Shown: positions 1-64,000 of the stretch, piece by piece
Layout: each line of letters begins with the position of its first letter
How positions within the stretch are numbered: position 1 is the first letter of the stretch
Assembly: GCF_009674625.1 (NCBI RefSeq)
Contig: NZ_WKJQ01000001.1
Span: 1,550,001-1,614,000 of the forward strand
DNA: 64,000 nucleotides
From: Haloferax marinum
GTDB lineage: Archaea; Halobacteriota; Halobacteria; Halobacteriales; Haloferacaceae
Direction: 5' to 3'
Translations under genes and position numbers: made by a program
Notes under the pieces: generated by a model
Databases searched by the model: none
What the model saw: only the letters and a program-made list of their open reading frames with translations
Told to the model about the DNA's origin: nothing

Positions 1-22
1 CAAAACTCACGCCGTCTCGGTG

Positions 23-307
23 TCACCACGTCTCGACGATGCCCTCGCGGATGTCCTCGGCACACCCCTGACAGTCGGGGTGGTCCGGGTCGAAACACGC
101 CGGACGGCCCTTCGCGTCGATGGCGACGGCGCGGCGTTCGGCGTGTCGCCGACAGACGATTTGTGCCCTGCCCTCGGCGTCTCGTGGAAGTGACTCGAAC
201 TCGTCCGACCGGGAGTGGCCGTCTCGATAGGCGCGTTTGACCTCCTCGTACCGCCGGCCAGCGGTGCGGGCGGCGCTTCGGATGATGCTTTCGAGGCGGT
301 CGTCCAT
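23..307 (-). CDS. Small conserved haloarchaeal protein, Cys/His rich
   Basis: A 94-residue basic protein starting with MDDRLESIIR. The frame is open for another 67 codons upstream, but that extension runs into the rpa3 promoter and has unlike composition, so the ATG at 307 is preferred. The C-terminal half holds a Cys and His pattern (C before RRHAERR, then CFDPDHPDCQGC) that could bind a metal. I recognise it only as a conserved haloarchaeal family (probably DUF7091); no function is known to me. It is divergent from rpa3 and may share its control region. Confidence 0.75.
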   Translation of the reverse strand: MDDRLESIIRSAARTAGRRYEEVKRAYRDGHSRSDEFESLPRDAEGRAQIVCRRHAERRAVAIDAKGRPACFDPDHPDCQGCAEDIREGIVETW

Positions 308-384
308 GCAAAGGGGTGTGTGCCCCGAGGCTATCAATTCCTCGCTCGGGAGGGTCTGTTCACTTTCACTCTGCCCTATGCAAC

Positions 385-394
385 TTTTTATATC
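385..394 (+). promoter_or_regulatory. TATA box for rpa3
   Basis: TTTTTATATC is the only strong AT-rich box in the rpa3 upstream region. It lies about 65 bases before the chosen start at 455, giving a short leader that ends with a GGAGG Shine-Dalgarno-like run at 438-442. Confidence 0.55.
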
Positions 395-454
395 AATACG
401 GGTCCAACGTCGATATGCCTCCCAATGGAAACCAAGGTGGAGGCGAGGAAGACC

Positions 455-1390
455 ATGACTGATTTGCGAACCCACGCAGCGGAGATAGCTGAACAGTTCT
501 CGGACCATCTAGACGTGTCCACGGACGAGGTCGAAGAGCGACTCGAACGCCTCGTCAGCGAGTACCGCGTCCCAGTCGACGAAGCGCGCCGGAGCGTCGT
601 CAACAGTTACCTCGACGACGCAGGTATCGAGCGCGACGAACTCGGCGGCGGCGCCGGCGGCAACGAACAGACCCTACTCAACGACATCGACCAGGACGAA
701 CAGTGGGTCGACGTGCGAGCGAAAGTCGTCGACCTCTGGGAACCCCGGAGCGACGCCATCGCACAGGTCGGCCTGCTCGGCGACGAATCCGGCCGGATGA
801 AGTTCGTCTCCTTCACCACGTCCGAACTCCCCGAACTCGAAGAAGGGAAGTCGTACGCACTCGGGAACGTCGTCACCGACGAGTACCAGGGCAACTTCTC
901 CGTGAAGCTCAACCGGACGACGAGCATCGCGGAACTCGACGAAGAGATCGAAGTCGGCGACGACTCGACTGCCGTCGAAGGCGCACTCGTGGACATCCAG
1001 TCCGGAAGCGGCCTCATCAAACGCTGTCCCGAGGAGGACTGCACGCGCGTCCTCCAGAACGGGCGGTGTTCCGAACACGGCAACGTCGAAGGCGAGTTCG
1101 ACCTTCGCATCAAGGCCGTCTTGGACGACGGCGACGAGGTCCAAGAAGTCATCTTCAACCGGGAGATGACCGAGGAACTGACCGGCATCGAACTGGACGA
1201 AGCGAAGCAGATGGCCATGGACGCCCTCGACACCACCATCGTCGAAGAGGAGATGCGCGGTGACCTCGTCGGCTACTACTACCGCGTCACCGGCCCGACG
1301 TTCCGCCGGTACGTGCTCGCCAACGAAGTCGAGCGCCTGAGCGACCCGACAGATGCTGAAGAACTGCTCATCAAAGCGAGGTCGATGTAA
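455..1390 (+). CDS. rpa3: Replication protein A, RPA3-type single-strand DNA binding protein
   Basis: Binds single-stranded DNA in replication and repair. The 311-residue length equals that of the Haloferax RPA3 protein. An N-terminal helical region (about 1-60) is followed by an OB-fold near 84-160 and a zinc finger with C191, C196, C205 and H208. The frame is open further upstream to 215, but that part overlaps the divergent gene and lacks family character; ATG 455 follows a GGAGG run and fits the family start. The stop abuts the ATG of the next gene, the usual rpa3-rpap3 operon. In Haloferax RPA3 works with its own associated protein rather than with RPA1 or RPA2 (family knowledge). Confidence 0.9.
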   Translation: MTDLRTHAAEIAEQFSDHLDVSTDEVEERLERLVSEYRVPVDEARRSVVNSYLDDAGIERDELGGGAGGNEQTLLNDIDQDEQWVDVRAKVVDLWEPRSDAIAQVGLLGDESGRMKFVSFTTSELPELEEGKSYALGNVVTDEYQGNFSVKLNRTTSIAELDEEIEVGDDSTAVEGALVDIQSGSGLIKRCPEEDCTRVLQNGRCSEHGNVEGEFDLRIKAVLDDGDEVQEVIFNREMTEELTGIELDEAKQMAMDALDTTIVEEEMRGDLVGYYYRVTGPTFRRYVLANEVERLSDPTDAEELLIKARSM

Positions 1391-1981
1391 ATGAGTTCGA
1401 ACGACATCCCAACCCGAGAGGTCGCCCGGCGCGTCTTCGCACAGGAGTTCAACGACGCCGGTTACACGTTCAAAGAGTCCGACGACGAGCGCGCGCCCGG
1501 CTACCTGCTGCTCCCGACGGGCGAGAGCGCGAACCGCGTCTTCCTCGTGGGAACCCTCACCGAGAAAGAAGACGTCGGCGAAGACAACGAGTACTGGCGT
1601 GGTCGCATCGTCGACCCGACGGGGACGTTCTTCGTCTACGCCGGCCAGTACCAACCCGAGGCCGCAAGCGCACTGCGTGACCTCGAAGCACCCGCGTACG
1701 TCGCCGTCGTCGGCAAACCGCGGACGTACGAGACGGACGACGGGAACATCAACGTCTCCGTCCGCCCCGAGTCCATCACCGAAGTCGACGCCGCGACGCG
1801 CGACCGCTGGGTGACCGAGACTGCCGACCGAACGCTCGAACGTATCGAGCAGTTCGACGACGAAGGCAACGAGTACGCGCGGATGGCCCGCGAACACTAC
1901 GACCTCGACCCCGACGAGTACAAACGCGCCGCCATCGCGGCACTCGAAAGCCTCGAACAGGCCGACGAACTGAACGCGTAA
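1391..1981 (+). CDS. rpap3: RPA3-associated protein (RPAP3 / COG3390 type)
   Basis: A 196-residue acidic protein whose ATG directly follows the rpa3 stop codon, so the two are translated as a unit. The middle part, around the segment FLVGTLTEKEDVG and the following WRGRIVDPTGTFFVYAG, is the OB-fold-like domain of RPA-associated proteins. It is expected to form a complex with RPA3 on single-stranded DNA. The C terminus is a short helical tail. The assignment rests on position, size and the OB-type segment. Confidence 0.88.
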   Translation: MSSNDIPTREVARRVFAQEFNDAGYTFKESDDERAPGYLLLPTGESANRVFLVGTLTEKEDVGEDNEYWRGRIVDPTGTFFVYAGQYQPEAASALRDLEAPAYVAVVGKPRTYETDDGNINVSVRPESITEVDAATRDRWVTETADRTLERIEQFDDEGNEYARMAREHYDLDPDEYKRAAIAALESLEQADELNA

Positions 1982-2131
1982 TCCGCCTCCACCGAGGCGA
2001 CACACCCCGGCTCTCGTGCCGGAGTGACGAACGGTTTCCACCGTTTTACGCCCCGTGTTCCGCTTTTTCGACCCGCTGAGTCCCTCGTCTGACGAACCAT
2101 TAAGTGTCCAGACTACAGAGCGAACAGTAAC

Positions 2132-2548
2132 ATGGGCAACAAGAATAAGACCATCTCGTTCCGCGTCAACGAAGACGCGTTCGAGACGCTTCGGGAGATC
2201 GCCGAAGAGCGGGACATCTCGCTGTCCGCCGTCTTCCGCGACTACGTGGACACGTTAGTTGCCCACGACGGTCAGGTGCAGGTCGTCCCGAAACACGAAC
2301 TCGAGACACTCCGCGAAGGCGAGGACACGTCGTTCCCGCCGACTGTCGAGGTTCCGAAGAGCTTCATCCGCGAACACGAGCGCCTCGAACTGGAGGCCGA
2401 CCACCTCCGCGAGCAACTCGAAGAGCACAAAAGCTACGTGAACTACCTCCGCGAACAACTCGAAAACGACCGCGACGACGTCGAAGAGGTCATCCAACTG
2501 GAGGACCTCGACACACCGGGCGAGGAACACTCGTTTCGACTTGGGTGA
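2132..2548 (+). CDS. Ribbon-helix-helix protein with coiled coil
   Basis: A 138-residue protein. The N terminus (about 5-45: ISFRVNEDAFETLREIAEER, then a second helix) is a typical ribbon-helix-helix DNA-binding fold as in CopG/Arc regulators. Residues about 80-120 form a Leu-rich coiled coil with repeated REQLE segments that would drive dimer or higher assembly. A TATA-like CATTAAGT lies near 2098-2105, about 30 bases before the ATG, so the mRNA is probably leaderless. It is a likely transcription regulator of unknown target; it could instead be a DNA-organising protein. Confidence 0.85.
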   Translation: MGNKNKTISFRVNEDAFETLREIAEERDISLSAVFRDYVDTLVAHDGQVQVVPKHELETLREGEDTSFPPTVEVPKSFIREHERLELEADHLREQLEEHKSYVNYLREQLENDRDDVEEVIQLEDLDTPGEEHSFRLG

Positions 2549-2595
2549 CTAACGGCCCGTCCGAAACCCGTCGATTTCTCTCGTACCCCGCGTCG

Positions 2596-3057
2596 TTAGC
2601 GCGGGCCGACGAGGTCTTTCTTGGCTTGCCGTGCCTGTTGTTGCATCTCTCTGTCGCCTTCGACGTCCGCGAGTGCTTCGACCGACTCCAGCGTTCGGAC
2701 CGAGTCGTCGAGGAACGACAGCACGTCGCCGGGGTAGGCGTACACCATGTACTCGTCGCTCATCACGTCCACGATGGCGTCGGGGCCGAGACCCTGTGCC
2801 CGAAGTTCGAGGAGGTAGTTGATGAACTTCCGTTCGGGGTAGCCGGTGTAGATGTCGTCTGAGTTCTCGCAGTCGAGGAAGTCCTCGGCGAAGTCGAGCA
2901 GTCGGTCACGGGTCGCGCCGTCGACCTTCGTCAGGCCTTCACCGGAGTAGAGGACTTCGAGTGTCGCCCCGCTGAAGACGCGCTTGGGGATGTTGGCGTC
3001 CAGTTGCGAGACGATTTGGCGGTGGTTTTTGAGATAGATTTTGTCCGTGATAGCCAC
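2596..3057 (-). CDS. Conserved haloarchaeal protein of unknown function
   Basis: A 153-residue acidic protein beginning with GTG (VAITDKIYLKNHRQ). The frame is open to 3468, but that part is the shadow of the opposite gene, so the GTG at 3057 is chosen. It contains a short Cys-bearing region (FLDCENSDDIYTGYPERK), then a helical C terminus. No motif identifies a reaction. The sequence style is that of a haloarchaeal core family; I cannot name it with certainty. It is divergent from the Rossmann reductase gene. Confidence 0.75.
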   Translation of the reverse strand: MAITDKIYLKNHRQIVSQLDANIPKRVFSGATLEVLYSGEGLTKVDGATRDRLLDFAEDFLDCENSDDIYTGYPERKFINYLLELRAQGLGPDAIVDVMSDEYMVYAYPGDVLSFLDDSVRTLESVEALADVEGDREMQQQARQAKKDLVGPR

Positions 3058-3153
3058 GCGTAGACGTTCATTTGGCGTTGAGGAGCAAAAGATTCCCGCT
3101 CTCGTCGGGCGCTGGCACGTGGCTATATTTCTCCCGAGGCCGTAGGAGAGGAG

Positions 3154-3795
3154 ATGGAAACGAGTCGTGTCGGTATTCTCGGGAGTGGAGACGTGGGGCA
3201 AGCACTCGGGCGGGGGTTCGCCCGCCACGGGTGGGACGTGATGCTCGGGACGCGAAGTCCCGACGAACTTCGAGCGTCGATAGGCGACCTTGCAAGCGTC
3301 GCTGTCGGCAGTTTCTCCGACGCAGCAGTACACGGCGACGTGGTCGTGCTCGCGGTTCTCGGTGACGCCGCAGAGACAGTCGTCGAGATGGCCGGCCCCG
3401 AGAACTTCGCGGAGAAACTCGTCTTCGACGCGACGAACCCGCTCGATTTCTCCTCCGGAGAGGTCCACCTCTCACTGGGTGGGACCGACTCACTCGGCGA
3501 GCGGATTCAGAACGCGCTCCCGGACGCGTCGGTGGTAAAGTGCTTCAACACCGTCTCGAACAGTCAGATGATAGACCCCGAGTTCGAGGAGGGGACGCCG
3601 CCGATGTTCATCTGCGGCAACGACGAGGAAGCCAAAGCACGGACAGAAGAGATTCTCGTGGAGTTGGGATGGCCCGGTGTGATGGACGTGGGCGACATCA
3701 CAGCGGCTCGGTATCTGGAGGCGCTCGTGCCGCTTTGGGTGCGGGTCGGGTCGAATCTGGGGACGTGGAAGCACGCGTTCAAAGTGGTGCAGTAG
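3154..3795 (+). CDS. NADPH-dependent F420 reductase-like oxidoreductase
   Basis: A 213-residue Rossmann-fold protein. The N terminus VGILGSGDVGQALGRGFARH is a dinucleotide-binding GxGxxG loop; GTRSP at the end of the second strand suggests NADP preference. Later segments (FDATNPLDF, KCFNTVS) match the NADPH:F420 oxidoreductase / pyrroline-carboxylate-reductase-like family. Family members move hydride between NADP and coenzyme F420 or another acceptor; the actual acceptor cannot be read from the sequence. It has its own start and no obvious operon partner. Confidence 0.82.
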   Translation: METSRVGILGSGDVGQALGRGFARHGWDVMLGTRSPDELRASIGDLASVAVGSFSDAAVHGDVVVLAVLGDAAETVVEMAGPENFAEKLVFDATNPLDFSSGEVHLSLGGTDSLGERIQNALPDASVVKCFNTVSNSQMIDPEFEEGTPPMFICGNDEEAKARTEEILVELGWPGVMDVGDITAARYLEALVPLWVRVGSNLGTWKHAFKVVQ

Positions 3796-3877
3796 GATGC
3801 AGGCTGTGAGGTACTGTCACTCCGGCCCCGTAGCGTAACGTATTTTAGTCGTAGCGGATTACAGATGGTTGCAGCGT

Positions 3878-3951
3878 GTCCGGGTTGGGGTAGTGGACTA
3901 TCCTTCAGCCTTGTGGAGGCTGAGACGCGGGTTCAATTCTCGCACCTGGAC
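3878..3951 (+). tRNA. trnH: tRNA-His (GTG)
   Basis: The sequence folds as a cloverleaf: an acceptor GTCCGGGT/ACCTGGAC with the extra G(-1):C73 pair typical of tRNA-His, anticodon stem CAGCC/GGCTG with loop TTGTGGA (anticodon GTG), and T-arm GCGGG-TTCAATT-CTCGC. No CCA is encoded. A TATTTTA box at 3841-3847 lies about 31 bases upstream. The 3' end, 3931-3952, is repeated exactly at 4080-4101. Confidence 0.96.
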
Positions 3952-4101
3952 CTCTTCTACAAATTTCGACCGGTGAGCGCCGCGTAGCGTGCGCAAACCC
4001 GTTCTCGAAATTTGATGTGAGGTGTGACTGCGAGATTGAACTCGGGAGCGACGCGAACGAAGTGAGCAGAGCGACCAAAGTTCAATTCTCGCACCTGGAC
4101 C
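3952..4101 (+). repeat. tRNA-His trailer with inverted and direct copies of the T-arm
   Basis: The 150 bases after tRNA-His hold three parts. First, the block GAGCGCCGCGTAGCGTGCGC at 3975-3994. Second, an inverted copy of the tRNA T-arm at 4029-4042 (TGCGAGATTGAACT). Third, an exact 22-base direct copy of the tRNA 3' end at 4080-4101. The inverted and direct copies can pair as a stem of about 14 bp around a 36-base loop containing GAACGAAGTGAG (4055-4066). The direct copy looks like an att-site footprint left by an element that integrates at the tRNA 3' end. The same layout follows tRNA-Pro. Confidence 0.8.
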
Positions 4102-4174
4102 GTCTTCCGATTACAAACTACCAGATGGCCCAAGAGGCTGAGCGGGGATGTCCGGGGAGAAAGCAACAGTGAGG

Positions 4175-4606
4175 TTATTGCGATTCGAGCTTGGTGATTC
4201 GGTCTTCGAGAGATTCGAGCTGTGTGAAAATCTCGTCAAGAGAGACACGCGCCTCGCTGACTTTCTTACTCAATTCGTCCAACGTCACTGGGAGAGACAA
4301 TTTCGATTTGTGGTTGTAGACGAACTCTCGACCACTGTCGGTTAGCAAATAGTGCTCGATTACGTCCCCTTCCAGCGTCATCTGACCATTCGTTGTTCTT
4401 GAGACGAAGTTGGCTCCACTTCGGCCCAGTTGCGTATCGATGCGTCTGAGAAGTTGCTCCTCAGACTCGGCACCGACTGGTTCTTGCATCTTTTTTGCAG
4501 TGGACGGCCCTTCAGTCAGCAGATACACCAACATTCGCTGAGACATTTCGTCAATTTCTGACTGAGATTCCCCAACTACTCCGGAGTCATAAATTATCGA
4601 AACCAT
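4175..4606 (-). CDS. Small winged-helix-like regulator with C-terminal coiled coil
   Basis: A 143-residue protein on DNA clearly richer in A and T than its neighbours. The first two thirds (MLVYLLTEGPSTAKKM, then EEQLLRRIDTQLGR and a segment ending in HYLLTDSGREFVY) read like a winged helix. The C-terminal 40 residues, ending in IFTQLESLEDRITKLESQ, form a coiled coil. It lies just beyond the att-like copy of the tRNA-His 3' end, so it may be cargo of a former integrated element (inference). An inverted repeat sits in its promoter. No specific family is recognised. Confidence 0.72.
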   Translation of the reverse strand: MVSIIYDSGVVGESQSEIDEMSQRMLVYLLTEGPSTAKKMQEPVGAESEEQLLRRIDTQLGRSGANFVSRTTNGQMTLEGDVIEHYLLTDSGREFVYNHKSKLSLPVTLDELSKKVSEARVSLDEIFTQLESLEDRITKLESQ

Positions 4607-4632
4607 ACCACACGATATACACCATTTGATAA

Positions 4633-4655
4633 ATTAGTTATTACCTTCAACTAAT
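4633..4655. promoter_or_regulatory. Inverted repeat, possible operator of the 4175-4606 gene
   Basis: ATTAGTT-N9-AACTAAT is a perfect 7-bp inverted repeat centred about 38 bases before the ATG at 4606, next to the AT-rich ATTTATC stretch that could be its TATA box. The gene encodes a likely DNA-binding protein, so self-regulation is a simple reading. Confidence 0.45.
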
Positions 4656-5118
4656 CGTCGGAACTCACACACGATACGTGGCCCAGAACGTTTCGACACC
4701 ACCGAAGCAGACAGCGTGGCCGAAGCGACGTATTTCGTCAACGAGACGGTGATTCGGCAGACGTACTGGTAGCCGGCAGCGGGCAAGGGGCGTGATAAAA
4801 ACCGAATCGCAGTCAGGCCGTGACTGCGGACCTCAGGATAGACGCTGAGGTCAGTTCTCTATCGTTCGTCTTCACCGCGTATTTCTGAACGAACCGTTCG
4901 GGTTCGTCTTCGTCCTCGGCTGCGGCCGAGGACTTACAGTGTACCCCGCCGCGCGGCAGACGATTGGTTAGGCATTTCTGATTCACCACCTCCATGGCAT
5001 GGTAACATACCACATTATTGAGCATAGGCTTTGTGGGTCCGCGTACACCGGTCGCAGGAGTCGCCGAGAGGCTACCAAAACGAGTACGCCTTTCTCTCAG
5101 CAATGCGACCAGACAGCC
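4656..5118. other. Gene-free stretch with decayed coding and strong hairpins
   Basis: No convincing gene is present. A start-less frame on the + strand that stops at 4770-4772 ends in EATYFVNETVIRQTYW and may be the C-terminal relic of a lost gene. A 96-codon minus-strand frame (4813-5103) also exists but carries three hairpins inside it and has no family resemblance I can name. Composition is mixed and unlike the flanking core genes. Confidence 0.5.
4809..4933. other. Three consecutive stable hairpins (candidate structured RNA or IS relic)
   Basis: Perfect stems occur at 4809-4827 (GCAGTCA/TGACTGC, 5-base loop), 4829-4852 (GACCTCA/TGAGGTC, 10-base loop) and 4912-4933 (GTCCTCGGC/GCCGAGGAC, loop TGCG). 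They are in a stretch without a clear gene. Such rows of hairpins fit a small RNA or the subterminal ends of an IS200/IS605-type element; neither can be decided here. Confidence 0.35.
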
Positions 5119-5892
5119 ATGAACGTCGCCATCCTCACCGTCGGCAACGAGCTCCTCGCGGGCGACATCGAGAACACGAACGCGACGTGGTTAGCCCGGC
5201 GACTCACCGAAGGTGGTGCGACAGTCGCACGAATCCAGACGGTCCCGGACGACCACGACGTCATCGCCGACGTCGTCGCGGAGTGGAGCGCCGCGTTCGA
5301 CGCGGTCGTCGTAACCGGTGGGCTTGGAGGCACACCCGACGATATCACGATGGAGGCCGTCGCCGCCGGGTTGGACCGCGAGTTCGTCGTCGACGAAGCG
5401 GCGGCCGAACAGGTCGAGACGACCATCGCGGCGATTCTCGAACGCCGGCCAGACATCGACTTCGACCTCGACGTGGCGTGGTACGCCTCGATGCCAGCGG
5501 GTGCGGAAGTACTCCCGAACGACGACGGGTTAGCGCCTGGGTGTCGGGCGGGGAACGTCTACGTCCTGCCGGGAATTCCGGACGAGATGAAACCGATGTT
5601 CGACAGGATTTCCGAGCGGTTCGCCGGCGACAGAGTGTCGCGGGAGTTCTACGCCGACGCGCCGGAGGGTGCAGTGGCCCGTGAACTCGGTCTCGTCGCC
5701 GAGCGATTCGGCGTCGAAGTCGGTAGTTACCCGAATCGGGGTGGCCCGACGCGAATCAAACTCACCGGTGCCGACCCGGCCGTCCTCGACGACGCCGTCT
5801 CGTGGGTGTGGGAGCACGCGACGGCAGCTCTCTACGAGAGCGAGTCGGCGGTCGAACAGGCACGAAAAGAGACGGACGACGGGCGCAGTTAG
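5119..5892 (+). CDS. CinA-like molybdopterin-binding domain protein
   Basis: A 257-residue protein with the MoaB/Mog fold of the CinA N-terminal half: VGNELLAGDIENTNA near the start and VVTGGLGGTPDDITMEAVA near 60-80 are the family loops. The C-terminal amidase domain of full CinA is absent, as is common in archaea. Related proteins bind molybdopterin or act on nucleotide-like substrates (NMN deamidase, ADP-ribose pyrophosphatase); the true substrate here is unknown. ATG 5119 is chosen because the family begins with MNVAILTVGNE; the longer open frame is noncoding in character. It converges with the next gene and the ends overlap by 4 bases. Confidence 0.88.
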   Translation: MNVAILTVGNELLAGDIENTNATWLARRLTEGGATVARIQTVPDDHDVIADVVAEWSAAFDAVVVTGGLGGTPDDITMEAVAAGLDREFVVDEAAAEQVETTIAAILERRPDIDFDLDVAWYASMPAGAEVLPNDDGLAPGCRAGNVYVLPGIPDEMKPMFDRISERFAGDRVSREFYADAPEGAVARELGLVAERFGVEVGSYPNRGGPTRIKLTGADPAVLDDAVSWVWEHATAALYESESAVEQARKETDDGRS

Positions 5893-7061
5893 CGAAGTTG
5901 CGGAAGGCCGCCTTCGTTGAGTGGCGTCGAATCGAGTGAGCCACGACTGCGGATGATGTTGAAGGCGGTCACGAGGTCAGACCGGGAGACGAGGCCGACG
6001 AATTCGCCCTGCTCGTCGACGACCGGGAGGCGGCCCACACTCCGTTCTTGCATGAGCGCAATGGCTTCCATCGCGTCCGCCGAGGGGTCGATCGTCGCGA
6101 GTTCGTCGCTCATGATATCTTCGACCCGGTAGGCGTCGCGTTCGACCTCTCTCACGCCACGGGCGTCGTCCAGGGTGACCATCCCGACGAGGTAGCCGTT
6201 CTGGAGGACTGGATAGCCGGTGTGTCGTTCGACGAACATCCGTTCGAGGAGTTCTGCGACGGTCGTTTCCACGTCGACGACGTCGAGATTCTCCCGAGTG
6301 GTCATGATGTCGTTGACGACGACGTCCTGGAAGGTCGCTTTGAGGACGGTTTGTTGGGCCTCGCCGGACGCACCCATGTAGATGAAGAACGCCAACGCGA
6401 CCAGAAAGAGGTTGAAGAACAACCCGAAGATGCCGAGGAGGAAGGCGAACACCTTCCCGACTTCGGCGGCCATCTGCGTCGCCTTGGCGTGCGGTCGGGT
6501 CCGGGCGAGAAGCGCACGGAGGACTCGACCGCCGTCCATCGGGAATCCAGGGAGCATGTTGAACACGGCGAGCGAGATGTTCATCAGCGCGAGATAGCCG
6601 GTGACGAACTTCAAGGGTGCTTGCGACGCTGGAAGTGCGACGAACCCGGCGTAGGCGACGATTCCGATGGCGACAGAGACGAGTGGGCCAGCGACGGCGA
6701 TGGTGAACTCCTGTTTCCAGTCTTCTGGAATCTCCTTGAAGCGGGCGACGCCACCAAAGAGCCACAGCGTAATGGACTCGATTTCGTAGCCGTAGCGCAT
6801 GGCGACGAGTGAGTGGCCAAACTCGTGGAGGAGAACGCCACCGAACAAGCCAATCGCGGCCGCACTCCCGAGAATCCACTGCAGAGACCCGTCAGAGAGT
6901 GCGCTACCGTCTATCGACGCCCCAAAGAGGTTGTTGATGAGAACTGAGAGATTACCGATATCTGACCCGATGAGCCACGCGAAAAGCGGGAGAATGAGGA
7001 GGAACGTGAGGTCCAACCTAATCGGGATGCCGAAGGCGCTACCGATGCGGATTCCTCGCAT
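5889..7061 (-). CDS. Site-2 protease (M50) with tandem CBS domains
   Basis: A 390-residue membrane metalloprotease that cuts substrates inside the membrane. HEFGH at 79-83 supplies zinc ligands and the catalytic Glu; MLPGFPMDGGRVLRA near 170-185 is the second zinc motif. Four to six membrane segments cover about 17-230. Two CBS domains (about 245-375) may bind an adenine nucleotide and gate activity. A GTG start five codons upstream is possible, but ATG 7061 has a CTTAAG box about 25 bases upstream, giving a leaderless mRNA. The target of proteolysis is unknown; haloarchaeal relatives have been linked to regulator or stress control (family knowledge). Confidence 0.9.
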   Translation of the reverse strand: MRGIRIGSAFGIPIRLDLTFLLILPLFAWLIGSDIGNLSVLINNLFGASIDGSALSDGSLQWILGSAAAIGLFGGVLLHEFGHSLVAMRYGYEIESITLWLFGGVARFKEIPEDWKQEFTIAVAGPLVSVAIGIVAYAGFVALPASQAPLKFVTGYLALMNISLAVFNMLPGFPMDGGRVLRALLARTRPHAKATQMAAEVGKVFAFLLGIFGLFFNLFLVALAFFIYMGASGEAQQTVLKATFQDVVVNDIMTTRENLDVVDVETTVAELLERMFVERHTGYPVLQNGYLVGMVTLDDARGVREVERDAYRVEDIMSDELATIDPSADAMEAIALMQERSVGRLPVVDEQGEFVGLVSRSDLVTAFNIIRSRGSLDSTPLNEGGLPQLR

Positions 7062-7147
7062 ACCAGTACTAGTCACGCGAGGGGCTTAAGTAGTCAGGCC
7101 AGTGCGAGGGGAGAAGGCTTACGCGGACCGGTGATGCACGGAGAGAC

Positions 7148-7528
7148 ATGAGCGATTCCCGACCGAAGCCAGTGGTAAAGCGCGGCGACGAAATCGACTA
7201 CGAGGCAGTCGGTGCTGCCGACGGCATGTCGAAAGGCGTCCTCATCTCCGGTGACGACGGGGCACCCAACTTTGCGATTCGCCGGTTCGTCCTCGACGCG
7301 GGTGCCTCGGTTCCGAAACACACCAACGAAGTCGAACACGAACAGCACGTCCTCTCCGGCCGGTACGTCGTCGGCATCGACGGCGAGGAGTACGACGTCG
7401 AAGCGGGAGACTCGCTTTTCATCCCTGCGGGCGCCGTCCACTGGTACCGAAACGAGTCCGACGAAGAAGGCTCGTTCCTCTGTGCCGTCCCGAACGGTGA
7501 CGACGCCATCGAACTCGTCGACGAGTAG
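7148..7528 (+). CDS. Single-domain cupin protein
   Basis: A 126-residue cupin. The barrel motifs are visible as HTNEVEHEQHVLSGRYVVG (first motif, with metal-binding His and Glu) and GDSLFIPAGAVHWYRN (second motif, with His). Such small cupins bind a metal and a small ligand or act as isomerase or dioxygenase; the ligand cannot be inferred. It is divergent from the site-2 protease gene, with about 86 bases between the starts. Confidence 0.87.
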   Translation: MSDSRPKPVVKRGDEIDYEAVGAADGMSKGVLISGDDGAPNFAIRRFVLDAGASVPKHTNEVEHEQHVLSGRYVVGIDGEEYDVEAGDSLFIPAGAVHWYRNESDEEGSFLCAVPNGDDAIELVDE

Positions 7529-7614
7529 CTCTCACGCGGAGGAGGCGAGACAGGGCACGACACACACGACCTGCAGGCGAATCCCTGAAATACCACGTCA
7601 CCGTAGCAGGCACC

Positions 7615-9669
7615 GTGTCTAAACAGGTCACCCGCGTCGACACGCTCTTTCTCCACCAGGTGGACGACGACTATCTGGTCGTCGTCCAGCGGGATGGAAA
7701 GCGGGTGCTCCGCGGTAAACTCGAACTCAAAGAGACGAACGCGGGGCCCCGTCCGTTGCGATTCCTCGTCATCCGAAAGGGCGAAGAAACGCCACGAGAC
7801 CCGAGCCAATTCGTCGAACTCGCACGGTCGGCCTCCCGAATTCGCATCTCACAACAGACCTCCACTCACGGCCGTGAGGAGCTCAAAGCGATGCTCGACG
7901 GCTACCAACTGGAGGCGCTCGTCGTGCGAACCTGCCGTCGCTGTTCGGCAAACGGTCGGTACGCACCCATCACCGACGAGACGGCCATCAAAGCCGAACA
8001 CGAGTACGTCTGCCGCGACTGCGCCGTCAGCGAACTCGAACAGGAACTCTCCTTCGCCGGCGGCCTGACGAGAGCGGCCCAAGACCGCCTCGAAGAACTC
8101 CTCTACGAGACGCAGGACCTGACCCGAATCACGAACCTCTTGCAGGGCGAGTTAGACCCCGACCTGACGAAGTTCGACACCATCAGCGCGACGACCGAAG
8201 ACGTGGATTTGGTCGACACCGCCGACCTCGATATCCATCCGAACCTGAAGTCGATGTTGACAGACCGGTTCGAGACGTTGCTCCCGGTCCAGAGTCTGGC
8301 CGTCCGAAACGGCGTCCTCGGCGGCGACGACCAACTGGTCGTCAGCGCCACCGCGACGGGGAAGACGCTCATCGGCGAACTCGCCGGTATCGACCGCATG
8401 CTGAAAGGGAAGGGAAAGATGCTCTTTCTCGTCCCCCTCGTCGCACTCGCCAACCAGAAACACGAGGACTTCGAGGAACGCTACGGCCACCTCGGGAAGG
8501 TCACCATCCGCGTCGGTGCGAGCCGAATCAACGACGACGGCAACCGGTTCGACCCGAACGCGGACGTCATCGTCGGCACCTACGAGGGTATCGACCACGC
8601 ACTTCGGACGGGGAAGGACCTCGGTGACATCGGCACCGTCGTCATCGACGAGGTTCACACGCTGAAAGAAGAGGAACGAGGCCACCGCCTCGACGGCATG
8701 ATTTCGCGGCTGAAATACTACTGCGAGAATCGCGCAAAGGGGCGCGACAATTACGACGGAGCGCAGTGGATTTACCTCTCGGCGACCGTCGGCAATCCGA
8801 AGTGGCTCGGTCAGAGCCTACAGGCGAAACTCATCGAGTACGAAGACCGACCGGTCCCAATCGAGCGACACGTCACCTTCGCCAACGGGCAGGAGAAACC
8901 CCGCATCGAGAATCGTCTCGTCAAACGGGCGTTCGACACGAAGTCCTCGAAAGGCTACCGTGGACAGACCATCATCTTCACCAACTCGCGACGGCGCTGT
9001 CACGAGATTTCCCGCAAGTTGGAGTACAACGCCGCCCCGTACCACGCCGGCCTCGACTACAAACGCCGGAAGCGCGTCGAACGGCAGTTCGCCAATCAAG
9101 ACCTCGCGGCCGTCGTGACCACCGCCGCACTCGCCGCCGGTGTCGACTTCCCCGCGTCACAGGTCATCTTCGACACGCTGGCGATGGGTATCGAGTGGCT
9201 CTCTGTCCAGGAGTTCAGCCAGATGCTCGGCCGTGCCGGGCGACCGGACTACCACGACAGAGGGACCGTCTACCTACTCGTCGAACCCGACGCCGCCTAC
9301 CACAACTCGATGGAGATGACCGAAGACGAAGTCGCGTTCAAACTCCTGAAAGGCGAGATGGAGGAGGTCAGAACGGTCTACGACGAGTCGTCGGCCGTCG
9401 AGGAGACGCTGGCGAACATCGTCGTCGCCGGCAAGAAAGCGAAGTCGCTCAACGACCGGATGCTCGGAGAGGTGCCGACGACCCACGCAGTCGGCAAACT
9501 GCTCGAATGGGACTTCATCGACGGCCTCGACCCGACGCCACTCGGGCTCGCCATCACGAGGCAGTTCCTCTCCCCGAAAGAAGCGTTCCGCATCCTCGAC
9601 GGAATCCGAAACGGACTGTCGCCGTACGACATCGTCGCCGACCTCGAACTTGCCGAAGAAGGCCGGTAG
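7615..9669 (+). CDS. DEAD/DEAH-box SF2 helicase with N-terminal Zn domain
   Basis: A 684-residue superfamily 2 helicase, GTG start. An N-terminal haloarchaeal domain (about 1-200, DUF5814-like) includes a zinc finger with CRRC and CRDC pairs. The helicase core shows motif I ATATGKT, motif II DEVH, motif III SATVGN, and motif VI QMLGRAGRPDYHDRG, close to Ski2/Hel308-like enzymes. It should unwind or translocate on nucleic acid using ATP. The Zn domain could select DNA or RNA substrate. It stands alone; the cupin ends 86 bases upstream. No sign of truncation. Confidence 0.9.
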   Translation: MSKQVTRVDTLFLHQVDDDYLVVVQRDGKRVLRGKLELKETNAGPRPLRFLVIRKGEETPRDPSQFVELARSASRIRISQQTSTHGREELKAMLDGYQLEALVVRTCRRCSANGRYAPITDETAIKAEHEYVCRDCAVSELEQELSFAGGLTRAAQDRLEELLYETQDLTRITNLLQGELDPDLTKFDTISATTEDVDLVDTADLDIHPNLKSMLTDRFETLLPVQSLAVRNGVLGGDDQLVVSATATGKTLIGELAGIDRMLKGKGKMLFLVPLVALANQKHEDFEERYGHLGKVTIRVGASRINDDGNRFDPNADVIVGTYEGIDHALRTGKDLGDIGTVVIDEVHTLKEEERGHRLDGMISRLKYYCENRAKGRDNYDGAQWIYLSATVGNPKWLGQSLQAKLIEYEDRPVPIERHVTFANGQEKPRIENRLVKRAFDTKSSKGYRGQTIIFTNSRRRCHEISRKLEYNAAPYHAGLDYKRRKRVERQFANQDLAAVVTTAALAAGVDFPASQVIFDTLAMGIEWLSVQEFSQMLGRAGRPDYHDRGTVYLLVEPDAAYHNSMEMTEDEVAFKLLKGEMEEVRTVYDESSAVEETLANIVVAGKKAKSLNDRMLGEVPTTHAVGKLLEWDFIDGLDPTPLGLAITRQFLSPKEAFRILDGIRNGLSPYDIVADLELAEEGR

Positions 9670-9787
9670 CACGACGACGAAGGCCGGTAGCGCGAGGGTC
9701 ACCGGCGTCGAGTGACCCCGAACAGTCGAGGAGAACAGACGTTCCGTATCCCTCACGCTTTTCGGGTGCCAGCGCGTCGGTGAGTCC

Positions 9788-11644
9788 GTGGTAGCGATAA
9801 CGCCGTCAATCATCGTCGTCTTCGCCGTCATCCTCGTCGCATTACTGCTCTTTGCGACGGAACCGGTTCCGGTCGACGTGACGGCGATCGGCATCATGGT
9901 GACACTGATGCTGATTCAACCCGTCTCCGAAGCACTCGTCGGAGCGGGTCTGCTCGGCACGCCGATCGTCCTCTTCGAGTCGTATCCCGGCGACGCGCTC
10001 TCGGGGTTCGCCAACACGGCGACGCTGACAGTACTCGCGATGTTCATCCTGAGCGACGGCGTCCAGCGAACCGGCGTCATCCAGATACTCGGCGCGAAGA
10101 TTTCCGCACTCACCGGCGACAGTGAGTTGAAGCAACTGAGCGCGACCGTCGGCCTCGTCGGCCCCATCTCCGGGTTCATCAACAACACCGCCGCCGTGGC
10201 GATTCTGTTACCGATGGTGACCGACCTCGCAGAACGTGGGCGAACGTCGCCGTCGAAACTCCTCTTGCCACTGTCGTACGCCTCGATGTTCGGCGGTATG
10301 TTGACGCTCATCGGAACCTCGACTAACATCCTCGCCAGCGACGTGTACTCGCGTATCACCGGCGAGGCGCCATTCTCGATGTTCGAGTTCACGACGCTCG
10401 GTGCCGTCGTCATGGTCGTCGGGACGGTCTACCTCATGACGGTCGGCCGCCGACTGACCCCGTCGCGCATCGAACCGCGACTCGACCTGACCGAGGAGTT
10501 CGAGATGGCGGAGTACCTGACCGAAGTGGTCGTGCGGAAGGATTCACCCCTCGTCGGCCAGCAGGTCCAAGAAGCACTCGTGGAGACGGAGTTCGACGTC
10601 GACCTGCTCCAGTTGATTCGCGGCGACAGCGTCTTCCTCGAACCGCTCGGGCCGAAGGAGATTCAAGCCGGCGACGTGTTCACCGTCAGAACCGACCGCA
10701 ACACGCTGGTCGAACTGCTCGACGTCGAGGGACTGGACCTCGTCCCGGTCACCGTCACCGAAGACGAACTCGAAATCGCGAGCGAAGGCCAGAACCTCGT
10801 CGAAGTGGTCATCGCACCGGGGTCGTCGCTCGTCGGCGAGTCGCTCGCGACGGCGAGTTTCCGCCAGCGATACAGCGCGACCGTTCTCGCCCTCCGCCGT
10901 GGTGGAGAACTCATCCGCCGCCGGATGGACAACCTCCCACTCCGAGTCGGTGACACGTTGCTCGTGCAGGCGACGGTCGATAGTATCGAGCGCCTCGACA
11001 CCAATCGGGACTTCATCGTCGCACAGGAGATCGAGCGCCACGACTACCGTGAATCGAAGATTCCAGTCGCCGTCGGTATCGTCGCGGGCGTCGTCGGGTT
11101 GGCAGCACTCGACTTCGTACCCATCGTCGTCTCGGCGTTGCTCGGGTCGCTGGCGATGGTCGCGACGAGGTGTCTCCGGCCGACCGAACTGTACGACGCC
11201 GTCCAGTGGGACGTCATCTTCCTCCTCGCCGGCGTCATCCCACTGGGTATCGCGATGGAGAACTCGGGGGCGGCCGAACTCCTCGCAGAGATGGTCGTGA
11301 TGAGTGGCGAGGTTCTGCCGCTTCTCGCCGTCTTGGGCGTCTTCTACTTCGTGACCGCCCTGTTGACGAACGTCATCTCGAACAACGCGAGTGTCGTCCT
11401 CATGATTCCCGTCGCCATCGAAGCGGCGACGACGCTGGGGGCGTCGCCCTTCTCGTTCGTCCTCGCGGTCATGTTCGCGGCGTCGACGGCGTTCATGACT
11501 CCTGTTGGCTACCAGACGAACCTGTTCGTCTACGGTCCGGGCGGGTACAAGTTCACGGACTATATTCGCGTTGGCGGCCCGCTACAGTTAGTTCTCGGCA
11601 TCGTGACTACGTTGGGCGTGGCGTATTTCTTCCCGCTCACCTGA
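9788..11644 (+). CDS. SLC13-family anion transporter with RCK_C domains
   Basis: A 618-residue membrane protein, GTG start. Membrane segments fill the first 215 and the last 220 residues. Between them are two RCK_C (TrkA-C) domains (about 240-400) with the repeated VVRKDSPLVGQ / VVIAPGSSLVGESL starts. The SLC13 signature is seen in PISGFINNTAAVAILLP (the NxT motif) and in the C-terminal VISNNASVVLMIPVA half. Family members carry sodium-coupled carboxylates or sulfate; the RCK domains suggest ligand gating. Substrate unknown. Confidence 0.9.
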   Translation: MVAITPSIIVVFAVILVALLLFATEPVPVDVTAIGIMVTLMLIQPVSEALVGAGLLGTPIVLFESYPGDALSGFANTATLTVLAMFILSDGVQRTGVIQILGAKISALTGDSELKQLSATVGLVGPISGFINNTAAVAILLPMVTDLAERGRTSPSKLLLPLSYASMFGGMLTLIGTSTNILASDVYSRITGEAPFSMFEFTTLGAVVMVVGTVYLMTVGRRLTPSRIEPRLDLTEEFEMAEYLTEVVVRKDSPLVGQQVQEALVETEFDVDLLQLIRGDSVFLEPLGPKEIQAGDVFTVRTDRNTLVELLDVEGLDLVPVTVTEDELEIASEGQNLVEVVIAPGSSLVGESLATASFRQRYSATVLALRRGGELIRRRMDNLPLRVGDTLLVQATVDSIERLDTNRDFIVAQEIERHDYRESKIPVAVGIVAGVVGLAALDFVPIVVSALLGSLAMVATRCLRPTELYDAVQWDVIFLLAGVIPLGIAMENSGAAELLAEMVVMSGEVLPLLAVLGVFYFVTALLTNVISNNASVVLMIPVAIEAATTLGASPFSFVLAVMFAASTAFMTPVGYQTNLFVYGPGGYKFTDYIRVGGPLQLVLGIVTTLGVAYFFPLT

Positions 11645-11693
11645 CGAATCAGAACGAAACCCTTTACATTGGGACGAAAAGAGATGTATATGC

Positions 11694-11766
11694 GGGACCG
11701 TGGGTTAGCCTGGTATACTTCGGGCCTTGGGTGCCCGTGACCCCGGTTCAAATCCGGGCGGTCCCA
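11694..11766 (+). tRNA. trnP: tRNA-Pro (TGG)
   Basis: Acceptor GGGACCG/CGGTCCC with discriminator A, anticodon stem CGGGC/GCCCG around loop CTTGGGT (anticodon TGG), and T-arm CCCGG-TTCAAAT-CCGGG. No encoded CCA. A CTTTACA box lies about 28 bases upstream. The trailer contains altered copies of its own T-arm. Confidence 0.97.
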
Positions 11767-11957
11767 TTTTGGCGCGAACTCAACCACCGAGCACCGCGTA
11801 GCGTGTGCGAGAGACACCGAGTTCGTGGTGTATGGACGAAAGACGGATTTGAACCCGACGAGACCGAACGAAGTGAGGTCTCGGCACGGTTCACACGAGC
11901 GAAGCGAGTGTGAGCAGGTGAGACGAGTCTCACCGGGTTCCAAATCCGACCGACCCA
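11767..11957 (+). repeat. tRNA-Pro trailer with inverted and direct T-arm copies
   Basis: The trailer has the same plan as that of tRNA-His. The block GAGCACCGCGTAGCGTGTGC (11789-11808) is 18/20 identical and lies 23 bases after the tRNA, against 24 for His. An inverted T-arm copy CGGATTTGAACCCG is at 11844-11857, GAACGAAGTGAG at 11866-11877, and a direct but diverged copy of the tRNA 3' end starts at 11934 (CGGGTTCCAAATCCG). The two T-arm copies pair around three smaller perfect hairpins. It is followed by about 200 bases of plain intergenic DNA holding the promoter of the next gene. Confidence 0.78.
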
Positions 11958-12156
11958 CTTCTCCAAAGCGACGATGAGAGACGAGCGTCTTCCACCCTCG
12001 GTCGAATCTCCGTCTTCACGTCGAACGAAAAGAAGGGTCACATCCAGGCAGGGTGAGAGAAATCCGATTCGCATTTCGAGCATATACTTTTCGACAGATT
12101 TCGTCTCGGCAGAATCTGTAGAGCGTATTTTTTCCACGTAACGACGAGTACAGAGC

Positions 12157-12360
12157 ATGGCGCAAGATACGAGTCGGTCGCCAATGGAACGGCTCAAATC
12201 CTACTACGACCACGAAGAACTCGTCTGTACCGAGTGTGGCTACGAAGACGAGTCGGGAGGTTGGAAAAGTGAGACGAACGGTCGTGAGGTTCACTACCAC
12301 CACGAGTGCCCCAGTTGTGGGGCGGTCAGAGAACACTCACTGAAACTCGCTACAGAGTGA
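12157..12360 (+). CDS. Small zinc-finger protein (HVO_0649-like)
   Basis: A 67-residue protein with two CxxC pairs, C24/C27 and C51/C54, forming one zinc ribbon. The acidic N-terminal helix and the pattern LVCTECGYEDESG...HECPSCGAVREHSL match a haloarchaeal family of very small zinc-finger proteins. Partners are unknown; relatives are usually treated as regulators or adaptors. A GTATTTTTTCC box about 28 bases upstream suggests a leaderless mRNA. Confidence 0.85.
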   Translation: MAQDTSRSPMERLKSYYDHEELVCTECGYEDESGGWKSETNGREVHYHHECPSCGAVREHSLKLATE

Positions 12361-12507
12361 CGACGGTGCGCCAGTCGAGACGTGTTTTTCTTCGCGAGTA
12401 GCCACGAGCACCAGTTGCAGTTACGTGACGAACGTGTGCGACAAGGCGGTGAGCACCGGGGTCGAAAAAAATTCGGCTGTGAGGAGACTCGCGTGGCAAT
12501 CGTCCGA

Positions 12508-12849
12508 CTACGACAGGAGGCCGCTGTCGGTCGGCGGCGTGAGCGAGATTGGTGTCGGTTCCCAGAGGCACGCGTCGAGTCCGTTCGTCAGCGTCCTGAG
12601 TTCGAGGAGGTGCCGTTGGTGTGCCTGTGAGTCGACGAACGTTAGCCAGTCCGCCAACGTCTCGAACTCGAGCAGAAGTCGAACGTCAGGACAGTCGACC
12701 GCCAGACTCTGCTCGCTGTGGAATCCACAGACAGTCTCGCTCGACATCCACGCAACCGTCGTCGTAGAGAGCCACGCCTCGTACTCCTCGCGGTAGTCGT
12801 CGCGGACGTCGTAGGTGACTTCGAACACGTATCGTTCGGTGTGAATCAT
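12508..12849 (-). CDS. Hypothetical protein, possible dimeric alpha/beta-barrel fold
   Basis: A 113-residue protein. The order of strands and helices (YVFEVTYDVRDDYREEYEAW, then VRLLLEFETLADWLTFVDSQ) resembles the dimeric alpha/beta barrel of antibiotic-biosynthesis-monooxygenase-like or Dabb proteins. No catalytic motif is evident. It lies downstream of dmsD on the same strand with a 73-base gap, so it could be a last gene of the dms transcript or independent. Confidence 0.65.
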   Translation of the reverse strand: MIHTERYVFEVTYDVRDDYREEYEAWLSTTTVAWMSSETVCGFHSEQSLAVDCPDVRLLLEFETLADWLTFVDSQAHQRHLLELRTLTNGLDACLWEPTPISLTPPTDSGLLS

Positions 12850-12922
12850 GGCGAGGGAGTGGTACCGGAGGGAGTCGGTAGTCGAGACCTGACGGGAGAC
12901 AGCGGCCGATGGACCGGGCGGC

Positions 12923-13510
12923 CTACTGTCGTATCACCTCACGAGTCGTCGCCGCCAGCGACGCGTAAAACGCCTCACGCGTCTCGTTTTCGACCAGCGT
13001 CAGGAACTCAGCAGCCCACACACGGAGATGTTCGTCGAGGAACTGCTCGAGTCGCTCGTCGAGCCCCTTCTCTGCGAGGTGGGCAGCGAACTCCAGTTCG
13101 GTCGCGATGTGGTCCGGGAGGTCCGTGTGGTCCGACGACGGAGCGACACCGAACTCCGCGTACCAGCGGCGGACGGCCATCGTCGCCGGACCGTTGACCG
13201 GACCGAACTCGTCGGGAGCGTCTGCGTCGCGGTAGACGCTCTCGTAGGGGGGACACGGTGGTCCCACCGGCCCGATGAACAGCCGAGTGTACTCGGCGCG
13301 GAGGTCGTGGTAGTCGACCGCACCGACGTCGCCGACCACAGACGATAGCGCTCCGGCAGTGGCCGTCTCGGCTACTCGTTCGGTCGGTTCCCGCCAGCAC
13401 GTGGCGAGGACTGCGTAGGTCGTCGCGACGTCCGACTGAGTCGAGTCGTCTTCGGCAGTCGAAACTGACGACTGCTCGCCGTCTGTCTCGGGGGCTACCT
13501 TTCCAGTCAT
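12923..13510 (-). CDS. dmsD: TorD/DmsD-family chaperone for the molybdoenzyme
   Basis: A 195-residue all-helical chaperone. The family loop GPPCPPYESVYRD sits near residue 90, after YTRLFIGP. Such proteins bind the Tat signal and apo form of DMSO/TMAO reductases and help insert the molybdenum cofactor before export. The start overlaps the 3' end of dmsC by 4 bases (ATGA), so it is translated with the operon. The acidic first 30 residues look disordered. The N terminus could begin later, but the overlap supports this ATG. Confidence 0.88.
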   Translation of the reverse strand: MTGKVAPETDGEQSSVSTAEDDSTQSDVATTYAVLATCWREPTERVAETATAGALSSVVGDVGAVDYHDLRAEYTRLFIGPVGPPCPPYESVYRDADAPDEFGPVNGPATMAVRRWYAEFGVAPSSDHTDLPDHIATELEFAAHLAEKGLDERLEQFLDEHLRVWAAEFLTLVENETREAFYASLAATTREVIRQ

Positions 13511-14814
13511 GGTTGGTCCTGGTTGCCACCGTCAGTTGCGTACGCCTGCCGTTCGTCGACTCGCTGAATCGGGACGTACTTCAGTCCGAGCGTGACGACG
13601 AGCGCACCGAACGCGACGATACCGAGCGTGATCGCCACCTCGACGAGGGTCGGCGTGTAGGACCCGGCCGTCGCCCAGATGTCGGTCGTGATGCCCGAGT
13701 ACGACCCACCGAGCGAGATACCCGGTGCGGCGTCGATGTTGGCGACTTCGTAGCCGGTGAACACCAGTCGGATTCCCTCGAACATCGTCCCGAACACTGC
13801 CAGCACACTCGCGGTGAAGATGACCGGGACGCGCTCTCGCAGCGATGGAATCACCAGCAAGCCGAGCGGGATGGCACCGCCGACGATAGTCCACAGCCAG
13901 AAGTACGGCGTCTCACCGATGAGGAAGCTGTTGGTAATCGCCCAGAACCCGAAGTGTTCGGCCCACGCGTGCGGGAGGCGCTCTGCGGCGAGCAGGTACA
14001 CCACGTGGAACGCGAGGAAGATACCGAGTATCTTGCCGAGACTCGTGAGTTCCTCGCGGTCGACTTCGTAGTTGGTAAAGCGGTCTGCGAGCACCGCCAC
14101 GACGAGGAGCAACCCGAGACCGGAGACGAGCGCTTTCGCGATGAAGACCGGTGCGACGAGCGGGCTGAACCAGCTTCCGCGGCCGATTTGCGTCGCGAAG
14201 ATCCACCCAGTCACCGAGTGGAGTGCGACTGCCGTCGGCAGTGCGAACGTGGCGGTCCAGAACATGAGCGTGCGGTCACGCTCACGACCGGACGCGCTGT
14301 CTTCGACGCCGAACGCCAGTGGCGACCCTCGGGCGGCCAAGTCGCGGCGCGTCAGGAGCCACAGATACCAGACGTTCAGCATGCCGTACAGCATGACGAT
14401 ACCGAAGTCCCACACCATCGGTGACCGGAAGTCAGGCGAGGTGAAGAACTGGTAGAGTCGCTCCGGGCGGCCGATGTCCGGCAGGATGAGGAGCCCTGCG
14501 ACGGTGATACACGCGAGACTCACGAGGACACCGAGTCTGGCGAACCCTTCGTATCGGTGCGAGTGGAAGAACTTCGGTGCACTCGAGATGATGAGCCCAC
14601 CCGCCGAGAGACCGACGAACAGGACGAACATCATGATGTACAGCCCCCACGAGAACACGTTGCGCATTCCCGTGGCGATGAGGCCCGTACTGAGCTGGTA
14701 GCCCCACGCGGCCACACCGATGACCATCAGGACGCCGAGCAGTCCGAGCCACAGTTTCCCCTTCGTGTTGAACGAGGGAATTGCAATCCGCGCGGTGTGT
14801 TCTTTGACCGTCAT
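13507..14814 (-). CDS. dmsC: Membrane anchor of DMSO reductase, NrfD/PsrC family
   Basis: A 435-residue membrane protein with about ten hydrophobic segments. The start (WLGLLGVLMVIGVAAWGYQL) and the segment FVGLSAGGLIISSAPKFF are typical of NrfD/PsrC quinol-interacting subunits. It would hold the catalytic and Fe-S subunits on the outer face of the membrane and pass electrons from menaquinol. Its start codon shares its first base with the last base of dmsB's stop, and its end overlaps dmsD. The order A-B-C-D is that of the Halobacterium dms operon. Confidence 0.9.
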   Translation of the reverse strand: MTVKEHTARIAIPSFNTKGKLWLGLLGVLMVIGVAAWGYQLSTGLIATGMRNVFSWGLYIMMFVLFVGLSAGGLIISSAPKFFHSHRYEGFARLGVLVSLACITVAGLLILPDIGRPERLYQFFTSPDFRSPMVWDFGIVMLYGMLNVWYLWLLTRRDLAARGSPLAFGVEDSASGRERDRTLMFWTATFALPTAVALHSVTGWIFATQIGRGSWFSPLVAPVFIAKALVSGLGLLLVVAVLADRFTNYEVDREELTSLGKILGIFLAFHVVYLLAAERLPHAWAEHFGFWAITNSFLIGETPYFWLWTIVGGAIPLGLLVIPSLRERVPVIFTASVLAVFGTMFEGIRLVFTGYEVANIDAAPGISLGGSYSGITTDIWATAGSYTPTLVEVAITLGIVAFGALVVTLGLKYVPIQRVDERQAYATDGGNQDQP

Positions 14815-15647
14815 CAGTCGTCACCTCCCGCATCCACAGAGGGGACGTGTGGCACCGCACCGTCGTCGATCGAGTGGATACCGCCAGTCGACGACCCGGT
14901 GGCGCCTCCACCGCCGGCTTCGGCAGGCACGTCGTCGGTGCCGTCGGACCACACATCGACGTCGTCGAGTTCGCTCTCGAGTTTGTCCGACGTCTGTGGT
15001 CGACCCGGACTCATCTTGCCGCTGATGTAGTACGTCTTCGGCTTCGTGCCCCGGTCTTCGAGCAGTTGGTGCGTCTCGTACTGGTTGATGTACTTCGAGA
15101 CGGTGCTGGCCTCGTCGTCGAGGTCACCGAAGATACGGGCGTCTGCCGGACAGTTCACCACACAGGCCGGGTCGAGTCCTTCGTCGACTCGGTGGCTACA
15201 GAACGTACACTTCTCGACGACACCCTGCGGACGAGCAGACACGTCGCCGGTCCCTTGTTCGGGCATGTGGTCGGGTTCGTCCCAGTTGAACACCCGTGCG
15301 TTGTACGGACACGCCGCCATACAGTAGCGACACCCGATACATTTGTCGTAGTCGATTTCGACGATACCGTCCTCTCGGGTGTAGGTCGCGTTGACTGGAC
15401 AGACCTTCACACAGGGTGCGTTCTCACAGTGCTGACACGCAGTCGGTTGGTACTGCATGTCCAGCGACCCGCTTCCGCCGTCTTCGGGGTAGCCACCGCA
15501 TGGGGTGTCGATCTTGTCGCCGCCCTCCGTGAGGACGCGGTTCCAGAACTGCCCCATCGGGACGTTGTTCTCCTGCTTACAGGAGATGGCGCAGGCGTGA
15601 CAGCCAATACACCGCTCCTGGTCGATTACTAAGCCGTAGTTCGTCAT
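14814..15647 (-). CDS. dmsB: Four-cluster ferredoxin subunit of DMSO reductase
   Basis: A 277-residue electron-transfer subunit. Cys groups at the N terminus (CIGCHACAISCKQENN), then CQHCENAPCVKVCP, CIGCRYCMAACPYNARV and CTFCSHRVDEGLDPACVVNCP give the four [4Fe-4S] sites of the DmsB family. It carries electrons from the membrane anchor to the Mo subunit. The Gly- and Ser-rich acidic tail after residue 225 is a haloarchaeal extension. It has no signal of its own and is likely exported with dmsA. Two bases separate it from dmsA. Confidence 0.93.
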   Translation of the reverse strand: MTNYGLVIDQERCIGCHACAISCKQENNVPMGQFWNRVLTEGGDKIDTPCGGYPEDGGSGSLDMQYQPTACQHCENAPCVKVCPVNATYTREDGIVEIDYDKCIGCRYCMAACPYNARVFNWDEPDHMPEQGTGDVSARPQGVVEKCTFCSHRVDEGLDPACVVNCPADARIFGDLDDEASTVSKYINQYETHQLLEDRGTKPKTYYISGKMSPGRPQTSDKLESELDDVDVWSDGTDDVPAEAGGGGATGSSTGGIHSIDDGAVPHVPSVDAGGDD

Positions 15648-15649
15648 TA

Positions 15650-18139
15650 TCAGTCACCTCCTGTCCGCGGAGCCTCAGCAGCTGCTCCGCGTGGGTTGTT
15701 TCCTTCGTACATCTCGGCGTCGACGTCGGGTGCCGGTTCGACCTCGACGCGGACGTCGTAGAACGCCATCGTCTGGCCGACCTCGCTGACCTCGTTGTGG
15801 GTCAGGTCGTTGTGGTGGCCCCTGACGTAGTCACGAGACCACCACCCCTGGTCGGTGTTGACCAGACCGGGCTGGAACGCCTCGTTGTACTTCGCTTTGA
15901 CGACCATCTCACCGCGTTCGTTGTAGACACGGACGTAGTCGCCGTCGCCGATACCGCGGGCCTTCGCGTCCCGCGGGTGGATGTCCAACTGCGGTTCTGG
16001 GTTGACTTCGCGCACCCAGTTCACCATCTCGTACTGCGAGTGGATGCGGAACCTGCTGTGTTTCTGCATGAACATCAGCGGGAACTGGTCTGCCTTCTCG
16101 TAGTCGTCGGCCGTCCGGTCTTCGACCGGGCGCGGCAGGTCGAACGAGACGCCCTTCTCACTCGGTGGGTCCTCGTTGTACAGTTCGAGACGACCAGTCT
16201 GCGTCGGGAACGCGTCGGTGTACTTGATGACCGAGACGCTCTGTTTCCGCTGGGTTCCCTGTTCGAAGATGGTCTCGAAGTCGATGTCGTCGTCTCTGCT
16301 GACGAGTTCGCGGAGCATCTCGCGCTTCGTCTCGGGGAACCGGTCACCGTAGCCGAGGCGCTCTGCGATGCCGCGAATCGCGTAGTAGTCGTCTTTCGAC
16401 TCCCAGAGCGGTTCTTGGACCTTGTGCCGGTAGCCGAGGTGCGGGTGTGAACCCCATCCCGAGGCGATGTCCTCCTGTTCGAACCAGTGTGGCACGGGGA
16501 GGATGATGTCGGCGTGTTGGACCGTGTCTGTGTGGTGCATGTCCGCGACCACGTACATCTCGAGGCTCTCGATGGCCTTCTTGAACTTCTTGCGGTCGGG
16601 GAACTGGTTCCCCATCATGTTCGACTCGATGGAGTAGACGGCTCTGACCTTGTGCGGGTCGCCGTCTAACATCGAGGCGGGGTAGTCGGGGAAGTACATC
16701 TTCGGCCCAGGGTTCGACCCCTCGGGTGCAGCCCAGTCGCCGGCGCTGAGCACCGTCCCACCGGAGTGGTGGGCGTGGATGTTCCCGCTGCGGCCGTAGT
16801 CGCCCGTCAGCGCCATCAAGATGGCGTACGCCTGTCCGAAGATGTGGCCGTGGGTGTACCGGCCGAGTGCGTAACTCGGTGCGATGCCACCGGGGCCACG
16901 GGTCGCAAGCCAACGCGCCGCAGTCCGGATGTTCTGCGCTTTGACACCGGTCTTCTCTGCAATCTTCTCGGGTGCGTACTTCGCTGCGTGCTCTCTGAGC
17001 GTCGTCAGCGCGGTCACGTACTCGACACCGTCGATGGTGTACTCGCCGAAGAGGGCGTACGCACCGCCCGTCTCGGGTTCGAGTGCGACCGGTTCTTCGG
17101 TCCCCTGCTCGATGGCGACGACCTGGTCTTCGCTGCCGTCTTCGAAGACCTGGTTCGCGCGGAGCACCTCGCCGGTGTCTTTGTTAATCAGTGCGGGCGC
17201 AGTCGTCCGGCTCCGGACGAAGTCGGTGTCGTAGGTCCCTTCTTCGAAGACCGTGTGCATCATCGCGAGCGCGAGATACACGTCTTTGCCAGGCTTGACG
17301 GGAAGCCACAGGTCGGCTTTCGCCGCCGTCGTCGTGTACACCGGGTCGACGACGACGAGTTTCGCCCCGTTTTCGACCGCGTCGAGAATCTTCGAGGCGT
17401 CCATCTGGAACTGGCTGGAGAAGATGTCGGACCCCCAGACGATGATGGTGTTCGCGTTCTCCCAGTCTTCGGCCTCGTTGGTCGGCGGGAGGAAGAAGCC
17501 GACGCCAGTGACCCGGTTGAACCCACGGCCGACGTTCGCGTCGATACCCCATCCCGACTGGGTCGCACCGAACAGCGAGGCCAGTCGGTTGAACGACTTG
17601 CCCGTCTGTCCGTAGTTACCCGACCCCTCGTGGAAGAGGACGCTCTCTGCGCCGTGTTCCGATTTCAGCGACTGCATCTTGCCGGCGACGAGGTCCAGTG
17701 CCTCGTCCCACTCGATGCGTTCGAACTCGGCGTCCGGACCCCGTCCGGCCCCGTTGGGGTCGTCCGGCGACCAGTCCGTCCGTTTCATCGGATACTTCAG
17801 CCGCGTCGGGTCGTAGACGCGCTGGGTGTGCGACAGTCCGAGGACACACGCACGTTTGTACCGTTCGTCTTCTGGCGGGTGTGGTTCGATTTTCTTTACT
17901 TGACCGTCACGAACGTGGACGTCGATGGGACATTTCCCACGACAGTTGGGCGAACAGACGGTCTGAATCACTTCGTTCTGGCCGACGAAACTGTCGACGC
18001 CTGGGTTCTGCTTCGACGCCGGGTCGTCACCAGTCTCGACGAGTGTCTTGCCGAAGCCGCTGCCACCAAGCCCGAGCGCAGCAGCAGCACCGCCGGCTTT
18101 CAACACGTCACGTCGATGCACGCCGTCTCCGTTACTCAT
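15650..18139 (-). CDS. dmsA: DMSO/TMAO reductase catalytic subunit (molybdopterin enzyme)
   Basis: An 829-residue Mo-bisMGD oxidoreductase that reduces DMSO or TMAO as terminal electron acceptor. A Tat signal starts at RRDVLKAGG (R9, R10). The first [4Fe-4S] cluster is held by C62, C66, C70 and C98. The conserved cofactor regions follow (VVWGSDIFSSQF, VVVDPVYTTTAAKADLWLPV, and the C-terminal YVRVYNERGEMVVKA). ATG 18139 lies one base after the dmsE stop and puts the twin Arg near the N terminus; an upstream ATG at 18181 would overlap dmsE. Exact substrate range cannot be read from sequence. Confidence 0.93.
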   Translation of the reverse strand: MSNGDGVHRRDVLKAGGAAAALGLGGSGFGKTLVETGDDPASKQNPGVDSFVGQNEVIQTVCSPNCRGKCPIDVHVRDGQVKKIEPHPPEDERYKRACVLGLSHTQRVYDPTRLKYPMKRTDWSPDDPNGAGRGPDAEFERIEWDEALDLVAGKMQSLKSEHGAESVLFHEGSGNYGQTGKSFNRLASLFGATQSGWGIDANVGRGFNRVTGVGFFLPPTNEAEDWENANTIIVWGSDIFSSQFQMDASKILDAVENGAKLVVVDPVYTTTAAKADLWLPVKPGKDVYLALAMMHTVFEEGTYDTDFVRSRTTAPALINKDTGEVLRANQVFEDGSEDQVVAIEQGTEEPVALEPETGGAYALFGEYTIDGVEYVTALTTLREHAAKYAPEKIAEKTGVKAQNIRTAARWLATRGPGGIAPSYALGRYTHGHIFGQAYAILMALTGDYGRSGNIHAHHSGGTVLSAGDWAAPEGSNPGPKMYFPDYPASMLDGDPHKVRAVYSIESNMMGNQFPDRKKFKKAIESLEMYVVADMHHTDTVQHADIILPVPHWFEQEDIASGWGSHPHLGYRHKVQEPLWESKDDYYAIRGIAERLGYGDRFPETKREMLRELVSRDDDIDFETIFEQGTQRKQSVSVIKYTDAFPTQTGRLELYNEDPPSEKGVSFDLPRPVEDRTADDYEKADQFPLMFMQKHSRFRIHSQYEMVNWVREVNPEPQLDIHPRDAKARGIGDGDYVRVYNERGEMVVKAKYNEAFQPGLVNTDQGWWSRDYVRGHHNDLTHNEVSEVGQTMAFYDVRVEVEPAPDVDAEMYEGNNPRGAAAEAPRTGGD

Positions 18140-18140
18140 C

Positions 18141-18374
18141 TTAGAATCCCTCTGGTTCAGTTGGTCGCTTGTCTTCGCCAAACTCCGCGACTACCTCGTC
18201 GTGGTATTTCTCGTGAAATTCGGCGTCAGTCATCTCGCCGTTCGAGACGCGAATCGCGTCGCGAGCCATCCGCATTCCCAAATCAGCGTCGTAGTCGACG
18301 CCATCGAGAATCTCGGCTGCCTCTTCTTCCCACTCTGGAAGTGGCGTCAATCTCGGCTCTTGTGGGTCGCTCAT
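18141..18374 (-). CDS. dmsE: Small acidic protein DmsE of the dms operon
   Basis: A 77-residue cytosolic acidic protein, first gene of the operon after the promoter and ending one base before dmsA. It contains EEEAAEILDGVDYD and HEKYHDEVVAEFG and no known domain. Its place matches dmsE of the Halobacterium dmsREABCD set, whose role is unclear. It may be an assembly or control factor of the reductase; this is inference from position only. Confidence 0.83.
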   Translation of the reverse strand: MSDPQEPRLTPLPEWEEEAAEILDGVDYDADLGMRMARDAIRVSNGEMTDAEFHEKYHDEVVAEFGEDKRPTEPEGF

Positions 18375-18417
18375 GGCTACAACTAGTCTCTAGAAGCCGA
18401 ACTCGGTAGGCCGTCCG

Positions 18418-18440
18418 CCGGATAATCCGGTCTTTTATAA
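18418..18440 (-). promoter_or_regulatory. dms operon promoter with palindromic operator
   Basis: On the minus strand a TTATAAAA box (18433-18440) is followed after two bases by the palindrome CCGGATTATCCGG (18418-18430), 6-bp arms around one base. It lies between the TATA box and the expected transcription start, about 45 bases before dmsE. A protein bound there would affect polymerase loading; DmsR is the obvious candidate (inference). Confidence 0.6.
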
Positions 18441-18529
18441 TGGGGTCGCAAAATGCCGAGACAACCACTCACAGTCGGAAATTCGACATATGAGTGTCAT
18501 CGACACGCGGTTGGAAGACGTCGGAGCGG

Positions 18530-18579
18530 ACCAGATTAGGGGTCGAACGCTTCCAGAACCAGATTAGGGGTCGAACGCT
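18530..18579. repeat. 28-bp tandem duplication covering the dmsR 3' end
   Basis: The 22-base sequence starting ACCAGATTAGGGG occurs at 18530-18551 and again at 18558-18579 with a 6-base spacer. The second copy holds the last codons and stop of dmsR (AFDP-stop on the minus strand), so the first copy is a duplicated gene end inside the dmsR-dmsE gap. Confidence 0.85.
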
Positions 18580-19199
18580 GCGGTCGCAAGCTTCGATTCG
18601 ACGATGCTCAGCCGCTCTGAAAACGCCGACTTCGAAATACCGAGTGTGTTCGAAAGCTCGTCGAGCGTCGTCTGTCGGGGTGTCTCGTAGTAGCCCTCGC
18701 TCACGGCGAGCGTCGCGGCTTCTCGCTGTTTCGCTGTGAGTCGCGAGAGGTCTATCGTCGTCGGGTCGGATTTTACGGAATCGGACGGTTTTCGACTGGT
18801 GAGTCGTCGCAAGCTCACGCTCTCGGCGACGGCGTTGATTCGGTCCACCAACTCACTGATCACAGACCGGTCCGAAAGATACGTCTCGACGAGGAGAACG
18901 TCGTCGGAGACACCCTTGATTCGTGGCACACACCCGACGTCGTTGAACGCGAGGCAGAGACACGCTTCTCCGACACGGTTCGTCGCGTGGACCACCTGGC
19001 CGTTGCCGTCGCCTTGGATGGTCACCTCGGCGTGACAGACTCCATCGCAGATTTGGCTGTGGACGTTCTCGATTCTCTCGTCCGAGTTCGAAAGGGGACA
19101 GGAACAGTTCGCGAGTTCCACCTCGAATACTACCTCGAGGGTTCGCGCTCCCGAAGACGTGTCCAACGGCTCCACGTTGTCACCCCTGGAGCTTTCCAT
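18564..19199 (-). CDS. dmsR: DmsR-like regulator: Cys-rich sensor part and HTH_10 domain
   Basis: A 211-residue regulator of the bacterio-opsin-activator type. The C terminus (LTAKQREAATLAVSEGYYET, then LDELSNTLGISKSAFSERL) is the HTH_10 DNA-binding domain. The N-terminal half has seven Cys (C32, C34, C51, C55, C80, C82, C90) that could bind a metal or sense redox state. It lies directly upstream of dmsEABCD on the same strand, as in Halobacterium, where dmsR is regulatory. A TATA-like CCTATATTCG at 19223-19232, 24 bases before the ATG, suggests its own leaderless transcript. Confidence 0.88.
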   Translation of the reverse strand: MESSRGDNVEPLDTSSGARTLEVVFEVELANCSCPLSNSDERIENVHSQICDGVCHAEVTIQGDGNGQVVHATNRVGEACLCLAFNDVGCVPRIKGVSDDVLLVETYLSDRSVISELVDRINAVAESVSLRRLTSRKPSDSVKSDPTTIDLSRLTAKQREAATLAVSEGYYETPRQTTLDELSNTLGISKSAFSERLSIVESKLATAAFDP

Positions 19200-19222
19200 A
19201 CGAGGGAGGTTTCCCGTTCACT

Positions 19223-19232
19223 CGAATATAGG
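19223..19232 (-). promoter_or_regulatory. TATA box of dmsR
   Basis: CCTATATTCG on the minus strand lies 24 bases before the ATG at 19199. The rest of the gap up to 19445 (about 210 bases) has several more AT-rich patches and no gene; it may hold further control sites for dmsR. Confidence 0.55.
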
Positions 19233-19445
19233 TTTTGTCGATTCTCAGACATCATTTGTCGGTAGTCGTCATATTTCCTGGATTTTTTCGTCAGCACGGT
19301 GGAACAATGGTAACAAATATCCCACATACACTACTGGATGTCAACATATCTCACCGGGGTGCCCAGTCGGTGTCTCGGACGGATTATGTGTCGACCGGAC
19401 GGCCAAAACTTCACGAAAACACGTGGTGTGCTCGTGTTCCGGTCG

Positions 19446-21038
19446 CTACGACACCGCCGCAATCGACGCTGTCTCGGTGGTCGTCTCGTTTTCTTCGCTC
19501 TCGTTCGCTTTCTGAACGACGTAGCGTTGGCCCACCATCGGGTCCAGCAGACTGTCGACTGGCGCGCGGTCGTCTCGCAAGAGCGGGACGTCGTCGGTGG
19601 GTTCGGTGTTCCGGTAGGACGATATCTCCGCTGCGAGGTCGATGCCGACGTCACGCTGTTGGTTTCGCGCCTGTAAGTCGTCGCGTGTCACGAGCGTCGC
19701 GTCTTTCGTCGCCACCACCTCGATATTCTGGACGACCACGCTCCCGGCGGTGGGGAAACTGTACACCTGCGGATACACCGCCTGCATCGTCTTGTACTCT
19801 GCGCGGTAGAACTGCGAGGCGGGACCCGACGGCGCGGAGATGACGTTCGCAAAGAGGATGCCGTCTTCGTCGAGGCGGTCCGAGGTGAGTCGCATGAACT
19901 CGACCGTCGTCAACTGGAACGGGACCTTGTCTTTCCGATAGGCGTCGAGGACGATGAGGTCGTACGTCTGATTCGTCTCTCGGAGGTACTGCCGGCCGTC
20001 CATCGTGTAGATGTTGAGGCGGTCGGACTCTTCGACCCGGAAGTACTCCTTTGCGACCGAGACCACTTCGGGGTCGATTTCGACGACGTCGACGGTCACG
20101 TCGGGGTATTTCTCCAGAAACACCCGTGGGCCGGTGAAGCCGCCACCACCGACGAACAACACCCGGTCGATGTCGTCCGAGAGGAGAAACGGGACGTGAA
20201 AGTACGACGTGTAGTCGAAGACGTGCCGCGTCGGGTCGTCCAAATCCATCGCGCTGTGGGGTTGGCGGTCGAGATAGAGCGTCCGGGTGTCGCCGGCGTC
20301 GACGACGCGGAGTTCTTGATACGCGGTCTGTGTGTGGTAGACGGTCCTTCCAGCGCTATCCAGGCCGATGCCACCGCTCACGGTGGCGGCGACGAGCAGG
20401 ATGCTGACGCCGACGCTCCAGTACACTTCCCGTCGAGTGATGTTCGGACGAGCGAGGACGACAGCGGTTCCGACCGAGATGACACCCATGACGAGTCCGA
20501 TTTGCGGCACGCTCAGCGACGGGATGAGGACGAACGTGGTCGCGAACGCGCCGACGATGCTTCCAATGGTCCCCACCGCGTAGACGTGTCCCGACGCCGC
20601 CCCGATTTCAGAGCGTCCCGAGAGCTCTGCCGCGTACGGACTGATGTAGCCGAGGAGGTAGGTCGGTGGGCCGAAAAGCAGCGTAATCGCGGGGAGTGAC
20701 GCGAACCGACTCGGGATGGGAAGTCCCGCCGTCGACTGTAAGAGGATGTCGCCGAAGAGGATGACACCGGCGATGTACGTGGCCGTGGCGATGAAGACAC
20801 GGACGAGACTGTCGTTCGACGCCGACGCTGCTCGCTGGCCGCCACGGTGATAGCCGAGACTCAGTGCCGCGAGGAAGACGCCGATGATGCTCCCCCACGT
20901 GTAGATGCTGCTTCCGAACTCGGGGGCAATCATCCGACCCGCGAGAATCTCTAACCCCATGCTCGTCACGCCGGAGACGAACACTGCCAGTTCTGGGCGC
21001 GTCATCCGGAGCGGAGAGAGGGAGGGGGTCGAAGCCAT
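19446..21038 (-). CDS. Membrane-fused spermidine-synthase-like protein
   Basis: A 530-residue two-part protein. About 6-8 membrane segments fill residues 10-225. The C-terminal half is a spermidine-synthase Rossmann fold: VLFVGGGGFTGPRVFLEKYP, then VDVVEIDPEVVSVAKEYF and the catalytic-Asp region YDLIVLDAYRK. The soluble enzymes transfer aminopropyl groups; membrane-fused relatives have unknown substrates. The open frame begins earlier, but ATG 21038 lies 25-30 bases after a TTTAATAC box and starts the hydrophobic domain. It has no operon partner. Confidence 0.87.
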   Translation of the reverse strand: MASTPSLSPLRMTRPELAVFVSGVTSMGLEILAGRMIAPEFGSSIYTWGSIIGVFLAALSLGYHRGGQRAASASNDSLVRVFIATATYIAGVILFGDILLQSTAGLPIPSRFASLPAITLLFGPPTYLLGYISPYAAELSGRSEIGAASGHVYAVGTIGSIVGAFATTFVLIPSLSVPQIGLVMGVISVGTAVVLARPNITRREVYWSVGVSILLVAATVSGGIGLDSAGRTVYHTQTAYQELRVVDAGDTRTLYLDRQPHSAMDLDDPTRHVFDYTSYFHVPFLLSDDIDRVLFVGGGGFTGPRVFLEKYPDVTVDVVEIDPEVVSVAKEYFRVEESDRLNIYTMDGRQYLRETNQTYDLIVLDAYRKDKVPFQLTTVEFMRLTSDRLDEDGILFANVISAPSGPASQFYRAEYKTMQAVYPQVYSFPTAGSVVVQNIEVVATKDATLVTRDDLQARNQQRDVGIDLAAEISSYRNTEPTDDVPLLRDDRAPVDSLLDPMVGQRYVVQKANESEENETTTETASIAAVS

Positions 21039-21143
21039 AGGGAACACGTAGGAGGAGGCGCGTATTAAACCACTCAGCTGACACCAGAACCGACTCGTCG
21101 GAGGAGTCGACTCGTCGAAGCGGCGTCGCAGTCGAAGCACCTG

Positions 21144-22328
21144 CTACGAGGCCATCGAGACGACGGTGAAGAGGAGATAGCCGGTGGAGAACGAGAGGAC
21201 GAACGACCCGACCCACGCACCGAGCGTCTTGAGAATCTTCGCGCGACTGATTCCCGCCCCACCGGTGATAGCCGCACCACTCCCGATGATAGCCGAGACG
21301 ACGATTTCGTTGAACGAGACAGGGACACCGAGGAAGACGGCGACCTGCGCGATGAGGAACGACGGAATCAACGCGGAGATTGCCCGGCGTGGCCCGAGCG
21401 ACGAGTAATCCTGCGAGAGCGACTTTATCATCCGCGGTGCGCCCATCCACGCGCCGACCAGAATCCCGACTCCACCGCCGAAGAGGACCGCAAAGAGCGG
21501 AATCGCCATGGTATCGAAGAGCGGAAGCAACGGGCCGACGGCGAGGCCGACTTGCGACCCACCGGCGGAGAAGGCGACGAGCGACCCCAGTGCGAGCAGG
21601 AATCGGTTCATCGCCCGGTGCTCGTCTCGGTGGATATCGAGACGCACGAGCGTAGCGGCGACCACCGCAAACGAGAGTGTCACGACGAGTGACCCGTGAG
21701 CAGTGGCCGGCGCGAGTGACGCCCCGAGCGCACGAGCGAGTGACTGGCCGCCGGTCTCCCCACCGAGCATGGCGAACTCGATGTTGGCGACGACTGCGCT
21801 GACACTCGCGGCCAACGCCGGGATACAGATAGACTCGGGTGCCCACTCGCGAGAGAGCAACCGCGCGAGTCCGTAGGCGAGTCCACCGCCGACGAACGGG
21901 GTGAGTACCCACACCGACGCGATTTCCTGATATTTCGCCCACGCAGGTGTGCCGCCGAGGGCGACGCCGATACCGATGACCGCACCGGTGACGGTGAACG
22001 CTGTTGCGATGGGTATCCCGGTGACGATGCCGGCGGCCATGAGTCCACCCGCGAGGAGCAACACGACGACTGCCGCCACCGGCGACAACGAGACGCCGTC
22101 GATGAGACCGGTTCCGATAGCCGACGAGACGCTCTCACCCTGAACGAGCGCACCCAAAAACGCGATGACGCCGACGACGAGACCCGCCCGCATTATCGAG
22201 ATGGCGTTCGCGCCAACCGCTGGTGCGAAGGGCGTCGCACCCGCCGACCCGGCCCCGATTATCCACGCCATGAACAGACTGACGGAACTGGCGACGACGA
22301 CGAGGACGAGCGAGAGCAGTTCAACCAT
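21144..22328 (-). CDS. PiT-family inorganic phosphate permease (copy 1)
   Basis: A 394-residue membrane protein with the two PiT halves: GANAISIMRAG near residue 50 and FSAGGSQVGLAVGPLLPL plus VPVSFNEIVVSAIIGSG in the second half. It should take up phosphate with sodium or protons. ATG 22328 starts the first membrane segment; the upstream open frame is polar and unlike the family. A close relative occurs at 26719-27915 in this same window. The region upstream (to 22600) holds TCTTAAGA and other AT-rich boxes and no gene. Confidence 0.9.
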   Translation of the reverse strand: MVELLSLVLVVVASSVSLFMAWIIGAGSAGATPFAPAVGANAISIMRAGLVVGVIAFLGALVQGESVSSAIGTGLIDGVSLSPVAAVVVLLLAGGLMAAGIVTGIPIATAFTVTGAVIGIGVALGGTPAWAKYQEIASVWVLTPFVGGGLAYGLARLLSREWAPESICIPALAASVSAVVANIEFAMLGGETGGQSLARALGASLAPATAHGSLVVTLSFAVVAATLVRLDIHRDEHRAMNRFLLALGSLVAFSAGGSQVGLAVGPLLPLFDTMAIPLFAVLFGGGVGILVGAWMGAPRMIKSLSQDYSSLGPRRAISALIPSFLIAQVAVFLGVPVSFNEIVVSAIIGSGAAITGGAGISRAKILKTLGAWVGSFVLSFSTGYLLFTVVSMAS

Positions 22329-22600
22329 CGGAAGAGCGGAGAGAGACCATCGTTCGAGTTCGTGTGTGGCGAAACGACCAGGCTGTTGTCGACAGTTCTC
22401 AGGTGTGTCCAATTAAGTCTTAAGATAGTATTCCCATCAGCGCGCAATACTAACGTCGCCCAAAAACCACTATTTCGTCTGACAACGCCAATTACCATCT
22501 CTCACAGCTTCATTCGTGAACCACCTAGTTACGAAAGACCCAATCCTCTACAACAGTCCGTCGGCGAAGGTTCATATACGAAACCGAGGCCAGACCCGTC

Positions 22601-23263
22601 GTGCCGAATCGAATCGCCGTGTCTGACCTCGCTCGCGCCGCGTACTGTCCGCGCCAACTCCACTACGCCCGCCGCGACGAGGACCGCGAACCACCGCCCG
22701 CAGTCCGTGAAATCCGCGCCCTCGCGTTCGAGTATCCGACGCTCCTCACGGCCAGCGACGACGAACTTTCGACCCGTCCGCTGGCGGCGACGCCCACGAC
22801 GTATCGCCAGAATCTCCGACGCCTCAGTGAGCGTGACGAGTGGGACGTACTGACGGAGCCACTCGACCGGGAGGTTCTACTCACGGGGAAAGACTGTCGG
22901 GGCGTCGCACACAAACTCGTCGGCGACCCGGTGGTACCGTCTGTCGTCTCACCGGGCATGCCACCCGAGCGAGGCGTCTGGGAACCGCAACGAGTCCGGG
23001 CCGTCGCGCTAGCGAAGGCGCTCGCGTGGGAACGCGAGCGCGAGGTCCCGACCGCCTACGTCGAATACCCTGCCCACGGCGTCGTCCGAACCGTCCGCCT
23101 CACGACGAGAAACAAAGCAGCGTATCGGCGGGCACTTCGAATCGCTCGGGAACTCGACTTCGTCCCGCCGCGACTCCGCGACTCCGCGAAGTGCGACGAG
23201 TGCGCCTATCGAGAACAGTGTGGGGTGAAAACGCGGACGTTACGGTCACTGTTTCGCCGGTGA
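22601..23263 (+). CDS. Solo Cas4/PD-(D/E)XK-like Fe-S protein with degenerate nuclease site
   Basis: A 220-residue protein with the Cas4 layout. The N-terminal ARAAYCPRQLHYARR gives C16; the C-terminal KCDECAYREQC gives C198, C201 and C207, together a likely [4Fe-4S] site. Where active Cas4 has D...ExK, this sequence reads LVGDPVVPSVVSPG, so the Glu-x-Lys pair is missing and cleavage is doubtful. No cas genes or repeats lie nearby. The start is 25-30 bases after a TTCATATAC box (about 22571-22580). It may be a DNA- or RNA-binding protein that lost nuclease function. Confidence 0.78.
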   Translation: MPNRIAVSDLARAAYCPRQLHYARRDEDREPPPAVREIRALAFEYPTLLTASDDELSTRPLAATPTTYRQNLRRLSERDEWDVLTEPLDREVLLTGKDCRGVAHKLVGDPVVPSVVSPGMPPERGVWEPQRVRAVALAKALAWEREREVPTAYVEYPAHGVVRTVRLTTRNKAAYRRALRIARELDFVPPRLRDSAKCDECAYREQCGVKTRTLRSLFRR

Positions 23264-23292
23264 CCACACTCGGTCGCTTTCGCTGCGCTCGG

Positions 23293-23886
23293 TCAGTCGT
23301 TGGCTTCGAGCCACGCCTCGATTTCGTCTGCCATCGCACCGCGTCGGTGGACGACGCCGCGTCCGGGGTCTACGACGGTGCTCTCGGTTCCCGGTGTGGT
23401 CCCACCGTCGAGGACGACAGCGACGGCGTCGCGAATCTCGTCGGAGAGTTGCGACGGATGGGTGATACTGCCGGTCCCCGACCGGTTGGCACTGGTCGCC
23501 GTCACGGGGGTCTCGGCCGCGCGGAACAGGTCGCGGGCGAGTTCGTGGTCGGGGACGCGCACACCGACTCGTCTCCGCCCATCGACGAGCACGTCCGAGA
23601 GCGTGTCGCGGCGTTCGACGACGACGGTGACGGGTCCGGGGAGGAACCGGCGCATGAACGCTTCTTCCGTCTCGTCCGCGACGACGTATTCGAGTGCGGC
23701 GTCGACGTCTGGGAATCCCGCCGAGAGCGGTTTGTCCCTGGAACGGCCCTTGATTTCGAAGACGTGTTCGATGGCGTCGGGGTTGGTCGCGTCCGCGCCC
23801 ATCCCGTAGACAGTCTCGGTCGGATAGACCACGGCCTCACCACGGCGGATGGCCGCGGCCGCCTCCGTCAGGTCGTCGTCGCTCAT
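23293..23886 (-). CDS. Threonylcarbamoyl-AMP synthase (Sua5/YrdC family)
   Basis: A 197-residue enzyme that makes threonylcarbamoyl-AMP from Thr, bicarbonate and ATP for the t6A37 tRNA modification. Family motifs are VYPTETVYGMGADA near residue 20, the KGRSRDKPLS lysine/arginine loop near 45, and TSANRSGTGS near 130. It lacks the extra C-terminal Sua5 domain and so is the short TsaC form. It converges with the Cas4-like gene and ends 29 bases from it. Confidence 0.93.
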   Translation of the reverse strand: MSDDDLTEAAAAIRRGEAVVYPTETVYGMGADATNPDAIEHVFEIKGRSRDKPLSAGFPDVDAALEYVVADETEEAFMRRFLPGPVTVVVERRDTLSDVLVDGRRRVGVRVPDHELARDLFRAAETPVTATSANRSGTGSITHPSQLSDEIRDAVAVVLDGGTTPGTESTVVDPGRGVVHRRGAMADEIEAWLEAND

Positions 23887-23933
23887 AGCCGAGGGGATGC
23901 GAGACGAGCGAAAAAGCGTGACGAAACGGGGTG

Positions 23934-24072
23934 ACGGCGGTCGGTGAGACGGGATTGAACGAAGTAGAGGCGGTCGATGAAACGGAATGGAACGAAGTAG
24001 AGGCGGTCGATGAAACGGAATGGAACGAAGTAGAGGCGGTCGATGAAACGAGACGAGGTGGCCGACGAAACG
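23934..24072. repeat. 33-bp minisatellite between tsaC-like and redoxin genes
   Basis: Two identical 33-base units starting GAACGAAGTAGAGGCGG lie at 23957-23989 and 23990-24022, a third with a changed end at 24023-24055, and degenerate half units on both sides. The period is a multiple of three and both strands stay open across it, but the encoded 11-residue repeats have no start or context of a gene. Confidence 0.85.
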
Positions 24073-24075
24073 GGA

Positions 24076-24582
24076 TTAGGCGTCGGAGACGGCGGCGACG
24101 ATTTCGTCGTAGTCCGGGAAGTCCGGCCACTGCGCTGCGACCCATCGGTACTGAACTTCGCGGTCCTCGTCGAGGAGGAAGACGGCGGGGCGGTGTTCGG
24201 TGATACCCGTCATGTCGTCGAGGTCGTTTTCGATACCGTAGTCGGTCGCGACGTCGGCCGCGGGGTCCGAGAAGAGTCGTGCGTCCACACCGCGCTCTGC
24301 GAGGAACGTCTTGTGCTCGTACGGCGAGGAGATAGAGACCCCGACGGTCTGGACTTCTTCGGGGACACCGCGGTCACGCAGATTGTTCCAGATGTACGTC
24401 GAGGGGAACGCGCCGTCCATCGTGTGGAACACGAGCAAGACGGGACCTTCGTCGGTCAGGTCCGAGAGCGACGCGTCCTCCCAGTACTCCTCGTCGACGA
24501 GTGGGCGGGTGAAATCGGGGGCGGTGTCGCCGACGTCCGGTGCGTCGTGTGGCGGGAGTTCGACCACGTCGAAGTCGACCAT
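24076..24582 (-). CDS. Peroxiredoxin-fold protein lacking the peroxidatic Cys
   Basis: A 168-residue thioredoxin-fold protein of the AhpC/redoxin type (VGDTAPDFTRPLVDEEYW, then LLVFHTMDGAFPSTYIWNNL). In true peroxiredoxins the loop after VLLVF holds a catalytic Cys; here no Cys is present anywhere in the protein. It therefore cannot act as a Cys peroxidase. The start codon overlaps the stop of the upstream CPYC gene by one base, so the two are co-translated and probably work together. It may be a scaffold or a partner of the glutaredoxin-like protein. Confidence 0.83.
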   Translation of the reverse strand: MVDFDVVELPPHDAPDVGDTAPDFTRPLVDEEYWEDASLSDLTDEGPVLLVFHTMDGAFPSTYIWNNLRDRGVPEEVQTVGVSISSPYEHKTFLAERGVDARLFSDPAADVATDYGIENDLDDMTGITEHRPAVFLLDEDREVQYRWVAAQWPDFPDYDEIVAAVSDA

Positions 24583-24851
24583 TATGCCACCTCCCCGTTG
24601 CCGTAGGTGCGTTCGAGGTAGTCGACGATGTTGGCGGACTCGGACATCGTGACACCCGTGTTCTCGTCGACGAGGGCAGGGACAGTTCGCTTCCCGGAGA
24701 CGCGCTTGACGACGTTTCGGTCGGAGTGCATCGGTTCGACGAAGCGCGAGCGGTAGTCGAGTCCGTGTTCGTCGAGGACGCGAACGACGCGCTCGCAGTA
24801 CGGACACGCCTGCAACCGATACAGCGTAATCGCCGGCTGGTCGTCTGACAT
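24582..24851 (-). CDS. Glutaredoxin / GST N-terminal-like protein (CPYC)
   Basis: An 89-residue thioredoxin-fold protein with the redox motif CPYC (ACPYCERVVRVLDEHG) near residue 16 and the cis-Pro region KRTVPALVDENTGVTMSES. It should act in thiol transfer. Haloarchaea use gamma-glutamylcysteine rather than glutathione, so the natural thiol partner may be that (established for the group). The start is chosen at MSDDQP, about 27 bases after a GCTTAGGC box. It is co-translated with the Cys-less redoxin. Confidence 0.87.
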   Translation of the reverse strand: MSDDQPAITLYRLQACPYCERVVRVLDEHGLDYRSRFVEPMHSDRNVVKRVSGKRTVPALVDENTGVTMSESANIVDYLERTYGNGEVA

Positions 24852-25011
24852 GGGGGCACATTGGGAAGACCCCCGCCTAAGCCCTTCGCTCGCGGGCATC
24901 CCCGCCGCAATGGCGCACAGTGTCCGAGCGTTCTCCTGGACCTCGCTACGGTCTGGCGGTGACGCCGAGGGCAACTCTTAATTCCGGTCCCACGCAAGAC
25001 TGTATAGTTAC

Positions 25012-26406
25012 ATGGGTTTGCCGCCGCTACTACCACTTCCAGCCACGTTCCTCACGGCCGCACAGGTCTCGAACGTCCCGCTGGACGACACGACAATCAC
25101 GGTCCTCGGTGGGGCTGCGATTCTCGTCCTCATCGCACTCTCGGCGTTCTTCTCTTCCTCCGAGATCGCGATGTTCTCGCTCGCGAAACACCGCGTCGAC
25201 TCGCTCGTCGAAGACGGGGTCCCCGGAGCGACGCGCGTCAAAGCGCTCAAAGACGACCCACACCGACTCTTGGTCACGATTCTCGTCGGCAACAACATCG
25301 TCAACATCGCCATGTCGGCGCTGGCGACGGGACTCCTCGCCGTTCTCAACTTCGGACCCGGTGAGTCGGTGCTCATCTCCACGTTGGGTATCACCACGCT
25401 CGTCTTGCTGTTCGGCGAGAGCGCACCGAAGTCCTACGCGGTCGAGAACACGGAGTCGTGGGCACTCAGAATCGCCCGTCCGCTGAAGTACGCCGAACTG
25501 CTGTTGCTCCCGTTGGTCGTCTTCTTCGACTACCTGACGCGGATCATCAACAGCATCACCGGCGGCCAGACCGCCATCGAGACGACGTACGTCACGCGTG
25601 ACGAGATTCAGAACCTCATCGAGACGGGCGAACGCGAGGGCGTCATCGAAGAAGAAGAACGCGAGATGCTCGACCGCATCTTCCGGTTCAACTCGACCAT
25701 CGCGAAAGAGGTCATGACGCCGCGTCTCGACATGACCGCCGTTCCGAAGGACGCCACCATCGACGAAGCCATCGAGACCTGTGTGCAGGCAGACCACGAA
25801 CGCGTCCCCGTCTACGACGGGAACCTCGACAACGTCATCGGCATCGTCAACATCCGGAACCTCGTCCGCGAGAAGTACTACGGTGAACGCGGCGTCGGCC
25901 TCGCAGACATCGTCTCGCCGACCCTCCACGTCCCCGAGTCGAAGAACGTGGACGAACTGATGGCCGAGATGCAAGACACCCGGATGCAGATGGTCATCGT
26001 CATCGACGAGTTCGGGACCACCGAGGGACTCATCACGCTCGAAGACATGGTCGAAGAAATCGTCGGAGACATCCTCGAAGGCGACGAGGAAGAACCGTTC
26101 GAGGAAGTCGACGAGGACACCTTCCTCGTCCGCGGCGAGGTCAACATCGACGAAGTCAACGAGATGCTCGACATCGAACTCCCGGAGGGTGAGGAGTTCG
26201 AGACGCTCGCCGGTTTCATCTTCAACCGCGCTGGCCGCCTCGTCGAAGAAGGTGAGGAGATAACGTACGGCGACATCGTCATCCGCATCGAACAGGTGGA
26301 CAACACGCGCATCATGAAAGCGCGCATCCGAACCAACGTCGGCGTCGACGACGACGAAGACGAAGACGAAGACGACGAAGAAGCAGAAGTCGAACCGGAC
26401 GCCTGA
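25012..26406 (+). CDS. CNNM/CorC-type membrane transporter (DUF21, CBS pair, CorC_HlyC)
   Basis: A 464-residue protein. Residues about 30-190 form the DUF21 membrane domain (FFSSSEIAMFSLAKHRVDSL; ESAPKSYAVENTE). A CBS pair follows (VMTPRLDMTAVP and the segment DNVIGIVNIRNLV), then a CorC_HlyC domain (about 355-440), and a very acidic tail. Related proteins move magnesium or cobalt, or protect from metal stress. The acidic tail is a haloarchaeal feature. It stands alone. Confidence 0.92.
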   Translation: MGLPPLLPLPATFLTAAQVSNVPLDDTTITVLGGAAILVLIALSAFFSSSEIAMFSLAKHRVDSLVEDGVPGATRVKALKDDPHRLLVTILVGNNIVNIAMSALATGLLAVLNFGPGESVLISTLGITTLVLLFGESAPKSYAVENTESWALRIARPLKYAELLLLPLVVFFDYLTRIINSITGGQTAIETTYVTRDEIQNLIETGEREGVIEEEEREMLDRIFRFNSTIAKEVMTPRLDMTAVPKDATIDEAIETCVQADHERVPVYDGNLDNVIGIVNIRNLVREKYYGERGVGLADIVSPTLHVPESKNVDELMAEMQDTRMQMVIVIDEFGTTEGLITLEDMVEEIVGDILEGDEEEPFEEVDEDTFLVRGEVNIDEVNEMLDIELPEGEEFETLAGFIFNRAGRLVEEGEEITYGDIVIRIEQVDNTRIMKARIRTNVGVDDDEDEDEDDEEAEVEPDA

Positions 26407-26446
26407 TAACTGCAGTCCAGTCCGACACCGATTCGACCGGCCTGTT

Positions 26447-26722
26447 TTAGCCGAGAAGCGTAAACGAAAGCAAGACGAGCACGAGCGAGACGAGCGTGAG
26501 CACGACCAATCCACGCGAGGTTGCGGTGCCGTCGCTGAGGTGGGCCGAACGCGTACGGAAGCGAATCGCCAGGAAGAACCCGCCGAGACCGACCGCACCG
26601 AACGTGAATCCACGGAGAGAGAGTCCGGTGACGATAGCCATCGCGACGTGATAGACACCGAATCCCGCCCAGAGGGCGGCGACGAGATTGGCGAGGGCTA
26701 CCCGGAGAGCGCGAACGTTCAC
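26447..26722 (-). CDS. Small membrane protein coupled to PiT copy 2
   Basis: A 91-residue membrane protein with about three hydrophobic segments. Its GTG start overlaps the TGA of the upstream phosphate permease (GTGA), a strong sign of coupled translation and the reason for this start. No family is recognised. It might be a helper or modulator of the permease, by context only. Confidence 0.75.
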   Translation of the reverse strand: MNVRALRVALANLVAALWAGFGVYHVAMAIVTGLSLRGFTFGAVGLGGFFLAIRFRTRSAHLSDGTATSRGLVVLTLVSLVLVLLSFTLLG

Positions 26723-27915
26723 ACAGATAGTACGCTTGACACGAGCGTAAAGACGCCGTAGCTGAGGCCGAACGCGAGAACCAACGACCCGACCCACGCG
26801 AGGACGGTGTAGACCATCTTCTGTTTCGAGACACCGGACCCACCAGCGGCGAATCCAGACCCGATGATGGCGCTGACGATGATCTCGTTGAACGAGACGG
26901 GAACGCCGAGGGCGACGGCCGTCTGTGCGATAGCGAACGATGGAATCATCGCCGCAATCGAGCGCCGTGGACCGAGCGAGGAGTAGTCCTGTGCGAGTGC
27001 TTTAATCATCCGTGGGGCACCCGTCCACGACCCGGCGAGGAGGCCGACCCCACCACCGACGAGCAGCGCCACCAACGGGACGGTGACGGCGTCGAGCAAG
27101 GGAACTAACGGACCGATTGCGAGTCCGACCTGACTCCCGCCAGCAGAGAAGGCGACCAACCCGCCGAGGACGAGCAAGAATCGGCGCTGACCACGAGTCG
27201 GGTCGGTGCGCATCCAGCGACCGACGATGGCCGCTGCGACGACGCCAGCGAACAGGACGCTCGCGACGAACCACACCGACTCTCCGAATCCAGTGCCAGC
27301 GAGTCCGACGGCCGACGCGCGGGCCAGCGACGCAGACGACCCGTCCGTGCCCAGGCCAGCGAACTCCATGTTGGCGACGAGGACACCGACGATTCCGGCG
27401 AGAACCGGAACCGTCGCCGTCTCGGAGAACCGCTCTGAGCGAAGCGCTCGAGCAGTGGCGTACGACGCACCACCCCCGACGAACGGGACGAGCACCCACA
27501 GCGTCACGATTTGCTGGTATTTCGCCCACGCGGGGTCGCCACCCATCGCGAGTCCGACGCCGACGACCGCACCGGTGACGGTGAAGGCAGTCGCGATTGG
27601 GTAGCCGGCGAAGACGCCGAGTGCGACGAGTATCGCCGCGGTGAGCAGTGCTACGACTGCGGCCGTAACCGTGAGTGTGACGCCGCCGATGAGTTCGGTG
27701 CCGACCGCGTTGGTGACGTTGGCACCCTGAAGAATCGCGCCGGCAAAGCCGAGCAAGCCAACGACGAACCCAGCGCGCATCACCGAGATAGCGTTCGCAC
27801 CGACCGCAGGCGCGAAGGGCGTCGAACCGGACGACCCGGCCCCGATTGCCCACGCCATAAAGAGACTCGCGAGTGCGGCGACGACGAGCGTCGCGAGCGT
27901 TCCGACTGCTACCAC
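26719..27915 (-). CDS. PiT-family inorganic phosphate permease (copy 2)
   Basis: A 398-residue permease, GTG start, closely similar to the one at 21144-22328: GANAISVMRAG, FSAGGSQVGLAIGPLVPL and VPVSFNEIIVSAIIGSG appear in the same places. It is flanked by two small membrane proteins in one operon, unlike copy 1. Two permeases may differ in affinity or in control. Substrate is inferred from family. Confidence 0.9.
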   Translation of the reverse strand: MVAVGTLATLVVAALASLFMAWAIGAGSSGSTPFAPAVGANAISVMRAGFVVGLLGFAGAILQGANVTNAVGTELIGGVTLTVTAAVVALLTAAILVALGVFAGYPIATAFTVTGAVVGVGLAMGGDPAWAKYQQIVTLWVLVPFVGGGASYATARALRSERFSETATVPVLAGIVGVLVANMEFAGLGTDGSSASLARASAVGLAGTGFGESVWFVASVLFAGVVAAAIVGRWMRTDPTRGQRRFLLVLGGLVAFSAGGSQVGLAIGPLVPLLDAVTVPLVALLVGGGVGLLAGSWTGAPRMIKALAQDYSSLGPRRSIAAMIPSFAIAQTAVALGVPVSFNEIIVSAIIGSGFAAGGSGVSKQKMVYTVLAWVGSLVLAFGLSYGVFTLVSSVLSV

Positions 27916-27957
27916 AGACTCGCACCTCGCGTTCTGTTCCGGGCAGTCGACGACATC

Positions 27958-28125
27958 CTACCGGCGTCTTGCGTCATCGTAGCCTTCGCGCAGTCCGAGC
28001 AGCGTTCGCCGCACGAGAAGATATGCGAAGAAGACGAAGAGCAACATCACGATGAGCAACCCAGTGAACACTGGGTCTCCAACGAGGAAGTCGACGACGC
28101 CGTCTACGACCAGAGGGTCGGGCAT
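27958..28125 (-). CDS. Very small membrane protein upstream of PiT copy 2
   Basis: A 55-residue protein with one strong membrane helix (FTGLLIVMLLFVFFAYLLV) and a basic C terminus. It is 42 bases upstream of the permease on the same strand. ATG 28125 lies about 27 bases after a GCTATACC box, giving a leaderless transcript that would continue into the permease. Function unknown. Confidence 0.68.
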   Translation of the reverse strand: MPDPLVVDGVVDFLVGDPVFTGLLIVMLLFVFFAYLLVRRTLLGLREGYDDARRR

Positions 28126-28222
28126 GTGCGAGGATTCCGAGTGCCCTGGGTATAGCAATTTCGGCGTCGGGACGTAACAAGATACTAATATTTTTTAGGT
28201 GGACCGGGAGTAACGCGGATAG

Positions 28223-29269
28223 ATGGCCGACCTGATACCCTCCAACTCCAGTGACCTCGACGACGAGCGGGAAGGCCGAGACCCGCGAGTCATCGGTCTC
28301 GACAGCGACGAGGCCGACGAACTCCTCGCTGCCATCTCGTCTTCGACCGCTCGGTCGGTTCTCGCATCACTCCACGAGGCCCCCGCAACCTCCTCGGAAC
28401 TTGCGGCAGACGTGGACACCTCACTCCAGAACGTCCAGTACCACCTCGGAAATCTCTCTGACGCGGGTCTCATCGAAGTCGTCGACACCCGCTACTCCGA
28501 GAAAGGCCGCGAGATGAAGGTGTACACGCCCTCCGACCGCGCACTCGTCGTCGTCGCCGGCCGCGAAGACGAGACGCGTGGCCTCAAAGGCGCACTCTCC
28601 CGCCTCATCGGCGGTATCGGCGTCCTCGGTGTCGGCGGTGTCGTGGTGAACCGACTCGCTCGGACGGGGAGCGTCTTCCCGTTCGCTGCGACGGGCGGGG
28701 CCGACGGTGGGAGTGCAGAGAGTACCGAAGCGAGTGACAGTGGTGGTGCTGGCGGGAGTGGAGGCGCGGCGAACGAATCGACGAGTTCGGACGTCGCGGT
28801 TAGCTACGAAGGGGAAGATATCGGAGTGAACTCGAGAGGCGGGGGCGAGACGACTGCTGCAGACGCGACGACGACCGCCGAAGGCGACGGCGGGTACAGT
28901 ATCGCGGAGTCGACGACGACCGAATCAGCAGACCAAGCCCAGACTGTCACCGAAGAAGCGACTCGGACTGTCGCCGAGGAGACGACTCAGACCGTCGCCG
29001 AGGAGGCGACTCGAACCGTCACGGAGACGGCGGCCTCGACGCCGACACCAGCCCCGACTGACGAACCAGCGACGGCAGCAGAATCCGTGACGACAACAGA
29101 ATCCGTGACGACAGCAGTCCAGACGGCCACGGAAACGGCCGCGCAGTTCACGAGCGGGTCTCCCGGCGTCACCGACACGATTGGCGTCCCCTCGCCGGGA
29201 GCGATGTTCTTCCTCGGCGGACTGACCGTCCTGCTCGTGTGGGTCGCAGTCGGCGTACTTCGTGACTAA
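28223..29269 (+). CDS. Membrane-linked winged-helix protein with Ser/Thr-rich stalk
   Basis: A 348-residue protein of unusual build. Residues about 30-110 form an ArsR-type winged helix (ARSVLASLHEAPATSSELAA, then VDTSLQNVQYHLGNLSDAGL). A first hydrophobic stretch is near 128-145 (IGGIGVLGVGGVVV), a second at the C terminus (AMFFLGGLTVLLVWVAVGVL). Between them is a long Ser/Thr/Glu region with repeats of TVAEEAT. The DNA-binding domain should be cytosolic and the Thr-rich stalk outside, probably glycosylated (inference). It is divergent from the phosphate permease operon, which may be a target. A CTAATATTTTTTAG box lies about 28 bases upstream. Confidence 0.85.
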   Translation: MADLIPSNSSDLDDEREGRDPRVIGLDSDEADELLAAISSSTARSVLASLHEAPATSSELAADVDTSLQNVQYHLGNLSDAGLIEVVDTRYSEKGREMKVYTPSDRALVVVAGREDETRGLKGALSRLIGGIGVLGVGGVVVNRLARTGSVFPFAATGGADGGSAESTEASDSGGAGGSGGAANESTSSDVAVSYEGEDIGVNSRGGGETTAADATTTAEGDGGYSIAESTTTESADQAQTVTEEATRTVAEETTQTVAEEATRTVTETAASTPTPAPTDEPATAAESVTTTESVTTAVQTATETAAQFTSGSPGVTDTIGVPSPGAMFFLGGLTVLLVWVAVGVLRD

Positions 29270-29475
29270 AACGGCCGTTTTAGCTTACGGTGCGTATTTG
29301 ACCTGCTCTCCCGTAGGACTGTGTACGAGGCCGCGTTCGGGGTGACGGCGACGGACCCACTGCCCCCCAACCGGTGCCCCTGCCCACCGTCGTCGTCTTC
29401 CGACGTGCCTCGGAACGCCGAGCCCGTGCCCTCCACCCTGTTCCCGCTGGTTCTTCGGCCCCACCAACACCTTCG

Positions 29476-29997
29476 TCAGTTCCCGCCGGGCACGACACGG
29501 AACGTGTCGAACACCTCACCATCGACAGTGACGAGTCTTCCCCGCAACCCACCGCCGGGGAGCGGTTCGAGTTCCGCGTGTGCCTTTCGGTGCCCTCGCG
29601 GTTGGGCGTGACTCCCCGGATTGAGGAGTGGAATCGCCCCCGTGCCGTCGAACGTCGGTCGGTGGCTATGGCCGAAGATGACTGCGTCAGCACCGCGCTC
29701 CCGGCCGAAGAGTGAGAGCGCCGTCCCACCGCCGCGGCGAGTGTGTGTCATCGCGAACTCCACGCCGCCGTAGGTGAAGTTTCGTGCCTCGGGAATTCGG
29801 TCGCGAATCTCGGAGGCGTCGTTGTTGCCGTAGACCGCCAGAAACTGCTCGGACTCGTCGATAAACGCGTCGAGGACCGATTCGCGCATGAAGTCACCCG
29901 CGTGGACGACGAGGTCTGCTTCTCTGACCGCGTCGAGCGTTCGACTCGCGAGACGGTGGCCGTCTGTGCTGTGTGTGTCGGAGACGACGACGAGCAT
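29476..29997 (-). CDS. YfcE/MJ0936-type metallophosphoesterase
   Basis: A 173-residue phosphodiesterase of the calcineurin-like fold. Metal-binding motifs are SDTHSTDGHR at the N terminus, HAGDFM, YGNNDA, the His in FAMTHTRRG, and FGHSHRP. MJ0936-like enzymes cleave phosphodiesters with Mn or Ni; the natural substrate is not known. Length is as expected. A 206-base gap to the previous gene contains only doubtful frames. Confidence 0.9.
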   Translation of the reverse strand: MLVVVSDTHSTDGHRLASRTLDAVREADLVVHAGDFMRESVLDAFIDESEQFLAVYGNNDASEIRDRIPEARNFTYGGVEFAMTHTRRGGGTALSLFGRERGADAVIFGHSHRPTFDGTGAIPLLNPGSHAQPRGHRKAHAELEPLPGGGLRGRLVTVDGEVFDTFRVVPGGN

Positions 29998-30132
29998 ACC
30001 GACACTATGGGTCGAAGGTAGTGAACCCTATCGTCTTCGAGTCGGGCGAACAGGGGGCGTGTTTGGTGGGGACGCCGACGGACATGTGTCCGTGGCGAAA
30101 CGTCTATCCGGGCGGGGGGAGTGCCCCACGAC

Positions 30133-31077
30133 ATGGCAGGCAGTACGTCCGTCGTCGTCGCCGCCCTCTTCGCGAACGGGGCCATCGCCATCCTCAAATT
30201 TCTCGGGTTTCTCGCGACTGGGAGTCCCTCCATGCTCTCGGAGACGTACCACTCCATCTCCGACACCGGGAATCAGGTGTTTCTCCTCATCGGCATTCGG
30301 TACAGCAAACGTGAGGAGACGCAGATGCACCCCTTCGGGTTCGGGAAAGCACAGTTCTTCTACTCGTTTCTCGTCTCCGTGATGCTGTTCGGCATCGCGG
30401 GGTGGGAGTCGGCGAAACACGGTTACGACGCCCTGATGCACCCCGGACACGGTGGCGGCGCAGAGAGTATCTTACTCTTCGGGATGGAGATTCGACCCAT
30501 CTGGGTCAACGTCGCCATCCTCCTCGGTGCCATCGCCTTCGAGAGTTACGCCTTCGTGAAAGCCAACGCCGAACTCCGCCGCCAAATCAACGAGTACGAG
30601 TGGGATGGCCTCGTGCAAGCGTTCCGGGAGACGAGCGACGTGACGACGCTGACGGCCTTTACCGAAGACACCGTCGCGCTCGTCGGTGCGATGCTCGCAC
30701 TCGTCGGTATCGGTCTCACCGAACTCACGGGGAATCAGGTGTACGACGCGGCGACGGCGCTCCTCATCGGTATCCTCCTCATGGGGTTCGCCATCGCACT
30801 CGCGTGGGAGAACAAGCGACTGCTCATCGGTGAGAGCGTCCCGACACGCGACGAACAGGAGCTCAAGAAAATCGTCCGAAACGACCCCCACGTCACCCAC
30901 GTGGACAAGTTCCGCGCATCCTACGTCGGCCCCGAGAAACTCCTGCTCGCGCTCGACGTGAGTTTCGACCCCGAACTCGACACCGAAGAGATAGACGACC
31001 ACATCACCGCCATCGAAGAGACACTCAAGGCGGCGGACGACCGAGTCCACTTCGTCTACATCGAACCCGAACTGTGA
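30133..31077 (+). CDS. Cation diffusion facilitator (CDF) metal transporter
   Basis: A 314-residue efflux transporter for zinc, iron or similar divalent ions. The first membrane segments contain ALFANGAIAILKFLGFLATG and SMLSETYHSISDTGNQVFLL, which carries the metal-binding His and Asp (HSISD) of the family. The second site near FTEDTVALVGAML reads Glu-Asp rather than His-x3-Asp, so metal choice may differ. A cytosolic C-terminal domain follows (about 215-314). ATG 30133 is preferred over GTG 30121 because a GTCTATCC box lies about 28 bases before it. Confidence 0.88.
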   Translation: MAGSTSVVVAALFANGAIAILKFLGFLATGSPSMLSETYHSISDTGNQVFLLIGIRYSKREETQMHPFGFGKAQFFYSFLVSVMLFGIAGWESAKHGYDALMHPGHGGGAESILLFGMEIRPIWVNVAILLGAIAFESYAFVKANAELRRQINEYEWDGLVQAFRETSDVTTLTAFTEDTVALVGAMLALVGIGLTELTGNQVYDAATALLIGILLMGFAIALAWENKRLLIGESVPTRDEQELKKIVRNDPHVTHVDKFRASYVGPEKLLLALDVSFDPELDTEEIDDHITAIEETLKAADDRVHFVYIEPEL

Positions 31078-31078
31078 G

Positions 31079-31297
31079 ATGAATCTCGTCGAACTCGCCC
31101 CCTCGGTCGTGTTCGTCGCGGCGGGCGGCTACATGTACAGTCGGCCGATGTCGGTCCGGAGTTTCGTTTCTCCGCGGAAGTGGAAGGAGTCGCCGGAGGA
31201 AGCAGCGCAACTCCAGCGCGTGTTGGCGAAGGCGGTTGGTTTTGCGCTCGTCGGCGGCGGCGTACTGTGGTTCGTCATCGCGCTTGCATTCGGCTGA
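31079..31297 (+). CDS. Small membrane protein downstream of the CDF transporter
   Basis: A 72-residue protein with two hydrophobic segments (VVFVAAGGYMYS and VGFALVGGGVLWFVIALAF) separated by a polar charged part. The ATG follows one base after the CDF stop, so it is co-transcribed. No family is recognised. Confidence 0.75.
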   Translation: MNLVELAPSVVFVAAGGYMYSRPMSVRSFVSPRKWKESPEEAAQLQRVLAKAVGFALVGGGVLWFVIALAFG

Positions 31298-31310
31298 GTC
31301 TGCCGAGTGT

Positions 31311-32336
31311 CTACTGCGACTGGACCGCTTCGGCGACGCGTTCGACTGCTTCCTCCACGTCTGCGCGGGAGACGTCGAGGTTCGTCGTAAACCGGGTGTG
31401 ATACTCCCCGAACGGTCCACCGAGAACGTCGACACCCTCACACAGGTCGACGAACTCTTCTGCCGTGAGTCCGGCGTCTTCGGAATCGACGACGACGATG
31501 TTGGTGTCGGGCGTCGGAACCGAGAGTCCGTCGACGGCGTCGAGGCCCTCCGCGAGGACGCGGGCGTTCTCGTGGTCGTCGGCGAGTCGGTCGACGTTGT
31601 CGAGGGCGACGAGACCGGGCGCGGCGATGATACCGGCCTGTCGCATCCCGCCCCCGAACTGCTTGCGGACGCGAGTCGCTTCTTCGATGAACTCCTCGGG
31701 GCCGGCGAGCATCGACCCGACGGGTGCACCGAGTCCCTTCGAGAGACAGAACATCACGGTATCGACGTTCTCGACCATCGCGTTCGGGTCTTCGTCGAGT
31801 GCGACGCAGGCGTTGAACACGCGTGCGCCGTCGAGGTGGACCGGGATGCCGAGTTCGTGTGCCGCCTCGGCCGCCGCGTCGATATCGGCTTTCGGGATGG
31901 CGACGCCGCCGCGGGCGTTGTGCGTGTTTTCGAGACAGACGACACCGGTTCCGGCGACGTGGAGTGACTCTTCGCGTGCGTGCTCGCGAATCTGGTCGGG
32001 CGTCGGGACGGCGCTCTCACCGGCGTCGAAGGCCCGAACCTGCAGGCCGGACAACTGGGCGAATCCGCCGACTTCCCACTTGTAGACGTGCGCCTGGACG
32101 TCGACGAGCGCCTCTTGACCGGGTTCGGTGTGGACACGGGCCGCGATTTGGTTCCCCATCGTCCCCGACGGGACGTACAGGGCGGCCTCCATTCCGACCA
32201 GTTCGGCGGCGCGTGCTTCGAGTTCGTTCACTGTCGGGTCGTCGCCGTACACGTCGTCACCGACCGCGGCGTCGCGGGCGGCCTCACGCATCTCGTCGGA
32301 TGGGAGGGTGACCGTGTCGCTTCGGAGGTCTATCAT
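31311..32336 (-). CDS. L-threonine aldolase family (PLP enzyme)
   Basis: A 341-residue PLP-dependent lyase. It begins MIDLRSDTVTLPSDEMREA as all family members do; the PLP Lys is in MFCLSKGLGAPVGS and the cofactor Asp in VHLDGARVFNA. It splits threonine or allo-threonine to glycine and acetaldehyde, or acts on a related 3-hydroxy amino acid. The frame is open far upstream to 33566, but that is antisense to the aminopeptidase. It is divergent from the aminopeptidase gene. Confidence 0.92.
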   Translation of the reverse strand: MIDLRSDTVTLPSDEMREAARDAAVGDDVYGDDPTVNELEARAAELVGMEAALYVPSGTMGNQIAARVHTEPGQEALVDVQAHVYKWEVGGFAQLSGLQVRAFDAGESAVPTPDQIREHAREESLHVAGTGVVCLENTHNARGGVAIPKADIDAAAEAAHELGIPVHLDGARVFNACVALDEDPNAMVENVDTVMFCLSKGLGAPVGSMLAGPEEFIEEATRVRKQFGGGMRQAGIIAAPGLVALDNVDRLADDHENARVLAEGLDAVDGLSVPTPDTNIVVVDSEDAGLTAEEFVDLCEGVDVLGGPFGEYHTRFTTNLDVSRADVEEAVERVAEAVQSQ

Positions 32337-32453
32337 CGGCCAAAGAGACCGCACCGACCGAGAAATAGCCCGGTGGTCCGTTCGGGTTCCGTCCCGCGAT
32401 GGCAACATTTGCGCTTCGAAACATGTTTGCCCAGGGGAGACACACGCCACGGT

Positions 32454-33539
32454 ATGGACCCACGTATCCGCGAACACGCCCAGACCATCGTGGACCACTC
32501 GACACGCGTAGAGGAAGGCGACAACGTCGTCGTCTCCGCGCCTGCAGTGGCCGACGACCTCGTGACCGCCGTCTGCGAACTCATCGGTGAGCGCGGCGGG
32601 TACGTCGTCACCACCAGTTCCGACCCACGATTCATGCGTGCGTACCTTCGAGCGGCCGACCGCGAAGAGTTCGAGACGCCGTCGCACCAACTCGCACTGT
32701 TCGAAGAAGCGGACGTGCTCATCAACATCCGCGCCGAGGTGAACGCCAGCGAGCAGAGCGACGTCGACCCGGCGACCAACGCCGCGTGGAGACGCGCCTA
32801 CAAGCCAGTTCAGGTGGAAGCGCTCTCGAAGCGCTGGTGTCTCACGCAGTATCCCGCGAAGGGGAGCGCCCAACTCGCCGGCATGAGCACCGAAGCGTAC
32901 GAGAACTTCGTCTACGACGCCGTCAGTCTCGACTGGGAGAAGCAGGCCGAACACCAGCAACAGATGGTCGAACTCCTCGACGACGCCGACGAAGTCCGCA
33001 TCAAGTCGGGCGACGAGACGGACGTGACGATGAGCGTCGCCGGCAACACCACCATCAACGACAAGGGTGAACACAACCTCCCCGGCGGCGAGGTGTTCAC
33101 CGCACCCGTCAAAGACTCCGTGGAGGGTGAGGTGTACTTCGACCTGCCCCTCTACCGGCAGGGTCGCGAAGTCTCCGGCGTCCGCGTCCGATTCGAAGAC
33201 GGCAAAGTCGTCGACTACTCCGCAGAACGCAACGAGGAGGTCCTCGACGGCGTGTTCGACACCGACGACGGTGCTCGCTACCTCGGTGAACTCGGTATCG
33301 GAATGAACCGCAACATCGACCAGTTCACCTACAACATGCTCTTCGACGAGAAGATGGGCGACACCGTCCACATGGCCGTCGGCACCGCCTACCCCGAGAC
33401 GGTCGGTGAAGAAAACGAGGTCAACGAGAGCGCCGAACACGTGGATATGATCGTGGACATGTCCGAAGATTCGGTCATCGAACTCGACGGGGAAGTCGTC
33501 CAGCGCAACGGCACGTTCGTGTTCGAAGACGAGTTCTGA
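32454..33539 (+). CDS. M29-family aminopeptidase
   Basis: A 361-residue metalloaminopeptidase (thermophilic aminopeptidase T/AmpS type) that removes N-terminal residues from peptides. Metal ligands of the family are in NLPGGEVFTAPV, YLGELGIGMN, the MGDTVHMAVG His, and ESAEHVDMIVDM (His and Asp). ATG 32454 gives the family start MDPRIREHAQ. Its last nine codons, stop and terminator are repeated three more times in the following 400 bases. Confidence 0.92.
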   Translation: MDPRIREHAQTIVDHSTRVEEGDNVVVSAPAVADDLVTAVCELIGERGGYVVTTSSDPRFMRAYLRAADREEFETPSHQLALFEEADVLINIRAEVNASEQSDVDPATNAAWRRAYKPVQVEALSKRWCLTQYPAKGSAQLAGMSTEAYENFVYDAVSLDWEKQAEHQQQMVELLDDADEVRIKSGDETDVTMSVAGNTTINDKGEHNLPGGEVFTAPVKDSVEGEVYFDLPLYRQGREVSGVRVRFEDGKVVDYSAERNEEVLDGVFDTDDGARYLGELGIGMNRNIDQFTYNMLFDEKMGDTVHMAVGTAYPETVGEENEVNESAEHVDMIVDMSEDSVIELDGEVVQRNGTFVFEDEF

Positions 33540-33990
33540 GGAACTCTGCGGTCTTTTTCCCTCCACCGTGAGACGCGTCGCGTCTCACGAGCCTTCGTTC
33601 GCGTTGCTCACGAAGACAGGGTTTGCGGACGTGAGCGCAGCGAACGCCCGGAAAAAGGTGGAACTGGCACGTTCGTGTTCGAAGACGGGTTCTGAGGAAC
33701 TCTGCGGTCTTTTTCCCTCCAGGTTTTTGCGGACGTGAGCGCAGCGAACGCCCGGAAAAAGGTGGAACTGGCACGTTCGTGTTCGAAGACGAGTTCTGAG
33801 GAACTCTGCGGTCTTTTTCCCTCCAGGTTTTTGCGGACGTGAGCGCAGCGAACGCCCGGAAAAAGGTGGAACTGGCACGTTCGTGTTCGAAGACGAGTTC
33901 TGAGGAACTCTGCGGTCTTTTTCCCTCCACCGTGAGACGCGTCGCGTCTCACGAGCCTTCGTTCGCGTTGCTCAGCGAAGACAGGGTTTT
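33510..33990 (+). repeat. Tandem copies of the aminopeptidase 3' end and terminator
   Basis: The gene end from GGCACGTTCGTGTTCGAAG through the stop and the T-rich run CTTTTTCCCTCC occurs at 33510, 33666, 33770 and 33874. Spacing is 156, 104 and 104 bases. Copies two and three are followed by TTTTTGCGGACGTGAGCGC and lead into the next unit. Copies one and four are followed by the perfect palindrome GTGAGACGCG-T-CGCGTCTCAC (33568-33588 and 33931-33951). Each copy would encode the same end (GTFVFEDEF-stop) if fused in frame. No gene is present from 33540 to 34203. Confidence 0.93.
33549..33560 (+). terminator. T-rich transcription terminator of the aminopeptidase gene
   Basis: CGGTCTTTTTCC 10 bases after the stop is a typical archaeal oligo-T terminator. 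It is present in every copy of the 3'-end repeat. Confidence 0.55.
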
Positions 33991-34170
33991 GCCCGAGCGA
34001 GCGGAGCGAGGGGAAACAGTGGATTGGCTCTGTTGAACCCCTCAGTCGCTGATAGTTTGTTGCGGCCGTGCTGAATAGAGGGCGCAAGTCGGTCATCAAG
34101 TTCGTTCGAGATGAGCATCTGCTTGGAGAAACCACATGCTCGTCATCGTGACGAGGGCAGTTTGCCGAAT

Positions 34171-34200
34171 ACTTATAGAGTTAATCCGGCAACTAGGAGT
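34171..34200 (+). promoter_or_regulatory. Promoter and ribosome binding site of hicB
   Basis: ACTTATAGAG (34171-34180) is a TATA-like box about 28 bases before the hicB ATG, and TAGGAGT just before the start resembles a Shine-Dalgarno site. HicB antitoxins usually bind their own promoter. Confidence 0.5.
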
Positions 34201-34203
34201 AAG

Positions 34204-34473
34204 ATGGCCAGTTCGACTCGGAACGGCGACGCCAACGATGGCGAGATTCGTCTCTGGCAAGAGGACGGCTGGTGGATCGCGAAAGACGTCGATACGGGCG
34301 TGACCACGCAGGGAGAGTCCAGAGAAGAAGCGCTGGATAACCTCGACGATGCTGTCGCAGTCCACACCGGGAAGCGTGGACGTGAACCGACGGACGAAGA
34401 ACTTCGTGCGCTGGGAATCGACCCCGCGAACAACACCACTGGTGACCAAGAACCGCCGGACGCCCTCGATTAA
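34204..34473 (+). CDS. hicB: HicB-type antitoxin
   Basis: An 89-residue protein of the HicB fold: IRLWQEDGWWIAKDVDTGV followed by QGESREEALDNLDDAVAVH is the partial RNase-H-like domain that blocks HicA. The C-terminal tail (TDEELRALGIDP) is seen in haloarchaeal HicB proteins. ATG 34204 is preferred over earlier starts because of the TATA box and TAGGAGT before it. The toxin gene starts 3 bases after its stop. Order antitoxin-toxin is common in haloarchaea. Confidence 0.9.
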   Translation: MASSTRNGDANDGEIRLWQEDGWWIAKDVDTGVTTQGESREEALDNLDDAVAVHTGKRGREPTDEELRALGIDPANNTTGDQEPPDALD

Positions 34474-34476
34474 TCG

Positions 34477-34728
34477 ATGGGTCGGCGAACGTTCTCCGGA
34501 ATGGAGGACGTGAAGGTTCTCGTCAACGTCGGTGGGTTCGAGTGGCGACGAACGACTGGGGACCACGCTCAACTGTACTACGAACACCCGACGAACGAAA
34601 CTGACCGTCGACAGGTGACCGTCCCGCTGCATAGTGAGTTACGTACTGGGACGCTCCGAAACATCGCAGAAAGTGCCGGAGCACACGATTTCGATGCCTT
34701 CTGTGAGTGGATAGACGAAAACGCCTAA
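34477..34728 (+). CDS. hicA: HicA-type toxin (mRNA interferase)
   Basis: An 83-residue double-stranded-RNA-binding-like fold of the HicA family. The catalytic His is in TTGDHAQLYYEHP; QVTVPLHSELRTGTLRNIAE is the conserved second half. HicA cleaves mRNA and is held inactive by HicB. Both genes are intact, so the module may be functional. It sits inside the inverted-repeat element. Confidence 0.9.
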   Translation: MGRRTFSGMEDVKVLVNVGGFEWRRTTGDHAQLYYEHPTNETDRRQVTVPLHSELRTGTLRNIAESAGAHDFDAFCEWIDENA

Positions 34729-34857
34729 TCCCGCACCGAAGAGACGGGTCTACTCGCTATTGTCGAATCGTGAGCCCGATTTCTTGTTCGTGCTGACTAC
34801 AGCGCGCGAATCGGTCACTGACTATTTGGATTCTGACGAGTGATTTAACGGACGGTG

Positions 34858-35301
34858 CTAACAGATAGAATAGGTTGATTGGAGTGTCCCATCCGACTCG
34901 TAGAAGAAGTAAATATCACCGAGACAATCGGAAATGGAAACCTCAGAGTGAGTTTGTCCCTCTGAGATAGTGGCGGATACAGTTACTGACCGAGAGTCTT
35001 CTGGCAACGATTCTTCAGTGATACCTGCAACAACTTCGGTCGTCTGTGCATCGACAGTGAACGTATCTTGATATACATTCGTTCCACCACGCTCAACACC
35101 GATAGTCAGCGTCACACCACGGTTTAGCGAATTTTCAATACGGATTTTATGTGGATACTCCCCATCGCCAGACTCAATGAATGATGCATTATCGATTGGG
35201 GTTGGTGTTGGTGTCGTAGATGAAGGCTGATTCTGACTAAGACAGCCACTCAACGCAAAACCCCCACTAATCGTCGTTACGAGGAATGTTCTCCTCTTCA
35301 T
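34858..35301 (-). CDS. Tat-exported lipoprotein of unknown function
   Basis: A 147-residue protein starting MKRRTFLVTTISGGFALSGC: twin Arg at 3-4 and lipobox LSGC give a Tat lipoprotein, the usual haloarchaeal route. After a Thr/Pro linker comes a beta-rich domain (HKIRIENSLNRGVTLTIGVE) that resembles an immunoglobulin-like fold. The DNA is AT-rich relative to the region. It lies inside the inverted-repeat element and converges with hicA; the 129 bases between them hold nothing clear. Confidence 0.82.
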   Translation of the reverse strand: MKRRTFLVTTISGGFALSGCLSQNQPSSTTPTPTPIDNASFIESGDGEYPHKIRIENSLNRGVTLTIGVERGGTNVYQDTFTVDAQTTEVVAGITEESLPEDSRSVTVSATISEGQTHSEVSISDCLGDIYFFYESDGTLQSTYSIC

Positions 35302-35558
35302 GATGTCAACGAATCCACGGCTCTCCAAAGGCCTTCTGTTGATTTGAAATCTGGCGAGCAATATTCATACCCACCCACCCGTTGGCTCGGAAACTGTCTC
35401 TGCTGAACTCACCCTCTGTGTCACGTCACACCTATCAAAATCTGAGGATTTCAACAGAGCCAATGGGTCGAAATCTCCCGACTAGTCTGTCGTTCACCAA
35501 CCCCGACAGAGAATAGCTACTTCTCTCCTGTTCGCGTCTAGAGACGTGGTGGAACACA

Positions 35559-35948
35559 GTGGCGAGAGTGGTACATTTCGACATCGACGCGGACGACCCT
35601 GAACGAGCAATCGCATTTTACAGTGAGGTGTTTGGATGGGAGTTCGAGAAGTGGGACGGTCCGATGGACTACTGGTTGGTAACGACAGGCGACCCGGACA
35701 CGCCCGGTATCGATGGCGGACTCGCAGTCCGTTCGGGACCAGCACCTGACGACGACACACCTGCGTCAGCGTACACCTGTACAATCGACGTCGACGACGT
35801 GGACAGCGTCGTCCAGTCCGTGGCGGAACACGGCGGGCGCGTCGTAGACGACGTGCAGACGATTCCGGGAGTGGGCCGACTCGCCTCCTGCGTCGATACG
35901 GAAGGCAATCGGTTTGGCGTAATGGAGAGCGACGAAACGACCGCCTGA
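35559..35948 (+). CDS. VOC-family (glyoxalase/bleomycin-resistance fold) protein
   Basis: A 129-residue single VOC unit pair: VVHFDIDADDPERAIAFYSE at the start and GVGRLASCVDTEGNRFGVME at the end. Metal-binding His and Glu residues of the fold are visible. Such proteins bind a metal and a small molecule; activity is unknown. The start is a GTG; no nearby ATG fits. It lies just outside the right end of the inverted-repeat element. Confidence 0.85.
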   Translation: MARVVHFDIDADDPERAIAFYSEVFGWEFEKWDGPMDYWLVTTGDPDTPGIDGGLAVRSGPAPDDDTPASAYTCTIDVDDVDSVVQSVAEHGGRVVDDVQTIPGVGRLASCVDTEGNRFGVMESDETTA

Positions 35949-36350
35949 GACACGCCGTTCTCCGACGGTCGATTACACTGGGACTGGGAGTGAGGTGAGT
36001 GGATTCACCGAGTTCGAGTGGAACTCGGCCGTGGTCGAACACGACTGCAAACGCGACAGATACGACGGGGAAAGCTGGATGAAACGCACGGATTCGACCG
36101 TAAGAGCAACCTTTCACCTCTAGGTTTCACATCGTCGAAGGCGGTTGTGTCGTCGGGTCTCCAGTCGAAACACTACCCTTTGGATTTCCGGCAGTGCGTC
36201 CAGTCCCGAATCCGTCAGACACACGTCGCACAAGTCGTGAAAAACTGGAATCTCCAATCGAAACGATGCCCTTCGGTTCCTCGACAGGATTGTGACAAAT
36301 CTTCACATGGGCCACCAGCTTTAACCGAAGAACAGCGAGAGGTTTCACCA
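35949..36350. other. Intergenic stretch with an imperfect 30-base direct repeat
   Basis: No supported gene. Two related stretches occur near 36159-36190 and 36250-36281 with the pattern TCTCCARTCGAAAC followed by CCCTTYGG, about 91 bases apart. The 3' end holds CTTTAACC (about 36320-36327), the likely TATA box of the zinc-finger gene at 36351. Confidence 0.5.
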
Positions 36351-36503
36351 ATGCCAGCGGTTCAGTGTAGAGCATGTGGTCGCGACGTGGCCGTCCACGA
36401 GATCGAGACGAGGACGCGAACGAGTACGCAGGGGTTCGACACGAGATATCGGTGTCCCTACTGCAGCGAGGAGATGCGTGACGTAAAAACGCGAATCGTC
36501 TGA
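36351..36503 (+). CDS. Small zinc-finger protein, 50 residues
   Basis: MPAVQCRACGRDVAVHE at the start and RYRCPYCSEEMRDVKTRIV at the end give two CxxC pairs, one zinc ribbon. The open frame extends upstream, but ATG 36351 lies about 27 bases after a CTTTAACC box and starts directly before the first Cys pair. No specific role is known; haloarchaea encode many such mini zinc fingers. It converges with lrp, one base apart. Confidence 0.78.
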   Translation: MPAVQCRACGRDVAVHEIETRTRTSTQGFDTRYRCPYCSEEMRDVKTRIV

Positions 36504-36504
36504 C

Positions 36505-36963
36505 TTACTCGTCGATATCGAGTTCGAACTGTTCGTTTTCGGTGACGGCGTTGAGGACGACGGAGGTGTTGGATTCGCGGATATCCACGTCGGTGAGCAA
36601 CTTCTTGATCTGTGTGTTCATGCCGTCTGTGTCGCGGAACTTGCCGATGGCGATGATGTCGTAGTCACCGGTGACCTCGTACACCGAAATCATCTGTTTC
36701 TCCTGTTGGAGTCGCTCGGTCACGTCGACGAGTGCCGTCCCTTCGACTTTCAGTTGGATGACGGCGGTCACGTCGTAGCCGAGTGCGTCGTAGTTCACGC
36801 GCGGGGTGTACCCCTCGATGACGCCTTCGTCTTCGAGATCGCGCAGGTGATTCGAGACAGTCGTCACCGACACGTCGAGTTCTTCGGCGAGGCTACGCAG
36901 GCTCGCTCGACCATCGCCAAGTAGTGCGTTGATGAGCTTCGCGTCGAGGTTTTCGTACGTCAT
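36505..36963 (-). CDS. lrp: Lrp/AsnC-family regulator
   Basis: A 152-residue regulator: an N-terminal helix-turn-helix ([20 protein letters not shown]) and a C-terminal RAM ligand-binding domain ([16 protein letters not shown]). These proteins form dimers to octamers and respond to amino acids. It is divergent from glnA, the arrangement known in other haloarchaea, where Lrp affects glutamine synthetase expression. An inverted repeat lies between them. Confidence 0.92.
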
Positions 36964-36989
36964 TACATTGAAACACCCTCCGGGGGCAT

Positions 36990-37015
36990 TAGAATTTTAC
37001 GAATATCCAATTCTA
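36990..37015. promoter_or_regulatory. Inverted repeat in the lrp-glnA control region
   Basis: TAGAATT-N12-AATTCTA is a perfect 7-bp inverted repeat in the 126-base divergent region, 27-52 bases before the lrp ATG. The glnA TATA box (TCTTTATAG) follows at about 37051-37059. The repeat fits an Lrp binding site controlling both genes (inference). Confidence 0.55.
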
Positions 37016-37089
37016 TAGCAAAGAGGGGGGAATTGCATTAAGCGGAAAGGTCTTTATAGTTCGGGTGTTCGGAACGTGTGTCCAGGAAA

Positions 37090-38460
37090 ATGACGGAAGA
37101 AAACGTACGCACCGACGGCGGCCTGAGCGCGGAAGCACAGGCAGTCGTCGACGAAATCGAAGAGAAGAATGTCGACTTCCTCCGCCTGCAGTTCACCGAC
37201 ATTCTCGGCACCGTGAAGAACGTCTCTATCCCGGCCTCGCAGGCCGAAAAGGCGTTCGAAGAGGGAATCTACTTCGACGGTTCCTCCATCGACGGCTTCG
37301 TCCGCATCCAGGAGTCGGACATGCGCCTCGAACCCGACCCGTCTACCTTCGCTATCCTCCCGTGGAGACAGAAAGAAAACAGCGCGGCCGCCCGACTCAT
37401 CTGTGACGTGTTCAACACGTCCACTGGTGAGCCGTTCGAGGGCGACCCGCGTGGTGTCCTCAAGCGTGCCATCGCTCGTGCCGAGGAGATGGGCTACGAC
37501 ATCAACGCCGCACCCGAACCGGAGTTCTTCCTGTTCGAGGAAGACGAGAACGGCCGTGCGACCACCGTCACGAACGACGCCGGTGGCTACTTCGACCTCG
37601 CCCCGAAGGACCTCGCGTCCGACGTGCGTCGTGACATCATCTATGGCCTCGAAAGCATGGGCTTCGACATCGAAGCCTCTCACCACGAAGTCGCCGAAGG
37701 TCAGCACGAGATCAACTTCACGTACGACGACGCCCTCTCGACGGCCGACAACGTCGCAACCTTCCGGTCTGTCGTCCGCGCCATCGCGGCCGAACACGAC
37801 CTGCACGCGACGTTCATGCCCAAGCCAATCGCCCGCATCAACGGGTCCGGCATGCACACGCACATCTCGCTGTTCCAGGACGGCGAGAACGCGTTCCACG
37901 ACGGCGACGACGAGTTCGACCTGAGCGAGACGGCGAAGCAGTTCACCGCCGGGATCCTCGAACACGCACCCGCCGTGACGGCCGTGTGTGACCCGACGGT
38001 CAACTCTTACAAGCGTCTCGTCCCCGGATACGAAGCACCGGTCTACATCGCGTGGTCCGACCGCAACCGCTCGGCGCTCATCCGTAAGCCGGCCGCCCGC
38101 ACGCCGGCCGCCTCGCGTATCGAGGCCCGCTTCCCCGACCCGTCCTGTAACCCGTACCTCGCCTTCGCGGCACTCATCCACGCTGGCCTCGACGGCATCG
38201 AGCGTGGCCTCGAATGCCCCGACCCGGTCCGCGAGAACATCTACGAGTTCGACGAGGCAAAGCGCGAAGAGTACGGCATCGAGACGCTCCCGAAGGACCT
38301 CGGCGCAGCAGTCGACGCCCTCGAAGAAGACGAAGTCATCCAGGACGCCCTCGGTGACCACGTCTACGATAAGTTCGTCGAAGCCAAGCGCGCGGAGTTC
38401 AAGGACTACCTCGTCTCCGTCTCCGAGTGGGAACTCGACCGCTACCTCGAGACGTTCTAA
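37090..38460 (+). CDS. glnA: Glutamine synthetase, type I
   Basis: A 456-residue GS-I that forms glutamine from glutamate, ammonia and ATP. Key regions: [17 protein letters not shown], the metal Glu in [40 protein letters not shown] and [19 protein letters not shown] 37090 is taken as start; a GTG four codons earlier is possible. It is divergent from lrp. The 118 bases after it contain only a short T run before the next small gene. Confidence 0.95.
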
Positions 38461-38578
38461 GCGCGACACACACCGACTATTCTTTTGGAACCTACCCTGC
38501 TGAGCCACGAGGCTGTCTGACGCTCGAATCGAGTATCCAGGGGCGCGTTTATCACTCGTCGGTGAGACGTCACACCCG

Positions 38579-38773
38579 ATGACGGTCCCCACCGACGTCG
38601 GCTTCGTCGTCTTTGGGGTGGTGCTGTTTTACTTCGCAGAGGACATGCTGTTCGCCCGACGGTTCGGACCGATTACCGACGGCGCTCGGTCGTCCGAAAC
38701 CGGTGGCTACGCCTTTCGGTTTCTCGGACTCGTCTTCGTCGCCGTCGGTATCGCAAAACTACTCGGGATGTGA
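38579..38773 (+). CDS. Small membrane protein, 64 residues
   Basis: Two hydrophobic segments (VGFVVFGVVLFYFAEDML and FRFLGLVFVAVGIAKLLGM) with a charged loop. No family recognised. It begins at the ATG after a short gap from glnA and ends eight bases before the 14-bp minisatellite. Confidence 0.68.
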   Translation: MTVPTDVGFVVFGVVLFYFAEDMLFARRFGPITDGARSSETGGYAFRFLGLVFVAVGIAKLLGM

Positions 38774-38780
38774 GGTGTGG

Positions 38781-38906
38781 CCCGGTTCCTGTCGCCCGGT
38801 TCTTGTCGCCCAATTCCTGTCACCCAGTTCCTGTCACCCAGTTCCTGTCACCCAATTCCTGTCACCCGGTTCCTGTCACCCGATTCCTGTCGCCCAGTTC
38901 TTGTCG
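38781..38906. repeat. 14-bp minisatellite, nine units
   Basis: Nine tandem units of CCCRRTTCYTGTCR occupy the gap between two convergent genes and end at the stop codon of the PAP2 gene. Units differ at four purine or pyrimidine positions only. The 14-base period is not a multiple of three, so it is not a protein repeat. Confidence 0.92.
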
Positions 38907-39851
38907 TCAGTCGGCGCTCTGTGCGGGAGCGTCGCCAGTGAGTCGCAGGTGCAACTGCGGTGCGACGAGGATGAACAGAACGACGGCCCCGGTCGCGAGG
39001 ACCGTCAGTGGAATCGGCGCGTCGAGCGCGTCGGTGACGGCCCAGAGGCCGCCCGCGCCGAGGAACGAGACGAGTGCGACCGGTGGCGAGAGCGTCGGGA
39101 GCGACTCGTGGGCGCTGAGTCGAGACCACCCGACGTAGCCGCCGAGGGAGCCACCGAGCGCAGCAGCAGCGTTTTCGGCGTGGTGCGGTGCACCCGTGGC
39201 GAGCACCATCGCGAGCGCTACCGCGGCGATGATGGCACCGAGTCCGAACAGACGACTCGGGTCGAGGTGGCCGGGAGCGTCGTCAGCCGCGGCGACCGTG
39301 AAGACGCCCTTCAGAAGGACGACGCCGAGGACGACACCGACGACGACGTCCACACCGTAGTGGACGCCGATGACGACGCGGGAGAGCGCGACCGAGCCGA
39401 TGAGTACCGCCGCAGCGACGACGCGACGGCGGCGGTCCCACACGTCGAGGACGACCGCGGCCGCACCGTAGACCATCGTCGTTCCGAGTGCGTGACCGCT
39501 CGGGAAGCCGTAGCCATCGTCGGTCGTGAACGCGACGTACAGGTCGGAAAGCGGGGTGGGCCAATCGGGGGCCGAAGCGATAGCGGCGGTCGGTGGCCGC
39601 GGGAGGGCGAACCCAGCTTTCAGCGCGGTGATGAGCCCGAGCGAGAGCATCGCGAGCGCGACGAACGAAGCAGCAGTCCGGCGTGGGCGGTCAGAGACGT
39701 GCGGCCAGCACAGCCAGTAGAGCGAGGTGAACGCGACGAAGAAGAACCACTGACCGCCGAGTTGGGTGACGAGACCGAACAGGAAGACGACGACGTCCGG
39801 CAGCTCTGTGAGGACAGTTTCACCGACGCCGCGTGTCTGTAACGTGAGCAT
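38907..39851 (-). CDS. PAP2-superfamily membrane phosphatase
   Basis: A 314-residue membrane protein with the three PAP2 motifs: KAGFALPRPP, PSGHALGTT and SRVVIGVHYGVDVVVG. It should remove phosphate from a lipid phosphate such as a polyprenyl or phosphatidate-type substrate on the membrane surface. Its ATG follows the stop of the upstream YihY gene by one base, so they form an operon. Confidence 0.9.
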   Translation of the reverse strand: MLTLQTRGVGETVLTELPDVVVFLFGLVTQLGGQWFFFVAFTSLYWLCWPHVSDRPRRTAASFVALAMLSLGLITALKAGFALPRPPTAAIASAPDWPTPLSDLYVAFTTDDGYGFPSGHALGTTMVYGAAAVVLDVWDRRRRVVAAAVLIGSVALSRVVIGVHYGVDVVVGVVLGVVLLKGVFTVAAADDAPGHLDPSRLFGLGAIIAAVALAMVLATGAPHHAENAAAALGGSLGGYVGWSRLSAHESLPTLSPPVALVSFLGAGGLWAVTDALDAPIPLTVLATGAVVLFILVAPQLHLRLTGDAPAQSAD

Positions 39852-39852
39852 C

Positions 39853-41196
39853 TTAGTTTCGACGTTCGCGAACTGCGTCCACGGCGCGTCCGGGAACTCC
39901 CAGCACGTTCAGTCCGATGCCGAACATGACGAACAGGACGTAGAGCCCCAGCGTCGACAGGAAGATGATGAGCATCGCGACGACCGCGATGAGGTCTGAC
40001 TGGAGGTAGTAAAACGCGCCGAGCGTGAGGACGACGCCGTAGAGGAGGACGAGATACGGCCCCCAGCCACGCGCTTTTCCGCGACGCATCTGGCGACGGA
40101 CGTACCGCTTCAACTCGGACTCGAGTTCGGGTTTCTCGACCGTCCGGTCGGTTACGTCGGCCTCGAAGGCGTCGAGGTCCGCACGGAGTTCTTCGACCTG
40201 CGATTCCAACTCCGCGATGTCGGGAGCGCCGCGCGGGGAGACGGACGAGTCTGCGCGTGCGTCGTCACTGGCGTCAGCGCCCGTCTGCGAGCCATCTGTG
40301 TCACCTCGGTCGTCGCTCATATCCGTATGACCGTCATGTCGGCCTCCCGTATGTTGTACCTGCCGGTCCATTCCGCCGAGGCCCCTCACTCGGTCACCCG
40401 GTTCTGTCGGCCCGCCACCGTCGATTATCCCGGCGTAGACGGCGTTGATGACGGCACCAGAGAGGAGGGTGACCCCCGAGAAGTAGAACCACGTCACGAG
40501 GAGCAAGATAGACCCCAGTGCTCCCGCCACCGACGACCCGGCGATTTGCGCGTAGATACCGAATCCGATGCCGAGAATCGTCCACGCGACAGCGGCAAAA
40601 ATCGTCCCCGGAAGGACCTGTCGTGGCGTGAGACCGGCGTCTGGAAAGACGTAGTAGAGTGGGAAGAACGCCACACAGAGCGTGAGGAGGAGGAGAAGTG
40701 GGGAGAAAAGTTCGATGTAGGGGACGTTGAGGATGCCCAACACGAGGGTCAAGACGGCGACGCCGATGGTCCCCAGACCGATGCTGACGAGTGAGACGAT
40801 CCCATCGCGGAGTTGGTCGACGATGCCGCCCGCCTCAGACCCGTAGATACGAGAGAAGGCGATGTCGAGACCACGGAAGAGTTTCAGCGCACCCCAGATA
40901 GTGAGACCGAGGCTCAGGACTCCGACGCTCCCCTGACCGGTCTGGTCCGAGAGCGCTTCGTTGACCAAGTCCTGTCCCGTCGGGACGAGATACTGTTCGA
41001 CGAGTGCCTGCAGTTGCATCTCCAGTTCCTCACCACCGACGGCGGTGGCGACGATGACGCCGAGGACGAGAAGCGGGATGAGCGAGACGAGCGTGTAGTA
41101 CGAGATACTCGCTGCGAGAAAGGTAATCTCCTTTTCGCGTATCGTCTCGACGACCGTTCGTGCGACGGAAACGAGATTCCGAATCTGTGCGCTCAC
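39853..41196 (-). CDS. YihY/UPF0761-family membrane protein
   Basis: A 447-residue protein. Residues about 1-275 hold six membrane segments with the family's start (EKEITFLAASISYYTLVSLI) and GVLSLGLTIWGALKLFRGLD. The C-terminal 150 residues are a polar, acidic linker and coiled region followed by two membrane segments, an addition not seen in bacterial YihY. Function unknown; bacterial members were once mislabelled RNase BN. It is co-transcribed with the PAP2 phosphatase. Confidence 0.88.
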   Translation of the reverse strand: MSAQIRNLVSVARTVVETIREKEITFLAASISYYTLVSLIPLLVLGVIVATAVGGEELEMQLQALVEQYLVPTGQDLVNEALSDQTGQGSVGVLSLGLTIWGALKLFRGLDIAFSRIYGSEAGGIVDQLRDGIVSLVSIGLGTIGVAVLTLVLGILNVPYIELFSPLLLLLTLCVAFFPLYYVFPDAGLTPRQVLPGTIFAAVAWTILGIGFGIYAQIAGSSVAGALGSILLLVTWFYFSGVTLLSGAVINAVYAGIIDGGGPTEPGDRVRGLGGMDRQVQHTGGRHDGHTDMSDDRGDTDGSQTGADASDDARADSSVSPRGAPDIAELESQVEELRADLDAFEADVTDRTVEKPELESELKRYVRRQMRRGKARGWGPYLVLLYGVVLTLGAFYYLQSDLIAVVAMLIIFLSTLGLYVLFVMFGIGLNVLGVPGRAVDAVRERRN

Positions 41197-41266
41197 GTAT
41201 CAACCACACGACACGGGTGCAGAAGAAACTACCTCGAAAATCGACCGCCTGAACGCGGGTCGTGAG

Positions 41267-42397
41267 TTACGCCTCGGGGTCGAGTTCGGCAGTCGCGTCG
41301 CGAATCTCGTCGACTGTCGCGTTCGTCTTGAACGCAGTACCGTGGTAGTGCGCAGGCGTCGCGTCGAATCCAGCGTCGCGGAGGGTGTCGAGGAACTCCT
41401 CCATCTTCGACGCGGACCGACCCCACAGTTTGCACAGTCGGTGCTGGTCGAAGTGCGTCGGCGTGTCGAGTTCGACAGCGAGCGTGTCGAGCATCCCACG
41501 GGCGCGTTTCGCAGACCCGAAGTCGTCGGTCACTTCGTCGCGGACGGAGTCGACGAAATCGGCGTCTGAGATTGGCCCGAGCCAAATCGGTCCCGCTTCG
41601 AGGATGCGCGTCGACCCACAGTTCGAACACGCTTCGGGCGGGTGCGCGACGAGCGAGTGTTCGGCCTCGCGGTGGAGGCAGTCTTCACAGTGGTAGACGA
41701 ACCCCGTCGATTCGAGGAGTTCGTCGGCTTTCGTCGCGCGTTCGTCGAGTTCGAGATACGTCCGCGCGTAGTGGCGCGTCGCGTGCGAGAGGATTGGAAC
41801 GGCCGCTTTGTCGTACTTGGCGGCGGTTCTGACCATCGCGCCGACGAGGACGCGAAGTCCCATCTCGGGGTGGTAGTCGGTGTTCTGCGGGACACACCCG
41901 TACTTGCGGATGCCGCTCTTCTGGTGGGCACCACAGAGGGGTGCGGTGTCGGTTGCGGTGACGCAGACGAGGTCACGCGTGTTGGCGAACGCCGGGTCCG
42001 CAAAGGGCATCGGCGTGCCGAACGGGTCGAGGTCCACGACGTCGAAGACAGAGTCATAAAGGAGTGCGTTCGCGTTGCGGTGGACTGCCGACCCTCCGTT
42101 GCCGGCGGCGTCGAGGTTCGACTGGGCGAGTTCGACGGCGTCGGCGTCGAGGTCGGCGCAGGTCACGTCGTAGCCTTCGGCGGCGGCGCGGACGCCCCGA
42201 ATCCCGGAGGCGGCCATCGCGTCGAGATACGATTCGGCACGGGGTTCTCGCTGCTTGAAGGCACGCAGGACGGCCACCGTGACGTCTCGGTTCAACTCCT
42301 GCGTAGGGTTGTAGAAGACGTCGTCTCCGGTCCCCTGGGACGCCCCGTCGCGGGCATCGGGCACCTCGATTTCGACGCCTCCCTCGCTCACGTGCAT
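41267..42397 (-). CDS. trm1: tRNA (guanine26-N2)-dimethyltransferase Trm1
   Basis: A 376-residue SAM-dependent enzyme that dimethylates G26 of tRNA. Visible: [13 protein letters not shown] at the start, the SAM-binding [15 protein letters not shown], catalytic [18 protein letters not shown], and a zinc site [11 protein letters not shown] with CSNCGS. ATG 42397 is the family start; the longer frame upstream is antisense to the SWIM gene. It is divergent from the SWIM-domain gene. Confidence 0.95.
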
Positions 42398-42498
42398 ATC
42401 CGTGTTCGCCCACGTGGGGGGAAACCGATTGCGATGCGGCGTCAGCGATTGTGATTCGGCGTCGGAGGTGCGGTTGCGACGCAGTGCGGGGGTGTTCG

Positions 42499-42906
42499 AT
42501 GTCCGCGACTGTCCACTCGCGCACCGAATGCGTTTTGTCCGACACCTGCGAACTCGACGACGTGGACACGGTCGACGACTGGCGGGAGGCCCTCTCCGAG
42601 GCAGGGAAACTCTCGCCACCAATCGTGCAGGCCATCGTCGATGCCCACGGCGACAGGGGCGTCAAGGCCATCGAGGCCGTCTCAGAGCGACGCGTGAAGC
42701 GCTACCGCGACTTCGACGTTGTCGTCGGCTACGACGACGAGTACGTGGTCGAAGGTCGCGGGTGTACGTGTAAAGACTCCATCTACAATCTCGACCCCGA
42801 AGAGGGCGAACGCTGCTGGCACGTCATCGCCGTCGACGTGGCCGACGCGCTCGACGAAGTCGATTATCACGACATGTGGTACTCCGAGGTTCGAGAGTTT
42901 TTGTGA
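42499..42906 (+). CDS. SWIM zinc-finger protein
   Basis: A 135-residue protein with a SWIM motif [20 protein letters not shown] (CxC...CxH). The N-terminal half is helical. In other archaea SWIM proteins take part in DNA or protein binding; the role here is unknown. The frame is open 16 codons further upstream, but ATG 42499 gives a normal acidic haloarchaeal start. Confidence 0.83.
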
Positions 42907-42923
42907 CCGTATCTCGCTGGCGA

Positions 42924-42964
42924 GTGAGTTCTGTCGAACCCCTCGTCTGGTGAGTTCTGTCGAA
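42924..42964. repeat. 15-base direct repeat resembling the IS-like terminus
   Basis: GTGAGTTCTGTCGAA occurs at 42924-42938 and 42950-42964. The run TCTGTCGAACCCCTC inside it differs by one base from the left terminus of the element at 34026. It may be a relic of the same terminus family or chance. Confidence 0.45.
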
Positions 42965-43032
42965 TCTCGCTCAGTCAGGAAGACACTGCGCGGACTGGCG
43001 AGTATTTGCTCGTCGGAGTCCTTCTAGAGGTG

Positions 43033-44220
43033 ATGGACATCGAGAGTCTGACCGGGCCTGACGACGTTGCTTCGATTGGTCCCGAGGCGCTGCAGGACCG
43101 GATTGCCCGTGGAGACAGGGTTCCTGTCCTCGACGTGCGTACGGAGAGAGAGTACGACAAGTGGCGCATCGAGAGTGAGCGCCTCGACGACCGAAACGTG
43201 CCGTACTACGAGTTCTTCGAGGGTGTCGACGACGAGTTGCTCGCCCGACTCCCACCCGGTGACGACGAACTGGTCGTCGTCTGTGTGAAAGGCGGTGCAA
43301 GCGCGTACGTGGTGGGACTCCTCGAAGCAGAAGGAATCGCGGCGGTGAACCTCGACGGCGGACTGAACAAGTGGGCTCAGGTGTACGACGCCGTCGAAGT
43401 CTCGGGCTACGAGGGCGCCGGCACACTCGTCCAGTACCAACGCCCGTCCAGTGGCTGTCTTTCATACATGCTCGTGACCGAGCGCGAGGCGGCAGTCGTC
43501 GACCCATTACGAGCGTTCACCGACCGATATCTCGAAGACGCCCAGGCCTGGGGCGTAGAGGTGGTCTATGCCATCGACACGCACGTCCACGCCGACCACG
43601 TGAGTGGCGTGCGCGCCCTCGCCGCCCAAGGTGTCGAGGCAGTCATCCCCGAACCGTCGGTTGCTCGCGGTGTCGACTACGACATCGACTACACCACGGT
43701 TGCAGACGGCGACGTGCTATCGGTCGGTGGAGTCTCGATTCGAGCGATACACACACCGGGACACACCTCGGGGATGACCTCGTATCTCGTGGACGACCGG
43801 GTCGTCCTGACGGGAGACAGCCTGTTCATCGAGAGCGTTGGCACCCCCGACCCCGAGGGCGACGAAGGTGGTGCCGCCGCAGTGGGGTTGCTGTACGATG
43901 CGCTCCAACAGCAGCTTCTGTGCTTACCAGACGACGTGCTCGTCGCACCCGGACACTTCAGTGACGCCGCAGAACCCACCACCGACGGAACCTACACCGC
44001 GACGCTCGGTGAACTCCGCGACCGGATGCCAGCCCTCGGTATGACTCGCGAGGCGTTCGTCGATTCGTTCCTCTCGGACGCACCCCCCCGGCCGAGTAAC
44101 TTCGAAGAGATTATCGCCATCAACCTCGGCCGAGCGTCGGCCGACGACGACGAGGCGTTCGAACTCGAACTCGGGCCGAACAACTGCGCGGTCAGCGAAC
44201 ACCCACTGACGGGTGACTGA
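43033..44220 (+). CDS. Rhodanese-MBL fusion, persulfide-dioxygenase-like
   Basis: A 395-residue fusion. Residues about 10-120 are a rhodanese domain with active Cys in VVVCVKGGASAYVV (C84). From about 135 on is a metallo-beta-lactamase domain with DTHVHADHVSG (H184, H186, D188, H189), THTPGHT-like IHTPGHTSGM and LTGDSLFIESVG, typical of ETHE1/persulfide dioxygenases. It probably oxidises protein or low-molecular-weight persulfides, with sulfur passed between domains. In most known fusions the MBL part comes first; here it is last. A GTATTTGC box is about 30 bases upstream. Confidence 0.9.
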   Translation: MDIESLTGPDDVASIGPEALQDRIARGDRVPVLDVRTEREYDKWRIESERLDDRNVPYYEFFEGVDDELLARLPPGDDELVVVCVKGGASAYVVGLLEAEGIAAVNLDGGLNKWAQVYDAVEVSGYEGAGTLVQYQRPSSGCLSYMLVTEREAAVVDPLRAFTDRYLEDAQAWGVEVVYAIDTHVHADHVSGVRALAAQGVEAVIPEPSVARGVDYDIDYTTVADGDVLSVGGVSIRAIHTPGHTSGMTSYLVDDRVVLTGDSLFIESVGTPDPEGDEGGAAAVGLLYDALQQQLLCLPDDVLVAPGHFSDAAEPTTDGTYTATLGELRDRMPALGMTREAFVDSFLSDAPPRPSNFEEIIAINLGRASADDDEAFELELGPNNCAVSEHPLTGD

Positions 44221-44346
44221 CCGTCTGTTTTGGTCCGAAAGCGAGCAGAAGCAGCGTACGGGAGATGTACTCGGCGGACGCACCCACCCGACCGGTGAGA
44301 ACGACCACAACGCTTTCTGAACCCCATCTCCAACCCCGACCAACGG

Positions 44347-45168
44347 ATGGCTGATTTCGACCTCTCGATAGACGAAAAGCGCGTGTACGCGGACAAATCT
44401 GGCAAGCAGACGGTGTACGTCGCCGCCGAGATGGGCGTCGTGAGCGTGGACGTCTCCGACGACCTCGTGGGCGGGTTCCGTATCGACCACCGCTGTACCC
44501 CGAGAGACATCGCCGGGTCGCCAGGCGAAGTCGCCGTCGCCACCGACGAAGACGTGCTGTTGGTTCAAAACGAGGCGTACCACGAACTCGACTTCGGCCC
44601 CGCGACAGCAGTTGGGTTCCACCGCAACCGCGTCGTCGCCGGCGACGAGTCGGGGCGTATCGCCCGATTCGACGAAGACGGATGGGAAGAAGTCGGGACC
44701 GTCGAGGAGGTTCGCGCCCTCGACGGCAACCTCGTCGCGGCGGCAGATGGCGTCTATCGGCTCTCCGACGACGGCCTGACCAACGTCGGTCTCGACGACG
44801 TACACGACGTCTCCGACCCAGCGGGTCGCCTCGGCGGTGCCGAAGGGACGCCCCTCGCTGCGGCCGAATCCGGGCTCTACGCGCTCGGAAACGGCTGGAT
44901 GGACGCACTCGACGGGAACACCTCGGTCGTCGAATCGATGCCCGACGGCCGCGCCCACGCCGTCGGACCAGACGGACTCGTCTCGCTCGAAGACGGCGAG
45001 TGGGTGGCCGACCCGATTCCGATGGACGAGACAGTCGTCGGTGTCGCCCACGACGCCAGAGCCGCCTACGCTGTGACCGACGCGGGGACGTTCTGTGTGC
45101 GGACGACCGAGTCCGACTGGCGGACGCAGGTGCTCGGGTTGGACGCGGTGGGTGTGGCGGTTCGCTAA
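44347..45168 (+). CDS. Haloarchaeal beta-propeller protein (HVO_0234-like)
   Basis: A 273-residue acidic protein with repeating short strand units (VYVAAEMGVVSVDVSDD, VAVATDEDVLLVQNE, NLVAAADGVYRLSDDG, LAAAESGLYALGNG) at about 40-residue spacing, as in a beta-propeller. No signal sequence. It appears to be a conserved haloarchaeal family without known function. Between the rhodanese-MBL gene and PRPP synthetase, same strand, with its own gaps. Confidence 0.82.
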   Translation: MADFDLSIDEKRVYADKSGKQTVYVAAEMGVVSVDVSDDLVGGFRIDHRCTPRDIAGSPGEVAVATDEDVLLVQNEAYHELDFGPATAVGFHRNRVVAGDESGRIARFDEDGWEEVGTVEEVRALDGNLVAAADGVYRLSDDGLTNVGLDDVHDVSDPAGRLGGAEGTPLAAAESGLYALGNGWMDALDGNTSVVESMPDGRAHAVGPDGLVSLEDGEWVADPIPMDETVVGVAHDARAAYAVTDAGTFCVRTTESDWRTQVLGLDAVGVAVR

Positions 45169-45280
45169 GGCGCAGCGAGCGTACGTGCGTCGAGGTGATT
45201 CGTCCCGAGACGTACGCTGACACGCCCCCCGGCCGAACGCAACGAAAAGCGGTTTTACCCCGGACGAGAGACGGATGTGT

Positions 45281-46132
45281 ATGCTCGTACCCGGCGCATC
45301 TTCACAGGCACTCGCGGCCGCCCTCGCCTCTGAGCTCGGTGAGTCACTCGCGGCCGTCGAGTACGACACCTTCCCGGACGGGGAGACACTCGCAGCGGTA
45401 CCCGGTTTCGACGCGGACACCGCCACTATCGTCGCCAGCACCGCCAGCAACGACGCCTACATCGAACTGCTCCAACTCCAGGACGCCGTCCGTGAGGCAG
45501 GCGCACGAGAGGTGACGACGGTCATCCCGTACATGGGCTACGCGCGTCAGGACAAGGCGTTCGAAGTGGGCCACCCCATCTCGGCCCGCGCCGTCGCCCG
45601 CGCCGTGAGTACCACCACCGACCGCGTCGTGCTCGTCAACCCCCACGAAGACGCCATCGCGGACTTTTTCGACGTCCCCGTGGAGATCGTCGATGCCGCC
45701 GGACGACTCGCAGAACCGCTTCCCGAACTCCACGACCCGCTGTTCCTCTCGCCCGACTCGGGAGCCATCGACATCGCGAACACCGTCCGCGACGCCTACG
45801 GCGACGGCGAGACGGACTACTTCGAGAAGGTGCGGAAGTCGGGAACCGAAGTCGAGATTACGCCGAGCGAGACCGATTTCGATGGTCGTGACGTGGTCAT
45901 CACCGACGACATCATCGCCACTGGGTCGACGATGAGCGAAGCAGTTGCCGTCCTCACCGAGGGCGGTGCGAACCGCGTCTTCTGTGCGACGGTCCACCCG
46001 CTTCTCGCCCGCAACGCCCGAACGAAACTCTGTCGTGCCGGTATCGAGCGCGTCGTCGGCACCGACACCATCGAACGGGAAGTGAGCGCCGTCTCCGTCG
46101 CCCCCGCCGTCGCCGACGTTCTCGAACGATAG
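45281..46132 (+). CDS. prs: Ribose-phosphate pyrophosphokinase (PRPP synthetase)
   Basis: A 283-residue enzyme that makes PRPP from ribose 5-phosphate and ATP for nucleotide and His synthesis. Family motifs: DGETLAAVPG (FPDGE), VIPYMGYARQDKAFEVGHPI, the LVNPHEDAI His, and the PRPP loop VVITDDIIATGSTM. ATG 45281 is chosen because GGTTTTACC lies about 27 bases before it. The length fits archaeal class enzymes. Confidence 0.94.
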   Translation: MLVPGASSQALAAALASELGESLAAVEYDTFPDGETLAAVPGFDADTATIVASTASNDAYIELLQLQDAVREAGAREVTTVIPYMGYARQDKAFEVGHPISARAVARAVSTTTDRVVLVNPHEDAIADFFDVPVEIVDAAGRLAEPLPELHDPLFLSPDSGAIDIANTVRDAYGDGETDYFEKVRKSGTEVEITPSETDFDGRDVVITDDIIATGSTMSEAVAVLTEGGANRVFCATVHPLLARNARTKLCRAGIERVVGTDTIEREVSAVSVAPAVADVLER

Positions 46133-46186
46133 CGTACCACACACTCTCTCGCAACGATTTTCTACTCTCCCCTATCTCGGAGTGAT

Positions 46187-46417
46187 ATGGGACGTTACGG
46201 AAATCTCGATTACCCACGGCTCGCAAAAGGCGGACTTGGCCTCGGCCTCGCACTCTTCTTGTTCGGCGCTATCGGCGCGAAAGTCGCACTCGCGATGAGC
46301 GGCGGCCAACTGCCGGGATGGGAGCGAACGCTCTTTTTCGACGCAGAGTGGATCGGCATCGCGCTCATCCTCTTTTCGCCCATCGTCTTCGGCATCGTCC
46401 TGCCGCTGACGGAGTAG
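46187..46417 (+). CDS. Small membrane protein upstream of UDG
   Basis: A 76-residue protein with two membrane segments (GLGLALFLFGAIGAKVALAM and EWIGIALILFSPIVFGIVLP). Its stop is directly followed by the ATG of the uracil-DNA glycosylase gene, so they share a transcript. Family not certain. Confidence 0.78.
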   Translation: MGRYGNLDYPRLAKGGLGLGLALFLFGAIGAKVALAMSGGQLPGWERTLFFDAEWIGIALILFSPIVFGIVLPLTE

Positions 46418-47041
46418 ATGGCCGACCCACAGTTTCCTGACGCCGCCGACGTACTCGTCACAGAGCGTGACTGCACCCGGTGTCCCGCGCTCGTCGAGTG
46501 CCGAAACCGTATCTCGTGGGGTGTCGGCCCCGCCGACGCGACGGTGATGGTCGTCGGCGAAGCACCCGGAGCAGGCAATCCCGACGCCGAGCGCTGGCAG
46601 GGTGGCAACTGGACCGGGATGTCGTATACGGCCCAGCACTCCGGGCGACGAATCCGCGAGACGATGGCTCTCGTCGGCTACCCGGACGACGTGTTCTACA
46701 CGAACGCCGTCAAGTGCTTCCCCTCCGACGGCGAGGGGTCGAACCGGGCCCCGACGGCCGACGAGAAAGCGAACTGTCTCGACCACCTCGTCACCGAACT
46801 CGAGACGATTCAGCCAGACGTAGTGATTCCGACCGGTCGCCACGCCACCGAGAGCGTCCTCTCGCTCGACGACATCTCGCTCGATGGATTTCTGGATACG
46901 GTCCTCGACCCCGTCGAGAGCGAGCGATTCGGCTATACGGTCGTTCCGTTGTTGCATCCGGCGTATCGCGACGTGTGGCTCTCGCGGCTGGGGTACGAGT
47001 TGGACGCCTACTACGAGGACTTGGCAGCGTTGTTACCGTAA
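46418..47041 (+). CDS. Fe-S uracil-DNA glycosylase family protein
   Basis: A 207-residue DNA repair enzyme of the archaeal Fe-S UDG group. [4Fe-4S] Cys: C19, C22, C100 and C120. Motif A is VVGEAPGAGNPD, and the C-terminal motif is VVPLLHPAYRD. It removes uracil from DNA. The interval from C100 to C120 and the GEAPG form resemble family 4/5 enzymes; subfamily not decided. Confidence 0.9.
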   Translation: MADPQFPDAADVLVTERDCTRCPALVECRNRISWGVGPADATVMVVGEAPGAGNPDAERWQGGNWTGMSYTAQHSGRRIRETMALVGYPDDVFYTNAVKCFPSDGEGSNRAPTADEKANCLDHLVTELETIQPDVVIPTGRHATESVLSLDDISLDGFLDTVLDPVESERFGYTVVPLLHPAYRDVWLSRLGYELDAYYEDLAALLP

Positions 47042-47087
47042 GCGAGTTGTGGCTATTGCCGTAAACGCGGGTCGCAATCGCACCCGG

Positions 47088-48050
47088 TTACTCCGGCGTG
47101 TCTCGACCCACCGATTGTGTATCTCGACCCGCCGATTGCGAGTTCACAGGCGCGTACGCACTTCCGGCGAGCGCAGCGAGAGTGACGACGACGAACACAG
47201 CGGCGAGGTCGACGACGAGACGCCACACTATCGACGGGAGGAGTGCAGAGACGAGTCGTTCCTCGGACACGAGTGCGTACGTGTAGGTGAACACGGAGCC
47301 GAGAGCCGTCCCCATGGCCGTCGAGGAAACCAGCCACTCGACGTGGTAGTGAGTGACCGGTGGCGACGCGACGAGGGCGGCCGCACCGACGGCCACGAGT
47401 GGGGTCGCGACCGCCGCGAGAAATCCGTAGTGGACACCGCCGAGAATCGGCAGTCTCGACGCGAACAACCACCCGAACTGGTGCATGACGACGGCGAAAG
47501 CTCCGAGGAATCCACACAGCCACCCGACTGCGACGAGTCGTCTCCACGACCCTGTCTCTGAACAGTCCCACGAGTCAGCACCCGGTCCACCGTCTGTCCG
47601 TGACGAGTCGGCACTCGGTCCACTGTCTGTCCGTGACGAATCACCTACGCACACCCGGACGACGAGACCGCCAATCACACCGACTGCCGTGGCGATTGCG
47701 ACGGGAGGCATCAACAGCGGTTCGGTCAGCACCGACACGGTGGCCTGGGGAGTGAATAGCTGGGCCAGTCCACGTGTGCCACCGAACACTGCACCCCGAC
47801 TGACGGCCCACCCGACGAGCGTCCCGAGTGTGGCACCGACGAGGGCGCCTCCGACCACGCGGACCGTGAGCCGCTGCACTGAGCGGTCGGCCACTCCACT
47901 CCAGCGAAACCCGTAGTACCCGGTGAGAGCCGGTCCGGCGACGAGTCTGAGCACGTCCCCGTACAGTATCTGCTCGAGGGGACCGAGCGCGCCGGCGGCG
48001 AATGCGATGACCGCGGTGACGAACCCGACTCGGTCGGAGAGAGCCCGCAT
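47088..48050 (-). CDS. Hypothetical polytopic membrane protein
   Basis: A 320-residue protein with about eight membrane segments and a polar middle linker made of near repeats (SSRTDSGPSADS, SSRTDGGPGADS). The C terminus ends with a repeated SAGRDTQ/SVGRDTPE unit. No family is recognised. The linker repeats are also visible at the DNA level, so length variation between strains is likely. Confidence 0.72.
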   Translation of the reverse strand: MRALSDRVGFVTAVIAFAAGALGPLEQILYGDVLRLVAGPALTGYYGFRWSGVADRSVQRLTVRVVGGALVGATLGTLVGWAVSRGAVFGGTRGLAQLFTPQATVSVLTEPLLMPPVAIATAVGVIGGLVVRVCVGDSSRTDSGPSADSSRTDGGPGADSWDCSETGSWRRLVAVGWLCGFLGAFAVVMHQFGWLFASRLPILGGVHYGFLAAVATPLVAVGAAALVASPPVTHYHVEWLVSSTAMGTALGSVFTYTYALVSEERLVSALLPSIVWRLVVDLAAVFVVVTLAALAGSAYAPVNSQSAGRDTQSVGRDTPE

Positions 48051-48197
48051 ACGGCAAATGTCAGTGTGGCTATGGATGAATCTGCCGGCATCTCGCCGAT
48101 ATGCCTATGCCAGACGCGTGGGATTCCATCGATACCACGCTTCGACCCACTCGTCACAAATGGGGAGCTAATACACGTGACGGCGAAACAGCCACCG

Positions 48198-48914
48198 ATG
48201 GACAGGCTCAGAGAGCTATTCGTGGAGGAACGGCCGCAGTTCCGACTATTTGGGAGTCTGTCGCTCGTGATTCTGGGCTGTGTCGGGGTACTGACCATCG
48301 TGAGGCCACAGGTGTTTCGTCCGTACTTCGGAGGACTCGACCCGATAGCAACGCTTCTCGGTATCGTGTTCCTCGGGACGTCGCTCGTGACGCTCGTTCT
48401 CGCACGTGATTGGTTCGTCGTGTACGAACCGGGGCCGATTCGACAGCGTATTCCACTCGCCATACTCCTCCCGACACTCCTCGCCGTCGGGATGGCGCTC
48501 GTGGACTTCGTCGCCGTGCTCCCAGCGGATATCAACGTCAGCGTCCCGTACTCGTTGCTGTTCTACCCGACCATGGGGTTCGTCGTGGAGGTGCTCTTTC
48601 ATCTCCTTCCTCTCGCAGTTGCCTTCCTCGCAGTACCCTCGCTGGCAAAAGAGCCCGACCGGTCGCTCCGACTGTGGGTCGTTCTCGTCGTAATCGCCCT
48701 GCTCGAACCACTCTTCCAACTCCAGGCCGGGTTCTCGGGAGGCGTTCCACGCTGGGCGACGATGTACGTCGGAGCGAACGTGTTCGCCATCAATCTGGCC
48801 CAACTGTATCTCTTCAGACGATACGATTTCGTGACGATGTTCGCGTTCCGCCTCGTCTACTACGCCCACTGGCACGTCGTCTGGGGAACTATCAGATTGC
48901 AGGTACTGTTTTGA
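48198..48914 (+). CDS. Hypothetical membrane protein, possibly CPBP-like
   Basis: A 238-residue protein with about seven membrane segments. FVVEVLFHLLPLAVAF and the C-terminal FAFRLVYYAHWHVVWG have a layout like CPBP intramembrane proteases, but the EExxxR motif is not clear. ATG 48198 is preferred over earlier starts since GCTAATAC lies about 30 bases upstream. Function unknown. Confidence 0.68.
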   Translation: MDRLRELFVEERPQFRLFGSLSLVILGCVGVLTIVRPQVFRPYFGGLDPIATLLGIVFLGTSLVTLVLARDWFVVYEPGPIRQRIPLAILLPTLLAVGMALVDFVAVLPADINVSVPYSLLFYPTMGFVVEVLFHLLPLAVAFLAVPSLAKEPDRSLRLWVVLVVIALLEPLFQLQAGFSGGVPRWATMYVGANVFAINLAQLYLFRRYDFVTMFAFRLVYYAHWHVVWGTIRLQVLF

Positions 48915-49014
48915 TAGCTGAGAGAGGAGGACGCACGACACTCCACAGAGGACGCCCCGTGATTCGGGGACGTGGAGACCATCTGCCGGTATCTTCGAAC
49001 GTGTATTCGAAGAG

Positions 49015-49368
49015 TCACAGCACGACGGCGAGATGGAGTGCCCCGAGTACCGACGCGCCGAAAATCCAGAATCTGGAGAACCAACTCTCGAACTGTATCA
49101 GAGGGTGGTTCCGGAGACCAAGATGCAAGAGGCCGTGGACGATTGCAAACGAGTCGAAGGCCAGCTGAAACGCCGCCGACTCGAGAAACAAGAGTACCAC
49201 GACGAACAACGGCGCGTGGAGCGCAGTAAATAACTCGAACGCTGTCTCGTCACGGACCGAAAACGGGGCGAAGAAAAACCGCCATTCACGCTGGCGAATC
49301 GCGTCGAGTTCGTGGACGAAGAGAAACGAGACCACGCTGAAAAACAGCATCGACGATTCCATCACCAT
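49015..49368 (-). CDS. Small membrane protein with HELDA motif (DUF6713-like)
   Basis: A 117-residue protein with three to four membrane segments. FLFVHELDAIRQREWRFFF near residue 20 and ALHAPLFVVVLLFLES fit a small conserved membrane family (DUF6713, recalled and not certain). A CTATTAG-like box lies about 29 bases before the ATG. Function unknown. The 200 bases before the HIT gene contain a short direct repeat (ACGGCCCCT) and nothing else clear. Confidence 0.72.
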   Translation of the reverse strand: MVMESSMLFFSVVSFLFVHELDAIRQREWRFFFAPFSVRDETAFELFTALHAPLFVVVLLFLESAAFQLAFDSFAIVHGLLHLGLRNHPLIQFESWFSRFWIFGASVLGALHLAVVL

Positions 49369-49569
49369 GGTGTCAACTCACAGACCAGAGACTAATAGAT
49401 AGGTGAGCGAACGCGGCGTGTCTACGACCATTCCAGACGGCCCCTCTTCCCCTGCAGACGGCCCCTCCGGTAGAGTCTGTCAGACTCGCCCGCGTCCGAC
49501 AGCCCGAGAGAGCCCAGCCACAGAACATCCGTCCGAACTTTCTTTTCCTCACCAATCGACAACACATCT

Positions 49570-49989
49570 ATGTCCGATTGCATCTTCTGCGCCATCGCAT
49601 CGCGTGACATCCACGGCCGAATCGTCCACGAGACGGAACACTCGCTGGCGTTCCTCGACGTGAACCCACTCGCACCGGGCCACACACTGGTCGTCCCGAA
49701 AGACCACTACGCACGCCTCGACGACATGCCGGACGAGATATCGGCAGACCTCTTCGGTGCCGTCGACGAACTCGTCCCGCGGGTCGAAGACGCAGTCGAC
49801 GCCGACGCGTCGAACGTCGGCATCAACAACGGCCCCGCCGCCGGCCAAGAAGTCGAGCACGTCCACGTCCACATCGTCCCTCGATTCGAAGACGACGGCG
49901 GCAGTCCCATCCACGCCGTCGCTGGCGACGTGCCAGACCTCTCTGACGACGAGCTGGACGACATCGAAGCGGCGATTTCACAGGCGTAA
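49570..49989 (+). CDS. HIT-family nucleotide hydrolase
   Basis: A 139-residue protein with the HIT signature HVHVHIVPRF (His-phi-His-phi-His) near residue 98 and the N-terminal CIFCAIASRDIHGRIVHE. It should hydrolyse or transfer nucleotide phosphoramidates or dinucleotides such as AMP-lysine or Ap4A. The two N-terminal Cys (CIFC) may join with a His to bind zinc. Single gene. Confidence 0.93.
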   Translation: MSDCIFCAIASRDIHGRIVHETEHSLAFLDVNPLAPGHTLVVPKDHYARLDDMPDEISADLFGAVDELVPRVEDAVDADASNVGINNGPAAGQEVEHVHVHIVPRFEDDGGSPIHAVAGDVPDLSDDELDDIEAAISQA

Positions 49990-50092
49990 TCGACTCGGCT
50001 ATCTGACTTTTCCCCCACTCGTCGGCCGCGCTCACTCTCAAAATCGATAGACTGACCGAAGGTATTAATCGGAGAACGGGGCCAGTCGCCGT

Positions 50093-50818
50093 ATGTCAGT
50101 TCCCACTACTGCGGCACTCGTCGGAACGACCGGCGGTGCAGGTACGACGCGACTCACAGTCGAACTCGCGACAGCACTCGCGGCAGACGGTCACGACGTG
50201 GCTATTCTCGACGCCGCGTTCGCTACGCAAGGCCTCTCTGATTACGTGTCGGGGGCGCTCGACCCTGACGTGACGGCACTCCTCACCGACGCGGCAGACG
50301 AGTCGCTCGCCGCAGGACTCGTCGAGTTCGAGGTGCCGGGTGACGGACGAGTGGCAGTCTGTCCTGCTGCCGCGCCGTTCGAGCGACTCGCGCGAGCGAT
50401 GTCCGTAGACGCCGCACAGGCCTTCGAAGGCCGTATCGCAGAGGCCGCCAGCGAGTTCGACGTCGTCCTCGTCGATGCACCACTGCTCGCGTCGAACGCC
50501 GCTGTCGCCGCCGCGACGACGTGCGACCGAGTTGCGCTCGTCGCTCCCGCAACCGACCGCGGTGCAGACGCACTCGGCCGGTTCACCGCCCGTGCCGCCG
50601 ACGTTGGAGCAACTATCGACACCACCGTCTCGACGTTCGGGTCGCTCCCCGACGCCGACGTCGCCGTCCCCGAGAGCGAATCGGGTACCGTCGCCGACGC
50701 GCCGGCCTGCCAAGACGACCCCGAACTCGCCGCAGGTGTCGCTGCCGTCGCCGAGGCCCTCCTCGATATCGAACCGACAGCGCTCACCGAGTCCGGCAGC
50801 GTCTTCTCTCGCCGGTAA
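50093..50818 (+). CDS. ParA/MinD-like protein with P-loop lysines lost
   Basis: A 241-residue protein with the MinD/ParA fold order (LVGTTGGAGTTRLTVELATA, DVAILDAAFATQGLSDYV, EFDVVLVDAPLLASN). The deviant Walker A motif should be KGGxGKTT; here it is TGGAGTTR, without the signature Lys or the phosphate-binding Lys. Hydrolysis as in MinD is unlikely. It lies close to a true MinD-like operon. A TATTAATC box about 29 bases before the ATG suggests a leaderless mRNA. Confidence 0.82.
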   Translation: MSVPTTAALVGTTGGAGTTRLTVELATALAADGHDVAILDAAFATQGLSDYVSGALDPDVTALLTDAADESLAAGLVEFEVPGDGRVAVCPAAAPFERLARAMSVDAAQAFEGRIAEAASEFDVVLVDAPLLASNAAVAAATTCDRVALVAPATDRGADALGRFTARAADVGATIDTTVSTFGSLPDADVAVPESESGTVADAPACQDDPELAAGVAAVAEALLDIEPTALTESGSVFSRR

Positions 50819-50918
50819 CTGAAACGCGGACCACACCGTCTCCTCTACACATCGAAGCGAGAGACTGGCGTCTCGGCAAACGGTGAAAAACGGGACGGTG
50901 GGGAGGCGGTGTCCCGCG

Positions 50919-51440
50919 TTAGAACTGCAAGTCTGTGACCGAACTCATGGTTTCGGCCAGCGAGTCACGCTTTGCGACGGCCGCGTCGGTGCGGTCCGTC
51001 AGCGCCCCCTCGACTGCTTCGACGAGGGGTTCGATGGGGTCGTGTGTCTCGATATACGTCGCGAGGGCGAACTCCGACGCCGTTGCCTGCGTCAGTGTGA
51101 GGGCGTCAGTGCGCGAGAGTTGTCCGTCGAGCCAATCGCGGACGATTCGTCGCGCTTCGGGGGTGAGGGGGTTGACGCCCGCTTCACCACAACAGTGCAA
51201 GACTTTCGCCGCCGTCACCGGGGCGACACCTGCCTCGCGTGCGCTCGTACCGACCGACGTCCCCGACCCGTGTGTCTCGACAACCCGCTCCGCGTCCGCA
51301 GGCGCACAGGGAAGCGCGTCTGCGTGCGTCTCGAAACGCTCGCGGAGTGAAACACCGGTGTCGTCGACGGTCGATACACGACGCGGGCGCTGTTCGGTGG
51401 TCGTGGTCTCCAGTTCGGCGGCGATATCCGAAAGCCCCAT
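50919..51440 (-). CDS. Conserved haloarchaeal protein near the MinD locus
   Basis: A 173-residue mostly helical protein. The centre (GTSVGTSAREAGVAPVTAAK, then LHCCGEAGVNPLTPEAR) reads like a helix-turn-helix of the resolvase or regulator type. ATG 51440 (MGLSDIAAEL) is taken; an ATG three codons earlier is possible. It converges with the ParA-like gene. The family is conserved in haloarchaea (possibly DUF7858); no function known. Confidence 0.75.
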   Translation of the reverse strand: MGLSDIAAELETTTTEQRPRRVSTVDDTGVSLRERFETHADALPCAPADAERVVETHGSGTSVGTSAREAGVAPVTAAKVLHCCGEAGVNPLTPEARRIVRDWLDGQLSRTDALTLTQATASEFALATYIETHDPIEPLVEAVEGALTDRTDAAVAKRDSLAETMSSVTDLQF

Positions 51441-51602
51441 CGCTCCCATCTCTCGGGGTTTCGACCAAAAGTGTTGCTGACGAATATCAGATTTGATACT
51501 GTAGCCTACCGATTACCGGTAGGTTGTAACTGGCGTTTCGAGGGTTGAACCACCGTTTTGTCCCGTGTTTAAATACCCGTTCGAGCCCGATTTTCAATTG
51601 TG

Positions 51603-52469
51603 ATGAGCAAGGCACGTTCCACTCAAGGTTGCCCAGAATGCGACGGACACCTCGGCGTCGAAGCAGGCGAGACCATCTGTTCGGACTGCGGATTGGTCGT
51701 CTCGGAGTACCGCATCGACCACGGGCCGGAGTGGCGGTCGTTCGCCGACGACGACCGCAACCCTGCTCGGACGGGTGCACCGCTGACTCGCTCGCGTCAC
51801 GACCGCGGCCTCTCGACCGAAATCGGTCGCTCGACGCGTATCAAAGGCCGCAAGCGCCGACAGTTCGCACGGCTTCGCCGCCAGCACAACCGCGCCCGCA
51901 TCTCGACCAAGCGTGAGCGGAATCAGGTGTACGCGTTCACCGAGATTCGTCGCCTGACGAGTGCGCTCTCGCTTCCGAACCACATCCGCGACCAGGCGTG
52001 TGCACTGTTCGAATCGGCACAGAACGAAGACCTGCTCCGTGGTCGTTCGCTCGAAGGGTTCGCCGCCGCGTGTACTTACGCCGCCTGCCGGGTCGCCGGA
52101 ATCTCTCGAAGCGTCGACGAAGTCTGTGCGGTGGCGAAGGCGACCGAATCCGAACATCAGGCCGCCTACGGCGCGCTCAACCGTGACCTCGGCCTCCCCG
52201 TCGCACCTGCCGACCCGACCGAGTACCTCCCGCGCTTCGCTACGAAACTCGGTCTCGATGGGAGCGTCGAGCGCCGTGCGCGCGAGTACGTCGGCGAAGC
52301 ACAGGACGACAATCTCGTCGCCGGAAAGAACCCATGCGGCGTCGCGGCGGCGTGTCTCTACACGGCGGCCCGCGACCAGGGTGCCGACTGCACCCAATCA
52401 GAAGCGGCGGACGTGGCCGACGTGACGCCCGTGACGCTCCGCAAGACCTACGTCGCGCTCCGCGAGTGA
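51603..52469 (+). CDS. tfb: Transcription initiation factor TFB
   Basis: A 288-residue TFIIB homologue. Zinc ribbon C10, C13, C26, C29; B-finger region GPEWRSFADDDRNPARTGAP; two cyclin repeats (about 105-195 and 200-288) with RSLEGFAAACTYAACRVAGI and NPCGVAAACLYTAARDQGA. It recruits RNA polymerase to TBP-bound promoters. Haloarchaea have many TFBs; this one is shorter than the longest ones. A GTTTAAATAC box lies about 30 bases upstream. It is placed between two MinD/ParA-related loci. Confidence 0.94.
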   Translation: MSKARSTQGCPECDGHLGVEAGETICSDCGLVVSEYRIDHGPEWRSFADDDRNPARTGAPLTRSRHDRGLSTEIGRSTRIKGRKRRQFARLRRQHNRARISTKRERNQVYAFTEIRRLTSALSLPNHIRDQACALFESAQNEDLLRGRSLEGFAAACTYAACRVAGISRSVDEVCAVAKATESEHQAAYGALNRDLGLPVAPADPTEYLPRFATKLGLDGSVERRAREYVGEAQDDNLVAGKNPCGVAAACLYTAARDQGADCTQSEAADVADVTPVTLRKTYVALRE

Positions 52470-52575
52470 GCCAGTCGATTCGAGACGCCGCCCCCCGACA
52501 GACGTGACGTAATCGAAGAGACGAGTTCGAAACCGACGATTGATTCTCCGTTCGTCTCCCGGTGTGAGCCTGCGT

Positions 52576-52681
52576 TCTATCGATGAGAGCCTGCAGTCTA
52601 CCGACGAAAGTCTACGGTCTACCGACGACAAACCTGCAATCTACCGATGGGAATCTACGGTCTACCGACGACAAACCCGAA
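52576..52681. repeat. 21-bp degenerate minisatellite between tfb and minD
   Basis: Five units of about 21 bases based on TCTACCGACGA, followed by alternating AAAGTCTACGG or CAAACCTGCAA ends, occupy the gap and reach into the 3' end of the MinD-like gene (stop at 52662). Some units differ by one-base shift. Confidence 0.8.
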
Positions 52682-53324
52682 CTGCCGAGGCGAGTTCCCG
52701 TAGCCGCGTACTGACCAGTCGATTCGGCGACTCAGAGACGACCGGTTCGAACCGCTCGAGAGCAGTCCTGAGACGCGAGTCTGCAGGAATCGACGTCGCC
52801 GGTGCACCCAACACGTCTGCGAAGGCGTCGAGCGGCGGGTCGTCGACGGCGCGGTTGACCGCGACAGCGACGAGTCCGCAGTCGAGTTCGCGAGCGAGTT
52901 CACGAGTCCGAACTGCGTCCGCCAGTGCGTACTGCTTCGGCGACGCGACGACGAGACAGGCGTCGGCCACGGCGAGGGGGACGCCGGCGTCCGCGCGCAT
53001 CCCGGCCGGACAGTCGACGACGACGTCGCCGTAGGTGGCCTCGACGGCACGAAGCGTCTCGGCGAGACGGCGAACGTCGGCGGCGCGGGCACCGGCCAGG
53101 GTCCGACCACACGGCAGAATCGTGACCGGGCCGCCCTCGCGGACTGCCTCGGTCGGGTCGGCACGACCGGCGAGAACGTCGTGTAGGTCCGGCCCCGGTG
53201 CGTACGGCAGGTTCGCCATCCCGAGGTCGGCATCGACGACCACCGCACCGAGTTCGGCCCCGAGTTCGAACGAGATGGTCGATTTCCCGACGCCACCTTT
53301 GCCCGAGACGACGGCGAGAATCAT
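52662..53324 (-). CDS. minD: MinD/ParA-family ATPase
   Basis: A 220-residue deviant-Walker ATPase: ILAVVSGKGGVGKSTISFEL with both Lys present, VVVDADLGMANL (A' motif), VVVDCPAGM (Walker B). Such ATPases dimerise with ATP and position proteins or complexes on membranes. No C-terminal amphipathic helix is obvious. Its start overlaps the upstream gene by 4 bases. It matches the MinD1-type locus of Haloferax, whose task is not known to me. Confidence 0.9.
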   Translation of the reverse strand: MILAVVSGKGGVGKSTISFELGAELGAVVVDADLGMANLPYAPGPDLHDVLAGRADPTEAVREGGPVTILPCGRTLAGARAADVRRLAETLRAVEATYGDVVVDCPAGMRADAGVPLAVADACLVVASPKQYALADAVRTRELARELDCGLVAVAVNRAVDDPPLDAFADVLGAPATSIPADSRLRTALERFEPVVSESPNRLVSTRLRELASAVRVCRR

Positions 53325-54268
53325 GCGACCCTCCGTAGGGAATCGACGTCCGGGTCGGCGTCTGCCGCCCGGTCCGCGAGTTTCGTCGCGTGTGCCGCGA
53401 GTCGTCGGAGTCGAGCGCGGTCGGCGTCGAGTGAGGCGACCGAATCGACGGATACGTCCGACGTTTCGAAGGCGTCTGCCGCCTCCCGGACCGACGCCCC
53501 ATCGAGTCGTTCTGCGAGTTCGATACGACGCTCGACTGCGACGAGAAACGACGAGTAATCGGAAGTCTGAGCCGTGGAAGTAGTGGCCGCAGAGGTCGTG
53601 GCCGCAGAGGTCGCGGCCGGTGCAGACACCGACTCCTCGGTCGAGTTCGAAGCCGCAGACACCGCCACCGCGACGTCTTCGTCGGTCGGTTCAGGTGGGA
53701 GGGTAGCCGATTCGGACGAAGAGTCGACCAATTCGGACGAAGAGTCGACCGATTCGGACGGAGAGTCGGCCGGTTCGGACGGAGAGGTGGGCGATTCGAG
53801 TGACACCGTTTCGTCGGCCGTGTGCTCGTCGGGTTCTTCCGAACAGTCCCCACGCGCCAGTGCAATGTCGAGCGGTTCGGCCGCCGGGACTGCGTCAGCA
53901 GGCGGCCGCGACGGGCCGAGTCGTCGAATCGCGTCGGTCGAAGACACAGCAGCCGTGTCGGTGTCGGGGTTCCGCCCGAGAACGTCGATGTCGACGACCG
54001 ACTCGGGGTCGGTGTCTGACGACGGGGTGGAATCACCGTCTATCGGCGACGCATAGCCGAGCGCGACGGTGGATTCGGCAGGGACGGCGCCTTCGAATCC
54101 GTCGTCGTCCCATCCGGGTTCGGGAACGCCCGCACGGCGCGGCGGGAGAACTGGTCCATCGAGTCGGTTTCGGAGGCGGACGCGCTGGGCGACCGAGTCG
54201 GTGTTCTCGAACGTGACCGTGACCAACACCACGTCCGCTACGACGGTGACGCCGACGTCAGAGTGCAT
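53321..54268 (-). CDS. MinD-operon protein with N-terminal beta domain and Ser-rich linker
   Basis: A 315-residue protein in three parts: a beta-rich N terminus (VVADVVLVTVTFENTDSVAQ, about 1-80), a long disordered acidic Ser/Glu region with repeats such as VDSSSELVDSSSES, and a helical C terminus (VAVERRIELAERLDGASVRE). It overlaps the minD start by 4 bases (ATGA), so the two are made together and probably interact. Family possibly DUF7857. Function unknown. Confidence 0.8.
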   Translation of the reverse strand: MHSDVGVTVVADVVLVTVTFENTDSVAQRVRLRNRLDGPVLPPRRAGVPEPGWDDDGFEGAVPAESTVALGYASPIDGDSTPSSDTDPESVVDIDVLGRNPDTDTAAVSSTDAIRRLGPSRPPADAVPAAEPLDIALARGDCSEEPDEHTADETVSLESPTSPSEPADSPSESVDSSSELVDSSSESATLPPEPTDEDVAVAVSAASNSTEESVSAPAATSAATTSAATTSTAQTSDYSSFLVAVERRIELAERLDGASVREAADAFETSDVSVDSVASLDADRARLRRLAAHATKLADRAADADPDVDSLRRVA

Positions 54269-54355
54269 GGCGGGGGTGGCCGCCTATTCGTATATAAAAC
54301 AACGCCCGCATGGCGTCGGATACCTCATTTCAGTCGTCGAAGTCAGATCGCTGGC

Positions 54356-55192
54356 TCACAGCCTGATGACGGGGCAATCGAGGTGGTGGGCAGCAGTCTC
54401 GGCGTCGGCGAAGAATCGACACGTCGAGACGACCGGTGCCCGGAAGTCGGCCAGTCGGACGGCGGCGAGAGCAGTGAGTGTGTCTGTGTCAGTCGTCTCG
54501 GAAGACAGCGCAGAGAGTGCGTCGCGGGCCTCGTCGAACTCGGCAGCGAGTGTGTCCGCAAAGTACGTCCGTGCCTCGCGTCGTCGGTTCGCGACCGCGT
54601 CGGTGAGTCGCAGCCGTTCGTCTCGACTGTCGCGGGCGCGTTTCGCCTCGCGTTCGAGCGCCTCGAGTCGCTGTTCTGCTGCGATGCGCTCGGTTTCGAC
54701 TTCGGAGAGCTGTGTCGCGACGTCGACGAGTTCGGCTCGCGTGGCTTCGATAGCGTCGTCGTCGCCGGCCTCTCGATGAGCGGCCAACCGGCCCCGGAGT
54801 GACGCCGTGCGTTCCCGGAGCCCTGCTTCGTCGTCACCCGCCTCGGCGAGTCGGCGACGTGCCGCTCGAAGGGGAGTCGAATAGTCGTCGTCAGTGTCGG
54901 CGTACTCAGCGAGTCGTGACGTGAGTCGGTCCAGTTCTTCGTCCACTGGAGACGACCGCCCGCGTGAGCGCGCCACTGCAGTCGAGAGACGCTTCGTGGT
55001 AATCGTCGATATCGGGACGCGGGCAAGCACGTCGTGTCCCGAGTCAGGTTCGGGACAGTCGATTCGGAGTGCGTCCGCAGGCGACCCAGGGTCTCGAACC
55101 GCCGCGACGACTGTCTCGGGGGCGAAAGCGGTATCCGAGAGGTCGATACCTCGACCCTCGCGAACGGCCCCGTCTGGGAGGTAGACCTTCAT
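54356..55192 (-). CDS. MinD-operon coiled-coil protein
   Basis: A 278-residue protein with a small N-terminal domain (KVYLPDGAVREGRGIDLSDT), a long coiled coil (about 90-215), and a C-terminal Cys/His part ending in CRFFADAETAAHHLDCPVI. Cys and His there could bind metal. Its start overlaps the stop of the upstream gene by 4 bases. Possibly DUF7856. It could be a scaffold for the MinD-like ATPase (inference). Confidence 0.8.
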   Translation of the reverse strand: MKVYLPDGAVREGRGIDLSDTAFAPETVVAAVRDPGSPADALRIDCPEPDSGHDVLARVPISTITTKRLSTAVARSRGRSSPVDEELDRLTSRLAEYADTDDDYSTPLRAARRRLAEAGDDEAGLRERTASLRGRLAAHREAGDDDAIEATRAELVDVATQLSEVETERIAAEQRLEALEREAKRARDSRDERLRLTDAVANRRREARTYFADTLAAEFDEARDALSALSSETTDTDTLTALAAVRLADFRAPVVSTCRFFADAETAAHHLDCPVIRL

Positions 55193-55527
55193 AACTCGCG
55201 GTCACGCATCTCTGCGGCGGATGGGTGGTCAGTTCCCGTCGCAAACTTGCTGTACGGCGTCGCAGGCGACTCACGGGCCTCGTACGCTTCGGCCGCCTCG
55301 CGGACCGAGTCGGGGACGGCCGCGAACTCGTTGAACGGCGTCGTCTGTTCGATTTGGACGTCGCCGTCGTGTTTCTCGCGGAGGCGAAGTGCGAGGAACG
55401 CGGCCAACTCCGTCTCTTCGAACAACGCGGCACGTCCGAGGCGGCGAACGACGGCCTCCTCGTGGGTCCGGCAGATGTTTCGGAGTGTCGTCCGCGCCGC
55501 CTGCGAGTATGTCACGACCAACAGCAC
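55189..55527 (-). CDS. MinD-operon small protein
   Basis: A 112-residue protein starting MLLVVTYSQAARTTLRNICR. It is alpha/beta in appearance with a conserved tail (PYSKFATGTDHPSAAEM). No known domain is evident. Its end overlaps the next gene by 4 bases. Possibly DUF7855. Confidence 0.78.
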   Translation of the reverse strand: MLLVVTYSQAARTTLRNICRTHEEAVVRRLGRAALFEETELAAFLALRLREKHDGDVQIEQTTPFNEFAAVPDSVREAAEAYEARESPATPYSKFATGTDHPSAAEMRDREL

Positions 55528-55581
55528 GGGAACTCCGTCACGGAGTCGAGAGAAAAATGGTTCGACAGCGGTCCGTCGGTG

Positions 55582-55884
55582 TCAGACGCGTTCGACCGAG
55601 AACGTCACGTCGTCTGCACTCGCCTCGGCGTCACCGAGCAGGTCTTCGACGCGCGTCCGTGCCTCGGCTTCGGTCGCCGCGAGGACGACGATACCCTCTG
55701 CTCTGTCGTCACCGACGGCTTTCCACGCGACGAGCGTCTCGTCGCCGGTGTCCGTCTCGAACTCGGTCGCGAACGTCCGGAGGACAGTCACGACACGTCG
55801 TTCCGTACTCGCGAGGTCGGAGTCCCCCGACTCGAAGTCACGAATCGCGTCTTCGATGTTCCGGAGGGCGGAGATTCGGTCCAT
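55582..55884 (-). CDS. MinD-operon first gene, small protein
   Basis: A 100-residue acidic protein (MDRISALRNIEDAIRDFESG) with an alpha/beta pattern. It heads the five-gene run that ends in the MinD-like ATPase, with a 54-base gap to the next gene. Possibly DUF7854. No activity can be inferred. Confidence 0.78.
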   Translation of the reverse strand: MDRISALRNIEDAIRDFESGDSDLASTERRVVTVLRTFATEFETDTGDETLVAWKAVGDDRAEGIVVLAATEAEARTRVEDLLGDAEASADDVTFSVERV

Positions 55885-55979
55885 TCGGTTGTCTACCTCG
55901 TCGGCGGACCGTCACCTTAGTTTCTCGGTTCAGGAGCGAACTCGTTCGTCGGATGTGGGAGACCGCGGAACCGACCAAC

Positions 55980-57101
55980 TCAGCGTTCTTCGGGGAGTTC
56001 CTCGAAGAACGTCGAAACGAAAGTGAGTCGCTCGTCTATCAACTCGCACGTCGCGAACGCCGCTTCCGCTTCGGCTTCTAACTCCGGTTGCTTTTCGGGG
56101 ATGTCGTTGTCGCCCGCCGTCGCTGCCTCGTCCAACCCGTCGCTCCCCTTCGCCATCGCGTCGGCGAGACAGACGAAGTCCTCGACGTAGGTTTCGAGCG
56201 CCACGACCGGTTCGAGTTCGGAGAGTTCGTCGCGAACGTCTTCGAACTCGAGCGACGCCCGGAAGAACGACCCAGATGCGTCCTCGTAGGAGCCACCGAG
56301 ATACTCGTCGAATCCACGTTGTAAGCGGTTGACTGCGTCCCGAACCGAGACGAGGAGGTTCAAGAACTGTTCGAACTGGACGATTTCAGCGTCGAGCGCG
56401 TCGACCTTCCGCGAGTAATCGTCAGGCGTGAGTGCGTCGAACGCGTCGGGGTCGTTCGGGTCCGACTCGTCGAGAAGTCTGTCGAACGTTCCTTTCGCGG
56501 GGTCGAGCGCCTCGATTCCCTGTTCGACCTGTGAATCGATTCGGTAGAACTCCTCGGTGTAGAATCGAGCGACCGCGTTGTCTACGCGAACGCGAGCGAG
56601 ACGGAGATTTTCGTGTGTCTTCCCGGTCCACCAGAGGAACCAGTGGACACCCCAGAGCGAATTGAGTCGCGCCCGCTGTTCCTGCGTCGTCTCGAGCTGG
56701 TCGAGCGTCTCGAGGTGTCCGCGTGCGAGCGTGAGAGGTTCTGAAACGGAGGTGAACGAGAAGTTCGTGGTCGCGTTTATGTCGTGGAACCCTCCGTCGG
56801 GACCGGCCGCGTCGTCGAACGCCGTAACCGCGTCGGTGAGGTCTTCGACCGCGAGATTGAAAATCCGCTCAGTTCTGTCGAGTTCTTCGGTCGTCGTCGG
56901 TTCTTCTGTGGTCGTTGGCTCTTCCGTCGTCGTCGGTTCGTCCGTCTCCGTCTCCGTCGCGGTTTCGGTCGTCGTCGGAGCGGCCGTCTCGGTCGTGGAC
57001 TGTACTTCCGTCGTACTCGTCGTCGTCTCGGTCGTGTCCGTGGTCGAACACCCAGCGAACAAGACGAGACCTGCGGCCGAGAGATATGCTCGACGATTCA
57101 T
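55980..57101 (-). CDS. Tat-type lipoprotein with Thr-rich linker and helical domain
   Basis: A 373-residue exported protein: MNRRAYLSAAGLVLFAGC gives twin Arg and lipobox. Residues about 20-75 are a Thr/Glu linker with three repeats of PTTTEE, likely glycosylated. The rest is a helical domain (about 80-373) with several FDxLLDE and FEQFLNLL helices and no catalytic motif. It may bind a surface or soluble partner. Function unknown. Confidence 0.85.
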   Translation of the reverse strand: MNRRAYLSAAGLVLFAGCSTTDTTETTTSTTEVQSTTETAAPTTTETATETETDEPTTTEEPTTTEEPTTTEELDRTERIFNLAVEDLTDAVTAFDDAAGPDGGFHDINATTNFSFTSVSEPLTLARGHLETLDQLETTQEQRARLNSLWGVHWFLWWTGKTHENLRLARVRVDNAVARFYTEEFYRIDSQVEQGIEALDPAKGTFDRLLDESDPNDPDAFDALTPDDYSRKVDALDAEIVQFEQFLNLLVSVRDAVNRLQRGFDEYLGGSYEDASGSFFRASLEFEDVRDELSELEPVVALETYVEDFVCLADAMAKGSDGLDEAATAGDNDIPEKQPELEAEAEAAFATCELIDERLTFVSTFFEELPEER

Positions 57102-57192
57102 GTGATATTATTGACGTTCAGAGGGCATAGCGTTGCTGGCGGTGAGAGAGTCGCCAGCGACAGAAAGCGTGCTTCGAGGCCCCGAGAACGCC

Positions 57193-59301
57193 CTACGTCG
57201 CGCGGTAGACGTCGGCGCGGGGTTCGTAGATTTCGCCTTTCATCTTGAGTTTGTCCAGTTGGTCGGCGACCTTCTTCTCTTCCATACTGAATTCGGCGTT
57301 TGCACGTTCGATAACTTCGTCGTGCGGCGCACCGTCTTCGTACTCGTCTTGCAGCGTGCGGATGACGTCGAGGACGTCTCTGATACGGTCGCGTTGCGTC
57401 TTCGACCGACCGGTCTCGACGATGTCGGCGTCGAACTCGCCCGTCTCGGGGTCCATCCCGATGTCGCGCAGACAGGACTCGACGATGTTGGTGACGCGTT
57501 CGGCGTCTTCCTGTGTCACCTTGTCCGAGAGTCGGACTCGCGCGGACGCCTCGGAGAGACGGACGAGGGCTTCGAGTTTCCGGGCCGTCACGGGAACAGG
57601 TGCGTCTTCGTCGGCACCGCGGGCGCGGAAGTCGACGTAGAAGTCGCGGATGACGTTCTTGGCCTCCTCGGTCATCGTCGGATAGCAGGTCCGCTTCGCG
57701 TAGGCGATGTACTTGCGCAGGAGTTCCGCGTCGATGTCGGGGGCGACTTCGTCGGTCACCGCGTTCACTTGTGCTTCGGTGAACTCGGAGTTGGCCACGT
57801 TGGTTCGCTGGGTGTTCAACTCGCCGGCGTAGTTCGTCTTGAGGATGTGTTCTGCGAGTTCGGAGTCGGAGTCGGGGTCCGGGTTGTCCGTGACGGTGAA
57901 GATGAGGTCGAAGCGGGAGATGAGCGCGGGTTCGAGGTCGATCTGCTCACCGATGGGTTCGTACTGGTCGAAGCGGCCATATTTGGGGTTGGCCGCACCG
58001 AGGAGCGAACACCGCGACTTGAGCGTCGCGTTGATACCCGCTTTGGAGACCGAAATCTGCTGTTGTTCGAGGCCCTCGTGCATCGCAGAGCGGTCTTCCG
58101 GGCGCATCTTGTCGAGTTCGTCCACTGCGGCGATACCCTTGTCCGCGAGGACGAGCGCACCCGCTTCGAGCGTCCACTGCTGGCCGTCTCCGAAGTCGTC
58201 GCGAACGGCGGCGGCGGTCAAACCGGCAGAGGAAGAACCCTTACCGGAGGTGTAGACCGACCGCGGCGCGATGTTGCGGATGTACTGGAGCATCTGCGAC
58301 TTACCCGTACCGGGGTCACCGATGAGGAGCATGTGCAGGTCACCGCGGATGCGAGACCCGTCGGGGAGGTGTTTCGTGACGCCCGAGAACAACTGGAGAA
58401 TCATCGCGAGTTTCTCCTGGTCGTAGCCGTAGATTGCGGGTGCCACGGAGTCTATCATCCGCTCGTAGATGTTCGGCGAGTTCGAGAGTTCGATGATTTC
58501 GGCGACGTCGTCGTCGCTGATGTCCATATCTTCGAACTCTTCGTCCTCGATGGCGAGGGAGATGCCCTCCATGTAGTAGTCGAAGATGGGCGTCTTCTCG
58601 TTGCCCGACGACTGTTGTTCGATGTGGAGGATGCCGACGGCGGTGACGTGGTCGCCGGCGGTGACTTTGCCGGTCACGTCGTCCGAGAGGTTGATGTCGA
58701 TACTCTGTGGCGTCTCGCCCCCGCGCAGGCCTTCGGGGGACTCTTGGACGCGTAGTTTCTGCGAGTCGACGAAGTTCGACTGGTCGAAGTCGATGTGGAA
58801 CGGCCCCTGACGCTCACATCCCTGACACTCGTGTGGTTCTTGGAATCCACCGTCGCCCTGCGGGATGTAACTCATCGTCCCACAGCGCTGACACTCGAAC
58901 GCCGCCTCGGTAATCTTCGGGCGCACGTCCGTCGCCTTCCGGACGATTCCCTGCACGCCGATGAGGGTGCCGATGTGGTCGTCGTTGACCCGGATGTTTC
59001 GGATATCGACCGACTCCGGGAGGTTCTGCATCCGGACGTGTGCCTGCCCGAGTTTGACGTCGGCGGGCAGGTCGAACAGGCGCAGTGCTTCTTCGGCGTA
59101 CTCCTGATACTGGCCAGGTTTCGTGATGTAGTCGTCCGCGAGTTCGGCGTCGAACGTGTACAGGTCGTCGTAATCGATGTACAGCGACCGTTTTTCCTTC
59201 GGGTACTTTTGGGCCAGTTCACCGATTGCCTCTCGGTAGTAGTTACGGTAGAACTGGATGAACCGCTCCGTGAGTTCCTGGTTCTGGGGGGCCTGCGCCA
59301 T
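57193..59301 (-). CDS. mcm: Replicative DNA helicase MCM
   Basis: A 702-residue MCM, the same length as in Haloferax volcanii. N-terminal DNA-binding part with zinc finger C137, C140, C159 and C162; AAA+ core with Walker A GDPGTGKSQ (328-336), Walker B AAVDELDKM, sensor 1 LGAANP, and arginine finger ISRFDL. A C-terminal winged helix ends the protein. It unwinds DNA at the fork as a hexamer. No intein is present, although many haloarchaeal mcm genes carry one. Confidence 0.97.
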   Translation of the reverse strand: MAQAPQNQELTERFIQFYRNYYREAIGELAQKYPKEKRSLYIDYDDLYTFDAELADDYITKPGQYQEYAEEALRLFDLPADVKLGQAHVRMQNLPESVDIRNIRVNDDHIGTLIGVQGIVRKATDVRPKITEAAFECQRCGTMSYIPQGDGGFQEPHECQGCERQGPFHIDFDQSNFVDSQKLRVQESPEGLRGGETPQSIDINLSDDVTGKVTAGDHVTAVGILHIEQQSSGNEKTPIFDYYMEGISLAIEDEEFEDMDISDDDVAEIIELSNSPNIYERMIDSVAPAIYGYDQEKLAMILQLFSGVTKHLPDGSRIRGDLHMLLIGDPGTGKSQMLQYIRNIAPRSVYTSGKGSSSAGLTAAAVRDDFGDGQQWTLEAGALVLADKGIAAVDELDKMRPEDRSAMHEGLEQQQISVSKAGINATLKSRCSLLGAANPKYGRFDQYEPIGEQIDLEPALISRFDLIFTVTDNPDPDSDSELAEHILKTNYAGELNTQRTNVANSEFTEAQVNAVTDEVAPDIDAELLRKYIAYAKRTCYPTMTEEAKNVIRDFYVDFRARGADEDAPVPVTARKLEALVRLSEASARVRLSDKVTQEDAERVTNIVESCLRDIGMDPETGEFDADIVETGRSKTQRDRIRDVLDVIRTLQDEYEDGAPHDEVIERANAEFSMEEKKVADQLDKLKMKGEIYEPRADVYRAT

Positions 59302-59388
59302 CGCACAGAGGTATGACCCCTATCGGTTAAGAACCTTCGTCGTTCGGACGGGTCAGTCTCGTTTCACGTCCGTCTGAGACCAACCTGG

Positions 59389-59994
59389 TTACAGTGACAC
59401 GTCCGTCTCGATATCTTCTGTGGCCTCACGGAGGCCGTCGTTTCGGGCGTCTTCGGCCATCCGCTGAGAGAGGTCGTCGTCGGTGAGGAGTTCCGCGAAG
59501 TCGTCGCGGAAGCGGTAGTTCACCCGCGACGACCGGATGTCAGCCTCGGCGACGGGGCGGAACTGTGCGACGATTTCGAGGGGTTCGTCGAGTCTCTCGG
59601 CGATGGCGTCGTCGTCCGCGCCTTCGACGAGAAGTTTGTCGAGGCGGTCCATATCGAACGGTGCCTCGCGGTCGGCGTCGCGGACGAGATGGAGGTCGAG
59701 TCGAGCGGTTCGGACCGTCTCGGGAGGGACGTCGAGTTCGAGGGCGAGTTCCTCGTCGCTCTCGCCGTCGAAGTAACCGACGACGAGATTCACGAGGTCG
59801 TCGTCGGCGCAGTCGGTCTCGAACTCGTAGCGGTCTCGCATCGTCGTCACGAGGTCCAACACGCGAGCGCGAACTTCCTCGGGGTCGTCGACGTCGGCGA
59901 GCGACCCGCGCGACTCGGTTTGCCGTTCGGTCACGGTCTCCGACCCAGTCGTCTCGATGAAGATATCGCGGAGTTCGGCGGTCTTCTCGTCCAT
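59389..59994 (-). CDS. Helical protein with sigma-like HTH (conditioned-medium-induced protein 4-like)
   Basis: A 201-residue acidic protein: MDEKTAELRDIFIETTG, then the segment DLVNLVVGYFDGESDEELA and SDEELALELDVPPETVRTAR, which looks like a sigma-70 region-4-type helix-turn-helix. The C-terminal half holds more helix-turn-helix-like stretches. It resembles a haloarchaeal protein named conditioned-medium-induced protein 4 (recalled, not verified). It is divergent from bioY. Confidence 0.78.
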   Translation of the reverse strand: MDEKTAELRDIFIETTGSETVTERQTESRGSLADVDDPEEVRARVLDLVTTMRDRYEFETDCADDDLVNLVVGYFDGESDEELALELDVPPETVRTARLDLHLVRDADREAPFDMDRLDKLLVEGADDDAIAERLDEPLEIVAQFRPVAEADIRSSRVNYRFRDDFAELLTDDDLSQRMAEDARNDGLREATEDIETDVSL

Positions 59995-60048
59995 ACCGGA
60001 AGTGGCACTGCCAGCGTCTTTAATGATGCTGAGGCGAACCTGCGCGAC

Positions 60049-60080
60049 TCGTAAACCGATATCTTCAATGAGGTTTACGA
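60049..60080. promoter_or_regulatory. BirA-type biotin operator upstream of bioYMN
   Basis: TCGTAAACC-N14-GGTTTACGA is a perfect 9-bp inverted repeat with a 14-base spacer, ending 13 bases before the bioY ATG. It matches the known consensus of biotin repressor BirA (GTAAACC spaced 14-16 from GGTTTAC). The GATATC in the spacer may be the TATA box, so repressor binding would block it. Confidence 0.85.
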
Positions 60081-60093
60081 GACAGCGACGTGC

Positions 60094-60672
60094 ATGGCAA
60101 CGGAACACGAGTCGGTCGAACTCGTCGGCGACGAACTCGTCGGCAACGTGGCACGTGCGGCCCTCTTTGCGGCGCTCATGGGTGCCAGCGCGTACGTCTC
60201 GTTCCCCAACCCACTCTCACCGATTCCGGTGACGGTCCAGGTGCTCGTCGTCTTCCTCGCAGGCATCTTCCTCGGCCCCATCTGGGGCGGCGCGTCGATG
60301 CTCCTCTACCTCGTCGCTGGCGCAGTCGGCGCGCCCGTCTTCGCCGGCGGGTCCGCCGGGTTCGGAGCGCTCGTCGGCCCGACTGCAGGCTATCTCTGGT
60401 CGTACCCCATCGCCGCCGCAGTCGTCGGTACAGTCGTCCACGGCGGCCTGGAACTCGGTGACTACCGCGTCGGCACCGTCCGTCTCGTCGGCGCGATGGT
60501 CGTCGGCACCGCCGTCATCTACGCCCTCGGTGTAGTTGGCTTCGCGTACGTCCAGAACGTCGGCCTCGTCGCCGCCTTCTGGACCGCCGCCGCAGCGTTC
60601 ATCCCCGCGGAGGCGTTCAAGATTGCCGCCGCCGTCGGAATCGTCCGTTCGGACGCCATCGCGGCCGAGTAA
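60094..60672 (+). CDS. bioY: BioY, biotin-binding S component of an ECF transporter
   Basis: A 192-residue membrane protein with six segments. NPLSPIPVTVQVLVVFLAG and the GPTAGYLWSYPIAA segment are the BioY signature. It binds biotin in the membrane with high affinity. It is followed by bioM and bioN and preceded by a BirA-type site, so the whole operon is under biotin control (inference from the site). Confidence 0.94.
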   Translation: MATEHESVELVGDELVGNVARAALFAALMGASAYVSFPNPLSPIPVTVQVLVVFLAGIFLGPIWGGASMLLYLVAGAVGAPVFAGGSAGFGALVGPTAGYLWSYPIAAAVVGTVVHGGLELGDYRVGTVRLVGAMVVGTAVIYALGVVGFAYVQNVGLVAAFWTAAAAFIPAEAFKIAAAVGIVRSDAIAAE

Positions 60673-60690
60673 GCGAGACGCTCCCAACCC

Positions 60691-61398
60691 ATGATTCAGG
60701 TCGACGAACTCGTCCACCGATACGGAGACACCGTCGCAGTCGATGGCGTCGACCTCACCATCGACGACGGCGAGTGTGTCGTCATCGCGGGTGCGAACGG
60801 GTCCGGCAAGACGACGCTCGTCCGCCACTTCGACGGCCTCCTCGAACCCGACGACGGGTCGGTGTCGGTCGACGGAATCGACGTGAGTGAGAACCTCGTC
60901 GCCGCACGAACCGCCGTGGCGATGGTGTTCCAACACCCGGAAGACCAACTCGTCGCGGCCACTGTCGGTGCAGACGTGGCGTTCGGCCCGGAGAACCTCG
61001 GCCTCTCGCACGAGGAGATAGACACTCGCGTCCGCGAGTCGCTCGCCGCCGTCGACCTCGATGGCCGCGAAGACGACCGCGTCGATTCGCTCTCCGGTGG
61101 CGAAGTCGAACGCCTCGCCATCGCGGGCGCACTGGCGATGCACCCAGCCCACCTCGTCTTGGACGAACCCTTCACCGGCCTCGACGAACCGTCTCGACAG
61201 TCGGTCCTCGCTCGACTGCGCGACCTCCGCGCGTCGGGGACGAGTCTCGTCGTCGTCACCCACGACCTCCGGGACGTGGCGGAACTCGCAGACCGAGTGG
61301 TCGTCCTCTCGGAGGGGCAAATCGCCCTCGACGACACCCCCGAATCGGCCGCAGACCGTCTCTCAGACCTCGGCATCCGACCGCCTCCATCGTGTTGA
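60691..61398 (+). CDS. bioM: BioM, ATPase of the biotin ECF transporter
   Basis: A 235-residue ABC ATPase: Walker A GANGSGKTT (34-42), Q-loop FQHPEDQL, signature LSGGE (134-138), Walker B HLVLDEPFTGLD, switch His in VVVTHDLRD. It drives biotin import with BioN and BioY. It starts 18 bases after bioY and overlaps bioN by 7 bases. Confidence 0.94.
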   Translation: MIQVDELVHRYGDTVAVDGVDLTIDDGECVVIAGANGSGKTTLVRHFDGLLEPDDGSVSVDGIDVSENLVAARTAVAMVFQHPEDQLVAATVGADVAFGPENLGLSHEEIDTRVRESLAAVDLDGREDDRVDSLSGGEVERLAIAGALAMHPAHLVLDEPFTGLDEPSRQSVLARLRDLRASGTSLVVVTHDLRDVAELADRVVVLSEGQIALDDTPESAADRLSDLGIRPPPSC

Positions 61399-62096
61399 CC
61401 TACGAACCCGGCGACTCGTTCGCCCACCGACTCGACCCGCGGGCGAAACTCGCCGTCCAGATTGGATTCGCGACCGCAGGCCTCGCACACACGACCCCAC
61501 TCGGACTGACGCTCCTCGGCGTCGTCGCGGCGGTCAGTCTGCGCGTTTCGGAGACATCGCTGCTGTCGTCGCTCTACTCGCTTCGATTTGCGGTGCCGTT
61601 TCTCGTCCTCGCGCCCGTCGTGGAAGCAGTCAGCCTCGGTGCGCCGTGGGTCGACCCCACGGCCGCCGTCGACCCGGCCCTCGCGAGCATTCGCATCCTG
61701 CTCGTCTTCCTCGTCGCCGCCGCGTACGTCAGAACCACGCCCGTGCGCGACTCACGGGCGGCGATTCAGCGACTCGTCCCCGGACGTCTCGGCGTCGCCC
61801 TCGGGATGGGCGTCGCGCTCGTCTTCCGGTTCCTTCCACTGCTTCGACGTGACCTCCTTCGCGTCAGGGAAGCACAGGCCGCCCGTCTCGGCACCGAGCG
61901 ACGACTCGACGAGCGCCTCGCACTCGTCGCGGCCGGCGGACTCCGTCGCGCGTTCGCGAGAGCAGATTCTCTCGCACTCGCTCTCCGTGCACGGTGTTTC
62001 GCGTGGAACCCGACACTTCCCGACCTCCAGTTCTCCCGGCGTGACGTGCCTGTACTCGTCGTCGCCTGTGTGCTGGTCGTCAGTGTCGCCGTGTGA
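61392..62096 (+). CDS. bioN: BioN, EcfT-type transmembrane subunit
   Basis: A 234-residue membrane protein, GTG start. The N-terminal HRLDPRAKLAVQIGFA motif and the coupling helices with RREAQ-like VREAQAARLG are those of EcfT subunits. It joins the ATPase BioM to the S component BioY. Its start overlaps the bioM stop, so translation is coupled. Confidence 0.92.
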   Translation: MLTYEPGDSFAHRLDPRAKLAVQIGFATAGLAHTTPLGLTLLGVVAAVSLRVSETSLLSSLYSLRFAVPFLVLAPVVEAVSLGAPWVDPTAAVDPALASIRILLVFLVAAAYVRTTPVRDSRAAIQRLVPGRLGVALGMGVALVFRFLPLLRRDLLRVREAQAARLGTERRLDERLALVAAGGLRRAFARADSLALALRARCFAWNPTLPDLQFSRRDVPVLVVACVLVVSVAV

Positions 62097-62221
62097 GAAC
62101 CAGACGGCAGTCCGTCGACGGCGACCAACTCGACGTCATACGGATGTGACGTGACGAATCGAGAATGTGAAAACTAGACGACAGTGGTAAGATTTAACAC
62201 CTGGTTCTCCGGTGATTGATT

Positions 62222-64000
62222 ATGGTATTTGCGGCGCAGGCGGAGGTCACTCGGGAGACCTTCTGGACTATTAGCCCGGTGGGTGAGGCCCTCTTTTACG
62301 GCCTCGCCGCTATCGCGTCCCTCGTCTTTCTGTACGGGGTGTACGACCGCTTCGTGCGCTATGCACACGGCGGAGCCGACCCGTTCGACCGACTATCCGA
62401 CCTCCCGAACCGGATAGTTCGCGCGACGAAGGTCGTCTTCACCAACGAGAACCAGTTCAAGCGCGACCGGTACGCCGGCGTGATGCACGGACTCATCATG
62501 TGGGGCTTCCTGACGCTCCTCATCGGGACGACCATCCTCGCCATCGACATGGACATCTGGACGAAACTCCTCTCGCAGGAGTCGTTCTTCGTCGGCGACT
62601 TCTACCTCTCGTACTCCTTCGTGATGGACTTCATGGGCCTCGCGTTCGTCGTCGGCGTCGGCATGGCGCTGTGGCGACGCTACGGCGTCCGTCACCCACG
62701 TCTGTGGGGCAAACACACTGGCTTCGAAGACGCCGCGTTCGTCTGGACGCTCTTCTTACTCGGCGTCGGTGGCTACGTCCTCGAAGGCGTCCGCATCGTC
62801 GGCACCGAGTTCCCCCCGTTCGAGACGGTAAGCTTCGTCGGCTACTTCGTGGCCGTCGTCTTCGACACCGCCGGAATGGGACAGGGCCTCGCCGAGACGC
62901 TCTACTGGTTCGGTTGGTGGTCCCACGCCCTCCTCGCGCTGGCGTTCGTCGCCGCCGTTCCGTACGCCAAACCGCTCCACATGCTCACCTCGTTCGCCAA
63001 CATCGTCACCGCCGACGAGAAGGCCGGCAAGCGCCTCCCGAAGGTGCCCGCCGACGCGTCTCCCGACGAGATTGGCTACGTCTCCGAAGACGACTTCTCG
63101 TGGAAGGCGATGCTCGACTTCGACGCCTGTACGAAGTGTGGCCGCTGTTCCGACGCCTGTCCGGCGAAGGCATCCGGTCGCAACCTCGACCCGCGTGACG
63201 TCATCTTAGACCTGAAGACCTACCGCGATTCGATTGCCGACGGCGGCGAGTCTATCGACATCGTCGCCGACGGCGGCACCTCGGTCATCGCCAGCGAGTC
63301 GATGGAGTCGTGTATGGCCTGTATGGCCTGCATGGACGCCTGCCCGGTCGAAATCGAGCACCTGACGCACTTCACCCACATGAACCGCCGCCTCACCGAG
63401 ACGGGCCAGCAGCAAGAACCCGTCCAGGAGGCCATGATGAACATCTTCTCGAACGGGAACGCCTTCGGCGACCCACAGCGCAAGCGACCCGACTGGACCG
63501 ACGACCTCGACTTCGAGGTGCCGGACGCCCGCGACGAGTCCGTCGAGTATCTCTGGTACGTCGGCGACTACCCATCCTACGACGAGCGCAACCGCGCCGT
63601 CGCTCGTGCGATGGCCCGCATCTTCGAGGAAGCGGGCGTCTCCTACGGCATCCTCTACGAAGACGAACAGCACGACGGCAACGACGTGCGCCGCGTCGGC
63701 GAAGAGGGCCTCTTCGAGATGCTCGTCGAGGACAACGTGGCCGCGATGGCCGACTGCGACTTCGAGAAAATCGTCTGTACGGACCCCCACTCGTACAACA
63801 CGTTCAAAAACGAGTATCCGGAGATGGACGACTCGTTCGACTACCCCGTCTTCCACTACACGCAACTCGTGGAGGAACTCGTCGACGGCGGCCGACTCGG
63901 ACTCTCGGGGACTGAACTCTCCGCACAGACGGTCACCTACCACGACCCGTGCCATCTCGGCCGGTACAACGGTGAGTACGAAGCACCCCGCGAAGTCATC
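62222..64000 (+). CDS. HdrD-like Fe-S membrane oxidoreductase, 3' end outside the window
   Basis: The first 593 codons of a longer gene. About five membrane segments (20-250), including a NarI-like cytochrome part, come first. Two [4Fe-4S] sites follow: C303, C306, C309, C313 and C364, C367, C370, C374. The beginning of a CCG (cysteine-rich) domain is seen at VTYHDPCHLGRYNG near the end. Such proteins pass electrons between a soluble donor (for example ETF) and the membrane quinone pool. ATG 62222 lies about 27 bases after a TTTAACAC box. The stop is not reached. Confidence 0.9.
   Translation, partial: MVFAAQAEVTRETFWTISPVGEALFYGLAAIASLVFLYGVYDRFVRYAHGGADPFDRLSDLPNRIVRATKVVFTNENQFKRDRYAGVMHGLIMWGFLTLLIGTTILAIDMDIWTKLLSQESFFVGDFYLSYSFVMDFMGLAFVVGVGMALWRRYGVRHPRLWGKHTGFEDAAFVWTLFLLGVGGYVLEGVRIVGTEFPPFETVSFVGYFVAVVFDTAGMGQGLAETLYWFGWWSHALLALAFVAAVPYAKPLHMLTSFANIVTADEKAGKRLPKVPADASPDEIGYVSEDDFSWKAMLDFDACTKCGRCSDACPAKASGRNLDPRDVILDLKTYRDSIADGGESIDIVADGGTSVIASESMESCMACMACMDACPVEIEHLTHFTHMNRRLTETGQQQEPVQEAMMNIFSNGNAFGDPQRKRPDWTDDLDFEVPDARDESVEYLWYVGDYPSYDERNRAVARAMARIFEEAGVSYGILYEDEQHDGNDVRRVGEEGLFEMLVEDNVAAMADCDFEKIVCTDPHSYNTFKNEYPEMDDSFDYPVFHYTQLVEELVDGGRLGLSGTELSAQTVTYHDPCHLGRYNGEYEAPREVI

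Follow-up and report, generated by a model that had tools for sequence, protein, structure and literature searches.

A MinD1 ATPase and its constant partner DUF7857 in a conserved haloarchaeal gene block between mcm and TFB

ParA/MinD ATPases organise cargo in bacterial and archaeal cells, and Haloferax volcanii is the main archaeal cell-biology model. In this species, MinD2 acts in motility and shape, whereby deletion of HVO_0596 has no discernible effect on morphology (PMC11588486), and MinD4 acts in archaellum and chemotaxis placement (PMC11621097). MinD1 appears in the literature as an undescribed paralogue only (PMC11588486). Deletion of all four minD genes left growth and division without a phenotype (PMC11588486), and the quadruple mutant swims like the minD2/minD4 mutant, from which it is indistinguishable in soft agar (PMC11621097). 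These deletions from the literature speak against roles of MinD1 in motility and division. For HVO_0221-0224 and for DUF7854-7858, no paper was found in the literature. Here, we analysed a window of 64,000 nucleotides (the whole stretch of DNA considered) from Haloferax marinum, whose MinD is the orthologue of H. volcanii MinD1 (HVO_0225).

Gene content and predicted transcription units

The original prediction had placed five open reading frames in one operon, and all five are present on the minus strand at the position given (DUF7854, DUF7855, DUF7856, DUF7857 and MinD1). The locus and its surroundings comprise the following features:

50093..50818, + strand: ParA-like protein, conserved neighbour; degenerate Walker A GTTGGAGTT, from which both signature lysines are absent
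50919..51449, - strand: DUF7858 (PF25257), conserved neighbour past TFB
51600..52469, + strand: gene for the transcription factor TFB; convergent with MinD1, forms a conserved border on the right
52662..53324, - strand: MinD1, HVO_0225 orthologue, 220 aa; GKGGVGKS at 53280-53303
53321..54268, - strand: DUF7857 (PF25256), 315 aa; Pfam match, four-part architecture
54291..54298, - strand: TATA box TTTATATA, read directly, 30 bp upstream of the DUF7857 ATG; predicted leaderless-type promoter
54356..55192, - strand: DUF7856 (PF25254), 278 aa; Pfam E 1.4e-73, long coiled coil
55189..55527, - strand: DUF7855 (PF25253), 112 aa; GTG start, ferredoxin-like core
55552..55558, - strand: T-rich/TATA-like element, about 31 bp upstream of the DUF7855 GTG start
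55582..55884, - strand: DUF7854 (PF25252), 100 aa; Pfam E 1.5e-34, by position belonging with mcm
55980..57101, - strand: lipoprotein-like gene with an LFAGCS lipobox recognised by eye; outside the system
57193..59301, - strand: mcm, gene of the replicative helicase; first gene of the ancestral mcm-DUF7854 unit

Four of the five proteins (DUF7854-DUF7857) belong to Pfam families of unknown function, with scores far over the cut-off. The lipoprotein-like gene, for which the Pfam search returned no match, has homologues in 6 of 60 loci, and its insertion, which separates mcm from DUF7854, is limited to some genomes of the same genus. An HTH-like stretch was noticed by eye in DUF7858.

Gene spacing was judged over about 115 loci, and promoter boxes were sought in distinct upstream regions and compared with shuffled sequence. 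Between mcm and DUF7854 the gap is 0-6 bp without a box before DUF7854: in 57 of 74 named loci the DUF7854 start lies -1 to 10 bp past the stop codon of mcm, a TATA-like box is absent in 96 of 97 upstreams, and the gene remains beside mcm where the others have moved (G034, L052). A box is present at -38..-20 before DUF7855 in 75 of 102 distinct upstreams (0.04 expected from shuffles) and before DUF7857, mostly at -30, in 53 of 96 (0.01 expected); none was found before DUF7856 (0/100 upstreams) or MinD1 (0/87). In the window, 54 bp separate DUF7854 from DUF7855 and 87 bp separate DUF7856 from DUF7857, the latter gap containing the TATA box. On the spacing and the internal TATA-like boxes before DUF7855 and DUF7857, a single five-gene operon was rejected; the five genes are conserved, but consensus boxes and spacing predict three separately promoted units, with DUF7854 in that of mcm.

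Overlaps of 4 bp, which had been thought to couple three to four proteins to MinD, occur at only two of the four junctions in the window, namely DUF7855/DUF7856 (-4 in 52 of 67 loci) and DUF7857/MinD1 (-4 in 63 of 64 named loci and 33 of 35 relatives). Given the gaps after DUF7854 and DUF7856, therefore, only one protein, DUF7857, is overlap-coupled to MinD1.

MinD1 and its partner DUF7857

The MinD-like ATPase of the original prediction was borne out, since MinD1 has the intact deviant Walker A of a MinD/ParA ATPase, with GKGGVGK including the signature lysine invariant across 48 sequences, and it passes the Pfam gathering scores of ParA, AAA_31 and CbiA, which places it in the MinD/ParA superfamily. 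A search for MinD1 in phages gave no match. The proposal of a membrane- or pole-positioning machine found no support: a C-terminal amphipathic membrane-targeting helix is absent from MinD1, which ends in RELASAVRVCRR, unlike a MinD4-like paralogue of the same genome, whose long tail terminates in KKGFLSRFLG. Across 99 orthologues the last 12 residues have a mean hydrophobicity of -0.21, and a hydrophobic amphipathic 11-mer within the final 25 residues occurs in only 21 of them. A membrane model for MinD1 is thereby made unlikely.

The missing tail also counts against a motility/chemotaxis or cell-shape positioning MinD that would be redundant in part with MinD2 and MinD4, the DUF proteins being its accessories at pole or membrane. 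We regard this as quite improbable, even though H. volcanii MinD2 and MinD4 influence motility, shape and the localisation of CetZ1 (PMC11588486, PMC11621097), and relocated DUF7857-MinD1 pairs lie in several genomes 1-7 kb from HerA-like, TrkA-C-like and, in G056, type II/IV secretion ATPase genes. The soft-agar behaviour of the quadruple mutant (PMC11621097) speaks against it, and the neighbourhoods examined hold no conserved archaellum or chemotaxis gene. A pilus link drawn from the HerA, TrkA-C and secretion-ATPase neighbours was rejected, as these occur in some lineages only and are inconsistent. The absence of a membrane tail would suit a chaperone-like or loading ATPase (cf. Mrp/ApbC and ArsA of the same superfamily) to which DUF7857 presents a substrate, and the top Pfam match of MinD1 is a Mrp/NUBPL-type ParA model (42 bits), whereby its 128.5 bits against the archaeal MinD model TIGR01969 stay below the NCBI cut-off of 201.75, although this is still the best named model. 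Its closest solved relatives, however, are the archaeal MinD proteins 1hyq and 1g3q, and we consider the chaperone-like role unlikely.

In each of the 119 MinD1 loci examined, the gene immediately upstream is DUF7857. Relocated pairs keep this arrangement (G034, G058, G036), as do pairs found by themselves between mcm and TFB (G147, G173) and those in further contexts. Of the neighbouring genes, DUF7857 alone is an obligate partner of MinD1. The beta domain and Ser-rich linker that had been pointed out are found in this protein, whose predicted architecture has four parts, a division with which the structure model agrees:

53969-54268, - strand: beta-sandwich
53888-53959, - strand: short helix-PP segment IRRLGPSRPPADAVP
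53564-53887, - strand: long, acidic, Ser-rich disordered linker
53327-53563, - strand: helical bundle

Searches against solved structures and folds returned only common folds for DUF7857 (VIA-align best Z 8.4, for the sandwich); for the folds of DUF7857 and DUF7855 alike, they brought up no relative that would be informative.

Modules, losses and a possible adaptor

Within the set, DUF7855 shows the highest conservation (mean column identity 75-78%), and its AlphaFold2 model has a pLDDT of 93. The long coiled coil predicted for DUF7856 was seen and has weak SMC-like coiled-coil matches; the protein has a conserved APVV...LDAPV end. Its supposed Cys/His end was not confirmed, C258 being Cys in 19 of 58 sequences and C273 in 1 of 58, with H269/H270 not the majority residue, and a zinc site at the C-terminus was discarded because the candidate residues are not conserved. 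For both proteins, searches against solved structures and folds gave common folds or nothing (VIA-align best Z 7.6, for the DUF7855 core), and DUF7855 had no match on plasmids.

Among 59 relatives, 36 carry both modules (DUF7855/DUF7856 and DUF7857-MinD1), 2 the MinD pair only, 2 DUF7855/6 only and 19 neither, whereby DUF7855 and DUF7856 occur together in the same 38 genomes. These counts, and adjacency of the modules in most haloarchaea, agree with the original idea of a multi-protein system, so far undescribed, built around a MinD. Frequent separation of the genes had been named as what would speak against it; the modules are indeed split or solitary in several lineages, but each pair is intact. 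Among 14 control genomes, H. volcanii is the sole holder of DUF7854-7857.

An alternative, less likely than not, is a neighbourhood in which mcm-DUF7854, DUF7855-DUF7856 and DUF7857-MinD1 have no common function and are kept beside each other, and beside TFB, DUF7858 and the ParA-like gene, by conserved gene order, with only DUF7857-MinD1 a system. The three predicted promoters and the separate relocation of pairs fit this, as does the survival of either module without the other: DUF7857-MinD1 persists without DUF7855/6 throughout one family, in which DUF7857 occurs solely in a short form, and DUF7855/6 persist without MinD1 in Natronomonas, where no MinD1 orthologue was found elsewhere in four genomes. 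Against independent units stands the fact that most genomes have either all or none of the genes; in G038 and G040, precisely the five are absent from the stretch between mcm and TFB, and the entire block is lacking in 4 of 15 same-genus genomes, which have a tyrosine-recombinase pair at its site. Masked sequence as a cause in the same-genus genomes was excluded, as there is no N in ten of the stretches retrieved, including all four same-genus ones.

It also counts against independent units that domain loss in DUF7857 tracks loss of either module. Where MinD1 and DUF7855/6 are present, the PP segment is detected in 98 and the helical bundle in 88 of 103 DUF7857 proteins. In MinD1 loci without DUF7855/6, the bundle occurs in 1 of 16, and the protein mostly has 119-127 aa, keeping the beta domain and a diverged (LERWTPP-like) segment that the motif profile missed and that was recognised by eye. 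The Natronomonas clade has the bundle in 7 of 7 and the PP segment in 0 of 7; the idea that MinD1 loss removes the helical end was thus wrong. In 12 to 15 loci with both modules, the bundle is nevertheless undetectable. MinD1 loss goes back to one Natronomonas ancestor and one decaying Haloquadratum MAG. Three changes on the MinD1 tree account for the loss of DUF7855/6, and for these, coupling to the bundle is unsupported (0/3 independent pairs differ), a result that favours independent units. Independent-pair tests of the DUF7857 domain correlations gave no significance, with too few events, and the domain argument for an adaptor, drawn from sequence comparison, rests on few independent events.

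Building on the observed gene content, spacing, boxes, obligate pairing, missing membrane tail and block losses, and on the predicted domain architecture, we see an even chance that, within the three-unit locus, DUF7857 is an adaptor linking a soluble MinD1 switch to the DUF7855/DUF7856 coiled-coil module. The mcm-DUF7854 unit would be a replication-linked unit alongside, and the remaining two a haloarchaeal MinD system. MinD1, of the deviant Walker A class, would be the soluble ATP-switch on which the helix-PP segment after the beta-sandwich may dock, and the helical bundle at the tip of the long acidic linker may contact the putative client, a ferredoxin-like protein plus coiled coil (DUF7855-DUF7856). 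ATP-driven MinD1 dimerisation would then serve to position, gate or assemble this client, in the cytoplasm or at the nucleoid and not at the membrane. It is more doubtful that membrane-free MinD1, flexible two-ended DUF7857 and the ferredoxin-like/coiled-coil complex make up a novel type of soluble MinD system for positioning or assembly that has a functional link to neighbouring KaiC-like proteins (DUF7504/DUF7125) and is inherited as an exchangeable block. With a named partner that never departs from MinD1, DUF7857 domain boundaries usable for deletion, and natural comparison strains among relatives without MinD1, without DUF7855/6 or without the whole block, the question of MinD1 function is therefore directly testable.

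Comparison with described MinD systems

Bacterial MinCDE likewise combines a deviant Walker A MinD-type ATPase with a dedicated partner gene. It differs in that the MinD1 of the window has no membrane-targeting sequence and that DUF7857 consists of a beta-sandwich and a helical bundle; Pfam and NCBIfam profiles, which may miss remote homology, identified neither MinC nor MinE in the five proteins. The same databases gave no DNA-binding domain in DUF7854-7857, such as the ParB/SegB partner of a ParABS/SegAB-type DNA segregation system would carry. The oscillating MinD4 (HVO_0322) shares the superfamily with MinD1 but has a long acidic tail ending in KKGFLSRFLG, which MinD1 lacks. In MinD2-HVO_0596 of H. 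volcanii, a MinD likewise shares its operon with a small haloarchaeal protein, for which AlphaFold 3 predicts binding to the MinD (PMC11588486), although the MinD paralogue is another one and the partner gene bears a different name. The closest counterpart is H. volcanii MinD1 (HVO_0225; PMC11588486) itself, which has the same family and position as a MinD between mcm (HVO_0220; PMC7776575) and TFB (HVO_0226; PMC7714728).

Identity of the genes and of the MinD

All five open reading frames of the original prediction were found at their proposed places on the minus strand, and Pfam assigned four of them to DUF7854, DUF7855, DUF7856 and DUF7857 (E 1e-34 to 1e-73) and the fifth to the ParA/MinD ATPases.

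Genes of the block (window coordinates)
55884-55582, minus strand, DUF7854
55527-55189, minus strand, DUF7855
55192-54356, minus strand, DUF7856
54268-53321, minus strand, DUF7857
53324-52662, minus strand, MinD1

The window genome contains three more MinD-like matches with 34-38% identity and one weak match. The window MinD gene has mcm on one side and a TFB gene, convergent with it, on the other. The H. volcanii locus tags of MCM, MinD1 and TFB are HVO_0220 (PMC7776575), HVO_0225 (PMC11588486) and HVO_0226 (PMC7714728), respectively, and among 14 control genomes only H. volcanii contains DUF7854-DUF7857. Thus, the window MinD is MinD1, and from the locus order DUF7854-DUF7857 would correspond to HVO_0221-0224. 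The functions of MinD1-3 have been termed undescribed, and growth and division were normal when all four minD genes were deleted (PMC11588486); swimming of the quadruple mutant was as in minD2/minD4 (PMC11621097). A literature search for DUF7854-DUF7857 returned no paper.

DUF7855 shows the highest conservation of the set (78% mean column identity) and has a confidently predicted ferredoxin-like core, whose fold matches are common arrangements only (best Z 7.6). The coiled coil of DUF7856 was borne out, whereas the residues of its supposed Cys/His end are not conserved.

Spacing, promoters and separation of the units

The undescribed multi-protein system that had been proposed is real and conserved but smaller than claimed. 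The locus falls into three units: DUF7857 and MinD1 form an obligate pair, which in most cases is accompanied by DUF7855-DUF7856 and has mcm-DUF7854 as its neighbour. The comparison comprised 60 loci from 59 relatives, 80 named haloarchaeal loci and 20 further MinD1 loci, whereby the first two sets have part of their species in common. Ancestrally, the genes are arranged as mcm, DUF7854, (DUF7504-like gene), DUF7855, DUF7856, DUF7857, MinD1, TFB (opposite), DUF7858 and a degenerate ParA (opposite). In the window, the 4-base overlaps thought to join the genes occur at DUF7855/DUF7856 and DUF7857/MinD1 and at no other junction; these two overlaps are present in 52 of 67 and 63 of 64 named loci, respectively. 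In the named loci DUF7854 starts -1 to 10 bp past the mcm stop in 57 of 74 cases, and the median DUF7856-DUF7857 gap is 30 bp. In the window, a lipoprotein-like gene sits between mcm and DUF7854, and DUF7856 and DUF7857 are 87 bp apart, with TTTATATA 30 bp ahead of the DUF7857 ATG. TATA-like boxes, counted 20-38 bp ahead of the start in distinct upstream regions with expectations from shuffles, precede DUF7855 in 75/102 (0.04 expected) and DUF7857 in 53/96 (0.01 expected), DUF7854 in 1/97, and neither DUF7856 (0/100) nor MinD1 (0/87).

Both DUF7855-DUF7856 and DUF7857-MinD1 are present in 36 of the 59 genomes and neither in 19; two contain only DUF7857-MinD1 (G023, G056) and two only DUF7855-DUF7856 (G022 and the 82% complete G031). 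G034 and G058 have the two modules physically apart, and in G036 and G041 they are found on different contigs. Between mcm and TFB, exactly the five genes are absent from G038 and G040, and only DUF7857-MinD1 remains in G147 and G173. Of 213 genomes from the order, 144 contain MinD1 itself (E 1e-42 or better).

The whole block is absent from 4 of 15 same-genus genomes, with no masked bases there, and its site is occupied by a gene of ~160 aa paired with a tyrosine recombinase of 380-440 aa. The four recombinases are 66-97% identical to each other, and no close relatives were found in the 11 same-genus genomes with the block. Just upstream of each pair lies a ~400 bp segment with inverted-repeat ends (GGGTGTA[GT]CCG... 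type), possibly recombination sites or an invertible segment.

Recombinase pair and inverted-repeat segment in the four loci
L036: pair 3845-5463; segment 5545-5998
L037: pair 8582-9907; segment 10283-10737
L038: pair 1943-3564; segment 1423-1853
L039: pair 10550-12219; segment 12255-12704

DUF7857 as a putative adaptor

In the AlphaFold2 model of DUF7857, residues 1-100 form a beta-sandwich and residues 236-314 a C-terminal helical bundle, both predicted with confidence; between them lie a helix-PP stretch (PP segment) with a short helix at 110-116 and a disordered linker rich in Ser. The domains were surveyed in 127 loci. Where MinD1 and DUF7855-DUF7856 are both present, 98/103 loci have the PP segment and 88/103 the bundle. 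With MinD1 but without DUF7855-DUF7856, the bundle occurs in 1/16, and DUF7857 is mostly 119-127 aa long, ending in a diverged LERWTPP-like segment. Among the loci with DUF7855-DUF7856 but without MinD1, seven from the Natronomonas clade retain the bundle without the PP segment, and no MinD1 orthologue was found elsewhere in four Natronomonas genomes. The eighth (L170, Haloquadratum walsbyi J07HQW2 MAG, in whose genome MinD1 was not found) keeps the PP segment, its DUF7857 frame ends abnormally, and the locus may be decaying. This distribution suggests a role of the PP segment towards MinD1 and of the bundle towards DUF7855-DUF7856, whereby independent-pair tests of the correlations were not significant, with few losses on the trees (2 and 3 changes).

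KaiC-like neighbours and the membrane question

In G058, DUF7854 and DUF7855 are separated by a DUF7504 (KaiC-like) gene. Similar-sized inserts of ~200 codons occupy this gap in 11 relatives by translation (L054, L063, L066, L068, L073, L074, L076, L083-L085, L087; L054, the one tested, is DUF7504) and in 27/76 named loci by length. In several f7-family genomes, a ParA-DUF7125 (KaiC-like) fusion is located ~1 kb from the MinD pair, a lead towards a KaiC-like client. Relocated DUF7857-MinD1 pairs (L045, L188, L194, L196, L198) adjoin TrkA-C-like, DUF7382 and HerA-like genes and the ParA-DUF7125 fusion, and in L045 also a secretion-ATPase gene. Elsewhere in the window (50093-50818), a conserved ParA-like protein has both Walker A signature lysines substituted (TGGAGTT) and thus, judged by its sequence, probably cannot hydrolyse ATP normally.

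MinD1 retains the Walker A lysines, and among solved structures it is closest to the archaeal MinD proteins 1hyq and 1g3q. It stops straight after the last helix, without a membrane-targeting tail, and therefore the membrane- or pole-positioning machine of the original prediction is not the default reading. The MinD4-like paralogue of the window genome (G000:C1:1516872-1517552, L002) is extended by a very long, acidic tail of low complexity with the MinD-type membrane-targeting sequence KKGFLSRFLG at its end, whereas MinD1 has no such tail.
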